Source: Aphrocallistes beatrix
Taxonomy: Eukaryota; Porifera; Hexactinellida; Sceptrulophora; Aphrocallistidae
Direction of reading: 5' to 3'
DNA length: 64,000 bases
Assembly (NCBI GenBank): GCA_963281255.1
Contig: OY725492.1
Location: 3,711,104-3,775,103, forward strand
In this document: positions 1 through 64,000 of the stretch, piece after piece
How the letters are laid out: each line of letters opens with the position of its first letter
How positions within the stretch are numbered: the stretch's first letter is position 1
The notes under the pieces: generated by a model
Seen by the model: the letters and a program-made list of their open reading frames with translations, nothing else
What the model was told of the DNA's origin: nothing
Databases searched by the model: none
Made by a program: the position numbers and the translations under genes

Positions 1-713
1 CATATTACAGGTTTTAATAAATACAAAATAAAAGATAAAATGACGAACAGAGATTATTCCTACTTCATATGAGACTACACAATTTCTGATTTAAAAGAAT
101 ATCGAAGCATTTAAGGCATTTGACATACTCTTTAATCTGTCGATGTGGAGTGGAGATGAGTTGGAAGAGGGACTTCATTTATGAGTAATTACCATGAGAA
201 GCAACCTTTCTAACCTGAACTGTGGAAATGTTAGGAATACATGGAATGAAGGTAGTAATTAACAATTAACATTTTTCTTGTAGCTAATGCCTTCATTCCA
301 TATATTGTCCAGACTTTAGATGGATATCGACTGAATGGTATCGATGTATCTCGAATTGCCACTCAGACATGTATGTAGTTTCTAAATTTTGATACATTGC
401 CAAAACTGCTCATAGGTACACCAACTCCATTGGTTGTTTATAGATATCAATTCGTTTATATTTTGTATAAAAATCTGAGTTATTTGAAAGTTCAACGTTG
501 ATGGAATGAAGAATCAGATACAATGGTTCACGTTCATTGGATCTGTAATCCTCCTATCCTCTTGAAGCAGTGTCTGTCTGGAATTAATATTTGCAGCTAG
601 CAATGAAAGAAAGAATGGTATTAGTATATATAACAGTGAATTCCAATATCAGTGAAGTCAAGCCAGAGAAACAAGGTTTAATTATGTATCATGGTTAATA
701 GAGGAATCATATA
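1..713. other. Intergenic, 3' side of mL49
   Basis: No convincing coding region or mobile-element terminus was seen. It would contain the 3' UTR of the minus-strand gene that ends at 714. Confidence 0.4.
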
Positions 714-1163
714 TCAAAAGCCTAGCCTATAAAGTATCCTCGTGACCTCGACAACTCTATTTCCTCTCAGGTTTATCTTGGCTTCTCTAATATCCACTTG
801 AGTAACCCGATCTTTTCCAAGTAAGTTCTGGAGAACTGTGATCAAGGCAGAGAGATCTCCTTCCACCCGACGAATCACGGTATTCACCTTTGGGCCCACC
901 TTACGAAACCGAGAATAGATGGCCAAATTGTTCGTTTTTGACCTGAACACATGGAATGGAAGGTTTTTAACGAGGGGCCCTCCTGGTCTTATAGGCTGCC
1001 ATCCAGAGGGTGTTTGTGGCACAAAGGAGGGAATGTTTTCATTTGTAATTTGGTCAAAAGGAATATCTAATACTTCAGTAGTTTGTAAGTGAGTAGTAGA
1101 AAGGTGCACTGACTTCAAGTGGTAGCGAGGGATGAGTATTGAGTGCAAAGAGCGAGATAACAT
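714..1163 (-). CDS. MRPL49: Mitochondrial large-subunit ribosomal protein mL49
   Basis: Structural protein of the mitochondrial 39S/54S large ribosomal subunit. The first in-frame ATG is at 1163, giving 149 residues; the five codons before it open with a non-ATG codon. The N-terminus is rich in Ser, Arg, Leu and His with few acidic residues, as expected of a mitochondrial presequence. The C-terminal half has the mL49 pattern: a Pro-rich GWQPIRPGGP segment, LPFHVFRSKTNNLAIYSRFR, then TVIRRVEGDLSAL and a terminal EVTRILYRLGF. The length suits the family. It is a single uninterrupted exon with no related neighbour. Identification rests on remembered family motifs, not alignment. Confidence 0.85.
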   Translation of the reverse strand: MLSRSLHSILIPRYHLKSVHLSTTHLQTTEVLDIPFDQITNENIPSFVPQTPSGWQPIRPGGPLVKNLPFHVFRSKTNNLAIYSRFRKVGPKVNTVIRRVEGDLSALITVLQNLLGKDRVTQVDIREAKINLRGNRVVEVTRILYRLGF

Positions 1164-2028
1164 GTTGCGAAGAAACAATATATTCTAATATTGAATAAGA
1201 GGTAACAATGTGAATTTTGGATAACAACTCGGTAGGTAAACTAAGGCTGGATTCGGTTAACCGGTTAACTGACTAACTACCAACACTTCGGTTAACTGTC
1301 AAATTTGACAGTACAAGTTCAGAAATCTTAAATGCTCAAGGATTCTTCTCGAAATATTTTATACTTTTCCATCAACATCTCCTAAATAAGTGGATTGGAG
1401 AGGAAAGATTATTGTAGCCCAATTTGTACAATTTAATCTGCCAATGAAAAAAGAAGCGAACGCAGATCCCCACCTACAATAGCAATCGCGAAATCCAGAC
1501 CGAGGAATGTAGTTTATGCAGAGACAGACAGTAGAACCTCAGCTATCCGAACCCCTTATGAAAATTAAGAATTTGGAAATGATCCTACTTGAGCCAAGAG
1601 AATTGAAAGCATTAAAAACACAAAATTTCTTACCACTCCCAATAAGACAGATCATAATACGCTGTAAATCGAACAGAATAAATTAAGCGCATTCGATAGA
1701 AATGCAATGTGTTAAGAAATGGTTTTCCTTTGTTCTGAATATCTGATAGGAATTAATTCTTTATATGATTAAATTTGTTTACAATTCCTAGTAGGTATCC
1801 TAAATATTATATGTATAAAAATATTCAGAGACTAATGTCTGATTAAATAGTGTATATCCATTAGCGAATTATAGAAAAATAGGTTGTATTGATGTTTCCC
1901 AGTGGGAGTAGGTGATTTTTGCAAGTTCAGATATCATCCCGTACTGGCTCGATAGGCATTTGTCACCTCCAGGATACATTACCTGTTTAATCGCTTGATT
2001 TACGAACCATTATAAGATTCCTGATATA
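1164..2028. other. Intergenic, nothing recognised
   Basis: AT-rich sequence upstream of mL49. I see no gene here. The short segment near 1451 (gcgaacgcagatccccac) resembles one near 3777, suggesting a minor dispersed repeat. Confidence 0.35.
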
Positions 2029-2517
2029 TCCTTACTATTAAAACTCGATTAATGTTTGTGTATGTGTGTATATATATCTGTAACGAATTGATTGAAGAAA
2101 CTGTCAGGCCCAGAAGCTGATTTTTGGCATGTGGGAGTCTTTTGGCTATGGCTCCAGTAAATTCTAAGTTCAGACCAAAATGTCGACTCATCATGGAATT
2201 ATGATGTCATTGTCACCTTTTTTATAATTAGAAATTTCAGTTTTTCGGCCCCATAACTCAGCCATTTTAAGTGATAGAAGGCTGAATTTTAATAGTATGT
2301 GTAGATTAATATATCTCACATATGATGTGACTATCATCAAAAAATGATGACTCATCACTCTGTGATGACGTCATCATTAAAATTTTAAAAATTGACAAAT
2401 TCGGTGATTTTTCGTGCGATATCGATTATGATAGTAGGACAGACGTATTTAGAGATGTTATCTCCCTTATTAATGTATCCGCCAGCTGCGCAGCGCAAGC
2501 AAGCGAAACGCGATTGT
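2029..2517 (+). mobile_element. Helitron-like non-autonomous repeat, family A
   Basis: Begins with TCCTTACTATTAAAACTCG, followed by a TG/TA microsatellite, then a conserved body (tctgtaacgaattgattg ... gtgggagtcttttggctatgg), and ends with the GC-rich terminus gcgcagcgcaagcaagcg. The same start and end recur at 6440-11473, 45791-46448 and, on the other strand, 63621-64000. The AT-rich 5' start with TC and the 3' hairpin region resemble Helitron/Helentron non-autonomous elements. A CTRR end is not visible, so the class is tentative. This copy lacks part of the GC-rich hairpin. Confidence 0.55.
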
Positions 2518-2737
2518 TATAAAGAAACGACAAAATTCTTTTTTGAACGACGAAAAAAACTAGAAATGCTTTTGTCAGTTATTCAAGCTTTGGAAAAGAC
2601 TATTATTAAATAAATTCATAGTGTAAGAATACCGAATTGAATTAGAAGTGTATTATTAATAAACTATGGGCTGATATATAAGAAAGAATGCCAGTCAACT
2701 CGTACCAAAACAGAAAATCATGCTTTTCGCTGAGTTC

Positions 2738-3074
2738 TGTTGCATGAAAAAATGCCCCCACCATGGATATTCATGTAATATGGGGGGGGCAAAATTTAAT
2801 GGAGTTAGCGTGAAAAATTGCCCCCCCGTGAAAAAATGCCCCCACCATGGATATTCTTGAGTTTAACACTAAATATTGCTGATACTATTTATATACGATA
2901 CATTTATGAAAGTCATTGTTATTACTTCACACGACTAGTTTGTTGATTTGCAATGCTTTAGTAAACGAATAGAAGCGAAATAGCATTCAAAATGTTTTGT
3001 ATAAGCATTGACATACTTTAGAATATCCATGGTGGGGGGCATTTTTTCACGGGGGGGCAATTTTTCATGCAACA
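2738..3074. mobile_element. MITE with 4-bp target duplication GTTC
   Basis: Terminal inverted repeats TGTTGCATGAAAAA and TTTTTCATGCAACA flank an interior with further inverted copies of a G-run motif (atgcccccaccatggatatt). GTTC occurs immediately outside both ends. The superfamily is not assigned. Confidence 0.75.
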
Positions 3075-3082
3075 GTTCTTAG

Positions 3083-3570
3083 CAGGGTTGGGTTTTGTCC
3101 GTCCAAAACAGGTTTTGGACAGGGCAGTGGACAAAACCTGGTTTTAACCGGTTAAAACCGGACAAAACTGGACAAAACCTAATAGAAACTGTAAATCATT
3201 GCAGTGGGTACGAAACAGTTTAGGATGGAAAGAGAGCGAGGACAATAAATGGATTTTCTTGCTAACGCCTGTTTATTACCATAACTATATTTTGTATTCG
3301 ATTTATCATGGAAGACACGAACAACACTTGGACAAAACCTGGACAAAACCTGGACAAAACTTGGATATAACTTGGACAAAACCTGGACAAAACTTGGACA
3401 AAACCTGGACAAAACCTGGACAAAACTTGGACAAAACCGTTAATGAGGAATATGAATTAAATTTTGAGGTTTTGTCCAGTTTTGTCCACCCAAGAGGTTT
3501 TGGACAGGACGGTTTTAACCTGGTTAAAACCACTAGGTTTTGTCCAAGTGGACAAAACCTGCCAACCCTG
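3083..3570. mobile_element. hAT-type MITE with internal ggacaaaacct repeats
   Basis: Ends are CAGGGTTGG and CCAACCCTG, and the 8-bp duplication GTTCTTAG is present exactly at 3075-3082 and 3571-3578. Eight-bp duplications with CAGGG-type ends are the hAT signature. The interior (about 3328-3440) is a tandem array of a ~12-bp unit reading tggacaaaacct or tggacaaaactt. The apparent reading frames across it are products of the repeat. Confidence 0.88.
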
Positions 3571-3578
3571 GTTCTTAG

Positions 3579-4294
3579 ACATCCAAAATGCTATAGAAAT
3601 GGAAACATTCATTTTAGTAGTTGGTATGAGTTGAGATAATTACTGCTTTTGGACTAGTTGGTAGTTGGTAGTTGGTACAAGTCTACTGGTTGGTTCCCTT
3701 ATGAAAAATTAATCGAGTGTTTTCGGATAATTGAAATTATACTGTATCTCCATTATATCAATAAGGGGATTAGCGCGAACGCAGATCCCCACTGTCAAAA
3801 ATTTCGCCCCCGAGTTTCCCCATTTTGGGGAAATCGCAAGCATCAGCCATAAGCGGAGTGCAATGCTCAAGCCTCTTCTTGAGAGTAAAGCCTTCTTGAT
3901 CACTTTATCTCCTGGGCCAGGTAAGTTAACCTACAATCAGACGGTGGAGTATTTTAATCGATTTGAAATTCTATCAATATGGGTTATTATTAATCTTATT
4001 CTCAATTGGAAGATTATTACTACATACTGCATGTATGAATTAGTCCACAATTTTATATATTATTTATATGGTGTCTGAATAAAACGTGGAATAAATATCA
4101 CCCATTCTTTTAAAATTTAAAAATTTAGTCCCACCTTCATATAGCATTTATCCTTCTTTCTGTTACATTACATAAGTAGGCCAAGTTTTCCGGACAACAT
4201 TTCAGAATTAATTTATTTTATTCCAGACCTAACAGGTAGATGTTACCTTGCAGTGTCTAAATTAGTATTTTATTCAGTCACCATTTCGTTAAAA
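3579..4294. other. Intergenic upstream of nuclease copy 1
   Basis: No gene recognised. A short segment at 3760-3890 (ggggattagcgcgaacgcag and following) looks like a repeat fragment. Unlike copies 2 and 3, the 5' flank here does not match the flank seen at 12000 and 24399. Confidence 0.35.
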
Positions 4295-5466
4295 ATGGCT
4301 ATTAATGACTTGCTAGTGCATATAAAGAAATGCGTCCCTACAAGCATTCCGGAATCCACCATCAAGCACCCTCACTCTTCAGAGTTGTTTACTCTATCTC
4401 AATACCCGGATAGAAAATTAATTTCCATATCGAAGGAACATCTACCTCACTTCTCAATAGTCTCCTATAACATTCTAGCAGACTGTTATGCTCACAATGC
4501 TGGATACTGGTATTGTGAAGCTAGTAAATTGGCATATGAAGAGAGACATCAGAGTCTGTTGAAAGAGCTAGAATCAATCGGGTACGGGAGTGTGTTATGT
4601 TTCCAAGAAGTGACGGAGAAGTACTACACATCTCTGTTACGCCCTTCTCTCAACGAGCTGGGATACGATGGAGTGTTCCAGCAGAAGAATAAACGACAAA
4701 AGAAATCTTCCAACTCAGAGGACGGAGTAGCTACCTTCTACCTTAGAGAGAAATGCAGTCTGGTGTGTATTGAGTCTGTGATTCTCAACGAACTAATGAT
4801 ATCTGCTTGGGAGAAACTGTTTGGTAACAAAAATCTACATGGAACTTGCTACAGGGACACAGTGGCTTTAATCACAGTTCTCCTTATAGAGGATAGGTTG
4901 GTCGCATTTGGAAATGTTCATATCCACTGGCACTGGATTCACCCGGAAGTTCAGACCCTACAGGGCTGTCTAGTTCTTACAAAATTGACTGAATTCGCGA
5001 AATTTCACAAGTGTGAGATAACTACTTCTTGTGTGGTGATTTCAATACACTACCCTCCACAGAACTGTATGAGATGTTTTCTGTCAATGCTATTAGTGAG
5101 GAGATGATTGCGAAATTTCTAAGTTCAGATATTCTAATACCGGTGAAACAGTCTAAAATCGCTCTATTCGCGACTCAATCAGAGATGGTTCCTTATTTCA
5201 GAGTGTTCGAGAAGTTCTACACAATCCCAGAACCTGTCAAGAGTGCTTATATGACAATCCAAGGAAAGGAACCAGAGTTCACTAACTACACTGGAGACTT
5301 CCACGGATGTCTTGACTACATATTCTACAGTGATGGAGTGCTGCCTGTCAGTGTACTAGCAATGCCAGAAGAGAAAGATCTCAAATCCGAGGTTGCCCTC
5401 CCTAACACTGTCATGTCTTCTGACCATCTATCCATCAAGGCTGAGTTCCGATTTGAGAGTAAGTGA
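4295..5466 (+). pseudogene. CCR4/Nocturnin/Angel-type nuclease, copy 1, frameshifted
   Basis: Paralogue of the intact genes at 12479 and 25276, belonging to the exonuclease-endonuclease-phosphatase fold of mRNA deadenylases and related phosphodiesterases. The start chosen is the ATG at 4295, which aligns with the start of the other copies. Frame 1 carries SYNILAD and CFQEVTEKYY. A 2-base excess at about 5015-5018 (gtgtgagataac against gtgtgataac in copy 2) throws the frame just before the CGDFN catalytic motif, and the remainder, including SSDHLSI, continues in another frame to 5466. From about 4543 onward it is nearly identical to copy 2, while the 5' quarter is diverged, suggesting recent conversion or duplication. 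A sequencing error is possible but less likely given the diverged 5' end. Confidence 0.8.
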
Positions 5467-6439
5467 GTAATAATTATTATTTAAGAAATGGATAAGATGG
5501 TGTGCAGTCTATATTCTGTTTGACTAGAAGAATGAAGCCTGTTTTATCCTATTTTCACATATTCAACATTAATTAGAATTTCAAGATGAGATTTAAACGA
5601 ATAAATTGTATTTTTCACTATGTATAATACTTCAGATTTCTCACTTTAAAACATTATGTGAATATTTTTCGATCTACATACACATCTATTTATAATTTTT
5701 CTAAAGTAATTGTTCCCGCCGCTACGTTAGTGGCATTTATAATGGTAAACGGACACTTCGTCCTCTGAACATTAGTTACCAGACAATGTGTAGCGGAATT
5801 TTCGTCTCTGTTTCACGGGAACTTCGCCTCATTAGAGACTAAAATAAACTGGTACTAATGTGTAAGGAACAGAAGTTGAGGCTTTTGGAGTGGAGTATGT
5901 TTGGAAAAAAAGGGTGAAAATGAGGGCTTTTGGTTGAGAAATAAGTAGGTGCGAAAGGCGTACTTCAGGGGACGAGAGTTCCGCTACCCGTTGTCAGGTA
6001 ACTATGCTCACTAGACGAAATGTCCGTGCGACGAGGTGTCTGCCATTCATTTTTCAATCTACATACACATCTATTTATAATTTCCCTATGTAATTGTTCC
6101 TGGCGCTACGTTAGCGGCATTTAAAATATCTTATTACTATTTTTTAAAAAAAAGAAAATATGGTCATTATTTTTATCATTATACAACCTGTGAGAAATAC
6201 ACTCAAGTTTCATTCCCATGCATTTCATACTCATAAATTGATGAATAACGTTTTGGTAAAGAGTTCTTATGCTCTTTAACAAGATCGGATTTTCGCTCCT
6301 AGATAAATCCTTAGTCCTATCCTGATTAAAATAATCTTTTTGATACGCTTAATTATAAATCATTCGTTGCCCCTGGAATGTGTCGCGTCATTTCCGGTTT
6401 AAGCCATTTTGGGCGGGGAAGCCATAAAAATTCGGGGTA
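5467..6439. repeat. Duplicated 3' flank with foldback element
   Basis: This flank is repeated downstream of copy 2 (13634-14300). Inside it an imperfect inverted repeat has arms at about 5749-5797 and 5969-6026 (ggacacttcgtcctctgaac against a complementary ..gacgaaatgtcc). The foldback is itself bracketed by an ~80-bp direct repeat (5662-5747 and 6048-6124; cgctacgttagtggcattta). The distal part (6190-6400) matches 24165-24390. Confidence 0.6.
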
Positions 6440-7890
6440 TCCTTACTATTAAAACTCGATTAATGTATCCTTACTATTAAAATTCGATTATTGTATTTAT
6501 ATATCTGTAACGAATTGATTGAAGAAACTGCCGGGCGCAGAAGGCTGATTTTTGCCATGTGGGAGTCTTTTGGCTATGGCTCCAGTAAGTTCTGAGCTCA
6601 GACCAAAATGTCGACTCATCATGGAATTATGACGTCATTGTCACATTTTTAAAAGTTAAGCAACACAGTTATTCGGCCATAACTCAGCCATTATAGGAGA
6701 TAGAAGGCTGAAACATGGCCTACTTAACTCAGGCCTCACAGTAGAATGGAAATATTGTACCAGGGATGCAGTCGAAGCCGGTAATTGTTAATTAACCACA
6801 ATGTTTTATTCATGTTTATCTATTCACAATTACCCATAACATTTTCATACAATCATGTTCGTATATACTTTAATTTATAAAAATAGCATCTATATATAAT
6901 TTAATCATAATAATAAATATTTACATACATTTCTTTTTTGCACTAGCTACGTACTTACATTTGAAATGCCGACCAGTTGCTCGGCACCTGGTTGCAAGTG
7001 TAACTACAAGTCTGAAGATCGTGTGACTCTTTTCAAGATGCCGCAGAAACCAGATCAACTTAGTCCCTCATACTACCCCCAATCTGCAGCTAAGCGAAGT
7101 CGTCGGTCTCTCGACTCAAAAGATTACCTCAATCAAGCTTTGACACTTAGCCTGAGATCTGATGCAGAAGAAAAAGAGAGATTTAAGGTTAGCTGCTCCC
7201 AGGAAATGCAAGGTAAGTTATCACTTATTTATTTACCTAAAACCTGGTCATTATGGTACCCAGATGAACATAGCTTGATTTTTATGCGTCCTAGTTTAGA
7301 GAATTCTAGTATACTAGTTGATGTTTATTTGGTAGTAACGTTCGATCTTTCTATCAAGGCCTTTTATAAAAATGTGATTTTTCCACATTCGCTCAGTTGC
7401 CTCAGTGATATTCGACAACTTGAATCACTTGTGAATGAAATTTCTAGCGCGCCTTATCGATGTGAGCCATCTAAGAATTCTGAATCTACTGCTTCCCATA
7501 TATCATCAGCGAATGTTCATATCCAACAAGCCATTGATATTATGCATACCAGTTCGGATGTGGAAACATCTGAGCATCCAGAAATTTGTCGACTCCAATT
7601 CATTCAATGCCAATTAGAAAACAGTCTTGTTCCCAAAAATAGACATAGATACAACATACTCACACAAATATTTTCTCTTAAAACACATCTTATCTCGCCA
7701 GCTTGTTGTAAGTATCTCCAGCACATGCCTTGCCTATCACTTCCTCACTTCAATACTTTAGAAAAATTGTACTCTTCATTTGGGCTCGAAAATGAATTCT
7801 TTCCATTCCTGAGGCAAGCGACGTGTTCTTTTTCGAATGAACAAAAACATGTCATCCTTCAAATGGATGAACTTCACGTAAAACCCGGTA

Positions 7891-8217
7891 CAGTAGAACT
7901 CGGTTAGTACGTACTCGGGATACAACGTACTTCGGGATACAACGTACTTCGGCTTAGTACGTACTCATTTCTCTGAACCAGAATTCATTTATTATCTGGA
8001 TTCCTATGTAATATCAACTCGGTTAGAACGTACTTACGGATAGCAGGCCCGGCGGAAGCAACTTTTTATTGGTCCGGCCAAAAGCAAATTTGCATATGAA
8101 AATAAGCCATAATGGCATAAAATTGGTCCGGCCAAAGCCGGACCAGTTCCGCCGGCCCTGGATAGTACGTGCTTTTTTCCGCTTCCTGGAGGGGTACGTC
8201 TTATCCGGGTTCTACTG
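7891..8217. mobile_element. Tc1/mariner-type MITE inside P element 1
   Basis: Terminal inverted repeats CAGTAGAACTCGG and CCGGGTTCTACTG, flanked on both sides by TA (7889-7890, 8218-8219). Precise removal plus one TA restores an uninterrupted transposase frame, confirming the boundaries. The interior has repeated tagtacgtactc/gggatacaacgtac motifs. Confidence 0.88.
8044..8158. mobile_element. Small inverted-repeat insert nested in the TA MITE
   Basis: Ends read CAGGCCCGGCGGAA and TTCCGCCGGCCCTG, and GATAG occurs on both sides. The interior has mirrored ttggtccggccaaa motifs. The hAT-like CAG..CTG ends suggest hAT, but the repeated flank is only about 5 bp, so the class is uncertain. A related ggaccag/ggtccgg motif occurs at 44190-44250. 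Confidence 0.6.
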
Positions 8218-9424
8218 TATATCATACAAGGGAGGCAAAATTATAGGATCCAATATATGTCCAGATAATCCTATGAAAACTGTATTTGCTATCATGGTCT
8301 CTAGCCTTCAGAAAAAATGGTCCTGGATTGTTCGTCTGTTACCATGAAGGGCCAGCGAGGAAAATTCTAGTCGAGCTTGCTTTAAACTTAATAGTAGATA
8401 GCAATTATTGTGATGTCTGGGAAAATACATGTCCTTCCTGCAATATTCCTCGTTTTTCTATTCTAGGTTGTTATTTGTTTCAGGAAATTGTATGATAGCT
8501 AATAATGTAAAAAATTATAATTCCATGGTAGTATGTAGAGGAATTGAAAAACGTAAATTGAAATTTAACTCTTAATTAATATCCTTATATTTTAATATAG
8601 TATGTGTTTAACTTTATTTTTCTTTATTTAGTTCAGCTGTAAGCGCGGCCAACCTTTCTCACATGCCAGTAACTCAACCCTCAATATGTTAATCGGAGAC
8701 AACAACATCGCTAAAATGATCGAAATAAAGTTTATGTATTGTAAAACTGTTTTAATACATTATTAATTGTGATTGTAATAGTATTGTCTTGTTTATTTCA
8801 ATTATTTAAATGAAATATATGATATATATCACTTCAATACTCAATATAGTATAGTATGATGGAGACATTTAAAATAGAAATTAATGAGGGTTAGATCAAA
8901 TGTGAACGCTCAAGGCTATCACTCAAATCATTATGCACTAAAATTACCACGAAATATTGAAAAGTTGGTATTTCATTGTTCGGCTTCAAACGCATCCCTG
9001 GTCCAAATTTCACATTCTACTGTGAGGCCTGAGTTAAGTAGGCCATGGCTGAAATTTTAATAGAATCTGTATCCTAACACGTCTCACATATGATGCAACT
9101 ATCATCAAAAAATGATGACTCATCACTTTGCTATGACCTCATCATTACTCATCAAAATTTTAAAAATTGACAAATTTGGTGTTTTTTCGAGTGATATCGA
9201 TTTTAAAACTAAGATGGACCATAGCCTACTTAATATAAGGCCTGACAGTAACTTAGAAAATAAGGACCAAGGATGAAAGACAAGATGGTAATATTTATCA
9301 ATCCATAATATTTGATATCGAAAATATTATAATGATGAACCATATTTATTGTAAATATTATTTGAATGAATACTATTATTGATCACATATTGATATTATT
9401 CAAAACTATTATATTACACACACT

Positions 9425-9569
9425 CAGAGGCGTAGCCAGCCCAATTTTTAGGGTGCGGCAATTCCGTGAGAGGGTTGCGGCACCCAATGCTAATTTGTGA
9501 AATTTTAGTGGGCACAGCCTTTGAGGTTGCGGCCTAGGCCCCATGTGCCGCACCCTGGCTACGCCTCTG
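9425..9569. mobile_element. hAT MITE, 145 bp
   Basis: Ends CAGAGGCGTAGCCAG and CTGGCTACGCCTCTG are perfect inverted repeats, with the 8-bp duplication CACACACT at 9417-9424 and 9570-9577. Confidence 0.9.
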
Positions 9570-9627
9570 CACACACTATTCCCCTATTTTACTATGCTCT
9601 TAATATTAGCTTCTATCTCATTCCGAC

Positions 9628-9850
9628 ATGCCAAACTCTTGTGCTGTCCATGGATGCAAGAGTAACTACAAGTCCACCTGACCTAAAATATGGACACGTG
9701 CTCTTCATCGTGAGGATATAGGTGACCTCAAGGCTATTTATGTATGCATCAAGCATTTTTAGAAAGAAGGCATGAAGAAGACAAGAAGACACCTCACTTT
9801 CAAAGTTCTAAAAGGAGATGGTACCTTTATGAAGTACCGCGCGTGAAGCC
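9628..9850 (+). pseudogene. THAP domain relic of a P transposase
   Basis: From the ATG at 9628 the frame reads MPNSCAVHGCKSNYKST then a stop. The following codons retain a VCIKHF segment that could be the C-x2-H half of the C2CH finger, with another stop right after. It resembles the start of the transposase at 6966, and it has the second half of the finger that the other lacks. It is clearly non-functional. Confidence 0.7.
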
Positions 9851-10122
9851 AATGCTGAAGGAAGGGGTACAATTACACAGTGCACCTCCTTGTGAAATAT
9901 TGAACTAAATCTATGAAACGGACTCGCTTGTCATACGATGAATAAGAAGATTTGATGAATCAAACCCCGCAACTTAGTTTGAGATCCGAGAAGAGAAAAT
10001 GAAGTTCATCGTCAACTCTCTAAAAGACTTGAAAGATAAGTGACTTCGTTGCCTAGGAATTTTGCTGCGCCATTTCCGACTTAAGCTATTTTTAGTTGGG
10101 AATCCATACAAGTTTGGGGTAC

Positions 10123-11060
10123 TTCCTATCTTATATATTAAAACGCTAGGAATTTTTGTTTGTTTGTCCGAATTGACTGAAGAATTGGCAAGTCGTAGAG
10201 ATACAAAAATTGGCATGTAGGTGTCAAATGATGAATCTAGGATTAAGTTCAAAGATCTAAGCGAAATTTTTCTCCTCTAAAAAAATGGAAAACAATTTTT
10301 CACACATACAGTCGAAACCGGGTTTTTTTGACACTTGGTTTTTTTGACAATCGTATTTTTTTTGACATATTTTGCTGCAGATGTTTTTACTATAGAATTT
10401 CCATCGGGTTTTTTTGACAATTGTTGGTGTAAAAATCTGAGTTTTATGTACAGTTGACACCGTGTTTTTTTGACACCCAATTTTCAGCAATTAGTTCATG
10501 ACATCCATAACAAAACAGAAACGTCTGACACTGACGGAAAGGCACGAGATAGTCCTGCGTCTCGACAAGGGTCACCCTCTGACGGCAATTGCCAAGGACT
10601 ACGGAGTCAAGAAATTAACCTTTACATACTTAATAATTCTTACTATGACCTCTAAAATATATTTTCTTCGTTGTGGAAAACACTGGGTTTTTTTGACAAT
10701 CGGGTTTTTTTGACATTTTTTCGTGCAAATGGGGTGTCAAAAAAACCCGGTTTCAACTGTACTATGTACTGCTTCACTCTACAATAGAAATCATTGTACG
10801 ACACTATTGTAGGCTGTCATTGTTATTAATAATAAGCAATAACTTATATAGATGTCTCAATTAGTATATTATAGTGTATAGCAATAAAAAAAGTTTTTGT
10901 GTATATTTTCACACCTTTATATACATATTTTAACACTATTTGATGAATTTTTAAAAAATCGCTAGAGATTTCCAACGGTTAACATAAGGTTTTAGGGGTG
11001 TAGATTTCGAATATTTATTTTCAGATCTGTATGATAAATTATTTGTTTATTTTTTGGACT
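10123..11060 (+). mobile_element. Helitron-like family B copy, 3'-degenerate
   Basis: Starts ttatatattaaaacgctagg with a gtttgtttgtccgaattgac segment typical of Helitron 5' ends, then a body shared with 48700-49285 (ggcatgtaggtgtcaaatga, aatcattgtacgacact, gtgtagatttcgaatat). A pogo-like MITE interrupts it at 10309-10758. The GC-rich terminus is absent. Confidence 0.55.
10309..10758 (+). mobile_element. Pogo/Tigger-like MITE with residual HTH
   Basis: Inverted repeats begin CAGTCGAAACCGGGTTTTTT and are mirrored at the right end, flanked by TA on both sides. Inside, from 10498, a frame reads MTSITKQKRLTLTERHEIV followed by LRLDKGHPLTAIAKDYGVKK. This matches the N-terminal CENP-B/psq helix-turn-helix of pogo-Tigger transposases. 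Nothing of the catalytic domain remains, so it is an internally deleted derivative. Confidence 0.85.
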
Positions 11061-11473
11061 TAAGTACCCAGTTATTATTTCTGTTGTGTGTTGTATTTCT
11101 ACTAATTATATTATAGAATGTACAGTTTGTATGTACTTTTAATATTAAATTATGATATCTAATCACCACTCTCACTAGACATGATAATTTTAACCTCAGG
11201 GTAACAGAGCAGTCATGTTTGGGAGTCCTAGAGATGCATAGTTAACTTAATAGCTCAATTCACTGGATTTTAGAAAATAAAATTTCCCATCTTGTTGTTC
11301 ATCCATGGTACATTTACTGTCAGGCCTTATATTAAGTAGGCTATGGATGGACATATTTATAGATGCTATCTCCCTTATAATTAACCAATGTGACCTCAGG
11401 CGACCGAAGGGAGCCTCTGGCGGACACGAAGTGTCCGCCAGCCGCGCAGCGCAAGCAAGCGAAGCGCGCTTGT

Positions 11474-11998
11474 ATTTATATATATATACATACGTATATA
11501 TATCTGTAACGAATTGATTGAAGAAACTGCCAAGCGCAGAAAGCTGATTTTTGGCATGCGGGAGTCTTTTGGCTATGGCTCCAGCAAGTTCTGAGCTCAG
11601 ACGAAAATGTTGACTCATCATGGAATTATGACGTCATTGTCACCTTTTTATAATGAGAAATTTCAGTTTTTCGACGATAACTCAGCCATTTTATGTGATA
11701 GAAAGCTGAAATTTTAATAGAATATGTATATTAATATACCTCACATATGCTACAACTATCACCAAAAAATGATTACTCATCACTATGTTATGAAGTCATC
11801 ATTACACATCAAAATTTTAAAAATGGACAAATTTGGTGATTTTTCGAGCGATATCGATTATAACAGTAGGACAGACGTATTTCTAGATGTTATCTCCCAT
11901 ATAATTAATCAAAGGTGACCCCAGGCGCCCAAAGGGCGCCTCTGGCGGACACAAAATGTCCGCCAGCCGCGCAGCGCAAACAAGCGAAGCGCGCTTGT
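11474..11998 (+). mobile_element. Helitron-like family A copy, head to tail with the previous one
   Basis: Directly abuts the end of the preceding element. It lacks the TCCTTACTATT start but has the microsatellite, the body (gggagtcttttggctatggc) and a complete GC-rich terminus ending gcgcgcttgt at 11998. Confidence 0.6.
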
Positions 11999-11999
11999 T

Positions 12000-12478
12000 T
12001 ACTATAAATAGAAAAAACCTCAAGCCATCCGGGGTTAAGCAATATTGATAGCCTATAGACTTCCCTACACACTGAGTATTGAAGTTGATATGAGTTATTC
12101 CATAAGGATTACGCAAAAATCAACAAAGTACGTATGTATATACACCATACATTATTATGCATAAATTTGAAGTTTAAAAGTCGCACTTTCATCAAACTTT
12201 CAAATTATCTGTGATGATTACAGATACGGAGTAACATATTACACATATCACATAGTATTGTAATCAGAGCAATGATGTGCCTATATAATTTGTTGATATT
12301 TGCGCCACCATATTTTGCCACATATTACTTGCTTCGAATTAGATTGCCTCTACCTTCACACAGACACAATGAAAGAGGAGGAGCACTTTTGTGGTTAATT
12401 AATTGATCACAATTCTAGCAAGTAAACCTGATCTTACAACATCTCTAAATTAGATTTTTCACTCAGCAACCATTTGTT
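12000..12478. repeat. 5' flank of nuclease copy 2, duplicated at copy 3
   Basis: About 470 bp beginning tttactataaatagaaaaaa matches 24399-25275 closely apart from an insertion there. It probably contains the shared promoter of nuclease copies 2 and 3. No obvious regulatory motif was assigned. Confidence 0.6.
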
Positions 12479-13633
12479 ATGGCTGTTAATGACTTGAAGT
12501 GTGCTCCTCCAAGTGTTCCAGAATCCAGAATCAAACAGCTTCACTCGTCAGAATTATTCACTCTCTCTCAATATCCAGAGAGAAAATTAATTTCAACATC
12601 AAAAGAACACCCATCCCAGTTCTCAATACTCTCCTACAACATTTTAGCAGATTGTTATGTTAACAAAACTGAATTTCATTATTGTAAAGCTAGTAGTTTA
12701 GCAAACGAAAGAAGACATCAGAGTCTGTTGAAAGAGCTAGAATCAATCGGATACGGGAGTGTGTTATGTTTCCAAGAAGTGACGGAGAAGTACTACACAT
12801 CTCTGTTACGCCCTTCTCTCAACGAGCTGGGATACGATGGAGTGTTCCAGCAGAAGAATAAACGACAAAAGAAATCTTCCAACTCAGAGGACGGAGTAGC
12901 TACCTTCTACCTTAGAGAGAAATGCAGTCTGGTGTGTATTGAGTCTGTGATTCTCAACGAACTAATGATATCTGCTTGGGAGAAACTGTTTGGCAACAAA
13001 AATCTACATGGAACTTGCTTCAGGGACACAGTGGCTTTAATCACAGTTCTCCTTATAGAGGATAGGTTGGTCGCATTTGGAAATGTTCATATCCACTGGC
13101 ACTCGATTCAATCGGAGGTTAAGATCCTACAGGGCTGTCTAGTTCTTACAAAATTGACTGAATTCGCGAAATTTCACAAGTGTGATAACTACTTCTTGTG
13201 TGGTGATTTCAATATACTACCTTCCACAGAACTGTATGAGATGTTTTCTGGCAATGCTATTAGTGAGGAGATGATTGCGAAATTTCTAAGTTCAGATATT
13301 CTAATACCGGTGAAACAGTCTAAAATCGCTCTATTCGCGACTCAATCAGAGATGGTTCCTTATTTCAGAGTGTTCGAGAAGTTCTACACAATTCCCGAAC
13401 CTGTCAAGAGTGCTTATATGACAATCCAGGGAAAGGAACCAGAGTTCACTAACTACACTGGAGACTTCCACGGATGTCTTGACTACATATTCTACAGTGA
13501 TGGAGTGCTGCCTGTCAGTGTACTAGCAATGCCAGAAGAGAAAGATCTCAAATCCGAGGTTGCCCTCCCTAACACTGTCATGTCTTCTGACCATCTATCC
13601 ATCAAGGCTGAGTTCCGATTTGAGAGTAAGTGA
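12479..13633 (+). CDS. CCR4/Nocturnin/Angel-type exonuclease, copy 2
   Basis: Predicted Mg-dependent nuclease of the exonuclease-endonuclease-phosphatase superfamily, the fold of poly(A) deadenylases CCR4/CNOT6, Nocturnin, Angel and PDE12. It has 384 residues and no intron. Motifs in order are FSILSYNILADCY (about residue 49), CFQEVTEKYY with the metal-binding Glu (about 100), VAFGNVHIHWH, CGDFNI (Asp and Asn), GCLDYIFYS, and SSDHLSI (catalytic Asp-His) near the C-terminus. No mitochondrial presequence or leucine-rich repeat precedes the domain. It is one of three tandem paralogues: nearly identical to copy 1 over the 3' three quarters and to copy 3 over the 5' quarter, indicating gene conversion. 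The exact subfamily cannot be set by eye. Confidence 0.85.
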   Translation: MAVNDLKCAPPSVPESRIKQLHSSELFTLSQYPERKLISTSKEHPSQFSILSYNILADCYVNKTEFHYCKASSLANERRHQSLLKELESIGYGSVLCFQEVTEKYYTSLLRPSLNELGYDGVFQQKNKRQKKSSNSEDGVATFYLREKCSLVCIESVILNELMISAWEKLFGNKNLHGTCFRDTVALITVLLIEDRLVAFGNVHIHWHSIQSEVKILQGCLVLTKLTEFAKFHKCDNYFLCGDFNILPSTELYEMFSGNAISEEMIAKFLSSDILIPVKQSKIALFATQSEMVPYFRVFEKFYTIPEPVKSAYMTIQGKEPEFTNYTGDFHGCLDYIFYSDGVLPVSVLAMPEEKDLKSEVALPNTVMSSDHLSIKAEFRFESK

Positions 13634-14302
13634 GTAATAATTATTATTTAAGAAATGGATAAGATGGTGTGCAGTCTATATTCTGTTTGACTAATGAAGC
13701 CTGTTTTATCTTATTTTCACATATTCAACGTTAATTATAATTTCAAGATGAGATTTAAACGAATAAATTGTATTTTTCACTATGTATAATACTTCAGATT
13801 TCTCACTTTAACCATTATATGAATGAATATTTTTCAATTTCATATATATTTATATTTCTATAGTAATTGTTCCTGGCGCTACGTTAGTGGCATTTAAAAT
13901 GGTAAACGGACATTTCGTCCTCTGAACATTAGTTACCAGACAATGTGTAGCGGAATTTTCGTCTCTGTTTCACTGGAACTTCGCCTCTTTAGAGACTAAA
14001 ATAAACGGGTACTAATGTGTAAGGAACGGAAGTTGAGGCTTTTGGAGTGGAGTATGTTTGAAAAAAGGGTGAAAATGAGGGCTTTAGATTGAGAAATAAG
14101 TAGGTGCGAAAGGGGTATTTCAGGGGACGAAAGTTCCGCTACCCGTTGTCAGGCAACTAATGCTCACTGGACAAATGTCCGTGCGACGAGGTGTTCGCCA
14201 TTCATTTTTCAATCTACATACAAATATATTTATAATTTTCCTATAGTAATTGTTCCTGGCGGCATTTAAAATATCTAATTACTATTTTCAAAAAATTGAA
14301 AA
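13634..14302. repeat. 3' flank of copy 2, duplicated from copy 1 region
   Basis: Matches 5467-6180 almost base for base, including the foldback (13906-14195). The match to copy 1's flank stops near 14302 and resumes near 24140, so the DNA between is an insertion. Confidence 0.65.
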
Positions 14303-14640
14303 TACACTCGAACTCTCTTGTCCTCTTATCTCTTATCCGGGCAGTGCCGGCCCGGAGGGTGCCCGGTTAACAGAATTTGCCCGGATATCGGAGGTCCGGA
14401 TAAGAGAGGTGCCCGTAACTCAGAAATCAAATTGAATAGCATTTTATAGTGTTGCAACTGTCAATTTGTATAATGGGTGAGTTTAAACAATATCTAGTGC
14501 CCGGAACTTAGAGGTTATCAAAATTTGAGTTCCGGATAAGAGAGGTGATTGTAAAATAGATATTATATAAAGGAAAAGAAACTATTCCATTGCGATTGAT
14601 TAATACATTTTAAGCAGTATTTACCCCAGAATATATTAGA
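14303..14640. mobile_element. TA-type transposon fragment (left end)
   Basis: Starts CACTCGAACTCTCTTGTCC after TA and holds several copies of ttatccggg/ggataagagaggt. A mirrored end (ggataaagaggttcgagtg) lies at 24121-24139. This looks like a pogo/mariner-type element later split by the Helitron-like and satellite DNA. Confidence 0.5.
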
Positions 14641-15605
14641 TGTCTCTAGCCCCTATTTTTGTAATTTGTTACTTTATGAATATATTGTAAACAAAAGTAA
14701 ACAAATAATTTATTAAATCGATCTGAAAATATGATATTTGAATTCTACACCCCTAAAAACCCCATGTCAATCGTTGGAAGCTAGTCTCTAGCCTATTTTT
14801 GTAATTTGTTTACTTTATGTATCCATTGTAAACAAAAGTAAACAAAAAAATTATCATATCGATCTGAAAATATGATATTTGAATTCTACACCCCTAAAAA
14901 CCCCATGTCAATCGTTGGAAGCTAGTCTCTAGCCTATTTTTGTAATTTGTTTACTTTATGTATCCATTGTAAACAAAAGTAAACAAAAAAATTATCATAT
15001 CGATCTGAAAATATGATATTTGAATTCTACACCCCTAAAAACTCCATGTCAACCGTTGGAAGCTAGTCTCTAGCCTATTTTTGTAATTTGTTTACTTTAT
15101 GTATCCATTGTAAACAAAAGTAAACAAAAAAATTATCATATCGATCTGAAAATATGATACAGTGGAACCTCCGTAATCCGACACCTCTGTAATCCGACAT
15201 TTCTCTAAACGACATTATTTCTGTTCACGGATCGTTTTTCTATAGAAAACAACCTCTATAATCCGACACCTCGCTATTCCGGAATCCGACAATTTTTTCG
15301 TCTATCAAATAATGTCGGATTATAGGTTATTTTACCTCCATAATCCGACAAATTATTCGTCTCCCATTGAATGTCGGATTATGGAGGTTCCACTGTATTC
15401 GAAATCTACATCTCTAAAAACCCCATGCCAATCTTGGAAGCTTGTATTATAATAATTTTCAAAATTCATCAAATCGTGTGAAAATGTGTATATAAAGGTG
15501 TGAAAATATACACATAACAATTTTCAATGTTATACACTATAATATAATTGAGACAACTATATATGTTATTGCTAGCAATGACAACCTACAATAGTTTCGC
15601 ACAAA
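14641..15605 (-). repeat. Family B repeat, reverse orientation, with ~140-bp tandem units
   Basis: Three to four tandem units of about 142 bp (tttgtaatttgtttacttta ... cgttggaagctagtctctag), then the remaining family B body read in reverse. The same units occur in forward orientation on the far side of the satellite at 22340-23260. A TA-flanked MITE interrupts it at 15160. Confidence 0.75.
15160..15395. mobile_element. Tc1/mariner-type MITE, 236 bp
   Basis: Perfect terminal repeats CAGTGGAACCTCC and GGAGGTTCCACTG, flanked by TA (15158-15159, 15396-15397). The interior repeats taatccgacat motifs. The host tandem repeat unit is cleanly interrupted, giving an empty site in neighbouring units. 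Confidence 0.9.
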
Positions 15606-18600
15606 AGCATGCTGCGTTTTGATTTTCAGCATGCTGGGATTTAATTCTCAGCATGCTGCGATTTAATTCTCAGCATGCTGGGATTTAATTCTCAGCATGC
15701 TGCGATTTAATTCTCAGCATGCTGAGATTTAATTCTCAGCATGCTGGGATTTAATTCTCAGCATGCTGCGATTTAATTCTCAGCATGCTGGGATTTAATT
15801 CTCAGCATGCTGGGATTTAATTCTCAGCATGCTGCGATTTAATTCTCAGCATGCTGAGATTTAATTCTCAGCATGCTGCGATTTAATTCTCAGCATGCTG
15901 CGATTTAATTCTCAGCATGCTGGGATTTAATTCTCAGCATGCTGGGATTTAATTCTCAGCATGCTGCGATTTAATTCTCAGCATGCTGCGATTTAATTCT
16001 CAGCATGCAGAGATTTAATTCTCAGCATGCTGGGATTTAATTCTCAGCATGCTGCGATTTAATTCTCAGCATGCTGCGATTTAATTCTCAGCATGCTGAG
16101 ATTTAATTCTCAGCATGCTGGGATTTAATTCTCAGCATGCTGGGATTTAATTCTCAGCATGCTGCGATTTAATTCTCAGCATGCTGCGATTTAATTCTCA
16201 GCATGCTGGGATTTAATTCTCAGCATGCTGAGATTTAATTCTCAGCATGCTGCGATTTAATTCTCAGCATGCTGAGATTTAATTCTCAGCATGCTGCGAT
16301 TTAATTCTCAGCATGCTGGGATTTAATTCTCAGCATGCTGCGATTTAATTCTCAGCATGCTGGGATTTAATTCTCAGCATGCTGGGATTTAATTCTCAGC
16401 ATGCTGCGATTTAATTCTCAGCATGCTGAGATTTAATTCTCAGCATGCTGGGATTTAATTCTCAGCATGCTGCGATTTAATTCTCAGCATGCTGGGATTT
16501 AATTCTCAGCATGCTGCGATTTAATTCTCAGCATGCTGAAATTTAATTCTCAGCATGCTGCGATTTAATTCTCAGCATGCTGGGATTTAATTCTCAGCAT
16601 GCTGCGATTTAATTCTCAGCATGCTGGGATTTAATTCTCAGCATGCTGCGATTTAATTCTCAGCATGCTGGGATTTAATTCTCAGCATGCTGCGATTTAA
16701 TTCTCAGCATGCTGGGATTTAATTCTCAGCATGCTGCGATTTAATTCTCAGCATGCTGCGATTTAATTCTCAGCATGCTGCGATTTAATTCTCAGCATGC
16801 TGAGATTTAATTCTCAGCATGCTGGGATTTAATTCTCAGCATGCTGGGATTTAATTCTCAGCATGCTGCGATTTAATTCTCAGCATGCTGCGATTTAATT
16901 CTCAGCATGCTGCGATTTAATTCTCAGCATGCTGAGATTTAATTCTCAGCATGCTGCGATTTAATTCTCAGCATGCTGAGATTTAATTCTCAGCATGCTG
17001 CGATTTAATTCTCAGCATGCTGGGATTTAATTCTCAGCATGCTGCGATTTAATTCTCAGCATGCTGGGATTTAATTCTCAGCATGCTGGGATTTAATTCT
17101 CAGCATGCTGCGATTTAATTCTCAGCATGCTGAGATTTAATTCTCAGCATGCTGGGATTTAATTCTCAGCATGCTGCGATTTAATTCTCAGCATGCTGGG
17201 ATTTAATTCTCAGCATGCTGCGATTTAATTCTCAGCATGCTGAAATTTAATTCTCAGCATGCTGCGATTTAATTCTCAGCATGCTGGGATTTAATTCTCA
17301 GCATGCTGCGATTTAATTCTCAGCATGCTGGGATTTAATTCTCAGCATGCTGCGATTTAATTCTCAGCATGCTGGGATTTAATTCTCAGCATGCTGCGAT
17401 TTAATTCTCAGCATGCTGGGATTTAATTCTCAGCATGCTGCGATTTAATTCTCAGCATGCTGCGATTTAATTCTCAGCATGCTGAGATTTAATTCTCAGC
17501 ATGCTGGGATTTAATTCTCAGCATGCTGCGATTTAATTCTCAGCATGCTGCGATTTAATTCTCAGCATGCTGGGATTTAATTCTCAGCATGCTGCGATTT
17601 AATTCCCAGCATGCTGGGATTTAATTCTCAGCATGCTGCGATTTAATTCTCAGCATGCTGCGATTTAATTCTCAGCATGCTGCGATTTAATTCTCAGCAT
17701 GCTGGGATTTAATTCTCAGCATGCTGGGATTTAATTCTCAGCATGCTGCGATTTAATTCTCAGCATGCTGCGATTTAATTCTCAGCATGCTGAGATTTAA
17801 TTCTCAGCATGCTGGGATTTAATTCTCAGCATGCTGCGATTTAATTCTCAGCATGCTGCGATTTAATTCTCAGCATGCTGGGATTTAATTCTCAGCATGC
17901 TGGGATTTAATTCTCAGCATGCTGCGATTTAATTCTCAGCATGCTGCGATTTAATTCTCAGCATGCTGGGATTTAATTCTCAGCATGCTGCGATTTAATT
18001 CTCAGCATGCTGCGATTTAATTCTCAGCATGCTGAGATTTAATTCTCAGCATGCTGGGATTTAATTCTCAGCATGCTGCGATTTAATTCTCAGCATGCTG
18101 CGATTTAATTCTCAGCATGCTGGGATTTAATTCTCAGCATGCTGCGATTTAATTCTCAGCATGCTGAGATTTAATTCTCAGCATGCTGGGATTTAATTCT
18201 CAGCATGCTGCGATTTAATTCTCAGCATGCTGGGATTTAATTCTCAGCATGCTGCGATTTAATTCTCAGCATGCTGAAATTTAATTCTCAGCATGCTGCG
18301 ATTTAATTCTCAGCATGCTGGGATTTAATTCTCAGCATGCTGCGATTTAATTCTCAGCATGCTGGGATTTAATTCTCAGCATGCTGCGATTTAATTCTCA
18401 GCATGCTGGGATTTAATTCTCAGCATGCTGCGATTTAATTCTCAGCATGCTGGGATTTAATTCTCAGCATGCTGCGATTTAATTCTCAGCATGCTGCGAT
18501 TTAATTCTCAGCATGCTGCGATTTAATTCTCAGCATGCTGAGATTTAATTCTCAGCATGCTGGGATTTAATTCTCAGCATGCTGGGATTTAATTCTCAGC

Positions 18601-21600
18601 ATGCTGCGATTTAATTCTCAGCATGCTGCGATTTAATTCTCAGCATGCTGCGATTTAATTCTCAGCATGCTGAGATTTAATTCTCAGCATGCTGCGATTT
18701 AATTCTCAGCATGCTGAGATTTAATTCTCAGCATGCTGCGATTTAATTCTCAGCATGCTGGGATTTAATTCTCAGCATGCTGCGATTTAATTCTCAGCAT
18801 GCTGGGATTTAATTCTCAGCATGCTGGGATTTAATTCTCAGCATGCTGCGATTTAATTCTCAGCATGCTGAGATTTAATTCTCAGCATGCTGGGATTTAA
18901 TTCTCAGCATGCTGCGATTTAATTCTCAGCATGCTGGGATTTAATTCTCAGCATGCTGCGATTTAATTCTCAGCATGCTGAAATTTAATTCTCAGCATGC
19001 TGCGATTTAATTCTCAGCATGCTGGGATTTAATTCTCAGCATGCTGCGATTTAATTCTCAGCATGCTGGGATTTAATTCTCAGCATGCTGCGATTTAATT
19101 CTCAGCATGCTGGGATTTAATTCTCAGCATGCTGCGATTTAATTCTCAGCATGCTGGGATTTAATTCTCAGCATGCTGCGATTTAATTCTCAGCATGCTG
19201 CGATTTAATTCTCAGCATGCTGAGATTTAATTCTCAGCATGCTGGGATTTAATTCTCAGCATGCTGCGATTTAATTCTCAGCATGCTGCGATTTAATTCT
19301 CAGCATGCTGCGATTTAATTCCCAGCATGCTGGGATTTAATTCTCAGCATGCTGCGATTTAATTCTCAGCATGCTGCGATTTAATTCTCAGCATGCTGCG
19401 ATTTAATTCTCAGCATGCTGCGATTTAATTCTCAGCATGCTGGGATTTAATTCTCAGCATGCTGGGATTTAATTCTCAGCATGCTGCGATTTAATTCTCA
19501 GCATGCTGCGATTTAATTCTCAGCATGCTGAGATTTAATTCTCAGCATGCTGGGATTTAATTCTCAGCATGCTGCGATTTAATTCTCAGCATGCTGCGAT
19601 TTAATTCTCAGCATGCTGGGATTTAATTCTCAGCATGCTGGGATTTAATTCTCAGCATGCTGCGATTTAATTCTCAGCATGCTGCGATTTAATTCTCAGC
19701 ATGCTGCGATTTAATTCTCAGCATGCTGGGATTTAATTCTCAGCATGCTGGGATTTAATTCTCAGCATGCTGCGATTTAATTCTCAGCATGCTGCGATTT
19801 AATTCTCAGCATGCTGGGATTTAATTCTCAGCATGCTGCGATTTAATTCTCAGCATGCTGCGATTTAATTCTCAGCATGCTGAGATTTAATTCTCAGCAT
19901 GCTGGGATTTAATTCTCAGCATGCTGCGATTTAATTCTCAGCATGCTGCGATTTAATTCTCAGCATGCTGGGATTTAATTCTCAGCATGCTGCGATTTAA
20001 TTCTCAGCATGCTGAAATTTAATTCTCAGCATGCTGCGATTTAATTCTCAGCATGCTGGGATTTAATTCTCAGCATGCTGCGATTTAATTCTCAGCATGC
20101 TGGGATTTAATTCTCAGCATGCTGCGATTTAATTCTCAGCATGCTGGGATTTAATTCTCAGCATGCTGCGATTTAATTCTCAGCATGCTGGGATTTAATT
20201 CTCAGCATGCTGCGATTTAATTCTCAGCATGCTGCGATTTAATTCTCAGCATGCTGAGATTTAATTCTCAGCATGCTGGGATTTAATTCTCAGCATGCTG
20301 CGATTTAATTCTCAGCATGCTGCGATTTAATTCTCAGCATGCTGAGATTTAATTCTCAGCATGCTGGGATTTAATTCTCAGCATGCTGCGATTTAATTCT
20401 CAGCATGCTGCGATTTAATTCTCAGCATGCTGGGATTTAATTCTCAGCATGCTGAGATTTAATTCTCAGCATGCTGCGATTTAATTCTCAGCATGCTGAG
20501 ATTTAATTCTCAGCATGCTGCGATTTAATTCTCAGCATGCTGAGATTTAATTCTCAGCATGCTGCGATTTAATTCTCAGCATGCTGGGATTTAATTCTCA
20601 GCATGCTGGGATTTAATTCTCAGCATGCTGCGATTTAATTCTCAGCATGCTGCGATTTAATTCTCAGCATGCTGAGATTTAATTCTCAGCATGCTGGGAT
20701 TTAATTCTCAGCATGCTGCGATTTAATTCTCAGCATGCTGGGATTTAATTCTCAGCATGCTGCGATTTAATTCTCAGCATGCTGGGATTTAATTCTCAGC
20801 ATGCTGCGATTTAATTCTCAGCATGCTGCGATTTAATTCTCAGCATGCTGAGATTTAATTCTCAGCATGCTGGGATTTAATTCTCAGCATGCTGCGATTT
20901 AATTCTCAGCATGCTGCGATTTAATTCTCAGCATGCTGCGATTTAATTCTCAGCATGCTGGGATTTAATTCTCAGCATGCTGGGATTTAATTCTCAGCAT
21001 GCTGAGATTTAATTCTCAGCATGCTGGGATTTAATTCTCAGCATGCTGAGATTTAATTCTCAGCATGCTGCGATTTAATTCTCAGCATGCTGGGATTTAA
21101 TTCTCAGCATGCTGAGATTTAATTCTCAGCATGCTGCGATTTAATTCTCAGCATGCTGAGATTTAATTCTCAGCATGCTGCGATTTAATTCTCAGCATGC
21201 TGCGATTTAATTCTCAGCATGCTGGGATTTAATTCTCAGCATGCTGCGATTTAATTCTCAGCATGCTGCGATTTAATTCTCAGCATGCTGAGATTTAATT
21301 CTCAGCATGCTGGGATTTAATTCTCAGCATGCTGCGATTTAATTCTCAGCATGCTGCGATTTAATTCTCAGCATGCTGCGATTTAATTCTCAGCATGCTG
21401 GGATTTAATTCTCAGCATGCTGGGATTTAATTCTCAGCATGCTGAGATTTAATTCTCAGCATGCTGGGATTTAATTCTCAGCATGCTGAGATTTAATTCT
21501 CAGCATGCTGCGATTTAATTCTCAGCATGCTGGGATTTAATTCTCAGCATGCTGAGATTTAATTCTCAGCATGCTGCGATTTAATTCTCAGCATGCTGAG

Positions 21601-22100
21601 ATTTAATTCTCAGCATGCTGCGATTTAATTCTCAGCATGCTGCGATTTAATTCTCAGCATGCTGCGATTTAATTCTCAGCATGCTGGGATTTAATTCTCA
21701 GCATGCTGCGATTTAATTCTCAGCATGCTGGGATTTAATTCTCAGCATGCTGAGATTTAATTCTCAGCATGCTGGGATTTAATTCTCAGCATGCTGAGAT
21801 TTAATTCTCAGCATGCTGCGATTTAATTCTCAGCATGCTGGGATTTAATTCTCAGCATGCTGAGATTTAATTCTCAGCATGCTGCGATTTAATTCTCAGC
21901 ATGCTGAGATTTAATTCTCAGCATGCTGCGATTTAATTCTCAGCATGCTGCGATTTAATTCTCAGCATGCTGCGATTTAATTCTCAGCATGCTGCGATTT
22001 AATTCTCAGCATGCTGCGATTTAATTCTCAGCATGCTGCGATTTAATTCTCAGCATGCTGAGATTTAATTCTCAGCATGCTGCGTTCTAATTCTTAACAT
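15606..22100. repeat. Satellite, about 295 copies of a 22-bp palindromic unit
   Basis: The unit is CAGCATGCTGsGATTTAATT plus CT, where CAGCATGCTG is a 10-bp perfect palindrome. The first GCATGC is at 15607 and the last at 22075; the distance of 6468 bp is exactly 294 x 22. The dinucleotide after GCATGCTG takes four states (CG, GG, AG and rare AA), and otherwise only isolated variants occur (for example GCATGCAG near 16003 and aattccc near 17604 and 19320). AA units at 16539, 17243, 18277, 18981 and 20015 are spaced 704, 1034, 704 and 1034 bp. This gives a higher-order period of 1738 bp, or 79 units. There is no coding capacity. The exact copy number may be an assembly estimate. Confidence 0.98.
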
Positions 22101-23434
22101 CTCTGCAAAAAAAATGGAAAACAATTTTTCACACCTTTTCTATACTAAATAAAGGACTACACTATCACAATAGTAATCATTGTACGACACTACAATAGAT
22201 CGTCATTGTTTTAGTACTTAAAAGCCACAACTAATGTTTGATATCTTAAAAGTATTATAATGCAATAAAAAAGATTACGTGCATATTTTCACACCTTTAT
22301 ATACATATTTTCACACCATTTGATAAATTTTGAAAATAATGCTAGAGACTAGGTTCCAACGGTTGACATGGGGTTTGTAGGGGTGTAGATTTCGAATATC
22401 ATATTTTCAGATCTATATGATGAATTATTTGTTTACTTTTGTTTACATTAGATACATAAAGTAAACAAATCTCAAAAATAGGCTAGAGACTTGCTTCCAA
22501 CGGGTGACATGGGGTTTTCAGGGGTGTAGATTTCGAATATCATATTTTCAGATTAATATGATAAATTATTTGTTTACTTTTGTTTACTTGTACATTAGAT
22601 ACATAAAGTAAACAAATCTCAAAAATAGCGTTGAGACTAGCTTCCAATGGTTGACATGGGGTTTTCAGGGGTGTAGATTTCGAATATCATATTTTCAGAT
22701 CTATATGATGAATTATTTGTTTACTTTTGTTTACATTAGATACATAAAGTAAACAAATCTCAAAAATAGGCTAGAGACTTGCTTCCAACGGGTGACATGG
22801 GGTTTTCAGGGGTGTAGATTTCGAATATCATATTTTCAGATTAATATGATAAATTATTTGTTTACCTTTGTTTACTTGTACATTAGATACATAAAGTAAA
22901 CAAATCTCAAAAATAGCGTTGAGACTAGCTTCCAATGGTTGACATGGGGTTTTCAGGGGTGTAGATTTCGAATATCATATTTTCAGATCTATATGATGAA
23001 TTATTTGTTTACTTTTGTTTACATTAGATACATAAAGTAAACAAATCTCAAAAATAGGCTAGAGACTTGCTTCCAACGGGTGACATGGGGTTTTCAGGGG
23101 TGTAGATTTCGAATATCATATTTTCAGATTAATATGATCAATTATTTGTTTACTTTTGTTTACTTGTACATTAGATACATAAAGTAAACAAATCTCAAAA
23201 ATAGCGTTGAGACTAGCTTCCAATGGTTGACATGGGGTTTTCAGGGGTGTAGATTTCGAATATCATATTTTCGGATCCATATGAGAAATTATTCGTTAAC
23301 TTTTTTACATATTTATATAAAATAAAAAAAATCCAAAATAGGTTAGATTGAGTAACTTCAGGCGCCAGCAGGGCGACTCTACGGATACGAAGTGCCCGCA
23401 AGCCGCGCAGCGCAAGCAAGCGAAGCGCGCTTGT
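22101..23434 (+). mobile_element. Helitron-like family B with expanded tandem units
   Basis: Body segments aatcattgtacgacact and tgtgcatattttcacacc are followed by at least six ~142-bp tandem units (22340-23260) and the GC-rich terminus gccgcgcagcgcaagcaagc ending at 23434. The units are the reverse complement of those at 14641-15160, so the satellite is bracketed by inverted arms. Confidence 0.65.
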
Positions 23435-24068
23435 TGTTATTAATACTTCAAAGCCACAACTTATGTTTGATATCTTAAATGTATTTATTATAGTGTATGG
23501 CTATAAAAAAGATTATCTGCATATTTTCACACCATTTGATGAATTTTGAAAATAATGCTAGAGACTAACTTCCAACGGTGACTTGGGATTTTCAGGGGTG
23601 TAGATTTCGAATATCATATTTTCAGATCTATATGATAAATTATTTGTTCACTTTTGTTTACAATAGATACATAAAGTAAACAAATCTCAAAACTATGCTA
23701 GAAACTTGCTTACAACGGTTAACATGGGGTTTTCAGGGGTCTAGATGTCGAATATCATATTTTCGAGTAAATTTGGTCATCAATTTGTTTACTTTTGTTT
23801 ACAATAGATACATACAGTAAAAAAATACAAAAATGGGCTAGAATCTAGCTTCCAACGGTTGACATAGGGTTTTTAGTGCTGTAGATTTTGAATATTATAT
23901 TTTCGGATCCATATGAGAAATTATTCGTCGACCTTTGTTTACAATATTTATTTAAAGGAAAAAATTCCAAAATATGTTTGATTGAGTGATTCCAGGCGCC
24001 CGCAGGGCGACTCTGCGGACACGCAGTGTCCGCAAGCCGCGTAGCGCAAGCAAGCGAAGCGTGCTTGT
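23435..24068 (+). mobile_element. Helitron-like family B copy, 5'-truncated
   Basis: Head to tail with the previous element. It starts within the body (ttattaatacttcaaagcc), carries three ~140-bp units and ends with the complete GC-rich terminus (hairpin CGGACACgcaGTGTCCG) at 24068. Confidence 0.65.
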
Positions 24069-24398
24069 ATTGACTAAATGTCGAAAGGGCTGCCCGGTTG
24101 GGACAGGTGCTAGGATATCGGAGGTCCGGATAAAGAGGTTCGAGTGCATAGTAATATTTTTATAATTATACATATACAATCTGTGAGAAATACTCTCCAA
24201 GTTTCATTCCCATGCATTTCATAGGAATAAATTGATGAATAACGTTATGGTAAATGAGTTCTTCTTATGCTCTTTAACAATATCGTATTTTCGCTCCTAG
24301 ATAAATCCTTAGTCTTATCCTGATTAAAATCATCTTTTTGATACGCTTAATTTTAAATCCCTCCGTTGCCCTTGGAATGTGTCGCGTCATTCCGGGTA
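24069..24398. repeat. Right end of TA-type transposon and resumed copy 1-like flank
   Basis: 24069-24139 is the mirrored right end of the element opening at 14303. From about 24142 the sequence matches copy 1's flank at 6150-6400 (cattcccatgcatttcat, aaattgatgaataacgtt). Confidence 0.55.
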
Positions 24399-24683
24399 TT
24401 TACTATAAATAGAAAAAACTCCAAGCCATCCGGGGTTAAGCAATATTGATAGCCTATAGACTCCCTACACACTGAGTATTGAAGTTGATATGAGTTATTC
24501 CATAAGGATTACGCAAAAATCAACAAAGTACGTATGTAGATACACCATACATTATTATGCATAAATTTGAAGTTTAAAAAGTCTCACTTTCATCAAACTT
24601 TTCAAATTATCTGTGATGATTACAGATACGGAGTAACATATCAGAGCAATGATGTGCCTATATAATTTGTTCATATTTGCGCC

Positions 24684-25101
24684 CAGGGATTCCAGAACTG
24701 GCAAAAAAAAAGTTGCACGGATTTTTTTTTGCCAACCGTTTATTTGCTACTTTATTTTGTCCTCCAATTTAGATTTAGTTTTATTCACTCACTACTATTT
24801 TTTTTACATGCTACTTATTTTTTACGGGCATTTAGTTGGCGTGAGGAAAAGAAATTATTGATCGTGCAATATGAAACCGAAACGAGTCTTCATCGAGCGA
24901 TTTGCAGAAATATTTGAGCATTTCAGAATCAGAATTTTCTTAATTTAACCATGTCCGTTTCATCATGGTATCGGGGAAATTTACTTGCTACTTTTTTTTT
25001 GCTCGCCATCCAGAATATTTTCTTACTACCTTTTATTTTCCTCCAAAAAAAATAAAAAGGTAGTAAGCAACAAGTAAAGAAAAGTAGCAAGTGAATCCCT
25101 G
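24684..25101. mobile_element. hAT MITE in the 5' flank of nuclease copy 3
   Basis: Ends CAGGGATTC and GAATCCCTG, with 8-bp flanks tttgcgcc (24676-24683) and tttgcacc (25102-25109), one base different. The paralogous flank of copy 2 (about 12298-12310) lacks the element and has a single tttgcgcc, an exact empty site. Confidence 0.92.
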
Positions 25102-25275
25102 TTTGCACCACCATATTTTGCCACATATTACTTGCTTCGAACTAGACTGCCTCTACCTTCACACAGACACAATGAAAGGGGAGGAGCACTTTTGTGGTTA
25201 ATTAATTGATCACAATTCTAGCAAGTAAACCTGATCTTACATCTCTAAATTAGATTTTTCACTCAGTAATTTGTT

Positions 25276-26427
25276 ATGGCTGTTAATGACTTGAAGTGTG
25301 CTCCTCCAAGTGTTCCAGAATCCAGAATCAAACAGCTTCACTCGTCAGAATTATTCACTCTCTCTCAATATCCAGAGAGAAAATTAATTTCAACATCAAA
25401 AGAACACCCATACCAGTTCTCAATACTCTCCTACAACATTTTAGCAGATTGTTATGTTAACAAAACTGAATTTCCTTATTGTGAAGCTAGTAGTTTAGCA
25501 AACGAAGGAAGACATCAGAGTCTGTTGAAAGAGCTAGAATCAATCGGATACGGGAGTGTGTTATGTTTCCAAGAAGTGACGGAGAAGTATTACACATCTC
25601 GATTACGCCCTTCTCTCAACGAGCTGGGATACGATGGAGTGTTCCGAGAGAAAATAGTGGAGAAATCTTCCAACCCAGAAGACGGCCTGGCTACTTTCTA
25701 TCTGAGGGAGAAATGCAGTTTGGTGGCTATCGAACACGTAACACTAAACGAACTAATGATCTCAGCATGGGAGAAACTGTTTGGTAACAAGCATTTATAT
25801 GAGACCTGCTACAGAGACACGTTGGCTTTATTTACAGTCTTCCTTATAGACAATAGGCTAGTTGCATTTGGAAATGTTCATGTAGCTTGGGACTTAGATC
25901 ATCCAGACGTACAAACTCTACAGGGGTGTCTAGTTCTCACAAAACTAGTTGAATTTGCGAAATTTCACAAGTGTGACAGTTACATTTTATGTGGCGATTT
26001 TAATATTGAACCCACAGCTGACTCGCTGTATGCTATGTTTTCTGGCAATGCTATTAGTGCGGAGATGATTGCGAAATTTCTAAGTTCAGATATTCTAATA
26101 CCGGTGAAACAGTCTAAAATCGCTCTATTCGCGAATCAATCAGAGATGGTTCCTTATTTCAGAGTGTTCGAGAAGTTCTACACAATTCCGGAACCTGTCA
26201 AGAGTGCTTATATGACAATCCAAGGAAAGGAACCAGAATTCACTAACTACGAGGGAGATTTCTACGGATGTCTTGACTACATATTCTACAGTGATGGAGT
26301 GCTGCCTGTCAGTGTACTAGCAATGCCAGAAGAGAAAGATCTCAAATCCGAGGTTGCCCTCCCTAACACTGTCATGTCTTCTGACCATCTATCCATCAAG
26401 GCTGAGTTCCGATTTGAGAGCAGGTGA
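25276..26427 (+). CDS. CCR4/Nocturnin/Angel-type exonuclease, copy 3
   Basis: Intact 383-residue paralogue with no intron. It has the same motifs as copy 2: SYNILAD, CFQEVTEKYY, CGDFNI, DYIFYS and SSDHLSI. The region before the CGDFN motif reads NVHVAWDLDHPDVQTLQ, nearer the canonical family form than the NVHIHWH of copies 1 and 2. The 5' 300 bp and the last 400 bp are nearly identical to copy 2, while the middle (about 25640-26030) is clearly diverged. That mosaic fits patchy gene conversion. The 5' flank carries a hAT MITE about 175 bp before the ATG that copy 2 lacks, which could alter expression. Confidence 0.85.
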   Translation: MAVNDLKCAPPSVPESRIKQLHSSELFTLSQYPERKLISTSKEHPYQFSILSYNILADCYVNKTEFPYCEASSLANEGRHQSLLKELESIGYGSVLCFQEVTEKYYTSRLRPSLNELGYDGVFREKIVEKSSNPEDGLATFYLREKCSLVAIEHVTLNELMISAWEKLFGNKHLYETCYRDTLALFTVFLIDNRLVAFGNVHVAWDLDHPDVQTLQGCLVLTKLVEFAKFHKCDSYILCGDFNIEPTADSLYAMFSGNAISAEMIAKFLSSDILIPVKQSKIALFANQSEMVPYFRVFEKFYTIPEPVKSAYMTIQGKEPEFTNYEGDFYGCLDYIFYSDGVLPVSVLAMPEEKDLKSEVALPNTVMSSDHLSIKAEFRFESR

Positions 26428-26528
26428 ACATAGCTTTTAGGAGAATGTAAATGCATGATTCTATTTGATATACGTATAGACTAACCAGATATTTTAACAC
26501 TTCATAATTTCAGTGTGTTTGCCTTGAT

Positions 26529-26724
26529 CAGTGTTGCCAGATAGGCTGCTTAGCATGTTCATGCCACATACCTTCAAAAGTTCAGCCAAATTCATACTAA
26601 AAGTTAAAAGTTCACGCCATGGTTCATGGTTCATGATTCATGCTATGTTAATGCCACCACTCAAAAGTTTAAAATACCTGAAAATATCAAATCTATGAAC
26701 TTTGTTCATGATATGGCAACATTG
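26529..26724. mobile_element. hAT MITE, 196 bp
   Basis: Ends CAGTGTTGCCA and TGGCAACATTG, with the exact 8-bp duplication GCCTTGAT at 26521-26528 and 26725-26732. The interior is rich in gttcatg motifs. Confidence 0.9.
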
Positions 26725-26925
26725 GCCTTGATCAATATTACGTATTGGTTTTTGATCATTTGATTACAACTACGTAACTAATATACCTTTGTAATATTGT
26801 GTGATTAATATTTAGTTTGCATGGTTGGTTACACTCTGACTTGGCACGCCCATTATCCGAATTGACATAACTAAGTTTGGGTATTTCTTCCTGCTTACAG
26901 AATGCCAGGTAATTCTCTTTACTCG

Positions 26926-26933
26926 TATATAAG
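26926..26933 (+). promoter_or_regulatory. TATA box of the multi-pass membrane protein gene
   Basis: TATATAAG lies about 30 bp before a pyrimidine-rich initiator-like stretch (tttcattcagt) and 47 bp before the ATG at 26973. Confidence 0.5.
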
Positions 26934-26972
26934 CCGTAACCTCAACTGTACGTCAGATTTCATTCAGTAGGA

Positions 26973-28082
26973 ATGGTGAGCAATTACACGACGTTGGATT
27001 TTTTAGATGATTTTCTAAATGATTTGACGCTTGTCTTTCAAATCTTGACATTGCTGCTGAACATTATTCTGGTATTCTGGCTCATCCACGTTATCTATTC
27101 CATACATGCGTCTGTGACTCGATGGTTGCGATTGAGATATCGGCAAGGTTTAGAGTGTAGCGATGCTTCAAGTAGAAAAATTCTTTTTTACAAAGAATGC
27201 ATTATTCGCTACATCATTTTCTTTTTCTTATTGCTTTTCGAGATTGGGTATTTTGTGGATTATAATTTGGAAAATTTAATCACTAGTTTCACTCCAGCTC
27301 CAGATTTTGACGTCCATCTCGGTCATAACTGCACCATTGTTGAAGATACGATTTTAAATCAATTCTTTGATACTCAGCCTACAAAATTATTTGAAACTTT
27401 CCTAGCTTCCCACTTCAGATCTCTTATCACTTCGTCATCATGGATGTATGCAGTGCTTCTGTTGCATCTGACGAAAGCGGCGAAAGGTGAACTGTTGCGA
27501 ATGAAGAATTTGGCCAAATGGTTATCATTCGGGATTTTCCAACATCTCTGTTTTTTTATTTTTTGTTGGTTTCGATGGACTACATTTTTCGCATTATTGT
27601 CAGAACCTTTTATTTCCCAGTTCAACATAATCGTTGCGGCCGTCCTTGCAAGGAGATTTCTCAGAGCAATGGAGAGCCGACTGAACACTGCGTACCACAC
27701 TTGGAACTTGTCTTCTGTGCGAGAGCAAAAGTCTTTGTTGAGACAATATAAAATACTTATTCCATTTTCTCTAGGGATTATAGAGATATTTTACCTAAAA
27801 AACATGTTTCTTTACGTCCCATATGTCATAGTGGAAACAGTGCTCTTCAATTCATGCTTGTATTACCTCCCAAAGCTCAATCTTAGTGAGAATACAGTGA
27901 ACGGCTATAACCTCTATTCCATCGTCGTGTTTCTTCTTATTCGTATCATAGATGCTATTTATTACTCGGGACTGATTGTACTGAACAGTGTGATGATCTG
28001 TAAATTTGTTTATTCAAAATGCAAACGTGTGTCCTACCGATACCATGTGGAAGATACTCTAGTTTATCCACTATTGAACTAG
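26973..28082 (+). CDS. Multi-pass membrane protein, about seven helices, family unknown
   Basis: 369 residues, no intron. Strongly hydrophobic segments lie near residues 20-48, 72-92, 150-175, 182-210, 218-230, 262-300 and 312-345, so about seven membrane spans are plausible. N-glycosylation sites (NYT at 4, NCT near 115) suggest an exposed N-terminus and first large loop. There is no DRY, NPxxY or class C signature, and no cleavable signal peptide is evident. The short C-terminal tail is basic then polar. It could be a divergent GPCR or gustatory-receptor-like protein, but no motif supports a choice. Confidence 0.75.
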   Translation: MVSNYTTLDFLDDFLNDLTLVFQILTLLLNIILVFWLIHVIYSIHASVTRWLRLRYRQGLECSDASSRKILFYKECIIRYIIFFFLLLFEIGYFVDYNLENLITSFTPAPDFDVHLGHNCTIVEDTILNQFFDTQPTKLFETFLASHFRSLITSSSWMYAVLLLHLTKAAKGELLRMKNLAKWLSFGIFQHLCFFIFCWFRWTTFFALLSEPFISQFNIIVAAVLARRFLRAMESRLNTAYHTWNLSSVREQKSLLRQYKILIPFSLGIIEIFYLKNMFLYVPYVIVETVLFNSCLYYLPKLNLSENTVNGYNLYSIVVFLLIRIIDAIYYSGLIVLNSVMICKFVYSKCKRVSYRYHVEDTLVYPLLN

Positions 28083-28680
28083 ACTAACTGCAACTTACTT
28101 CAGGAAACCAGGAAGCATTTAATTAAGAATCTTGCTACATTTCAATTTTACCATTCGTGTGTATTTTTGTGTGTGTTTTTCAGAGTTTTTTATATCTTTG
28201 TTTTTTAAAGTTTTTTATATCACGTATTAATTTAAGCTTTTTACCTTGAATATGGTGACATCTCTAAATACTATATACTTTGCATAGCTTTACTAGAACA
28301 CAACCGTAACAACGCATGGAGGTCCATAGACGATTTAAACCAATTCAACGGATAGGAACACTTGAGCATGTGGAGACTAACTCTATCATTGAAAATATAT
28401 TTTGGTAGAAAGCATTTTAAATTGAACGACTAATAACAGGGGCGTTTCACAAGGGAGGCGGTAGCCCCTCCCAGATTTTGACTTGCCCTCCCTTTGCCCC
28501 TCCAGTTTCAGAAATCTAAAAACGCCACATATTTTTCTATAAAGCTTTGAGTATAGTATCCATGGTATCATAGTGCATTGACAGAATTACGGTTGACAAA
28601 ATTATCGCAATCTTATATTTGTTATATATTTATGTGCTTTAAATTCTGAGTATTTTCTATCTAGCCGGGTTTATTTGTAA
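28083..28680. other. Intergenic
   Basis: No gene seen. A one-ended CAGGGGCG start near 28438, followed by gcccctccc-rich sequence, may be a degraded hAT terminus. Confidence 0.3.
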
Positions 28681-29409
28681 ATGACGAGCTCAGACTCCAA
28701 ATACAATTCTTTTTTCGGTCTTACCCTCGACACCGAACTCAGAAAACAATTGCCTCGTTACAAATATCATCTGGAGGCGATTAACTTTATCACACAGCAC
28801 TGGACTAATCGAACTGACTCTCAGGACATATCGAGCTTAATCAAGCTACTCAAACCAAAGCTGGGAAATGATAAACAATCCTACGAATGCTTGAAAGCTT
28901 GTTTAAATGAGCTGGCAGGATATGATCCTTCTTTCAAGTGCTATTTGCAGTGTTATCCAGGTGGAGCCCCTTATACCCCTCCCCCCGGCCCCACTCCAAT
29001 GGACACCCAGACTATCGCTGGACAGGGTGATTCTACCAATTCACAGATCCCCAATTTATTCACCCCGCCAACCCAAAAAGACCATTCTATTGCTAATCAG
29101 AGGTTGGATGCGGATGGAGATGACTTTCTCTTTAAAATCGCAGAGAATATAGCTGCAACTAAATTGGAAGTTTTCTGTGTTATGGGTCTTAGAATGGAAC
29201 TAATTGAATACGAGAATCTCACTGATGGTCTCGATAATCATTCTAAGAAAGCCATAGCAGTCTTGAGAAGTTGGCAGCAAAAAGCTCCCACAGGACCTCG
29301 TACTGAACATGGTACGAAGTATCTGCCCTTCACGAGACATTACCTCAAGCAAGCACTAAATGAATGTAAACACAATGATGCCATTCTAGCGCTAGGTCTG
29401 GAATCATGA
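28681..29409 (+). CDS. Death-domain adaptor-like protein
   Basis: 242 residues, no intron, no signal peptide. The C-terminal part (about 146-238) has the six-helix death-domain pattern: DDFLFKIAENIAATKLEVFC, then LRMELIEYENL, AIAVLRSWQQKAPTG and YLKQALNECKHNDAILALGL. An N-terminal helical region (about 12-75) may be a second death-fold domain (DED or CARD-like), but this is weaker. The two are joined by a Pro/Thr/Gln-rich linker (94-135). Such proteins bridge receptors to caspases or NF-kB pathways. The neighbour is a TRIM-NHL gene on the same strand. Partner and pathway cannot be read from sequence. Confidence 0.72.
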   Translation: MTSSDSKYNSFFGLTLDTELRKQLPRYKYHLEAINFITQHWTNRTDSQDISSLIKLLKPKLGNDKQSYECLKACLNELAGYDPSFKCYLQCYPGGAPYTPPPGPTPMDTQTIAGQGDSTNSQIPNLFTPPTQKDHSIANQRLDADGDDFLFKIAENIAATKLEVFCVMGLRMELIEYENLTDGLDNHSKKAIAVLRSWQQKAPTGPRTEHGTKYLPFTRHYLKQALNECKHNDAILALGLES

Positions 29410-29842
29410 ACAGTTGATCATGTTTTTATTATATTTGGGTTTTTGATAGTTTTGTAAAAAATTTTAAACCTGTGCTTGACTCATAACTCATTTAGTTCTT
29501 ATGGATTTACCCTTTTAGGCATATCTTGCTAAGTTGTATTGTATTATGAATTATAATCTTGTACTGTATTATGAATTATGTATAATCTTGTACGTGTATT
29601 GTTTATTTTCTATTTCTAATGGATTTCACCTATGAACTGCCCTTCCACCACATAGATACCTACCTCAATATAAGATTGAATGTACGCTCATTCATCTAAT
29701 TAGTATTTTCAGATTTCATTCTTAGTCTATCGTATAAACCAACCCGTCATCAAATTAATATTTCATTCCAAATTCAATTCACTGACATATTTTGGGTGGA
29801 TAATTATGCTCAACATCATCCAATTACTAAATATTCACTTAA

Positions 29843-29943
29843 CCGTAGAATGCCCACTGGGGACACAGTGTCCCCGATATCGCGGATGTCTCCCAGCCAT
29901 TTTCTATGCAACTGAAGCCATATAAATGCTGGGCATTCTACAG
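29843..29943. mobile_element. 101-bp MITE with TTAA target duplication
   Basis: Inverted ends CCGTAGAATGCCCA and TGGGCATTCTACAG, flanked by TTAA at 29839-29842 and 29944-29947. A second copy of the same length lies inverted at 61006-61106. TTAA targets are typical of piggyBac, but the terminal bases are not the usual CCC, so the class is provisional. Confidence 0.8.
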
Positions 29944-31035
29944 TTAAAAGTGTAATATCTCTTAAAATGAATGTATAGGAATGACCTATGATTGATGAAT
30001 GTTTGTATGTGGTATAATTAAGCCTATTAGGCTCACCATGTTAGGTTGATCATAATAGCTCAGCAAAGCGGGTTTAATCCTAAGGATTTGAAATTAAATT
30101 GAGGTGATTTTTCTAAATCCTATTCAATTCTTACATCAATCCGCCTGGATTCCGGGCTTTGGACTTGTCTATGCTGCGTCATCTCTGAGATGTGGAAGCT
30201 ACTCACACCCCATCCGTTATATTTGTGTGTGCTTCCTATACCATTATATTGAATCCATGATGCAATATCATATTGAAAGTTCTTACAAATGTACAATACT
30301 TCTTTTTTTCTTCACTCCGTATTCTTAGCTTTGAAACAGCACACATTACTTTTCCATCAAAGCCCAAGCAGCCACATTGTGGCGACATCGGGCTTTGAAG
30401 CCTCATGATGCGTTCGAGTATAAATACACATTTCCTACACGCACAGACCATTGTGTATAGTTTTGTATATAAGCTGAGGTGTTAGTTCCCCATCAAGCAG
30501 ACTACAGTAAATTCTCCAGCAGACGTTAGAAAGATACCATATGTATGTATGTTCACGATTTTGGTTCTGTTAGCATTTGGAATATTTAAGTAAATGGCGG
30601 CAATTTCCTTAGGCGTTTAGAAATTTGCACTTGTAAGAATTACACAGTATAATTATGTGGTGGATCGCCAATTCTGTTTCCTCATTACACAGACTATACA
30701 ATGAATTTAGATAGGGGTCATGTTTAGCTGATCTGTCAAATCCTAAGTTCTACTGAACATACAAACTAGACTAAACACGTTCTATCTAAACATGATCGTT
30801 ATTTAATTAAATTGCAACCTAATCAATATTTCAGCAATAAGACAAGTTTGGAGCTCATTGAGTGTACTACTGATAATGATCATGATACATGTCTTGCTAT
30901 TATTCTAGTTTCCAATTGTGTATCTGACCTCTATGTTCTCGACACATTAGCCACAGACTTAATTATCTTTGTTCAAAAAGCAATTGTGTTTATTGATTAC
31001 TGATCAAAATAACAGTTCTGTACCTCTAAGAAGAG

Positions 31036-31043
31036 TATAAATA
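31036..31043 (+). promoter_or_regulatory. TATA box of the TRIM-NHL gene
   Basis: TATAAATA 44 bp before the ATG at 31080. The spacing allows a short 5' UTR. Confidence 0.5.
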
Positions 31044-31079
31044 CACTGGTTAGCATTAGTTACATTAATTGATGAGAGA

Positions 31080-33044
31080 ATGAGTGAGAACATTGAAGTA
31101 ATCAGCAAACCTGACACGACCCAGCACCTCTTCACCTGTTCGTCCTGTTCCGAAACAAAAGAGCCTTTGAAGCTGTTTCCTTGTTTCCATTCTCTCTGCC
31201 AGAAATGCTATTTCATCGAGGATAATGAACATAGTGTTGTTCAATGCAAACTCTGTCCTGAAAAGTATTTCGCAGAAGAAATTGATCCCGCTCAGTTAGC
31301 TGACAACTTTTTCGCGAATGAGTATAGGTCCATGTTAGAAATCCTTGACAAAGCGCGCACTGCAATCGTCTGCCAGAATTGCTGCCTTCCCAAACCCAAA
31401 GAAGCGGACGCTTTCTGCTTTGATTGCAATCGTTTCATGTGTCGCGCGGACATGAAGGCCCATCTGACAGTGACGCAGTCCTACTGTGACGTAGGCTATG
31501 AACATTTGTGCATTAACCTGATGGACTTGAAATTGAAAGACCCGGTGCAACTCATGCATTTCATAAAAGACCGCATTATCAAGTGCTCCACACATACCTA
31601 CCGATCCGAGTTCTATTGTCTCGACGATGAGATGTGGGTGTGCAACCTTTGCAAGGCAGGACACCACAGCTCGCATCTGCTCTACTCCGATAAGGAGATA
31701 GCGGATAGATGGCTGGATGACTTGAAAGCCTCGCAGGAGAAAATACAATACTTCGTGAATGAGAATCATGTGAATAAGGAGGACATCCAGTCTGCCATGG
31801 CGGAGCAGAAGAAGAAAGAAAGTGAAATTATTCAGCATATCGAGGACAACTTCAACGAATTATTGGAGAAGATCGAGTTGAAAAAGCAAGAGATGATCGG
31901 ACAAGCTAAAAGGAAGTACGATATACAAATTGAGCTGCTCAAGTCGAAACTGGATGCAATTGAGAGTAGCTTAGAGCGAATAGAGAGTGCCAAACAGTTC
32001 ATCGACTTTTCAATACAACTCTCCGATAAGCACTTTCTAAAGGAGGCCTCGTTTATAATGGCGAGCTATGGCGACACACTGCATTGCCAGGAGTTGGACA
32101 GGGACGACTATGTGGATGTAGTGATTAGGCTGCGCAAGTCAGTTGATGAATTTGTAGAGGACTTCTGTGTGCTCAGAGACAGTGATATGTACTCCGCCAA
32201 TGAGGGTTGCTTCGGATGTTTCGGATCTGGCGCGGATCAATTCAAGCTTATTTCAGACGTCACTGTTGATAAAGCCGGCCGTATCCATGTAGTAGACTCC
32301 CAAGCTTATTCCATCAAAATATTCACTCCCGATGGGAAGTTTTTATCGCAAGTCGGCTCCCGTGGAGAGAAGGAAGGTCAGTTCATGCGTCCATGGGGTA
32401 TCTGCACTCGAGACGATTTCATGTACATCTCTGATTACATCCGACACACCGTCCAGATGTTTGATATCGATGGGAACTTCGTTAAGACGGTGGGCAAGCC
32501 AGGCCCAGGCAAGAACCAGTTCAAAGAGCCGAGGGGAATGGAGGCAGGAGATGAAGTGTTCATTTGCGATAAACTCAACAATCGCATTCAGGTCTACTCG
32601 CTTGACCTGCAGTACTTATCCACGCTTGGAAGAGGTGTGAAACTGAATCAGCCGCGAGATATAGCGATGAGTAACGATCGCTTAGTTATCCTGGACAGTG
32701 GAAGTCCCTGCATACACGTCATTCTCAAGACAGACGAGTTCCTGTACACTTTCGGTGAGAAAGGACCTGGCCTGCTACTCACTGATCCATGGTTCATTAC
32801 GGCAGATGAGAATTCCTGTATTCTTACGGACTCCAAAAGTAATGCTATTGTTCGGTACTCGTTAAGTGGAGATCTGAGTCTGCATTTCAACCGTCACGGA
32901 GACATATCCGGATCTATTTGCCAGCCGAATGGGATCTACCTGGATGGGAGAGGAATGTTGGTGATCGGGGAGAGCGGGAATTGTCGCATTCAAGTTATGA
33001 AGTTAGACGAACCTTTCCAATCCCCGCTAGCTCCTACTTCCTAG
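31080..33044 (+). CDS. TRIM-NHL protein (RING, B-boxes, coiled coil, NHL repeats)
   Basis: 654 residues, no intron. A C3HC4 RING finger uses C20, C23, C35, H37, C40, C43, C56 and C59. Two B-box zinc fingers follow, one at about 97-135 (CQNC ... CFDCNRFMC) and one at about 165-205 (CSTHTYRSEFYCLDDEMWVC). A Lys/Glu-rich coiled coil spans about 225-310. Five to six NHL repeats fill 385-650 (motifs KAGRIHVVDSQAYSIKIF, DFMYISDYIRHTVQMFDIDG, EVFICDKLNNRIQVYSLD). No filamin domain is obvious between coiled coil and NHL. The family comprises E3 ubiquitin ligases whose NHL propeller binds RNA or protein, related to TRIM2/3/56/71. The specific orthologue is undecided. Confidence 0.93.
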   Translation: MSENIEVISKPDTTQHLFTCSSCSETKEPLKLFPCFHSLCQKCYFIEDNEHSVVQCKLCPEKYFAEEIDPAQLADNFFANEYRSMLEILDKARTAIVCQNCCLPKPKEADAFCFDCNRFMCRADMKAHLTVTQSYCDVGYEHLCINLMDLKLKDPVQLMHFIKDRIIKCSTHTYRSEFYCLDDEMWVCNLCKAGHHSSHLLYSDKEIADRWLDDLKASQEKIQYFVNENHVNKEDIQSAMAEQKKKESEIIQHIEDNFNELLEKIELKKQEMIGQAKRKYDIQIELLKSKLDAIESSLERIESAKQFIDFSIQLSDKHFLKEASFIMASYGDTLHCQELDRDDYVDVVIRLRKSVDEFVEDFCVLRDSDMYSANEGCFGCFGSGADQFKLISDVTVDKAGRIHVVDSQAYSIKIFTPDGKFLSQVGSRGEKEGQFMRPWGICTRDDFMYISDYIRHTVQMFDIDGNFVKTVGKPGPGKNQFKEPRGMEAGDEVFICDKLNNRIQVYSLDLQYLSTLGRGVKLNQPRDIAMSNDRLVILDSGSPCIHVILKTDEFLYTFGEKGPGLLLTDPWFITADENSCILTDSKSNAIVRYSLSGDLSLHFNRHGDISGSICQPNGIYLDGRGMLVIGESGNCRIQVMKLDEPFQSPLAPTS

Positions 33045-33371
33045 CCATACCACCTTAGTGGGAAGGCATTAGAAATAATTTATAATTGAGATTTTGGTGT
33101 TATTTTTGTGATAATTCTACTAGATTTTATATTGGATTACTATTTGTCAATATTTTCTAATCTAATTCTCTAATTATGTAGAATCTGCATATCTACGTAT
33201 TGTATGTACTATTTAACTCTTGGGTTATAACGAATTCCAGACCGAAATTCTTTAAGCTCGGTTTTTTTGTCCATCCCTTTATATAGGTCAATCGTAATGA
33301 AAATAAACGAGACAAGTACCTGAGATACAACAAATGTTAGAATTTGAGTCTAGTGTCTTTTTGCTTTAGAA
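33045..33371. other. Intergenic between TRIM-NHL and glucosyltransferase genes
   Basis: Only 3' UTR-like AT-rich sequence was seen. No gene or repeat was recognised. Confidence 0.4.
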
Positions 33372-34832
33372 ATGCGCCATTCCCTAGCTTACTATGTGAT
33401 CTTATTGTTCTACTTCGGAGTCGAATCCTCCAGGATCAGCACTCAGTCCTATGCGTACGGTCCAGGCCTGAGAGCTGAGTTCGATGTCCCTGTGCGGTAC
33501 TTCTTCATCCAGGCGGTTTCTGAGGAGGGAGAGCATTTGGATAGATTTGACGGAGAGAATCCATTCTCGATCAAGTTTCACCGAGGAGACAATTCCAGGA
33601 TTTCTTACATGAATAAAATTCTAAACTTGAAGAATGGCACATTTCTGGTAATATTTCGATTTTTTAATAGTTACAATTACCTGTACTTACAGGTGTTTGT
33701 AAATAATGAAGAGTTAGCACAGTCACCACTCCTCTTAAACAACCCGGTCAAACATCCAGGATGCAATTGCCCTATCTCCAGTACAGAATGGAAGTCAGAC
33801 CTCTCTTGTCCAAACTATTCGTTTAACGGCACGAGTCTGGATAACTTCCCCAAGATAAAACTGAAAGGATTGGCTGACCGTATCTTCACCAAGTTCCCTC
33901 ATGCTAGCTTGGTCCACTACACAGTCAAGGAGAACAGGATATATCGTAAGACCTTTGGACGCTACACAGACTTTAAAATGTTCAGTGATGAAATCCTGCT
34001 TTATCTCACCAGGAAGACCCGCCTACCAGATATGGAGTTCTTCATGAACTTAGGCGACTGGCCGCAAGAGAAAGATAAGAAGGCCCAACTTCCCATAATA
34101 TCCTGGTGTGGACAAAACGATCATTTTGATATTATTCTCCCGACGTATGACATCACGCGTGCCACCCTAGACGGGCTGTACCGCCAGGAGTTGGACGTTC
34201 TGATGACGTATGGACATGTAGGACCGCCTTGGAAGGAGAAAATGCATCGGGCGTTATTCCGTGGACGCGATTCTCGACAAGAGAGGCTGGATCTTGTAGA
34301 ACAGCGGAGGAAACGGACTGACAGGTATGACCTCGGGTTAACTCACTTTTTCTTCTTCAAACATGACGAGAACAAGTACGGCAAGATTGCACAGAGAATC
34401 GGGTTCTTCGAGTTCTTTAATTACCGGTATCAACTGAATTTGGACGGTACAGTGGCTGCCTACCGGTTTCCTTACCTCATTTCCGGCACTTCCCTCGTCC
34501 TCAAACAAGAATCTGATTATTACGAACACTTCTACAGATTTCTACGTCCCTGGGAGCACTATGTTCCATTCTCCACTGACCTCGACGAGCTGGATAGACT
34601 GCTAGATTGGGCAGAGAGCAATGAGGAAGAAGTTGAGACGATTGTAAGTTCAGCTCGTAGAGTTACGGAGGAATACTTGTTCCCAGATAAGATCCTCTGT
34701 TACATCGTCATGCTGTTTGAAGAGTATGCTAGTCGGTTGGGAGGGAAAGTTACGGTGTATCCTGATATGGAGTTGGTAGAGCAGAGCCAAGATATTTGTT
34801 CGATATGTGAAACTCCACGGGATGAATTATAG
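33372..34832 (+). CDS. Protein O-glucosyltransferase, POGLUT2/3 type (KDELC)
   Basis: 486 residues, no intron required. A hydrophobic signal peptide covers residues 1-19. An Ig-like filamin repeat follows at about 25-128 (NGTFLVIFRFFNSYNYLYLQ, then AQSPLLL). A CAP10-type glucosyltransferase domain fills about 140-470, with SWCGQNDHFDIILPTYD, GPPWKEKMHRALFRGRDSRQ, ERLDLVE and FPYLISGTSLVLKQESDYYE. The C-terminus is RDEL, an ER-retrieval signal. Filamin repeat plus CAP10 plus KDEL-like tail defines POGLUT2/3 (KDELC1/2), which add O-glucose to EGF repeats in the ER. A stretch at 33648-33702 looks like an intron (gtaatat ... ttacag) but encodes conserved filamin residues, so it is kept as coding. 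Confidence 0.9.
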   Translation: MRHSLAYYVILLFYFGVESSRISTQSYAYGPGLRAEFDVPVRYFFIQAVSEEGEHLDRFDGENPFSIKFHRGDNSRISYMNKILNLKNGTFLVIFRFFNSYNYLYLQVFVNNEELAQSPLLLNNPVKHPGCNCPISSTEWKSDLSCPNYSFNGTSLDNFPKIKLKGLADRIFTKFPHASLVHYTVKENRIYRKTFGRYTDFKMFSDEILLYLTRKTRLPDMEFFMNLGDWPQEKDKKAQLPIISWCGQNDHFDIILPTYDITRATLDGLYRQELDVLMTYGHVGPPWKEKMHRALFRGRDSRQERLDLVEQRRKRTDRYDLGLTHFFFFKHDENKYGKIAQRIGFFEFFNYRYQLNLDGTVAAYRFPYLISGTSLVLKQESDYYEHFYRFLRPWEHYVPFSTDLDELDRLLDWAESNEEEVETIVSSARRVTEEYLFPDKILCYIVMLFEEYASRLGGKVTVYPDMELVEQSQDICSICETPRDEL

Positions 34833-35721
34833 ACCCATTTGTTTAGTATTATTTTAATCTGATTTATAGTGTGTCCTTGTTTTGCCATTTTTTCGATTAT
34901 TTCTCAATTTGATGTAATGCTTGGCAGTTTGCAAGTTTGCTATTTCTCTACCAGTAATTACCCGTATTAAGCTACTGTTGGTTACAGCTCATATACATAC
35001 AGGTTTTGGTACCTCACCAAAATTATCATTACTATTAAGAAAATGCATAAAAATGTCAGGAATTGTTCCACTTTAAATGGCGCTAGACTTTTGCTAGCTC
35101 ATTTCCGGTTAAGTGATTTTGGGCGGGGAAACCTTAGAAGTGTGGGATCTTTGCTATAAATAGAAATGACCCCAGGTAATTTAAGGGATAATATTATTAA
35201 TTAACAATCCGGATTAACGAGGCTAAAGGACTCAGGTTCAAAACATAGTACACATAATTATAACAACGCATTTTGCCATCTGCATTGGCTCTCATTAATT
35301 CTTACAATTTCTAAAACTTGGGACATACCTAATTTTTACGGAATGGAACGGAACCATTCCGTAAATTATGTATGTCCAAAACTTGTTACATATGTAAAAT
35401 ACAAAAGAATTAGGTAGCTATGGCGTCATCTGAAATGAGTAAGCATTTTCGCTTCACATAAATATACGTAGAGGATGTTATTACGTATGTACTAACTGCT
35501 AGTCGATTTTCATGCTGCATATCTTTTATGGTACCAGTACTACTGTACTATAGACTGAGCCATAACATGAACCTACTCAACCTAGTCTTTCCGAATTTTA
35601 TACATACGTACGTAGATTAAAACTTGGTCATTTGTTTGCTTGTTTGTCCAGATTGAATGGGGTTCAGTATCTTGCTTTCTACATATATTATTATATCTAA
35701 GTAGATTTAATTTCGTAATTC
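34833..35721. other. Intergenic upstream of the deaminase cluster
   Basis: Contains an imperfect inverted repeat (about 35317-35385: ggacatacctaatttttacg against a mirrored ..aattatgtatgtcc), a segment like the 12000/24399 flank (ttgctataaatagaaatgac near 35152), and a possible Helitron 5' fragment at 35610-35665 (gtttgcttgtttgtccag). No gene was seen. Confidence 0.4.
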
Positions 35722-36505
35722 ATGTTTAACATCTGCACCCATTACAAAGAAGAATGTCTTGGTCTGTCAACTCCTCCATTGGGCGTTCGGGATTGCTGGA
35801 ATTCAACCTGGCTAGTTTGTGTAATACAAAGAGAATATTCTACTTACACTTCTTTATGCATCTTCAATGATTATCCTCCCAATCCCTCTCTACCTAGTTC
35901 AAGTCATATCGATCGTACCCATTGTGAAGCGAAATTCTTTGAATATTGGGAAAAATCACCTCATAAGATATTCCCTGACTTCCCATTGGATGGGATCGAT
36001 AAGAAGGGTATTGATCTAGTGTGGTACATGCTAAGACCTCCTTGTGATGATTGCACAGAAATAATTATAGAAAGACGAGCTTTGTATAAGAAATTGACTA
36101 TAAAAATCCCACACATGGCTGACAAAGATGGTATCTATAATTCCATCGAAAGAGTTAGAAAACTAATCCAAAATAAGATTGAAATAAAGGCAATGCCGGT
36201 TGGTCAATATGAATACTATACTAGTGGTCGTCAGGGCCACAAATTGCCTCAATTGCGTGATACATATTCTCCAGGTAATTAATTAAATTATTAGAATATT
36301 TATTTATGCTGCTGATTTCTTAAACATTATATTTGTAGGGGTGATGAAGGCACTCCAAGAACAATTATATAGAATTGTACAAGAAAATAGCCAGAAACCG
36401 AAAAAAATTCCCCGTATCAGAATACCATTGAAGAGGAAGAATAGCCTCGTAACAAAAATATACTCAAAGAATACAATATTGAGTAAAAAGAGAAAGTTTT
36501 GGTAG
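35722..36505 (+). CDS. AID/APOBEC-like cytidine deaminase 1
   Basis: Predicted zinc-dependent C-to-U deaminase on single-stranded nucleic acid. It has two exons, 35722-36274 and 36339-36505 (intron gtaatt...tag, 64 bp), giving 239 residues. The core has an NSTWLVCVIQREYS strand, the zinc motif H67-C-E69, a fixed 37-residue spacer, then PC108-x2-C111 within DLVWYMLRPPCDDC. The variant HCE replaces the usual HAE, but the catalytic Glu is kept. The AID-like strand before the YYTSGRQGHKLP region is weaker here than in the sister genes (KKLTIKIPHMAD in place of LTILTAS). Exon 2 adds a basic tail with KRKNS and KKRKFW, likely nuclear-localising. No signal peptide, so it belongs with classical intracellular family members. 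First gene of the cluster. Confidence 0.83.
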
Positions 36506-36858
36506 ATCAAAAGAACCTGACTAAACTCATTACTCATACTTCCTTCAACATGTTAAATTAATTTTTTACTTGAATATCACTTTATGACTATCACTTTATG
36601 CTCTACTATTATTATTATTATTATTATTGATATTACTTTATTTTAAAAATACGTACGTAGATGATTACTTAGACTAAGTTGTTTTAAACTTTTCATTGTT
36701 TAAAATCGTGATTTACATTCAGACCAGTCGAATATACGGTCCTGAATGAGGTTTGACTCTACTAATATGAGTAGTTGAAATAAAATTTAAGAGTTTATTT
36801 GTTCTTTAAACAATCCACGATTCCACATGTAGGTATAATTTATGTATAACAGCATCAG
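36506..36858. other. Intergenic between deaminases 1 and 2
   Basis: Contains an ATT microsatellite at about 36607-36630. The last ~60 bp belongs to the duplicated block shared with the region before 37462. Confidence 0.4.
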
Positions 36859-37275
36859 ATGAGTAGCAGACACATTCGCGCATGTTGTCAGCTAAATCCT
36901 GACCTCGGTATTCGAGATACGTATAACTCCACCTGGATAATCTGCAGGATACAAAAGGAGTTCTCCTCTTACTTGTCTCTCTGCATATTCAACGAGTATG
37001 AAAATGATAAAGCCGGGGCTTATCACGTTGAAGGAAAATTCCTCGATTTTTGGGAGAATGAACCGAAGAAAATATTCCCAGACCTAACAACGAATGCAAT
37101 TGATAGGAATGCCTTTGACTTGATCTGGTACATGCCACGTTCTCCATGCCACGAGTGTACGAAGCTCATAATCAAGAATCGCAATCTGTTCAAAAGCCTG
37201 ACAATCTTAACTGCATCTGTCTATCAACTGTCAGAAGAAGATGAGACTTTTGCACAGAAATTGTGGTCTGAGTAG
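36859..37275 (+). pseudogene. AID/APOBEC-like deaminase 2, 3'-truncated duplicate
   Basis: Nearly identical to deaminase 3 over the first ~134 codons, displaced by 603 bp, with identity beginning upstream of the ATG. It keeps H56-V-E58 and PCHEC, so the zinc site is complete. After residue 131 the duplicate ends: cttttgcaca continues into unrelated codons (QKLWSE) and a stop at 37275, losing the C-terminal helices and tail. It could still make a 138-residue core, but AID/APOBEC folds need the lost helices, so it is called a pseudogene. The C-to-H difference in PC(Y/H)EC is one of few substitutions, indicating a recent event. Confidence 0.75.
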
Positions 37276-37461
37276 TGAGTGGCTGTTCGATTTCTTTGAT
37301 TGTTGGCAATCATATAACGTATACAGTTGAAGCCAACGGTTATCGTTCAAGTAAGCTCACTGTGCTAGATTCACTTGGTATCACGGCGCATTTGTAGGAT
37401 TTTGTCTCTCGCTGTATATAACAATCCAAATGTAGGTACAATTTATGTATAACATCATCAA

Positions 37462-38322
37462 ATGAGTAGCAGACACATTCGCGCGTGTTGTCAGCTAAAT
37501 CCTGACCTCGGTATTCGAGATACGTATAACTCCACCTGGATAATCTGCAGAATACAAAAGGAGTTCTCCTCTTACTTGTCTCTCTGCATATTCAACGAGT
37601 ATGAAAATGATAAAGCCGGGGCTTATCACGTTGAAGGAAAATTCCTCGATTTTTGGGAGAATGAACCGAAGAAAATATTCCCAGACCTAACAACGAATGC
37701 AATTGATAGGAATGCCTTTGACTTGATCTGGTACATGCCACGTTCTCCATGCTACGAGTGTACGAAGCTCATAATCAAGAATCGTAATCTGTTCAAAAGC
37801 CTGACAATCTTAACCGCATCTGTCTATCAACTGTCAGAAGAAGATGAGACTTTTGCACACAGAAGAATTGAAATGTTGAGAGACAAGGATATAATGGTAG
37901 AGCCCATGTCTCTTGAAGAGTACGAGTACTTTACTCAAGGCCGTGTGGGCCATCAGCTACCTGCCAAGGATAACATTGACCCTGAGGAAGACTTTGAGGA
38001 TCATGAATTGCCTATTGCGTCTCGAGATGAGAATTTCATGTTTCTCCCTATGGCTAATATTAGGAAGAATTGGCAGGAAACTTATTCTAGAGGATCCAGG
38101 GGGGCAGAATCCTATGCAGAAAGTGCTTCTTGGGCAGGGAAGAGGAGAATGATTCCTAAGAAATCTGATAGCTCTCGTGGGATGGGTTGGTATAACTCAG
38201 GGTATCGTGGGACAGGCCGGTATAACTCAGGGTATCGTGGGACAGGCCGGTATAACTCAGGGTATCGTGGAACGGGCCGGTATAACTCAGGGTATGGCAG
38301 AAATCGTTATAGACCTTATTAA
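37462..38322 (+). CDS. AID/APOBEC-like cytidine deaminase 3 with Gly/Arg/Tyr-rich tail
   Basis: 286 residues, one exon. The core has NSTWIICRIQKEFSSYLSL, H56-V-E58, the 37-residue spacer, DLIWYMPRSPCYEC (C97, C100), then KSLTILTASVYQ. The last resembles the LTIFTARLYF strand of vertebrate AID. The IEMLRDKDIMVEPMSLEEYE segment matches the AID helix-strand that follows. The tail is unusual: a 30-bp tandem repeat at about 38189-38295 encodes four copies of a GTGRYNSGYR-like decamer. Such RG/Y-rich sequence is typical of RNA-binding, phase-separating proteins. No other deaminase in the cluster has it. The target nucleic acid is unknown. Confidence 0.87.
   Translation: MSSRHIRACCQLNPDLGIRDTYNSTWIICRIQKEFSSYLSLCIFNEYENDKAGAYHVEGKFLDFWENEPKKIFPDLTTNAIDRNAFDLIWYMPRSPCYECTKLIIKNRNLFKSLTILTASVYQLSEEDETFAHRRIEMLRDKDIMVEPMSLEEYEYFTQGRVGHQLPAKDNIDPEEDFEDHELPIASRDENFMFLPMANIRKNWQETYSRGSRGAESYAESASWAGKRRMIPKKSDSSRGMGWYNSGYRGTGRYNSGYRGTGRYNSGYRGTGRYNSGYGRNRYRPY
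38189..38296 (+). repeat. Coding 30-bp minisatellite in deaminase 3
   Basis: Three full copies and one partial copy of ggtataactcagggtatcgt plus gggacaggcc, in frame, near identical. This suggests recent expansion and a length-variable C-terminus. Confidence 0.9.
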
Positions 38323-38714
38323 CTTATTTATCTTTGGGATTCATTATTTATTCTACTGCAACAGTAACATACTGACTTTATTGTAATAGTATTTCACTTC
38401 AATATGAATTGTTCATTCATTCATTATGCATAATACAATTCATTAGACCAAGGGTCGGCAACCTTTTTAGTATTCCCAGCATTATTACTATATGCAAAAT
38501 CTAGTGTATATGAGTTTAATTACATATCTATGTATATTTTTAAACTTATTCCAAAGGTTAAATTTGTAAACCTGTGCTACTTGATGTTACTTGCACCAGT
38601 TACCAGGGCCCTGAACTTTGGGAATCAATGACGGGATTAAAAACTAACTCGTTCTAGTTTTATTTACAATGCTGTTAAGCTAATTTTTTTTTCAATTTAT
38701 TGTTTATAAGTGAA

Positions 38715-40213
38715 ATGAGTCAGATCAGTGAAGACACGAATAGTTTGAGCAGTTCAATTCTCAACCCTGGATTGAGAAGACGTAACTATAAATCAACTTG
38801 GATGTTTTGCATAATACAGAGAAAGTATTCTGCTCACATTTCATTGCCCATTTTGAATGGAGATGATTCCAATGAGAATACCAAAGATATTCACGCTGAA
38901 GCCAAGTTCTTTCAATATTGGAGAACTAATCGTAATAAAATATTTCCTGATCTCCCACAGAATAAAAAGAACGCTACACATTTTGATCTTGTTTGGTATA
39001 TGCTGAGATTTCCATGCGCTGAATGTACATCTTTAATACTAACCAGTAAACACATGTTTAATAGCTTGACTATTAAATCCTCATCAGGGAGTAAAGATAT
39101 AGATAATACGCTTAAGATTCTACATCAAAATGGTGTCAAGCTGGAACCTATGTCTCAAACTGCCTATTACTATTTTACCAAGCAACGTCAATCCCATAAA
39201 TTACCTTCACTGCCTTATCCTTATAATTTACGTAAGGGTGAATTATCCAGTGTTACATATTTTACTTGTTGATCCAATTCCAAATTTTAACCACCGCCGT
39301 CTCAGCGTAGACTTTTAAAAATTCTAATTAGCATTGTTTATGAGTTGCGTACAGATTATTAATTCAACTTGTAGCATTATGAATTATTTGTTTCTAATAT
39401 AAGGTTTAGAAGTATACCATTATTTTTTTATGTACTATCTCCAAACTTTTAAACTATTGCTATATCTCAAAAATACAGTAATTTTATTTTTCTTTATATA
39501 AGTGGTATCAATGATCAACAAGTAATTTATTATATTTTCTTCATATTAATATGCAAAATAATATGTGATATTATCTACATACCTTCTCAAGGTTCAATAA
39601 GGATCATAAAAAGCCAAATTGAAGAAGTTGTACAAGGAAAGTTAAAAACATATGATACCTTTTTAAGATCTGAACTGTTTCTTCTAACCCAGCCTATGAA
39701 GAAAGCGAGATATTTTGCTTTCAACAGAGTTCAAAATCGAAAAATACTATACTATAAACAAAAATTATATCAAGAAAGTGACAAAAAGCAGGTACGATGT
39801 GACAAGTTTATACAATTTATAAATCTATTTCGATGTATTTACTTGTTATTTATATTTATAAAGCGCCCTTGCATAGCACGGCTAGCGAACACTTCGTGTC
39901 CGCAGATTCGCCATGCGGTGCATGGAGTTATCAAAGAATTTAGAAGCTTATTTATATAAAATGCATTGATAAAAACTGTTTTAGTTGTATAGATTCAACT
40001 GACTAAATCTTGAAGAGTCAAAATATTTAAATGATCAACCCAAAGAGAGTCAATTTTATATTATATTTGTGACTATTTGAATTCTACTATATTCTGCAGA
40101 TACAACTGATACAATCAAACGGAAAGTTTGCTAAAGACAAGACAAAGCGAAAAAGGAACTGGAAGTCCTTCAAAGGAAAGATCGAAAAGGATAGTATCGA
40201 AGATAATTCTTAA
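38715..40213 (+). CDS. AID/APOBEC-like cytidine deaminase 4, three exons
   Basis: Exons 38715-39231, 39592-39791 and 40100-40213 with consensus splice sites (C|gtaagg, ctcaag|G, CAG|gtacga, tgcag|A). They join in frame to 276 residues ending at TAA 40211. The start is the ATG at 38715. The core has KSTWMFCIIQRKYSAHISL, H60-A-E62, the 37-residue spacer, DLVWYMLRFPCAEC, and a strand NSLTIKSSS that departs from the usual TAS. The two downstream exons encode an Arg/Lys-rich tail (MKKARYF, KDKTKRKRNWKSFKGK) suited to nucleic-acid binding or nuclear entry. Intron 2 contains a degraded Helitron-like GC-rich terminus (39860-39930). Confidence 0.82.
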
Positions 40214-40748
40214 GAAGATACTTGCTTAACTAATTAGTTTGCTATTTTTTTCTCAATACTTCCTTTATTACTTATTATCTGCTTTTACATCCCATGTTTA
40301 TATAATTGTGTCTATGAACACTCTATAATATATTATCTTATTACGTATTAACTCAATCTAAATTATATGAATCTAAGGTGCACTTGCGTATCATTGGTGG
40401 ATTGCAGTGTTGGTGTTTTTAAATTCTGCAAATTCGTTAATAATTTCGCTTATGACCTGTCTATATGTTCGGGTACAAATTTGATAACTTCACCTCAAGT
40501 TCTTAATCTCAGTTATCTATCTGCAAAAGCTGAGATTAAGAATACGATATTATTGAAAATATTTACGTACTATGTTTACTTTTTTTTCTCAAAACATTTC
40601 TCTAATATTTTCGATGTTCCCATCCAACAAGGTCCATATAATTTCTTATAAATTAAAGAGAGCTCACAAACACAGGGAATCATGTATAATTTACGTAATA
40701 TAGGAGGGGCATAGGAAGGAAGGCGTGGCCCCCTCTGACACTTTTATC
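40214..40748. other. Intergenic with a deaminase-tail relic
   Basis: At 40477-40560 a frame reads LITSPQVLNLSYLSAKAEIK, which aligns with LEISPPVPNPSHLSVKAEIE in the tail of deaminase 6. No core domain is left. The remainder is featureless. Confidence 0.55.
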
Positions 40749-42151
40749 CAGGGGCGGATACAGGGTTCAGACTCAGGGGGGGCCAAAAGCGAGCGTAGCG
40801 AGCGCAAGTAATGGGGTTCTGGGGGGGAACCCCCCGGAAAATTTTTTTAACTTAAGGTGGTCAAATATCAATGTACATCAATTCTTATCAAATCTCATAC
40901 GGGATTTGAATTTCCTTCCTGTAACCTGATTACCACTTTGTGCTTCGCGCCAATTCATCACAAGCGTTTGGGAGTATATTTAGGTTTAGTTAACATAGTG
41001 ATAATGATACAATGTATGGCATTCTAATGAAAAATAATTCTGTACGGATTTTCCAAAAGTTCTCGTCCCAAATCTGTATCTCAAATGAGAGTGAAAATAG
41101 GATATTTTCAATTTGTTCATTGTATTCCTTAAGGGATCAGCTTCCAATTGTATATTGGTTTATATTAAGAGGACAATTATTGTGGTTCCTATATTAGATT
41201 TTTATGCATCGGTTTAGGGTAGTGTCAAAAAGTTGGAATCTTCCCATTGAAAATGGCTTAAAACTAAATTTGGAGAATAAAAGTTGTGAAAATCGTAGAA
41301 TAAGGTCATTAAAAGGTGAAATAATTAAGAACCAATGTGAAAAAGTAATCGGGAGGTGTTCAATTGTATTGCTCGTGTTGAAAAAATATCATGCCACTTT
41401 TAGTGGATTTCTTGTCAATTTTCGCCACTCAAAAAGTGGGACAAAAATGGTAATAAACCACTTCAAAACATAGTATTCCTCAGCCTCAAACTATAATACC
41501 TCAGAGAATTCAATCTATATGTTAGTTGATGCATAGAATTGGATGGCGGGATCAGTTTTTATCTAAATCTGCTCAGGACTGAAATATATCAAAGAGAACC
41601 CCAAAGATCACGTTCAAAGGCAGTGCCCTAAACCGATGTACAAAAATCTAATATAGGAACCACAATAATTGTCCTTTTAAAATAAACCCATATATAAATT
41701 GCCGATCCCCTAAGGAATACAATGGACAAATTGAAAATATCATATTTTCACTCTCATTTGAGATACAGATTTGGGACGAGAACTTTTAGAATGCCCTATG
41801 TAGATGCCTATGAAATAGTAGCATACTCAAGTTTTCACCTCAATCGAATCTAAATGGAAACTCGAAGCTAATGTTGGAGTATTCGTCTCAAATAAAGGAA
41901 TAATTGTTACACTTATGGATTAATGTAAATCAGATCTGATGAAATCATTAAACACGGAATAATTGAATTGAAGAAAGAAGTATCTTAGTAGATATCATTG
42001 GAATGGAGAAAATAAACTCATATAATTGAGGGCTAAAGTTCACAAATCTGGGGGGCTAGGCCCAAATAGCTCCCCCGTAGATCAATTCGTAAAATTTTCA
42101 GGGGGGGCCATGGCCCCCCCGGACCCCCCCCTCCCCCTGTATCCGCCCCTG
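40749..42151. mobile_element. hAT non-autonomous element, 1403 bp, with long foldback
   Basis: Ends CAGGGGCGGATACAGGG and CCCTGTATCCGCCCCTG, with the exact 8-bp duplication CTTTTATC at 40741-40748 and 42152-42159. Inside, 41012-41225 and 41622-41800 are an inverted repeat of about 180-200 bp (for example tctgtatctcaaatgagagt and its complement). There is no transposase frame. The ~90-codon frame at 41204 has no domain. Confidence 0.92.
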
Positions 42152-42373
42152 CTTTTATCCTACACGTATTTCTATCATATTATTTCATTTCATATAACTA
42201 ATATAATTGTATTGAAACGTATATCTTCATATTTATTGTGGCTGCTGTATCAATGGATGGTTAGCTTTATTCGGACATTCAAGGGGAGCGAAACTTTTAC
42301 TTTTTACTTGTACCCCCTAGAAACTCCCTGTTAAATATATTGCTCCTCTCTTTTTAAGGATCTCACGTTATTT

Positions 42374-43081
42374 ATGGCTAATCGAAGGCACAGAATGCAT
42401 TGTTTACCATGCCGTAAACTTAATAATCCAGATATGGCTGTTCGCGACCATTATAATTCTACTTGGATAGTATGCAGAATAAAGAATATAAGTTCTTATT
42501 TAACATCACGATGTATCTTGAATGATTTCGGCGATACCGACTCTATTCATGCCGAAGAGAAATTATTTTCTCTTTTGAAGAAAGAACCAAAGACAATATT
42601 TCCAAAACTTCGAACAAATGTGATCCTTAGAAATCATTATGATGCAATTTGGTATATGTCACGCTCTCCTTGCTATCCGTGTGTGAAATTAATATTAAAA
42701 AATGTTCCTATTTTCAAAAGCTTGACTATTTTGACTGCCGGTGTATACGAACATCAAGATGATAAAGAAGAATGGCCATATACTAGAATTAAAATTTTAA
42801 GGGATAATAAAGTGAAGGTAGAACCTATGTCTCTTGAAGCATATGAACATTTGACCAAAGGCCATAAAAATCATCCACTACCTGTGGATGATAATTTTGA
42901 CCCTGAGGGAGCATTTAATGAACATGGATTATCCATTGCACCTCGAAAAGATCTCATCTTAATGCATAGGGCTGGTTTTGGGAATAATTGCCAAGCAACG
43001 TCTTCACGACCTGGATTGAGAAAAAGTGGCAATAAAGGTAAAATAAATACGATAAAGACTGATTATTATGAACTCGCTTAA
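42374..43081 (+). CDS. AID/APOBEC-like cytidine deaminase 5
   Basis: 235 residues, one exon. The core has NSTWIVCRIKNISSYLTSR, H59-A-E61, the 37-residue spacer, DAIWYMSRSPCYPC (C100, C103) and KSLTILTAGVYEH, followed by IKILRDNKVKVEPMSLEAYE. Most similar in layout to deaminase 3 (shared DPEGAFNEHGLSIAPRKD region against DPEEDFEDHELPIASRDE), but its tail is short and basic, without the Gly/Arg/Tyr repeat. A hAT element ends 222 bp upstream of the ATG. Confidence 0.86.
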   Translation: MANRRHRMHCLPCRKLNNPDMAVRDHYNSTWIVCRIKNISSYLTSRCILNDFGDTDSIHAEEKLFSLLKKEPKTIFPKLRTNVILRNHYDAIWYMSRSPCYPCVKLILKNVPIFKSLTILTAGVYEHQDDKEEWPYTRIKILRDNKVKVEPMSLEAYEHLTKGHKNHPLPVDDNFDPEGAFNEHGLSIAPRKDLILMHRAGFGNNCQATSSRPGLRKSGNKGKINTIKTDYYELA

Positions 43082-44267
43082 TTTATACAAACATTCGATT
43101 GTTATGAGTTAAGTTAAGGTACGAGTATATCCTTCTTATTTTAGGATTATTTACTGTAAACGCATTATACTTTTAATAGAACAAAAAATTGTTAAGTGAA
43201 TGGCCTAATGTCCGATTGGGCTACTTTTTATTGTACTGTGCTTCCTATGCTATCATATTGAAAGATATAAATGTATAGGAAGCTCACACTAAGAATATAT
43301 ATATATATATACATACGTATATCCTTTTAGAATTACTCCTTTTTGCTTTTCTGGTCTGTTTTATTTATGTCTAACATTTTAACTAATATTATCAGATTAG
43401 TATTCAGCATTATGTAATCGCTTTGTTACACTTGTAGATAAATTCCATGAGAAAATCAAGCAAAGAGCAAAACACAAGCATATTATCCTACATCATCAAC
43501 CGTAATGAGCAAATTTCGAAAATTCAAGTGCACAATTCAATGAATTCATATATAACATTTTACATATAATAAATTTTGTGAAATGATTATTGATTATGAT
43601 GACGATTGAGAAAATAAAAATTTTGCCTACTAAAATACGTATTGTAGGTAGATCATAACATAGGAAATATTCCGTAATATATGTATGATTAATATGACTG
43701 AGTATTCATATAATGAAAGTGCCATCGATTTAGCCAGGTCTGTTCCACGTCACTTCAAATCACGTCATATCGTCATGTCCCTAAAAGGAAGATGACACCT
43801 GCAGTGAAGTTCTGTGTGAAATTTCGAAAATTGAATTGAAGTTTGATAGAATCCATTGTTCTAATTTTTTTGATGTTTAATGATAACGTCATTACAGACT
43901 GATGAGTTATCATTTTTTGTTGATAGCTGCATCATATGTGAGATAAATTAATATACCGTACACATTCTAAAATTTCAGCCTTCTATCAACTAAAATGACG
44001 GAGTTGTTTTTTTAACATGAATAATGCCAACTTGAGTCATGATCAAAGCGGGCGCAGCGTTGAAGTCAAGGGAAATGGCGGGACGCAATAGTACAACTTC
44101 TACATACTTGTTGTAATGTCAGCACATCCTATGAGGAGAGGACTACTTTAGTGTACGTAATAAAGTGACAAAAAATTTAACCCGGACCAACTTTGGCGGG
44201 GGCGGACCAGTTTTGGCCTGCCAAAATTGGTCCCCCCGGACCAATTTATTCGTGATAGGCCCTAAGA
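43082..44267. other. Intergenic with a family A fragment on the minus strand
   Basis: 43838-44013 is a reverse-orientation fragment of Helitron-like family A (gcatcatatgtgagataaat, atttcagccttctatca). A small hairpin ggaccagttttggc/gccaaaattggtcc is at 44204-44233. No gene was seen. Confidence 0.5.
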
Positions 44268-44447
44268 GGTGACTTTGTCCCACAATAGCAATTTTAATAA
44301 AATATACTCAAACTTATGAATCAATGTAATCACAATTGATAACATGTTGAATGAAACTCTCAATATATCCTATACAGCTATTTAAACCGCAAGATTTCTA
44401 AGTTTGAGTATATTTTATTAAAATTGCTATTGTGGGCCAAAGTCACC
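44268..44447. repeat. 49-bp inverted repeat with 82-bp loop
   Basis: Arms at 44268-44316 and 44399-44447 (ggtgactttgtcccacaata and its near-exact complement). Probably a foldback MITE; no target duplication was identified. Confidence 0.8.
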
Positions 44448-44732
44448 CCAGTTTACGGTACTGATTCATCCAATTATAATATTTTTTCGCAACTGGCTGG
44501 TGGGCCACCTCTGAGCAACCTGTGGGCCACCAGTTTGACACGCCTGCCATACACTATCCCTGACAACATTTCACATAAGTTGGAAGAGAACTCGATTAAA
44601 AGGATTATAATAAACTTTAGAGCGAGGATTTTGATTCTCTTATCTTTCTTCCTTTCGAAACTATCTTTAGCACAGTTTAACTTTCTGTATGAATCTCTCA
44701 GTCTGTTAATGAAGTATCATTTATACGGCTTA

Positions 44733-44824
44733 CTTATATATCGGCGAGATTTACTTATATACCGGCGAATACTTAAATATCGGCGAGATTTGCTTATATA
44801 CCGGCGGCCGATATTTAAGTAAGC
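44733..44824. repeat. Small 21-bp minisatellite with inverted ends
   Basis: Units of the form acttatatatcggcgagatt. The block starts cggcttacttatatatcggc and closes with the complementary gccgatatttaagtaagccg. Confidence 0.8.
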
Positions 44825-45300
44825 CGCATTTTTATTGATTTTAAGATGAAAATCCACATCTTTTGTTGAATATACTACGATGTCATTTTTTAACAGAAAA
44901 TTTGTCTTCCGAAATTGGAACTTTCTTGGACTTTTGATATGTTTTCAAGGATGCCTTTGACTATCTTTACTGATATTGTCTTGTTTAGATATTTTTCGGG
45001 TTTTCGTCGATTACTCCTTGACTGACTGTATTATCAACGAGCGAATTTGAACTCCTCTGTACTTGCAATCCTCGCAAGTTTTAGCATTTCAATGAACCAA
45101 AGCATAGCATCGAATTTGTAGTATCCAAGTATCAGTATGATCAACCTGTACATATTTCATAGTTCTCGAACAGATGTTTCGCAAATTTTAGCAACGTACA
45201 GTAATGAAGCAACCACAGAATCTAAAACTAATGCATATATAATTACTATTCTTGTTTGGTGACACTCGTTATATGCTACATATGGAGATTATATTTTAGC

Positions 45301-45578
45301 CGTTACTTATATACCGGCGAATACTTATATATCGGCGAGATTTACTTATATATCGGCGAGATTTACTTATATATCGGCGAGATTTACTTATATATCGGCG
45401 AGATTTACTTATATATCGGCGAATACTTATATATCGGCGAGATTTACTTATATATCGGCGAGATTTACTTATATACCGGCGAATGCTTATATATCGGCGA
45501 GATTTACTTATATATCGGCGAATACTTATATATCGGCTAGCCGATAGTATCGGCGGCCGATATATAAGTAAGCCGTAG
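45301..45578. repeat. Larger 18/21-bp minisatellite, same family
   Basis: About 11 units of acttatatatcggcga plus optional gattt, alternating 21-bp and 18-bp lengths, ending ggccgatatataagtaagcc as the inverse of the start. The repeated LYIGEIY reading frame across it is an artefact of the repeat. Confidence 0.9.
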
Positions 45579-45790
45579 TTTTATTAGGTGCTATTAGGCA
45601 TACTATAGATTAGATCACTTAGAAACGCAATCCAGCGCTTATTCTACTCCAACCACAATAGTTCTTAGCTAGAGACTAATTAGACTAATCCATAGACTCA
45701 AACGAGTCACTAGTTAACCAATTTAAATCGTTATTTTTCCCTTGTGTTATTGTGTCCTCCTACTGACCTACATAAAGTCCTACTTTGTTA

Positions 45791-46448
45791 TCCTTACTAT
45801 TAAAACTCGATTATTGTTTGTGTATGTGTGTATATATATATATATATATATCTGTAACGAATTGATCGAAGAAACTGTCAGCCCCAGAAAGCTGATTTTT
45901 GGCATGTGGGAGTCTTTTGGCTATGGCTCCAGTAAGTTCTGAGCTCAGACGAAAATGTCGACTCATCATGGAATTATGACGTCAGTCACATTTTTAAAAG
46001 TTAAGCAAGCAGTTATTCGAGCATAACACAGCCATTATAGGAGATAGAAGGCTGAGATTTTAGTTAACCTTCGTCTGGCTACGTCTCAAAAGTAAAATAG
46101 AGAAAACCCCAATTCATTTTCGCTTTCAATGTACTTTCATTTTCACTTTCAACATTCCTAGCCAACCGGGGGTTAAAACCCCCGGTTGGCTAGGAATGTT
46201 GAAAGTGAAAATGTGTATACTAACACGTCACACATATGATGCAACTATCATCAAAAAATGATGACTCATCGCTTTGCTATGACGTCATCATTACTCATCA
46301 AAATTTTATAAATTGACAAATTTGGTGTTTTCTCGAGTGATATCTCCCTTATAATTAACCAATGTCACCTACAGGCGACCGAAGGGAGCCTCTGGCGGAC
46401 ACAAAGTGTCCGCCAGCCGCGCAGCGCAAGCAAGCGAAGCGCGCTTGT
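45791..46448 (+). mobile_element. Helitron-like family A, complete, with hairpin insertion
   Basis: Runs from TCCTTACTATTAAAACTCG to gcgcgcttgt. The body is collinear with the copy at 6440-11473 except for an insertion at about 46066-46215 that carries a perfect hairpin. Confidence 0.65.
46138..46213. repeat. Perfect 37-bp hairpin, 2-nt loop
   Basis: 46138-46174 and 46177-46213 are exact reverse complements around AA (centre ccgggggttaaaacccccgg). Confidence 0.95.
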
Positions 46449-47066
46449 CACTAATAATTTAGGTACCTCTTTTGAAAAATCACGAAGAATCATTCATAAT
46501 TTTCCTAAGTTTATATAAGTTACCCAATTGCATTAGAATGGAAAAGTGAAGAAATATTTCACCATTTAACATTATTTCTGTATATTAACATAGATACTAT
46601 TTTCTATTTATTCTATTTATAACTCACCTCGCAACATGACAGACAGTCACAGTTTAGATTGTTTCAATCTTAATAATCCCGGATTGAATGATCGGGACGC
46701 ATTTCATTCGACCTGGATAATCTGCATAATACAACGGGAACACTCAAGCTACACATCTTTATGCATTTTCAATGATTACGAGGAGGAGTATATTCATGCA
46801 GAAGTGAAGTTCTTCGATTACTGGAGAAATGACCCTAAGAAGATATTCCCTGGCCTCGCAAGTAATGACATCGACAAGAAAGAATTTGATCTAGTCTGGT
46901 ACGTGCAAAGATCTCCTTGTGATGATTGCGTAAATGTTGTAATAGAGAATAAAGCAATGTACAAATCTCTAGCTATAATGACTGCATCTGTATATAAATG
47001 TCAGAGCAGTGAACTGATGGAAGTCACAAGAAACAGAATCACCAAATTAAGGTTAAATAGTATTAA

Positions 47067-47901
47067 GGCCAGTCGCTCCCTAAGATAGAAAAATTTCAAA
47101 ACTCGAATTAAACCTTAGAAATAATGAATATGTATGTGTACTCCACGATTCTAAAGTGATAAGCTGCTAAAACAAACTAAAATTTCACAAATGGCTGGCC
47201 TAGGGTCAGAATTTTCCATTATAATCCATTCTAGTCTATTCTATTCTATAAAGTCCCAGACGTTTCGTGGGATAGTGTGGGTAGTATTCGAGTGTTAGAA
47301 AGGAACTAATAATTTTAAACCATGACATATGGCACAGATAAGGAGTAACGTGGCTGTTTTTAAAATAAATCGTTTAAAATATTATTTGCTTAATTGAATT
47401 TCGCTGAAAAATTACAGAATTTCTGAAAACCTGGCTAGTCGGGGCCCTGAGCATGAATAGTATGCCTAGAGTCAATAGTAAAGACTTGACTCCCTAGCTA
47501 TAGTTATCACGAGGAACAATTGCACTATATTTTATAGAGAAACCATTTGATAGAAATGCATATTGTAAGTGATGATTCTCTGGTCTAATGCAGCGGTTTT
47601 CGACTTTTTTGGTTGTGGACCCCCTATAGTGATTTTCTATATTCTGTAGACCCCCTCCTATTAACCGTAATACAAAATTTATAAACCTTCCTCTGATATC
47701 TTCTATGGATCACTAAGGGGTCCATGGACCCCAGGTTGGGAACCACTGCAATAACTTGAGGCCAGGTGGTAATAATTTTAGCACAAAATCCAAACATGAT
47801 GGAATTCAACAATCCTTGTATCAAAGTTCCATAACATTGAAAGAATTCAATTATAACAAGAAAACAGTTATAATCTAGGGAGTTAGTACGAGCGACTGAC
47901 C
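47067..47901. mobile_element. TTAA-type non-autonomous transposon in deaminase 6
   Basis: Ends GGCCAGTCGCTC and GAGCGACTGACC (one mismatch as inverted repeats), with TTAA at 47063-47066 and 47902-47905. Removing 839 bp restores the alignment to sister genes. piggyBac-like by target choice. It contains an older hAT-like MITE. Confidence 0.82.
47591..47748. mobile_element. Old hAT-like MITE
   Basis: Ends CAGCGGTTTTCGAC and GGTTGGGAACCACTG, with ggaccccc/ggggtcc subterminal repeats. No clear target duplication. Related to 53525-53629. Confidence 0.6.
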
Positions 47902-48293
47902 TTAAGGTAGAACCTATATCTCCTTTTTTTTAGTATGACCATTTCACGAAAAATCGTGGTCATGACTTACCAAGGTTTCCTTTTATCTCTCCAAAAAAAG
48001 ATTTTCTCTATAATGATTTGGAAATTTCACCTCCAGTTCCTAATCCCAGTCATTTATCTGTGAAAGCTGAGATTGAAAATCAAGTAATTGAAGAAATAGA
48101 AGGTACGTCTGAAACAGTGGATCATTCGAGGTACGTGAAAGATGTATCTGAGCCGCAACCTCTACTCACTTCTCTACCCGCTTCCCCTTCCAAGCGAACT
48201 CATCATCGACGTGAGCCGTCACCTGTGCAGAAAAAGACAAAGCTCAAATATTCTGATGATGAACTTCCTGATTATCCAGATGATGAATACTGA

Positions 48294-48699
48294 AATTTTG
48301 TAGTTTAATAATTTGGATTTAGTCTATTGAGGTTATTGATATTTTTAGCAGTCCAAGACAGCTGAGGGATTAAATGTTTGAGATATGGAAATCTAGTTAG
48401 ATGTATATTTGTATGTTATAAAATTATTTCTTGCCCCCATTCCGTCTTTGAGTCCATCGCTAGAATATTTGATATGAACTAATTTACTAGCCGAAATGAT
48501 CGTTAAAATATCTTCTAATTTGTTAGAATTCTATTAACATTATTTCTCCCTCCTCAGTGCCTCCCAATTTTTGAATATATTCTGCAAGGTTATTCTGGAG
48601 ATTGATTATTGTATTGTTGATTACGATACGGCTAGAAAAAATGAAAATTTTGCCTACTAAATTACATGTATTGTTGAAGTATATCATGACGGTAGAAAC
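48294..48699. other. Intergenic
   Basis: No gene. The last part leads into the family B element. Confidence 0.35.
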
Positions 48700-49285
48700 C
48701 TTCCGAATTGATTGAAGAATTGACAAGTCTAGATATGAAAATTGGCTTGTAGGTGTCAAATGATGAATCTACGATTAAGTCCGAATATCTAAGCGAAATT
48801 TTCACACCTCTGCAAACAAAATGAGAAACAAATTTTCACCCCTTTCATTAAATTATATATGACTTCACTCTCACAATAGAAATCATTGTACGACACTACA
48901 AGACTGTCATTGTTATTAATACTTGTACTTCAAAGCCACTGCTTATGTTAGATATCTTAATTATATTATAGTGTATAGCAATAAAAAAGGTTATATGCAT
49001 ATTTTCACACTTTATAGACAATTTTTCACGCCATTTGACAAATTTAGAAAAATAGAGACTAGCTTCCAACGGTTGGTTGACATGAGGTTTTTAGTGGTGT
49101 AGATTTTGAATATTATATTTTCAGATCAATATGATAAATTATGTGTTTACTTTTGTTTACAATATTTATATAAAGTAAACAATTTCCAAAATAGACTAGA
49201 TTGAGTAACTCCAGGCGTCCGCAGGTCGACTCTGCGGACACACAGTGTCCCCAATCCCCGCACCGCAAGCAAGCGAAGCTCTTGT
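48700..49285 (+). mobile_element. Helitron-like family B, compact full copy
   Basis: Body starts gaattgattgaagaattgac and proceeds through ggtgtcaaatgatgaatcta, aatcattgtacgacact and a single ~140-bp unit to the GC-rich end (gcgtccgcaggtcgactctg ... gcaagcaagcg). It shows the unexpanded architecture of the copies flanking the satellite. Confidence 0.6.
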
Positions 49286-49427
49286 ATACTATAATATCTC
49301 CACACTTTATTGATTAATATGACTGAGTATCATGTTAATTAATGGAAGTCCGCCCTACTATAATTTAGAATTTTATTCTTAGTTGTACAGTGATATAATA
49401 TCTTCACATTTGTGAATAACATGATCA

Positions 49428-50330
49428 ATGAGTGACACGGATAGTTCTACAAGTTCCACTCTCAATCCTCATATAAGAAAACGAGGCTACAGATCTACTT
49501 GGGTGGTCTGCAAGATATCAAGAAAATACTCAAATTATTTATCCTATTCGATATTTAATAAAGATTATTTTGATAAGAAAAAGGAAGAGGTCAGGAGTAT
49601 CCATGCTGAAGAAATTTTTTTCAAATATTGGAAGAGAAAACCTAAAAAAATTTTTCCTGATCTCCCAATGAATGATATAATTCGAGGAACTTCCAACCTT
49701 GAGTGGCACATGCTGAGACCACCATGCAGAAACTGTACAGAATTAATAATAAAAAATAGAAGTTTTTACAAAAACTTGACCATTTTTACTGCGTCTTGCT
49801 TTAGAAGTGAAGGAACAGATGATGATCTAGATAACCCACTCGACAGAATTTTAGAATTGAAGAAAAATGGTGTTATGCTAAAAGCTATGTCGAGTTATGA
49901 GTACTTCCAATAAACGAAACATCGTTTAGGCCATAAGCTACCCGGCTTACCTTTCTATTATTCCTCAGGTAAGATTTTAGAGAATAATTTTTGAATTACT
50001 TAAGAATCGGGTTTTTAGAAAGGGGAGAAAAATTCAAGCTATTCTGAAAAAGTGTAGAAAAATAATGTTAGTACCGTTCTTATAGTGACATGCCAGTATT
50101 GCCTTATTAAATTAGAGAGTTTACTTTGATCTTGTTCTATAGCTCATATATTTGAAATTAAAACTCAAATTGATCAGGTGGAGTGCGACACACAGAAATT
50201 TTCTGTAGAATCTGCAGCAGCTCCTGATCCTAAGATTCCTAAAATGGACAAAACAAAGCGAAGATCTTCTGAAGATTCTTGTGAGGAGAGTGTCAAAAAG
50301 AAGTTACTTGAAGATGAGGACAGGAAATGA
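49428..50330 (+). pseudogene. AID/APOBEC-like deaminase 7, premature stop
   Basis: Exon 1 (49428-49968) encodes RSTWVVCKISRKYSNYLSY, H59-A-E61, the 37-residue spacer, WHMLRPPCRNC and KNLTIFTASCFR. A TAA at 49911-49913 ends the open frame at 161 residues, inside a two-codon excess relative to sister genes (YEYF-Q-stop-TKHRLGHKLP). Beyond it the frame is clean, splices at 49968|gtaag to an exon at 50143-50330, and encodes a Lys-rich tail (MDKTKRRSSEDS, VKKKLLEDEDRK) ending at TGA. Either a recent pseudogene, or a truncated protein that keeps the catalytic core but loses the tail. W-Y before the PC motif is W-H here. Confidence 0.75.
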
Positions 50331-51106
50331 TTAATATTTGATCTTAATAAGATTAGCTTTCGACTACCAGTATAAGTTATTTATTTTGTCCATCGTTTTT
50401 TGTTGCTCGGCCTCTGTAAACAATGTTTTATTATTAGTAGTAATTCCATTACGAAATAATCGGGGGTTTTGCCGTCAGTTATTTTGTCTCTTAGGCCATG
50501 AAATCAAAACCGACTTCCCCAATTATGTATTTATTTATTGATATGGCGATAGTAGTTAGGCTCCACTCTTAACTACGTAACTGCATTGGACAGAGAATTC
50601 TACTTATATTATTCATCAAATGTCACTGGATGGATATCTGGAGGCAGGGGCGCCAAACTTTGGGAATCATTAGTCAACTGATGGGGACTCAGACCAAAGG
50701 GATTGAGTCAACCATTTTGAATCGAGAAGGGTGGAAGTAGTTTAGCACTTTTAATTGTGCTTCCTATACAATACTAAAACTAAGAGGATGCCACTATTGA
50801 AATGAGTGATGATGACAAGGCAGTGTGTAATTTTCTCTCTCCAATACAAAACCTAATTTACAACCAATCTGGATTCATGTGACAAAGTTTGGGGTGAAAA
50901 GGAATATCCCTCACAGGAAGGAGAGTAATGTCCCGTGCTTGTGCTCCACCATTCTGGAATGATAACACAATGCTGAGTCATCATCCCAGCAACCAATGGA
51001 GTCATGTTCCTATCCCGTCCCTAATGAGCAAAGTAATTACCCTCTCTCCCTGTTTTTAGATTGGGTATAATATTACTATAGAATACGTATCTTATTTTAT
51101 CATCAA
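50331..51106. other. Intergenic between deaminases 7 and 8
   Basis: No gene. A one-ended sequence near 50645 (caggggcgccaaactttggg) resembles a hAT terminus, and 38602 (cagggccctgaactttggg) is similar. Confidence 0.35.
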
Positions 51107-51937
51107 ATGATCAGCACACATTGTTCAGAATGTTCCATATTCAGTAAACCTGAATTGGGGGTTCGGAAGATTTCTAACTCCACCTGGCTGATCTGTATAA
51201 TACAACGCGAATACTCTTCTCACACTTCCTTGTGTATTTTCAATGACTTCAGTACAGTGCAGACCCATGCAGAGGAGAAATTCTTCAATTATTGGAGTAG
51301 AAGACCCAAACGAATATTCCCAGATCTTGAAAGTGATGAGATAGAGAGGGGGAAGTGCGATCTAGTCTGGTACACTCTCAGATCTCCTTGTGATGTCTGC
51401 ACGAGGCTAATTCAAATCAATCAAAGTTTGTACAGAACTCTAACCATACTAACTGCTTCTATCTATCAACAAGAAAGTGAAACGAAAAATACTCAAGCAC
51501 GCAACCGAATCATGAAATTGAGGTCGTTGAAAGGTGTGAAGGTAGAACCTATGTCTCCTAAAGAAATGAATCACTTTACTAGAGGGCGTTTAGGGCACAA
51601 ATTATTTGCGTACGATAAATGTCCTGAGCAGTCGTTTAGAGATTTTGATCTGAGCATATCATATCGAGTTTCTAGTCTCTGTCATCTCCCTCCTACAGCC
51701 GCGATTAAGGACCAATTCGCTGAAGACATAGAAGGGGCAGAGTTTGAAACTTTCGATCATTTGACCTTTGAAAAGCCGAAATATTTCAGTCTCTCTACCC
51801 CTGATGTAGCTGAGGAAGAACTTGTATGTACTCCTCTCCCTTCTTCTCCTTCCAAGCGAATTCATTCCCGAAGTGAGATACCTAGCATCATGCAGAAGAA
51901 GAAGAAGGAGAAGTCCACTGGTGATCTCAAAGATTAA
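51107..51937 (+). CDS. AID/APOBEC-like cytidine deaminase 8
   Basis: 276 residues, one exon, intact. The core has NSTWLICIIQREYSSHTSL, H54-A-E56, 37 residues, then P94-C95-x2-C98 in DLVWYTLRSPCDVC and YRTLTILTASIYQ, matching the AID strand LTIFTARLYF. The IMKLRSLKGVKVEPMSPKEM segment matches the AID helix and strand that follow. A ~100-residue tail carries acidic stretches and then SPSKRIHSRSE and KKKKEKS, a likely nuclear-localisation cluster. It shares this tail with deaminase 6. Best single representative of the family in this window. Confidence 0.88.
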   Translation: MISTHCSECSIFSKPELGVRKISNSTWLICIIQREYSSHTSLCIFNDFSTVQTHAEEKFFNYWSRRPKRIFPDLESDEIERGKCDLVWYTLRSPCDVCTRLIQINQSLYRTLTILTASIYQQESETKNTQARNRIMKLRSLKGVKVEPMSPKEMNHFTRGRLGHKLFAYDKCPEQSFRDFDLSISYRVSSLCHLPPTAAIKDQFAEDIEGAEFETFDHLTFEKPKYFSLSTPDVAEEELVCTPLPSSPSKRIHSRSEIPSIMQKKKKEKSTGDLKD

Positions 51938-52981
51938 GAAAAGACCCATTATATGCTCAAAGCAATGAATGCGATACTATTGTATATACTATGTAGGATT
52001 TATAGCTTCTCATACTTTTGTTCGGAAATATGTATATATTGTGACTTTTCTATTGAGAATATCAGTTTTGAGTGACCCAATTTTTTTTGCGGGGATGAAA
52101 AATTTGAGAAAATGTCAATGAATTAAAATATTTCCTTTTTCGTCCCTTTTTCGTCCTTTTTCTGAGAATTGCCGGGAGTGCCAAATCCGCGAACGGCGAG
52201 AGTAAAGGTTAACGAAAATCCTGGGGTTAGGTTCCTAGTATTCTAGAAGATTCGTTAAGTATCATCCATAATATCCAAAATGAAAGCTTAATTAATGTTC
52301 TTCAAGTAAAGGGACGAATAAAACTACGGCCAATAAAATTTAAGTTTAATTAATACCATAGATGTGTTGAGTCAGTCTCTGAATTAGGAAAACGATACCT
52401 TAGTTGATGACTATTTTTGGTTAGGCTAGAATACGAGATAATTTGAATTTGAGGATAGACACTCATAACTAATTACAAAAGCTAATCGAAATATTCTGCA
52501 AAGAAAACCGCGAATAGTCGAGGGACCTATTCGCGAAGGGCAAAACTCGACACAATATTTTCCGCTAACGGCAAGGGCTGCCTGTAATCTGATATGTAGT
52601 AGCACTGAAATACATTAATTATGTCTATGTCCAACCGCAATTTCATACATCTACATGCCATACGTACTTGCAAAGCCAAACCGAATACTACATATTTTAC
52701 TTGTAATTCGGAGTTGTTGCTCAACTTATTGTGCAACCTTAATAAATACAGTATAATCCGTAGAGAGCGTTAAGCCCGCTGTCTAACCCGCTTAGTTTGT
52801 CAAAAAATGCAATTTTCCCGCGAATAAACAGCATAATAATTGGAAAATTAACCACTTTCCAATAATCCAGAGGGAAACACTGGTACAACCTCAATTAAAA
52901 TCCAGGGAAATTTAACAAAAGAGGTTTGCAAGTATGTTCACATTTGTATAGTATAGAATCTATATATCATAAGCTGCATTG
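51938..52981. other. Intergenic, end of the deaminase cluster
   Basis: No gene recognised. Contains cgcgaa-rich repeats around 52190-52560 and no clear mobile-element ends. Confidence 0.35.
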
Positions 52982-53370
52982 ATGGATGTTCAAGAGATCA
53001 ATGATACAAATACCGAGTTAGAAAGATCAGAGAATAATACACCCGTACAGACTTCTGTTGAATCTATTCCAACAGATCTAGTGCTAGAGTCTGTTGCTCC
53101 ATTACTCCCGTCTAATGGCGATTCGAGTGTTTTAGAGATGGAAACAGTTCCAGATGAGAATAAGCCCCAATCCATTGTTCCATCCAATGAAGCTAAGTCT
53201 GCAGAAGCAATGGCAGGAGTTGAAGAGGTGTCTGATCAAGAGCAGACTCCAGTTCCAATCAGTGTCTCCAGCGAGCAGAGTGACACAGCTAACCTCGATT
53301 CTGTCCAGGACGTGACTCCGTCAGTGGACCCTGAGAGCAAGGACAGTGTGGAAGTAGTCCCCTTCAAGGA
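52982..53370 (+). CDS. Acidic disordered protein, first exon
   Basis: The ATG at 52982 opens a frame rich in Ser, Glu, Val, Pro and Thr with no hydrophobic core, so intrinsically disordered. A consensus donor (GAG|gtaaga) ends the exon at 53370. A possible next exon starts at 53755 (gttttag|AG) and stays in frame for about 40 codons (SADDPSVHGHSPDQSLRDDD). An alternative acceptor at 54480 would run only a few codons. No family recognised; the gene model is incomplete. Confidence 0.5.
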
Positions 53371-53524
53371 GGTAAGAAATTGGTATGCAAAGTTATTTAA
53401 TTTATACTCAATGTATGCACTGGAAAATTAGGGAAATAATTTTAGCTAATTGCACACGGTATTTGTTGATATACCTTAACTCAAATACACTAATACAGGA
53501 GTGAGGAGTTGGTAAATGTTAGAG

Positions 53525-53629
53525 CAGTGGTTCCAAGCCTGGGCCCCATGAACCCCTTAGTGGTCCACAGAATATAGGAAAATTGCTATCGGGGGGAGGG
53601 TCCACAGCCAAAAGGGTTGGAAACCGCTG
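53525..53629. mobile_element. hAT MITE, 105 bp
   Basis: Ends CAGTGGTTCCAAGCCTGGG and GGTTGGAAACCGCTG, with flanking 8-mers tgttagag and tactagag, 6 of 8 identical. Same family as 47591. Confidence 0.72.
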
Positions 53630-54488
53630 TACTAGAGTAAACTCCTCGCCAGACTATGCACACCTTTAGATTACGGTAAAAGTTTCACTACAATTAATCA
53701 TAAATTTACACGATATCTACTCTAGTCCTAAGGTACTTTTATTCACGTTTTAGAGTGCTGATGATCCGTCAGTCCATGGCCACTCCCCTGACCAAAGTTT
53801 AAGAGATGATGACTTGAAATTTTCAAGAATTTGCCTAAATTTTAAATATTATTATTCGTGTAAAATCCTCATTTTTTAGAACAATTTATGGGAAGTCCAT
53901 ACGCTCGTATGCGATCCTGTGAAATTTAATAGTCTGATTGCTACCAAATTTGGTATGTAGGGTCCCTTTATGGTGCTTTTATGTACCATCTTTTTTTCGC
54001 AGAATTCTATAAATTCACTTTAACGCCTGTGAATGGTATTAATGTAATCAACGGATAGTATAGGTATTTACGTAGTATGTAAAATCCGATTATCACACTT
54101 AAATGGTTATAATGTTAATGTGTGTGTTGCAGGCGAAATGCGTTTCGCGTTGAAACGCATTTCGCCTGCAACATATACATATTTACACACCCTCATCGCT
54201 GTTTTAATCGAGCTCCATTATCGGTCTGTTGACCAATATTTATAGTTCTCCTCCAAGTGAATAAATCTTGTAGATTAATAATACTATCTTATCTTATTGT
54301 GTGAAATCGGATCAGTTTAAATCATAGACTCTACAAATATATTCAATAGTCTCATTAAACCTGATAGCTTGAATGTCATATAATGTCTTACCCAGTTTAT
54401 CTACTTCTATTTAAGACGCATATATTTGCAATAATAATTTAATTATTTCTCTGAATATACTCTGATTGAAACCTACAGGCTACAGCAG
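53630..54488. other. Intergenic with a 22-bp hairpin
   Basis: 54125-54146 and 54152-54173 are exact reverse complements (tgttgcaggcgaaatgcgtt) around a 5-nt loop. Otherwise only the possible exon at 53755 noted for the upstream gene. Confidence 0.5.
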
Positions 54489-56900
54489 ATGATATTCCGT
54501 GCTTTCTTCGCAGTTTGTTTTAGTTTGCTTTTCGTATCCACTTTCCAGACGTCTGTGGTTAACATTGCATGCCTAAATGCGTTTGAGAGTACCGGCGCTG
54601 AGTTAGAAGCGTCAAGGGATGCCATTGAGCTGGCACTCCTGCATATTAACTCAGATTCAGGTGTACTGCCCAACTACACGCTCAAAGTGAGTTATAGGAA
54701 TTCGGGATGTAACCCCTTGGTAGGTTTAAGTGGTCTCTTTGAGTTTCTTAAGGAATCGGATCAGAACTACCAGGCGATTTTAGGTCCTGCCTGCTCCAGT
54801 GTAACAGGGCCTGTAGCTGAGTTAGCGGCTTTTTACAACTTCTCAGCTGTGACATTTGCCTCCACCTCTCCCTCACTAACGAATAATGATAGATACCCTT
54901 TGCTTCTGCTTGGAACTCCTTCTGACATCAATACTGTTTCAGGTCAGCTCCTGTTTATTCGTCAGCAGAATTTCCGTCGAGTTGCCATCATAAATCAACA
55001 GGAGGATATATTCGTGTCTATTGGAGGAAGACTGCAGGGTTTTTTGAATGAGTTAGGCGTGATTTACACGACTGAAATTTTCGATTCACAAGACAGTCTC
55101 TATTTAACGTCTATAGAACTAATCCTAAATCGGTTTCAAGCTGATGGGTACCGTGTTATCGTAGCCAATATGTACCAGGAGGAGTTTGTGAACACGATGT
55201 GTCTTCTGCGAAACTTCCCAGCTCTCCAGCCCCCGAGAACTACTTGGATTGTTTTAGGCTGGTACTCCGCCAGTTGGTCGCATGATGTATCTGGCGTGAC
55301 TAAAGGGGCTTGCACCTTGGAGGAAATCATAGCTGTGACCAATGGTTCGCCCGCTGTTAATCCCGCTGTCCGATTTCAAGATTTTTCAGCTGTGAACGAG
55401 ACCACCATATCTGGATATACTCCATTGCAAATTTATAATGCATTTAATAACTCCGTCGCGACGCGTGAGGGCGAAAGTTTTTTCAATGATAATGCATTTA
55501 TTTACGATGCCTACGCATATGACTGTACCTGGACCATTGCACTAGCTCTGCACCAACTATCACTGTCTTCCTCTCTAAACCTTAGCACAGACCGTGTCGA
55601 TACTCAGAAATTGTTCAATGAAATGCAAAATACTACCTTTACAGGTTGGACAGGAAATGTGGTTTATTTTGATAGGCAGCGGCATGATGGACGCATACAG
55701 TTGTCAGAGATAGTCGATGGGCAATTCGCTTTTCGTGGTCTCTACGAGGGCTTACCTTTAAATCAAAGTACTCTGGCTACTTATGATAATTTCACTTACG
55801 AATCAAGTTTTCCTTTCGTTTATTTCAACCCAGAAACAGCATCCGATGGCATTGAGACACATTACCACCACATTTCAATCTTTATATTAGCGATAATATT
55901 CTTCTTGTTTGGTGTTGGCTATGTAACGGTTTTAAATGCGATAATTATTTTCGGTTGGGTGAAGAAGTATGCTGCAGTAACCAAGTCAGAACCTTCCGTT
56001 ACCATCACGATTGTTTCAGGGGTCTATTGCATTTTCCTGTTTGCATTCCTTTGGTCGGTCGACGGGCGTTATCTAGAGTGTTCTTCTAACTATGGTTCCT
56101 GTACTTTCCTCTGTCATTTTCGCATCTGGCTTTTAGCTGTTTCAATCAGCATCATTTTCGGTGGAATGTTAGGCAAAGCCATTAAGTATTATGTTATAGC
56201 TATAAAGCACAAATTTACATACTCAAAATACCTTCAATTCTACCATATCTTGGTTCTGCCCATTGCTCTCACTGTGATCGATACTATTTACATGCTCGTA
56301 TGGGGTTTGACGTCTCCTCTAAGTTATGTGACTTACAACGTTAACTCCGGACTAAGGGATCCTCCGATCTACACTGTTTCTGAATGTAGGTCTCAGGAAG
56401 GATCTTATTTCATTGTATTTTTCTCCATTCTTATCGTCATGAAGTCTCTATTGGTGTTGATAGGCCTGTTTCTTGCTTACCATTTACGCAAGGTCGTGAA
56501 CAAAGCGAACAAATATTCTTCCATCGTGACATGGACAATGTACAACGTCCTGATCTTTTCAATTCTTCTGATTCTAGCGCTCTTCTTAGCCCCGAATGTT
56601 GATGTCAGATATGGTCTCGTGTGCCTGTTCGCTCTATCAGAAGGATTTGTCGTCCCTACTATTATCGCTGGCCCTGTTGTCTACTACATGTATAAGGACC
56701 CTCAAGGAAAGACGTTCAAACCGGTTGTTGGTCATGGAGAATTTCCTGAAAATTCTGACCAGCTTAAAAAGAAAATCCGCACTTTGGAGGGCGAAAATAA
56801 GGATTTGAGATCAAGGTTTTCGGAAAGTATTACAACTCTACCGGTGAACGAGAATTCCGCCTTTGAGCGATCTCCTACAAAAGACTTAACTTCTAATTAG
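54489..56900 (+). CDS. Class C GPCR, GABA-B-receptor-like
   Basis: 803 residues, no intron. A signal peptide (1-22) precedes a Venus-flytrap ligand domain (about 25-440) of the ANF/periplasmic-binding fold, with YQAILGPACSSVTGPVAELA (ligand-loop region), TFASTSPSLTNNDRYPLLL and YDAYAYDCTWTIALAL. Many N-glycosylation sites are present. Seven hydrophobic helices fill about 465-745, with an extracellular Cys pair. No cysteine-rich domain separates flytrap and membrane parts, which is typical of GABA-B rather than glutamate receptors. A C-terminal coiled coil (about 757-785, LKKKIRTLEGENKDLRSRF) also parallels GABA-B subunits. Ligand unknown; such receptors are expanded in sponges. Confidence 0.9.
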   Translation: MIFRAFFAVCFSLLFVSTFQTSVVNIACLNAFESTGAELEASRDAIELALLHINSDSGVLPNYTLKVSYRNSGCNPLVGLSGLFEFLKESDQNYQAILGPACSSVTGPVAELAAFYNFSAVTFASTSPSLTNNDRYPLLLLGTPSDINTVSGQLLFIRQQNFRRVAIINQQEDIFVSIGGRLQGFLNELGVIYTTEIFDSQDSLYLTSIELILNRFQADGYRVIVANMYQEEFVNTMCLLRNFPALQPPRTTWIVLGWYSASWSHDVSGVTKGACTLEEIIAVTNGSPAVNPAVRFQDFSAVNETTISGYTPLQIYNAFNNSVATREGESFFNDNAFIYDAYAYDCTWTIALALHQLSLSSSLNLSTDRVDTQKLFNEMQNTTFTGWTGNVVYFDRQRHDGRIQLSEIVDGQFAFRGLYEGLPLNQSTLATYDNFTYESSFPFVYFNPETASDGIETHYHHISIFILAIIFFLFGVGYVTVLNAIIIFGWVKKYAAVTKSEPSVTITIVSGVYCIFLFAFLWSVDGRYLECSSNYGSCTFLCHFRIWLLAVSISIIFGGMLGKAIKYYVIAIKHKFTYSKYLQFYHILVLPIALTVIDTIYMLVWGLTSPLSYVTYNVNSGLRDPPIYTVSECRSQEGSYFIVFFSILIVMKSLLVLIGLFLAYHLRKVVNKANKYSSIVTWTMYNVLIFSILLILALFLAPNVDVRYGLVCLFALSEGFVVPTIIAGPVVYYMYKDPQGKTFKPVVGHGEFPENSDQLKKKIRTLEGENKDLRSRFSESITTLPVNENSAFERSPTKDLTSN

Positions 56901-57507
56901 TCCCCTTTTCCTATCTCCCTTTTACTTTTATTTTTTCCCCTCCTTTGTTTCTTTTTTTTAGTTTTCTGAACTTATCATCCCTTTTGAGTTGATTATATTC
57001 TTTGATGTGTGATATTTACTCAGCTTCTATGTATAGTGTATAGAGTTTCTCTCAATTAATCGTATCTTTTATTGTAGGTTAAATCCCAATTATAATACGT
57101 ATAGTCTTATACCAAATAGTTAGTCATAACTGTAAAGAATTGATTTTGAAAAAACAGTTGCAAAAAACTGATTCTTATTACGGGATAGTGGTGTCATTGT
57201 CAAATTTTATAATTAGAAAAGTTTTTAGCCACACCTCTGCCATTATCAAATGTATTGTACTATCATATTAAAAGTTGAAATTTGAATCACAGGTGCATAA
57301 TAACATATCTCATATGACACAGCATTAAAACCAGAAATGCTGTCATCATTACGTATCAAAATACACATAATAACATTCTACGTATATTTTATTCATTTAC
57401 AATCGAAAAATGATTGCTCCAATTACTTGTTGCCTCATGTCTCCCATGCCTTGTCAGCGATGACTACTCCAATGGCATTTATGTTTATATTTCCCTTGCT
57501 TTGATAG
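56901..57507. other. Intergenic with a diverged family A fragment
   Basis: 57090-57360 resembles an old copy of Helitron-like family A (gaattgatt, cattgtcaaattttataatt, catatctcatatgacac). It must also contain any upstream exon of the following GTPase gene. Confidence 0.4.
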
Positions 57508-59517
57508 GAAACGAGGACATCTTTATCCAATGTGTTGAAAACCGCAGGTCTTTCTAAGATTGAAATATATTTAACTGAGTTAGGAGTAGAGGAGCTTGAT
57601 GATCTAACATTTTTAGATGAAGACTCAATTCGTGTTTTAAAACTGAATTTTATTCAAAAGAAGAAGCTTCTATCATTGATTGGATCTCTTAAAGGAGAGT
57701 CAGGGGCCTCTAAAACTATCTCAAGTTCAAACAAAACTCATTCTCCTATTCCCTCTGGTATTAGTACCTTGCCTCCACCCAAAGCTCTGACTATTCCACA
57801 CCCTCAACTCAAACCTCACACCCCAGTTCAAAATGATTCAGTTCGCTTTCAGAAGCAATGCAAGATTGTAAACAATCAGAATAAGTTAAAAATTTACAAA
57901 CCTATGATGAAAACATTTAGCATCAATAAAAATGTGGGTTTTCGCAAGAAGGTGTTTGGAAAACAAAATCATTATCCGGAGAAGGTCATTCTGGTTGTAG
58001 GTGCGACCGGATCTGGTAAGACAACTCTGATTAATGGAATTATTAATTATCTTTTTTCAGTCAAGTTTAAAGATCCGTTCAGATACAAATTGATGCTAGA
58101 TTCTGAGGATGGTTCAGGCTATCAATCAGAAAGCCAGACTAAATGTATCACTGCGTACACCCTCTACCATCAAGAGGGATTCCCGCTGCCTTTCACTCTG
58201 ACTATCATTGACACTCCAGGCTTTGGGGATACTCAAGGAATAAGGAGAGATATGGAGATTACTCAGCAAATAAAAAATTTCTTTTCTACAACAGGTCACG
58301 ACGGAATTGATCATATCGACGTCATAGGTTTCGTTGCTCAGTCTTGTCTCTCAAGGCTGACTCCAACTCAGCGATATATTTTTGATGCAATCCTCTCACT
58401 ATTTGGCAGAGATGTCGAAGAAAATATTTTTCTTTTACTTACTTTTGCTGACGGTAAAAAGCCAGAAGCTATTGCTGCGATTCAACAGGCGAAAATTCCT
58501 TGTAATGTATGGTTTAAGTTTAACAACTCTGTGTTATTTTCTGAGAGAGAATCTTCTTCTCATGGATACGGATCAGATGATGATGATTTCGATGAAATGT
58601 TCTGGAAAATGGGCACAAAGAGTTACAGAGATTTTCTAATTAAACTATCCACAGTTACTCCTAAATCATTGTATCTCACTCAAACTATTTTAGATACAAG
58701 AACAAAAATGGAGATAACAATCCAAGGGCTACAAGAAGAGATTCAGTTAGGACTCAATGAACTTGAAAGGTTGGGAATGGAAGTTGACATTGTTCTGACG
58801 CATAAATCTATTATTGAAAAAAATAAGAACTTCACATACACTGTGGAGGAAGATGTTATCAATCATGATAAGATTCCTCACGGCACATACATTACCAACT
58901 GTTTGGAATGTAATACAACTTGTCACTATCCTTGTGGCATTCCTAATAACAACGACAAAGAGGGGTGTGCTGCCATGAGTAGTGGAAAATGTGTAAAATG
59001 TCCTAGGAATTGTCATTGGTCTAAACATGTTAATAATGACTTCCAAATCATGACTGTCCGTAAACAGGTGACCAAAGATTCAATGGATTTGAAAAAGAGG
59101 TATCAACAAGCTCAAGGAGATTTCGTTTCAGCTGAATCCATTGTAAATGGAATTATAAATGAAATAGAAGCAAGGCAGTTTAAAATAGTTGGAATGACGA
59201 ACGAAGTTCGGAAACTCTTACAAAAGCTTGATGAGATAGCACTAAAACCTAATCCATTGTCTACTCTAGACTATATCGATATACTGATTGGTTCAGAAGA
59301 GAGGAATGGTAGGCCTGGGTTTCATGGACGTATCAAACAACTACAAGAAATAAGGAGGGAGGTTGAATTTATTGAGTTTGCTATCAAAAAAGGAGAAAAT
59401 CCATTTGAAAAGTATGAAAGGAAGATTGCAGAAGATAGAAAATCCAAGAGGGGAAGAGTTTGGGCTACAGTAGGAAGTTACCTCGAAAATATCAATTTCT
59501 TCAAAAGAATTGTATAA
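57508..59517 (+). CDS. SAM-like/AIG1-like GTPase with cysteine-rich module
   Basis: Open frame with no in-frame ATG before the first domain. A 3' splice site (gatag|GAAACG) at 57507 suggests an upstream exon supplies the start. From 57532: a SAM-like helical domain (residues 1-52, IYLTELGVEELDDLTFLDED), a Pro/Ser linker, then a P-loop GTPase with GATGSGKTTL (about 157-166) and switch/G3 DTPGFGDTQGIRRD (about 226), as in AIG1/GIMAP and septin-related proteins. Next is a cysteine/histidine cluster (about 462-500, CLECNTTCHYPC ... CVKCPRNCHW), probably zinc binding, and a coiled coil. The GIMAP family regulates lymphocyte survival in vertebrates; function here is not known. It ends at TAA 59517 (full stop region intact). 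Confidence 0.78.
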   Translation, partial: ETRTSLSNVLKTAGLSKIEIYLTELGVEELDDLTFLDEDSIRVLKLNFIQKKKLLSLIGSLKGESGASKTISSSNKTHSPIPSGISTLPPPKALTIPHPQLKPHTPVQNDSVRFQKQCKIVNNQNKLKIYKPMMKTFSINKNVGFRKKVFGKQNHYPEKVILVVGATGSGKTTLINGIINYLFSVKFKDPFRYKLMLDSEDGSGYQSESQTKCITAYTLYHQEGFPLPFTLTIIDTPGFGDTQGIRRDMEITQQIKNFFSTTGHDGIDHIDVIGFVAQSCLSRLTPTQRYIFDAILSLFGRDVEENIFLLLTFADGKKPEAIAAIQQAKIPCNVWFKFNNSVLFSERESSSHGYGSDDDDFDEMFWKMGTKSYRDFLIKLSTVTPKSLYLTQTILDTRTKMEITIQGLQEEIQLGLNELERLGMEVDIVLTHKSIIEKNKNFTYTVEEDVINHDKIPHGTYITNCLECNTTCHYPCGIPNNNDKEGCAAMSSGKCVKCPRNCHWSKHVNNDFQIMTVRKQVTKDSMDLKKRYQQAQGDFVSAESIVNGIINEIEARQFKIVGMTNEVRKLLQKLDEIALKPNPLSTLDYIDILIGSEERNGRPGFHGRIKQLQEIRREVEFIEFAIKKGENPFEKYERKIAEDRKSKRGRVWATVGSYLENINFFKRIV

Positions 59518-59915
59518 TACGTACTATATTTCTAAAATCCCAGTAGTTCACCAATTATCCTACAAAAAGAATTACTACTAAAGTAGATAGATGTGATATA
59601 TATCTTATAGAAAAATCACTAATAGAGTCTGGAATTAACTGTGCTATAACAGCTTTATTTTGTTTAGTATTATTTATTTATTATTTACTTATACTTATTA
59701 TATGCAAAACTATTAATCTGTTATAACATCTAAACTACGTAGCTTGTTAGTGTCACTCTATTCATTCTATCACTTCTTCATATTTATTAAACTATGTATC
59801 AACAAAACTGTATGCTAATGCTGGCTAGCAGGCTAGGGGATCACGCTAGGCGTCCGAATAAACGCTCCCCCCTTATCCTTACTATTAAAACTCGATTAAT
59901 GTATATATACTATAT
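59518..59915. other. Intergenic and family A 5' fragment
   Basis: 59876-59915 is the first 40 bp of Helitron-like family A (TCCTTACTATTAAAACTCG) joined directly to an oppositely oriented GC-rich terminus. Confidence 0.5.
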
Positions 59916-60825
59916 ACAAGCGCGCTTCGCTTGCTTGCGTTGCGCGGCTTGCGGACACCTCGTGTCCGCAGAGTCGCCCTGCGGGCGCCTGGAGACACTC
60001 AATCTAAACTATTTTTTTAATTTTTTTCCATTATATATATATTGTAAACAAAGGTCAACGAATAAATTTTCATATGGATCCGAAAATATGATATTCGAAA
60101 TCTACACTCCTGAAAACCCCATGTCAACCGTTGAAAGCAAGTTTCTAGCATATTTTTGAGATTTGTTTACATTATGTATCTATTGTAAACAAAAGTAAAC
60201 AAATTAATTATCAAACTTACTCGAAAATATTATATTCGAAATCTATACCTCTGAAAACCCCATGTCAACCGTTGGAAGTAAGTCCCTAGCCTATTTTGTA
60301 ATTTGTTTACTTTGTGTATCTATTGTAAACAAAAGTAAAAAAATTAAATATCAAACTTACTCGAAAATATTATTTTCGAAATCTACACCCCTGAAAACCC
60401 CATGTCAACCGTTGGAAGCAAATCTCTTAGTTTCTCGCTTAATTTTGTCACTTGTTTACTTTATGTATCGATTGTAAACAAAAGTAAACAAATAATTTAT
60501 CATATCGATCTGAAAATATGATATTCGAAATCTACACCCCTAAAAACCACATGTCAACCGTTGGAAGCTAGTTTCTCGCTTAATTTTGTCACTTGTTTAC
60601 TTTATGTATCGATTGTAAACAAAAGTGAACAAATAATTCATCATATAAATCTGAAAATATAATATTCGAAATCTACACCCCTAAAAACCACATGTCAACC
60701 GTAGGAAGCTAGTTTCGAGCATATTTTTCAAAATTTGTCAAATGGTGTGAAAATATGTATATAAAGGTGTGAAATATGAACATAATTTTTTATGCCATAC
60801 ACTATAATACATTATAATACATGCA
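59916..60825 (-). mobile_element. Helitron-like family B, reverse orientation, tandem units
   Basis: GC-rich terminus acaagcgcgcttcgcttgct followed by five to six ~140-bp units (gaaatctacacccctgaaaa, catgtcaaccgttggaagc). Same architecture as 22101-23434, inverted. Confidence 0.65.
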
Positions 60826-61251
60826 GACACTGTGTATCCGCAGAGTCGGCCTGCGGGCGCCCGAAATTATTTATTCTAACCTATTTTGGATTTTTTTGCT
60901 TTATATAAAAGTTGTAAACAAAAGTTAATGAAGAATTTCTCTAATGGATCCGAAAATATGATATTCGAAATCTACACCCCTGAAAACCCCATTTCAAACG
61001 TTTAACTGTAGAATGCCCAGCATTTATATGGCTTCAGTGCCATAGAAAATGGCTGGGAGACATCCGCGATATCGGGGACACTGTGCCCCCTCTGGGCATT
61101 CTACGATTAAAGTATCTAATGTAAACAAATAATTCATCATATAAATCTGAAAATATTATATTCGAAATCTACACCCCTGAAAACCCCTTGTCAACCGTTG
61201 GAAGCTAGTCTCTAGCATAATTTTCAAAATTCGTTAAATCGTGTGAAAATA
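60826..61251 (-). mobile_element. Helitron-like family B, reverse, second copy
   Basis: Incomplete GC-rich terminus (gcagacactgtgtatccgca) and about two units. It is interrupted by the TTAA MITE at 61006. Confidence 0.55.
61006..61106. mobile_element. 101-bp TTAA MITE, second copy
   Basis: Same sequence as 29843-29943 in opposite orientation, flanked by TTAA at 61002-61005 and 61107-61110. Confidence 0.85.
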
Positions 61252-61519
61252 TACAAATATTATATAATAATTATATAACTATTATATAATTATTATATAA
61301 TTATTATATAATAGTTATATAATAATTATATAACTATTATATAATTATTATATAATTATTATATAATAGTTATATAATAATTATATAATTATTATATAAT
61401 TATTATATAATTATTATATAATTATTATATAATTATTATATAATTATTATATAATTATTATATAACTATTATATAATTATTATATAATTATTATATAATT
61501 ATTATATAATTATTATATA
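61252..61519. repeat. AT-only short tandem repeat
   Basis: About 270 bp of tataattat/ataattatta units, forming many self-complementary segments. Confidence 0.9.
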
Positions 61520-61682
61520 ACAAGCGCGCTTCGCTTGCTTGCGCTGCGCGGCTGGCGGACACTTTGTATCCGCCGGAGGCGCCCTTTGGGTGCCTAGGCT
61601 CACATTGATTAATTATAAGGTATATAACATCTCTAAATAAAAGGTCAGAACTTAGTGGAGCCATAGCCAAAAGACTCCCTAC
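61520..61682 (-). mobile_element. Helitron-like family A fragment, reverse
   Basis: GC-rich terminus and the sub-terminal cattgattaattataagg, then a jump to the 5' body segment (agtggagccatagccaaaag). An internal deletion derivative that abuts the Ginger remnant. Confidence 0.55.
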
Positions 61683-63552
61683 ATGCCGACACTCAGCAAA
61701 TTTGTTTCAGAAAAAAACGAGTCCTGGGAAGATTACTTGGACACTTCTATATTTGCTTATAATACTTCAAAGCATGAATCTTCGAAATACACTCCATTTG
61801 AGGTGATGTTCGGACGAGTAGCTGTTATTCCAATTGACATAAACAAGGATGGTCAGAAACAAGTACTTCATATGCAAGAGGGTGATGACGATCAAATTAA
61901 CGAATTCCTAGATGAGGGGAAAAGTACGCTTGAAGCTGTCAAAGCCAACATTCTGATTGCTCAGGAGAGGCAAAAAGCTTGTTATGATAGAAAGCATGCC
62001 AACCCAAATATATTTGTGGTCGGTTCGATGGTCCTGAAGAAGGACTTCAGACGAAAGAAACGTGCAGGAGGAAAACTAGATCCAAGTTGGGTGGGACCAT
62101 ATACTATTGTCAAAGCTCTTGGTAGAGGTCTCTACAGTCTTCAAGGAATTGTTGAACCCAGCAAGATCATCAGTAGGATAAATGGTACACATTTGAAGCG
62201 ATACTATCAGGTAAATTTTAAATCTTTTATTATGCACGAATGTGGAAAATGTACACTCGAGTTTTCAATAGTATTTAATTTAGCCTCCAGTTTCGTCCTC
62301 ACAAGAAATTCATCCACTACTACAATCTGAAGACCTACTTAACAAAAGTGGAGATGAAGAAGACTTTATTAATTCTCCAGTTTCCTTTTCTCTGGATAAT
62401 CAACCCCCATGGTCATCTACCTCAGACATTTCATGTATTGATGAATGTGATTCACCTAAAACGCCACTGCTGGATTCTCAAACATCCATGGAGACTATAA
62501 TTCCAGATGAATTTTCCAATATACCAAGTGTTAATGGTCGAAAGCGGTGTCTGATTATAAAACAGAATACTCCTAACAAAAAGAAAAAGGTAACGAACCA
62601 ATTTATTTTTTGCATATATTTGTGTTTATGCTGCTTCAGTTTTCTAGTCAAAATGTTGCAGCAAAGAACCTGGTAATAAAGAGGCGACGTGCAAACAACT
62701 CTATACCCGAAGTAACACTTGATTTGACGGAATATATACAGAGGAAATTTGTGAAGTGACGAATGAATATGAACCTGAAATTTGGATGGAAGGGGATATA
62801 TACAAATTGTACAAGTCTGATAGAGATTTATTGCTTAATCCAAATGCGTGGCTCAATGACAATATTATATGTGCAGCGCAAAATATTCTGAAGCACCAAA
62901 TGCCGCTTTTACAAGGCCTCCAAGTACCTTCATTAGGACAAACATGTTCTTTCGACATTGTAAAGCAGCCATTTCTGCAGATCTTACAAAATGGACAAGG
63001 CCATTGGCTACTGGTCAGCACTATAGGGACAAAACACGCCGAGATACATGTATATGACAGCATCTACCAATCTGTTAACATTAGGGTGAAGGAACAAATT
63101 GCATCCCTACTCTACACACAGGAAAAGGAGATTAAGCTAAAATTTATGAACAGTCAAAAACAATCTGGTAGCAACGATTGCGGATTATTTGCTGTAGCAA
63201 ACGCAACTCTTTTGTCTATGGGAAAAACCCCGGAAAAAATACTTAATGAATCAGCAGGGATTAATGAGAGGTCACTTGTACGAGTGTTTTATAGAAGGTA
63301 AAATAACAATATTCCCTTGGATTAAAGAGAGGAGGGACAAAGAAAAATTTCGCGAAGATACAATCAAATCTTGTACTATCAAAGTTTATTGCAAATGCAG
63401 AATGCCGGAATCGTCAATTGGTGACATGGTGGCATGCAGTGAATGTAAAAGCTGATATCATGTTCACTGCGTTTCAGTACCTAAAGAAGCGCTTGAAGAA
63501 AGAAAGTGAGAAAGTGAGATGGCTGTGTGAAGAGTGTCAAGAAAAAATCTGA
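61683..63552 (+). pseudogene. Ginger-type transposon remnant: integrase end, Ulp1 protease, PHD finger
   Basis: 61683-62214 encodes the C-terminal part of a DDE integrase (FAYNTSKHESSKYTPFEVMF) and a GPY/F module (LDPSWVGPYTIVKALGRGLY). A consensus intron (CAG|gtaaat ... tttag|CCT, to 62284) leads to a ~100-codon acidic linker. 62756-63301 is a C48 Ulp1/SENP-like cysteine protease with WLNDNIICAAQ, GHWLLV (His), VYDS (Asp) and QSGSNDCGLFA (Gln, Cys). 63380-63550 is a PHD finger (CKCRMPE ... CSEC ... YHVHC). The order integrase-GPY-Ulp1-PHD is described for Ginger DNA transposons. Frameshifts near 62725 and 63270 and a stop in the PHD at the usual Trp (63453) show it is dead. The N-terminal integrase core is missing. 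Confidence 0.78.
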
Positions 63553-63620
63553 TGTAAAATAATAGCACTTAGTAATTTAGTCCTTTGGTGAATTATATTA
63601 GTAGTACCATTATAGTAGTT

Positions 63621-64000
63621 ACAAGCGCGCTTCGCTTGCTTGCGCTGCGCGGCTGGCGGACACTTTGTGTCCGCGGGAGGCTCCCTTCGGTAGCCTGGAG
63701 GTGACATTGGTTAATTATAAGGGAGATATCATCTCTAAATATGACCATCTTAGTTTTAAAATCGATTTCACTCGAAAAGTCACCAAATTTGTCAATTTTT
63801 AAAATTTTGATGAGTAATGATGACGTCATAACAAAGTGATGAGTCATCATTTTTTGATGATAGTTACATCATATGTGAGGTATGTTAGTATACATATTCT
63901 ATTAAAATTTCAGCCTTCTATCTCCTATAATGGCTGAGCATAGCATTCTATATACTAAGGCAATGGCACTCACCAAAAAATTGGTACCATGGATTGGTTA
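63621..64000 (-). mobile_element. Helitron-like family A, reverse, runs off the window
   Basis: GC-rich terminus with hairpin CTGGCGGACAC/GTGTCCGC, then the body (tcatcattttttgatgatag, atttcagccttctatctcc). The 5' end lies beyond 64000. Confidence 0.65.

Follow-up and report, generated by a model that had tools for sequence, protein, structure and literature searches.

Introduction

The closest described relatives of the genes considered here are sea-urchin SpAIDL and brachiopod LaAIDL, invertebrate AID/APOBEC members that form multigene families (Liu et al., 2018; PMC5956068). In that account, five of nine sea-urchin AIDL loci are inactive in the reference and numerous alleles occur, the sea-urchin and brachiopod relatives are gut-enriched, SpAIDL2 rises on infection, and some of these relatives deaminate DNA in E. 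coli. Invertebrate AID/APOBEC genes, their organization in multigene families and their inactive copies are already published in that study. For sponges, two reviews give a secreted type, SNAD4, and in their account classical members begin with APOBEC4 in cnidarians (PMC8201067, PMC11004436).

The window analysed here, a 64,000-nucleotide stretch (C6:3711104-3775103) of the 100.5-Mb, 28-contig Aphrocallistes beatrix genome, holds a row of such loci. A sequence-only reading had placed the host among the invertebrates; we infer a glass sponge, a kind of animal with syncytial tissue. Like SpAIDL and LaAIDL, the sponge set carries H-x-E/PCxxC, is multigene and includes inactive copies; unlike them, it comprises 8 + 9 loci in two clusters and encodes basic or RG-rich tails. 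It belongs to the same family as the metazoan AAD clades that Krishnan et al. reportedly described in 2018, and shares with them lineage-specific expansion and fast evolution. Vertebrate APOBEC1/2/3 and AID, whose family underlies antibody mutation and antiviral defence in vertebrates, have the same fold and zinc site but are far in sequence, and the sponge genes are single-domain. At the level of titles and abstract openings in literature listings, we found no report of glass-sponge AID/APOBEC genes, and a search for literature pairing APOBEC with Hexactinellida returned none. The main text of the genome paper on Aphrocallistes vastus, whose genome is 80 Mb, uses neither 'deaminase' nor 'APOBEC' (PMC10282587).

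A tandem row of genes and gene remnants

Eight deaminase loci (g1 to g8), all on the + strand, lie within positions 35722-51937 of the window, and each encodes H-x-E, a spacer of exactly 37 residues and P-C-x2-C. The sequence-only reading had described eight same-strand genes with this motif; the loci and the motif hold in all eight cases, but the row is one of eight genes and gene remnants, not of eight intact genes. Five loci are open (single-exon g3, g5 and g8, plus g1 and g4, for each of which a second exon is predicted) and three are broken (g2 a truncated copy, g6 and g7 interrupted). Splices are predictions from sequence, on GT-AG signals in g1 and g4. The features are as follows.

35722..36274, + strand: g1 exon 1, deaminase, open; SNAD4 26.9 bits, APOBEC_N 26.5 bits; donor GT at 36275, by eye
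36339..36505, + strand: g1 exon 2, inferred, basic C-terminal part, after a 64-nt GT-AG intron
36859..37277, + strand: g2, truncated partial copy of g3, from sequence comparison
37462..38322, + strand: g3, intact, single-exon, RG/GYR-repeat tail; APOBEC_N E 1e-12
38715..39231, + strand: g4 exon 1, deaminase, open; altered strand after the zinc motif, with short loop and helix
39592..39959, + strand: g4 exon 2, from an inferred splice, 3' limit uncertain
42374..43081, + strand: g5, intact, single-exon, top profile score; APOBEC_N E 3.9e-14
46636..47066, + strand: g6 5' part, interrupted deaminase, from a profile match
47067..47901, no strand assigned: DNA element inserted in g6; flanked by TTAA at either end, with terminal inverted repeats of 12 bp
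47902..48293, + strand: g6 3' part, basic tail; in-frame TAG at 47931-47933
49428..49968, + strand: g7 exon 1, deaminase; in-frame TAA at 49911-49913, before the inferred intron
50143..50330, + strand: g7 exon 2, basic, from an inferred splice
51107..51937, + strand: g8, intact, single-exon, basic Ser/Pro tail, from a profile match

The truncated g2 matches the start of g3 at 97.9% over 435 bp (36822-37256) and stops inside the domain. The element in g6 is 835 bp long, its terminal inverted repeats agree at 11 of 12 positions by eye, and its inner ~170 bp account for 37 of the 40 genome matches scored among 597 candidates. The tails of the C6 products are basic or RG/GYR-rich.

Family membership and predicted fold

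The sequence-only reading had also described a usual LTILTASVY-like strand followed by VEPMS, which by eye is borne out in part. The strand follows the zinc motif in six of the eight loci (g2, g3, g5, g6, g7 and g8) but differs in g1 (LTIKIPHMA) and g4 (LTIKSSSG). VEPMS itself is found in g3, g5 and g8, and g4 has LEPMS; the corresponding position reads KAMPV in g1 and KAMSS in g7, VEPIS appears in g6 only past the inserted element, and g2 has no VEPMS-like strand.

Profile searches with hmmscan support assignment of these loci to the AID/APOBEC family, as that reading had proposed. APOBEC_N exceeds its curated Pfam cut-off in 8/8 C6 loci, with scores between 26.5 (g1) and 53.4 bits (g5), and is the best model in five, with NAD1 best in two (g6 and g8) and SNAD4 in one (g1); the margins between these models are small. 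Only AAD models exceed the cut-off in any of the eight: none of the CDA, dCMP, ADAR, tRNA or other non-AAD deaminase classes does so, and PF00383 is absent up to E 1. Against solved structures, a profile built from seven C6 loci and the ENA protein P0001, with g2 left out, finds APOBEC3G first (E 8.9e-12), and outside AID/APOBEC the only match below E 1 is CDADC1 (E 0.6). The predicted structure has the AAD fold, and a contrary fold did not appear. Among the 50 entries listed, it superposes on solved structures of vertebrate APOBEC1/2/3 and AID with an rmsd of 2.9-4.0 over 137-152 residues at 15-22% identity. Its DSSP order, b1 b2 a1 b3 a2 b4 a3 b5 a4, fits a helix between b4 and b5, the arrangement that would go with parallel b4/b5, a statement about order and not about strand direction.

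Two other identities were considered for these loci. A CDA/dCMP/ADAT identity is ruled out by the profile searches of the C6 and C15 loci together with the solved-structure matches, and a chance motif is ruled out because the APOBEC_N profile has 13 matches in the 100.5-Mb genome, all confined to two clusters.

Mean entropy over 13 scored stretches of an eight-row alignment (g2 left out) peaks at loop 7 (1.93 bits), followed by the next helix (1.72), and is lowest in b4 (0.82). Loop 7 contacts substrate in AID/APOBEC proteins.

Secreted or intracellular products

We considered whether the C6 proteins might be the secreted SNAD4 of sponges, with signal peptides on upstream exons not seen here and an extracellular site of action. 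This would agree with the type that the two reviews give for sponges, and SNAD4 is above its Pfam cut-off in six of the eight loci (31.2-42.0 bits, with g1 just under at 26.9) and the best model in g1. It is nevertheless outscored by APOBEC_N or NAD1 in 7/8, the H..C-type N-terminal motif begins at the Met in 6/8 by eye, in-frame stop codons occur 1-14 codons before the C6 Mets, and the tails are basic. Judged by hydropathy only, and without a positive control, none of the eight N-termini has a strongly hydrophobic core in its first 40 residues; the largest 10-residue KD mean, 1.77, falls in strand b1 of g6. Because the N-termini contain no strongly hydrophobic stretch and stops lie so close upstream, the C6 products look intracellular, and we regard the secreted alternative as unlikely.

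In contrast to the secreted SNAD4, then, the C6 products look non-secreted and in 7/8 cases score best with APOBEC_N or NAD1; if so, non-secreted APOBEC_N/NAD1-like sponge members would be the new part of this work. Intracellular AADs in a glass sponge would make the classical branch older than the reviews place it (PMC8201067, PMC11004436), and would mean that mutagenic innate immunity is present in animals without lymphocytes.

A second, divergent cluster

A second row of the same family, divergent from the first, lies on contig C15 and comprises nine loci. Eight of these retain H-x-E ... P-C-x2-C, and the ninth, m4, whose start is broken, has R-T-E there. The best profile is an AAD model in 9/9, with PF00383 scoring below it where listed; four loci (p1, p3, p4 and p5) pass an AAD cut-off. 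For seven C15 pairs, dN/dS ranges from 0.45 to 0.82 when whole alignments are used and from 0.49 to 0.92 within the first 170 codons, all below 1; positive selection is not shown. A tree of 17 rows, which left out g2, m4 and P0003-P0008, leaves eight of its 14 inner branches open, and the order within C6 is therefore not settled by it.

Relatives in another assembly and turnover of the array

A search of a 5.8-billion-protein set matched eight ENA proteins; since it returns cluster representatives, the C6 copies missing among them carry no meaning. Five match C15 genes almost perfectly (m1, m2, p3 and p5 at 100%, m4 at 99.6%). The other three match C6 loci, and each is assigned to one 324,920-base contig, probably the same one. 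P0002 and g8 share 96.7% identity. P0003 is the same as g1 over 126 residues and ends one residue later, a hint that the g1 counterpart in the other assembly is truncated. P0001 and g5 share 72.2% identity, and in the beatrix genome nothing matches P0001 better than g5 (73%). We infer from these identities that the ENA proteins come from the same species, but from a different individual or haplotype, and that the C6 array is more divergent than C15, with the proviso that the differences of P0001-P0003 from C6 might instead reflect paralogy or assembly error.

The recent partial copy g2, the transposon-split g6, the nonsense copy g7 and the ENA protein differences together support local tandem expansion and turnover, in agreement with the sequence-only description of a locally expanding, rapidly turning-over family. 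With three of eight loci broken, some of the array may be in decay. That the cluster as a whole is largely decaying and has little present function, a reading to which the broken loci and the shortening of g1 suggested by P0003 would lend themselves, is highly improbable given that the five open loci retain all motif residues.

Turnover bears as well on the idea that these proteins are APOBEC1-like editors of host transcripts and not defence factors. The RG/GYR-rich tail of g3 may resemble RNA-binding tails, but a conserved editing job would not sit well with copies that turn over and differ from the ENA proteins, and we consider such a role improbable.

Search for an editing footprint in retroelements

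The sequence-only reading had proposed viruses or transposons as the target, which the retroelements examined do not bear out: 34 LINE copies are without a footprint, and nine Ty3/Gypsy-type pieces are marginal only. The sample comprised 40 regions and 12 loci, all drawn from the 150 RVT_1 candidates that were scored out of 713; it favours open frames, so that heavily edited copies would be hidden.

The LINE copies encode an endonuclease and RT. Raw mismatches in 561 pairs are lopsided (C/T 7829 vs A/G 4076), as are runs of at least three like mismatches (228 vs 31). The mismatch excess follows from the 573 C vs 280 G sites in these copies, and the run excess fits the cube of the raw mismatch ratio. 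Per 1000 sites, private changes number 251 for C>T and 246 for G>A, with no strand bias, in a count that omitted 733 columns without a clear majority and may include flanks. With per-site rates equal, a LINE editing footprint was rejected. A single copy, L061, takes part in most of the most lopsided pairs (G/A up to 12:0); its hypermutation was likewise rejected, on its own count of 9 G>A vs 14 C>T.

The Ty3/Gypsy-type piece that was scanned, L018, encodes protease, RT, RNase H and integrase. On the coding strand, three groups of three pieces have 43 A/G vs 22 C/T segregating sites, unevenly distributed among the groups (7:0, 10:8 and 26:14). The one-sided p is 0.039 if the purine share is taken to be 0.546, and slightly larger at the invariant-site share of 0.557, for a lean that is unpolarised and one of several tests made. 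The nine distinct pairs above 98% identity have A/G:C/T ratios of 7:0, 2:0, 4:0, 7:3, 6:7, 7:6, 22:11, 23:11 and 6:5. The excess of A/G over C/T segregating sites on the coding strand has the direction expected from deamination of minus-strand cDNA, and we take it as a marginal, weak hint of a target.

Proposed role and mechanism

The reading we favour, with reasonable though far from complete confidence, is that the array arose by a tandem expansion, specific to this lineage, of genes for intracellular AID/APOBEC-like polynucleotide cytosine deaminases, which most likely serve an innate defence that mutates foreign or mobile nucleic acid. From family membership we propose zinc-dependent C-to-U deamination of single-stranded nucleic acid. 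In an intact product, one His and two Cys would bind Zn, with the Glu acting as proton shuttle, and C would be converted to U in a single strand gripped by variable loops that surround the site. Tails that are basic or RG-rich might contribute nucleic-acid binding or nuclear retention, and the duplicated, fast-diverging copies would mutate foreign or mobile nucleic acid as an innate defence. Uracil excision is probably possible in the host, given a single UDG-family match on C8 (28.4 bits). By analogy, the sea-urchin and brachiopod relatives point to immunity.

The fold and motif are shared with AID, and an AID-like somatic or germline diversification of a host receptor repertoire could be imagined on that basis; we give it very little credence beside the defence reading. 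More speculatively, and with doubt outweighing belief, the defence reading can be extended: the divergence of non-secreted classical-type mutators into two or more clades may predate the sponge lineage or fall within it, and C6 may be a highly polymorphic defence locus. Pressure from parasites such as LTR retroelements would then make its gene content and alleles turn over between haplotypes (72% identity at the g5 position, against 99.6-100% for those C15 genes that were matched). The genome is small and of chromosome scale, which puts a direct test of the editing target within reach.

The mitochondrial contig

The same assembly includes a mitochondrial contig, C28, of 17,996 bases, whose traits are the basis on which the host is taken to be a glass sponge. 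It carries atp9 and uses TGA for Trp. Its cox1 has 16 AGA codons, several of them at positions that we take to be conserved Ser. By eye, the large genes that could be recognised share a strand, cox3 is divided between reading frames, and there is an overlap of nad2 with nad5. The glass sponges treated in an earlier mitochondrial study read AGR as Ser, a usage unseen in demosponges, and retain atp9; in the Aphrocallistes vastus mtDNA described there, every gene is on the same strand, and nad2 and nad5 overlap (PMC2267718).

Deaminase genes and candidate target copies

Three of the four minus-strand deaminase genes in the second, divergent cluster on contig C15 (m1, m2 and m3 out of m1-m4, at C15:3638650-3649059) carry a strongly hydrophobic C-terminal stretch, with a mean Kyte-Doolittle (KD) hydropathy of 2.4-2.8 over 18 residues; the measurement covered these three. 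This end is possibly a tail anchor or possibly a read-through past a splice site.

Among the Ty3/Gypsy-type copies, coding-strand differences lean to A/G (43 sites, versus 22 that are C/T), counted over three groups of retroelement pieces (L018/L019/L021, L020/L026/L027 and L024/L025/L028).

Other features of the window

Within the deaminase cluster itself lies a short tandem repeat across which several reading frames are open, and its ORFs are therefore not genes:

45303-45537, 21-bp tandem repeat

Outside the cluster, the window holds longer arrays:

15606-22094, satellite array (6.5 kb; 44-bp unit, 147.5 copies, 96% matches)
14642-15159, 22345-23347, 23549-23972 and 60010-60728, scattered arrays of a related unit of ~141 bp

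The 44-bp satellite unit is a 22-bp unit taken twice, and an AT skew of -0.21 in the window coincides with this array.

Gene-like features are as follows:

4145-5107, 12449-13633 and 25270-26427, endonuclease/exonuclease/phosphatase-like gene, three copies
57508-59517, ORF for an AIG1- or septin-like GTPase, lying beyond the deaminase genes on their downstream side
61656-62330, integrase-like retroelement piece, recognised by eye
62723-63301, Ulp1/C48 protease ORF

AIG1-type GTPases are immune-linked elsewhere. PF03372 was matched in the second and third endonuclease-like copies, and a Pfam search of the first returned no match; by eye, the reading frame of that first copy appears broken.
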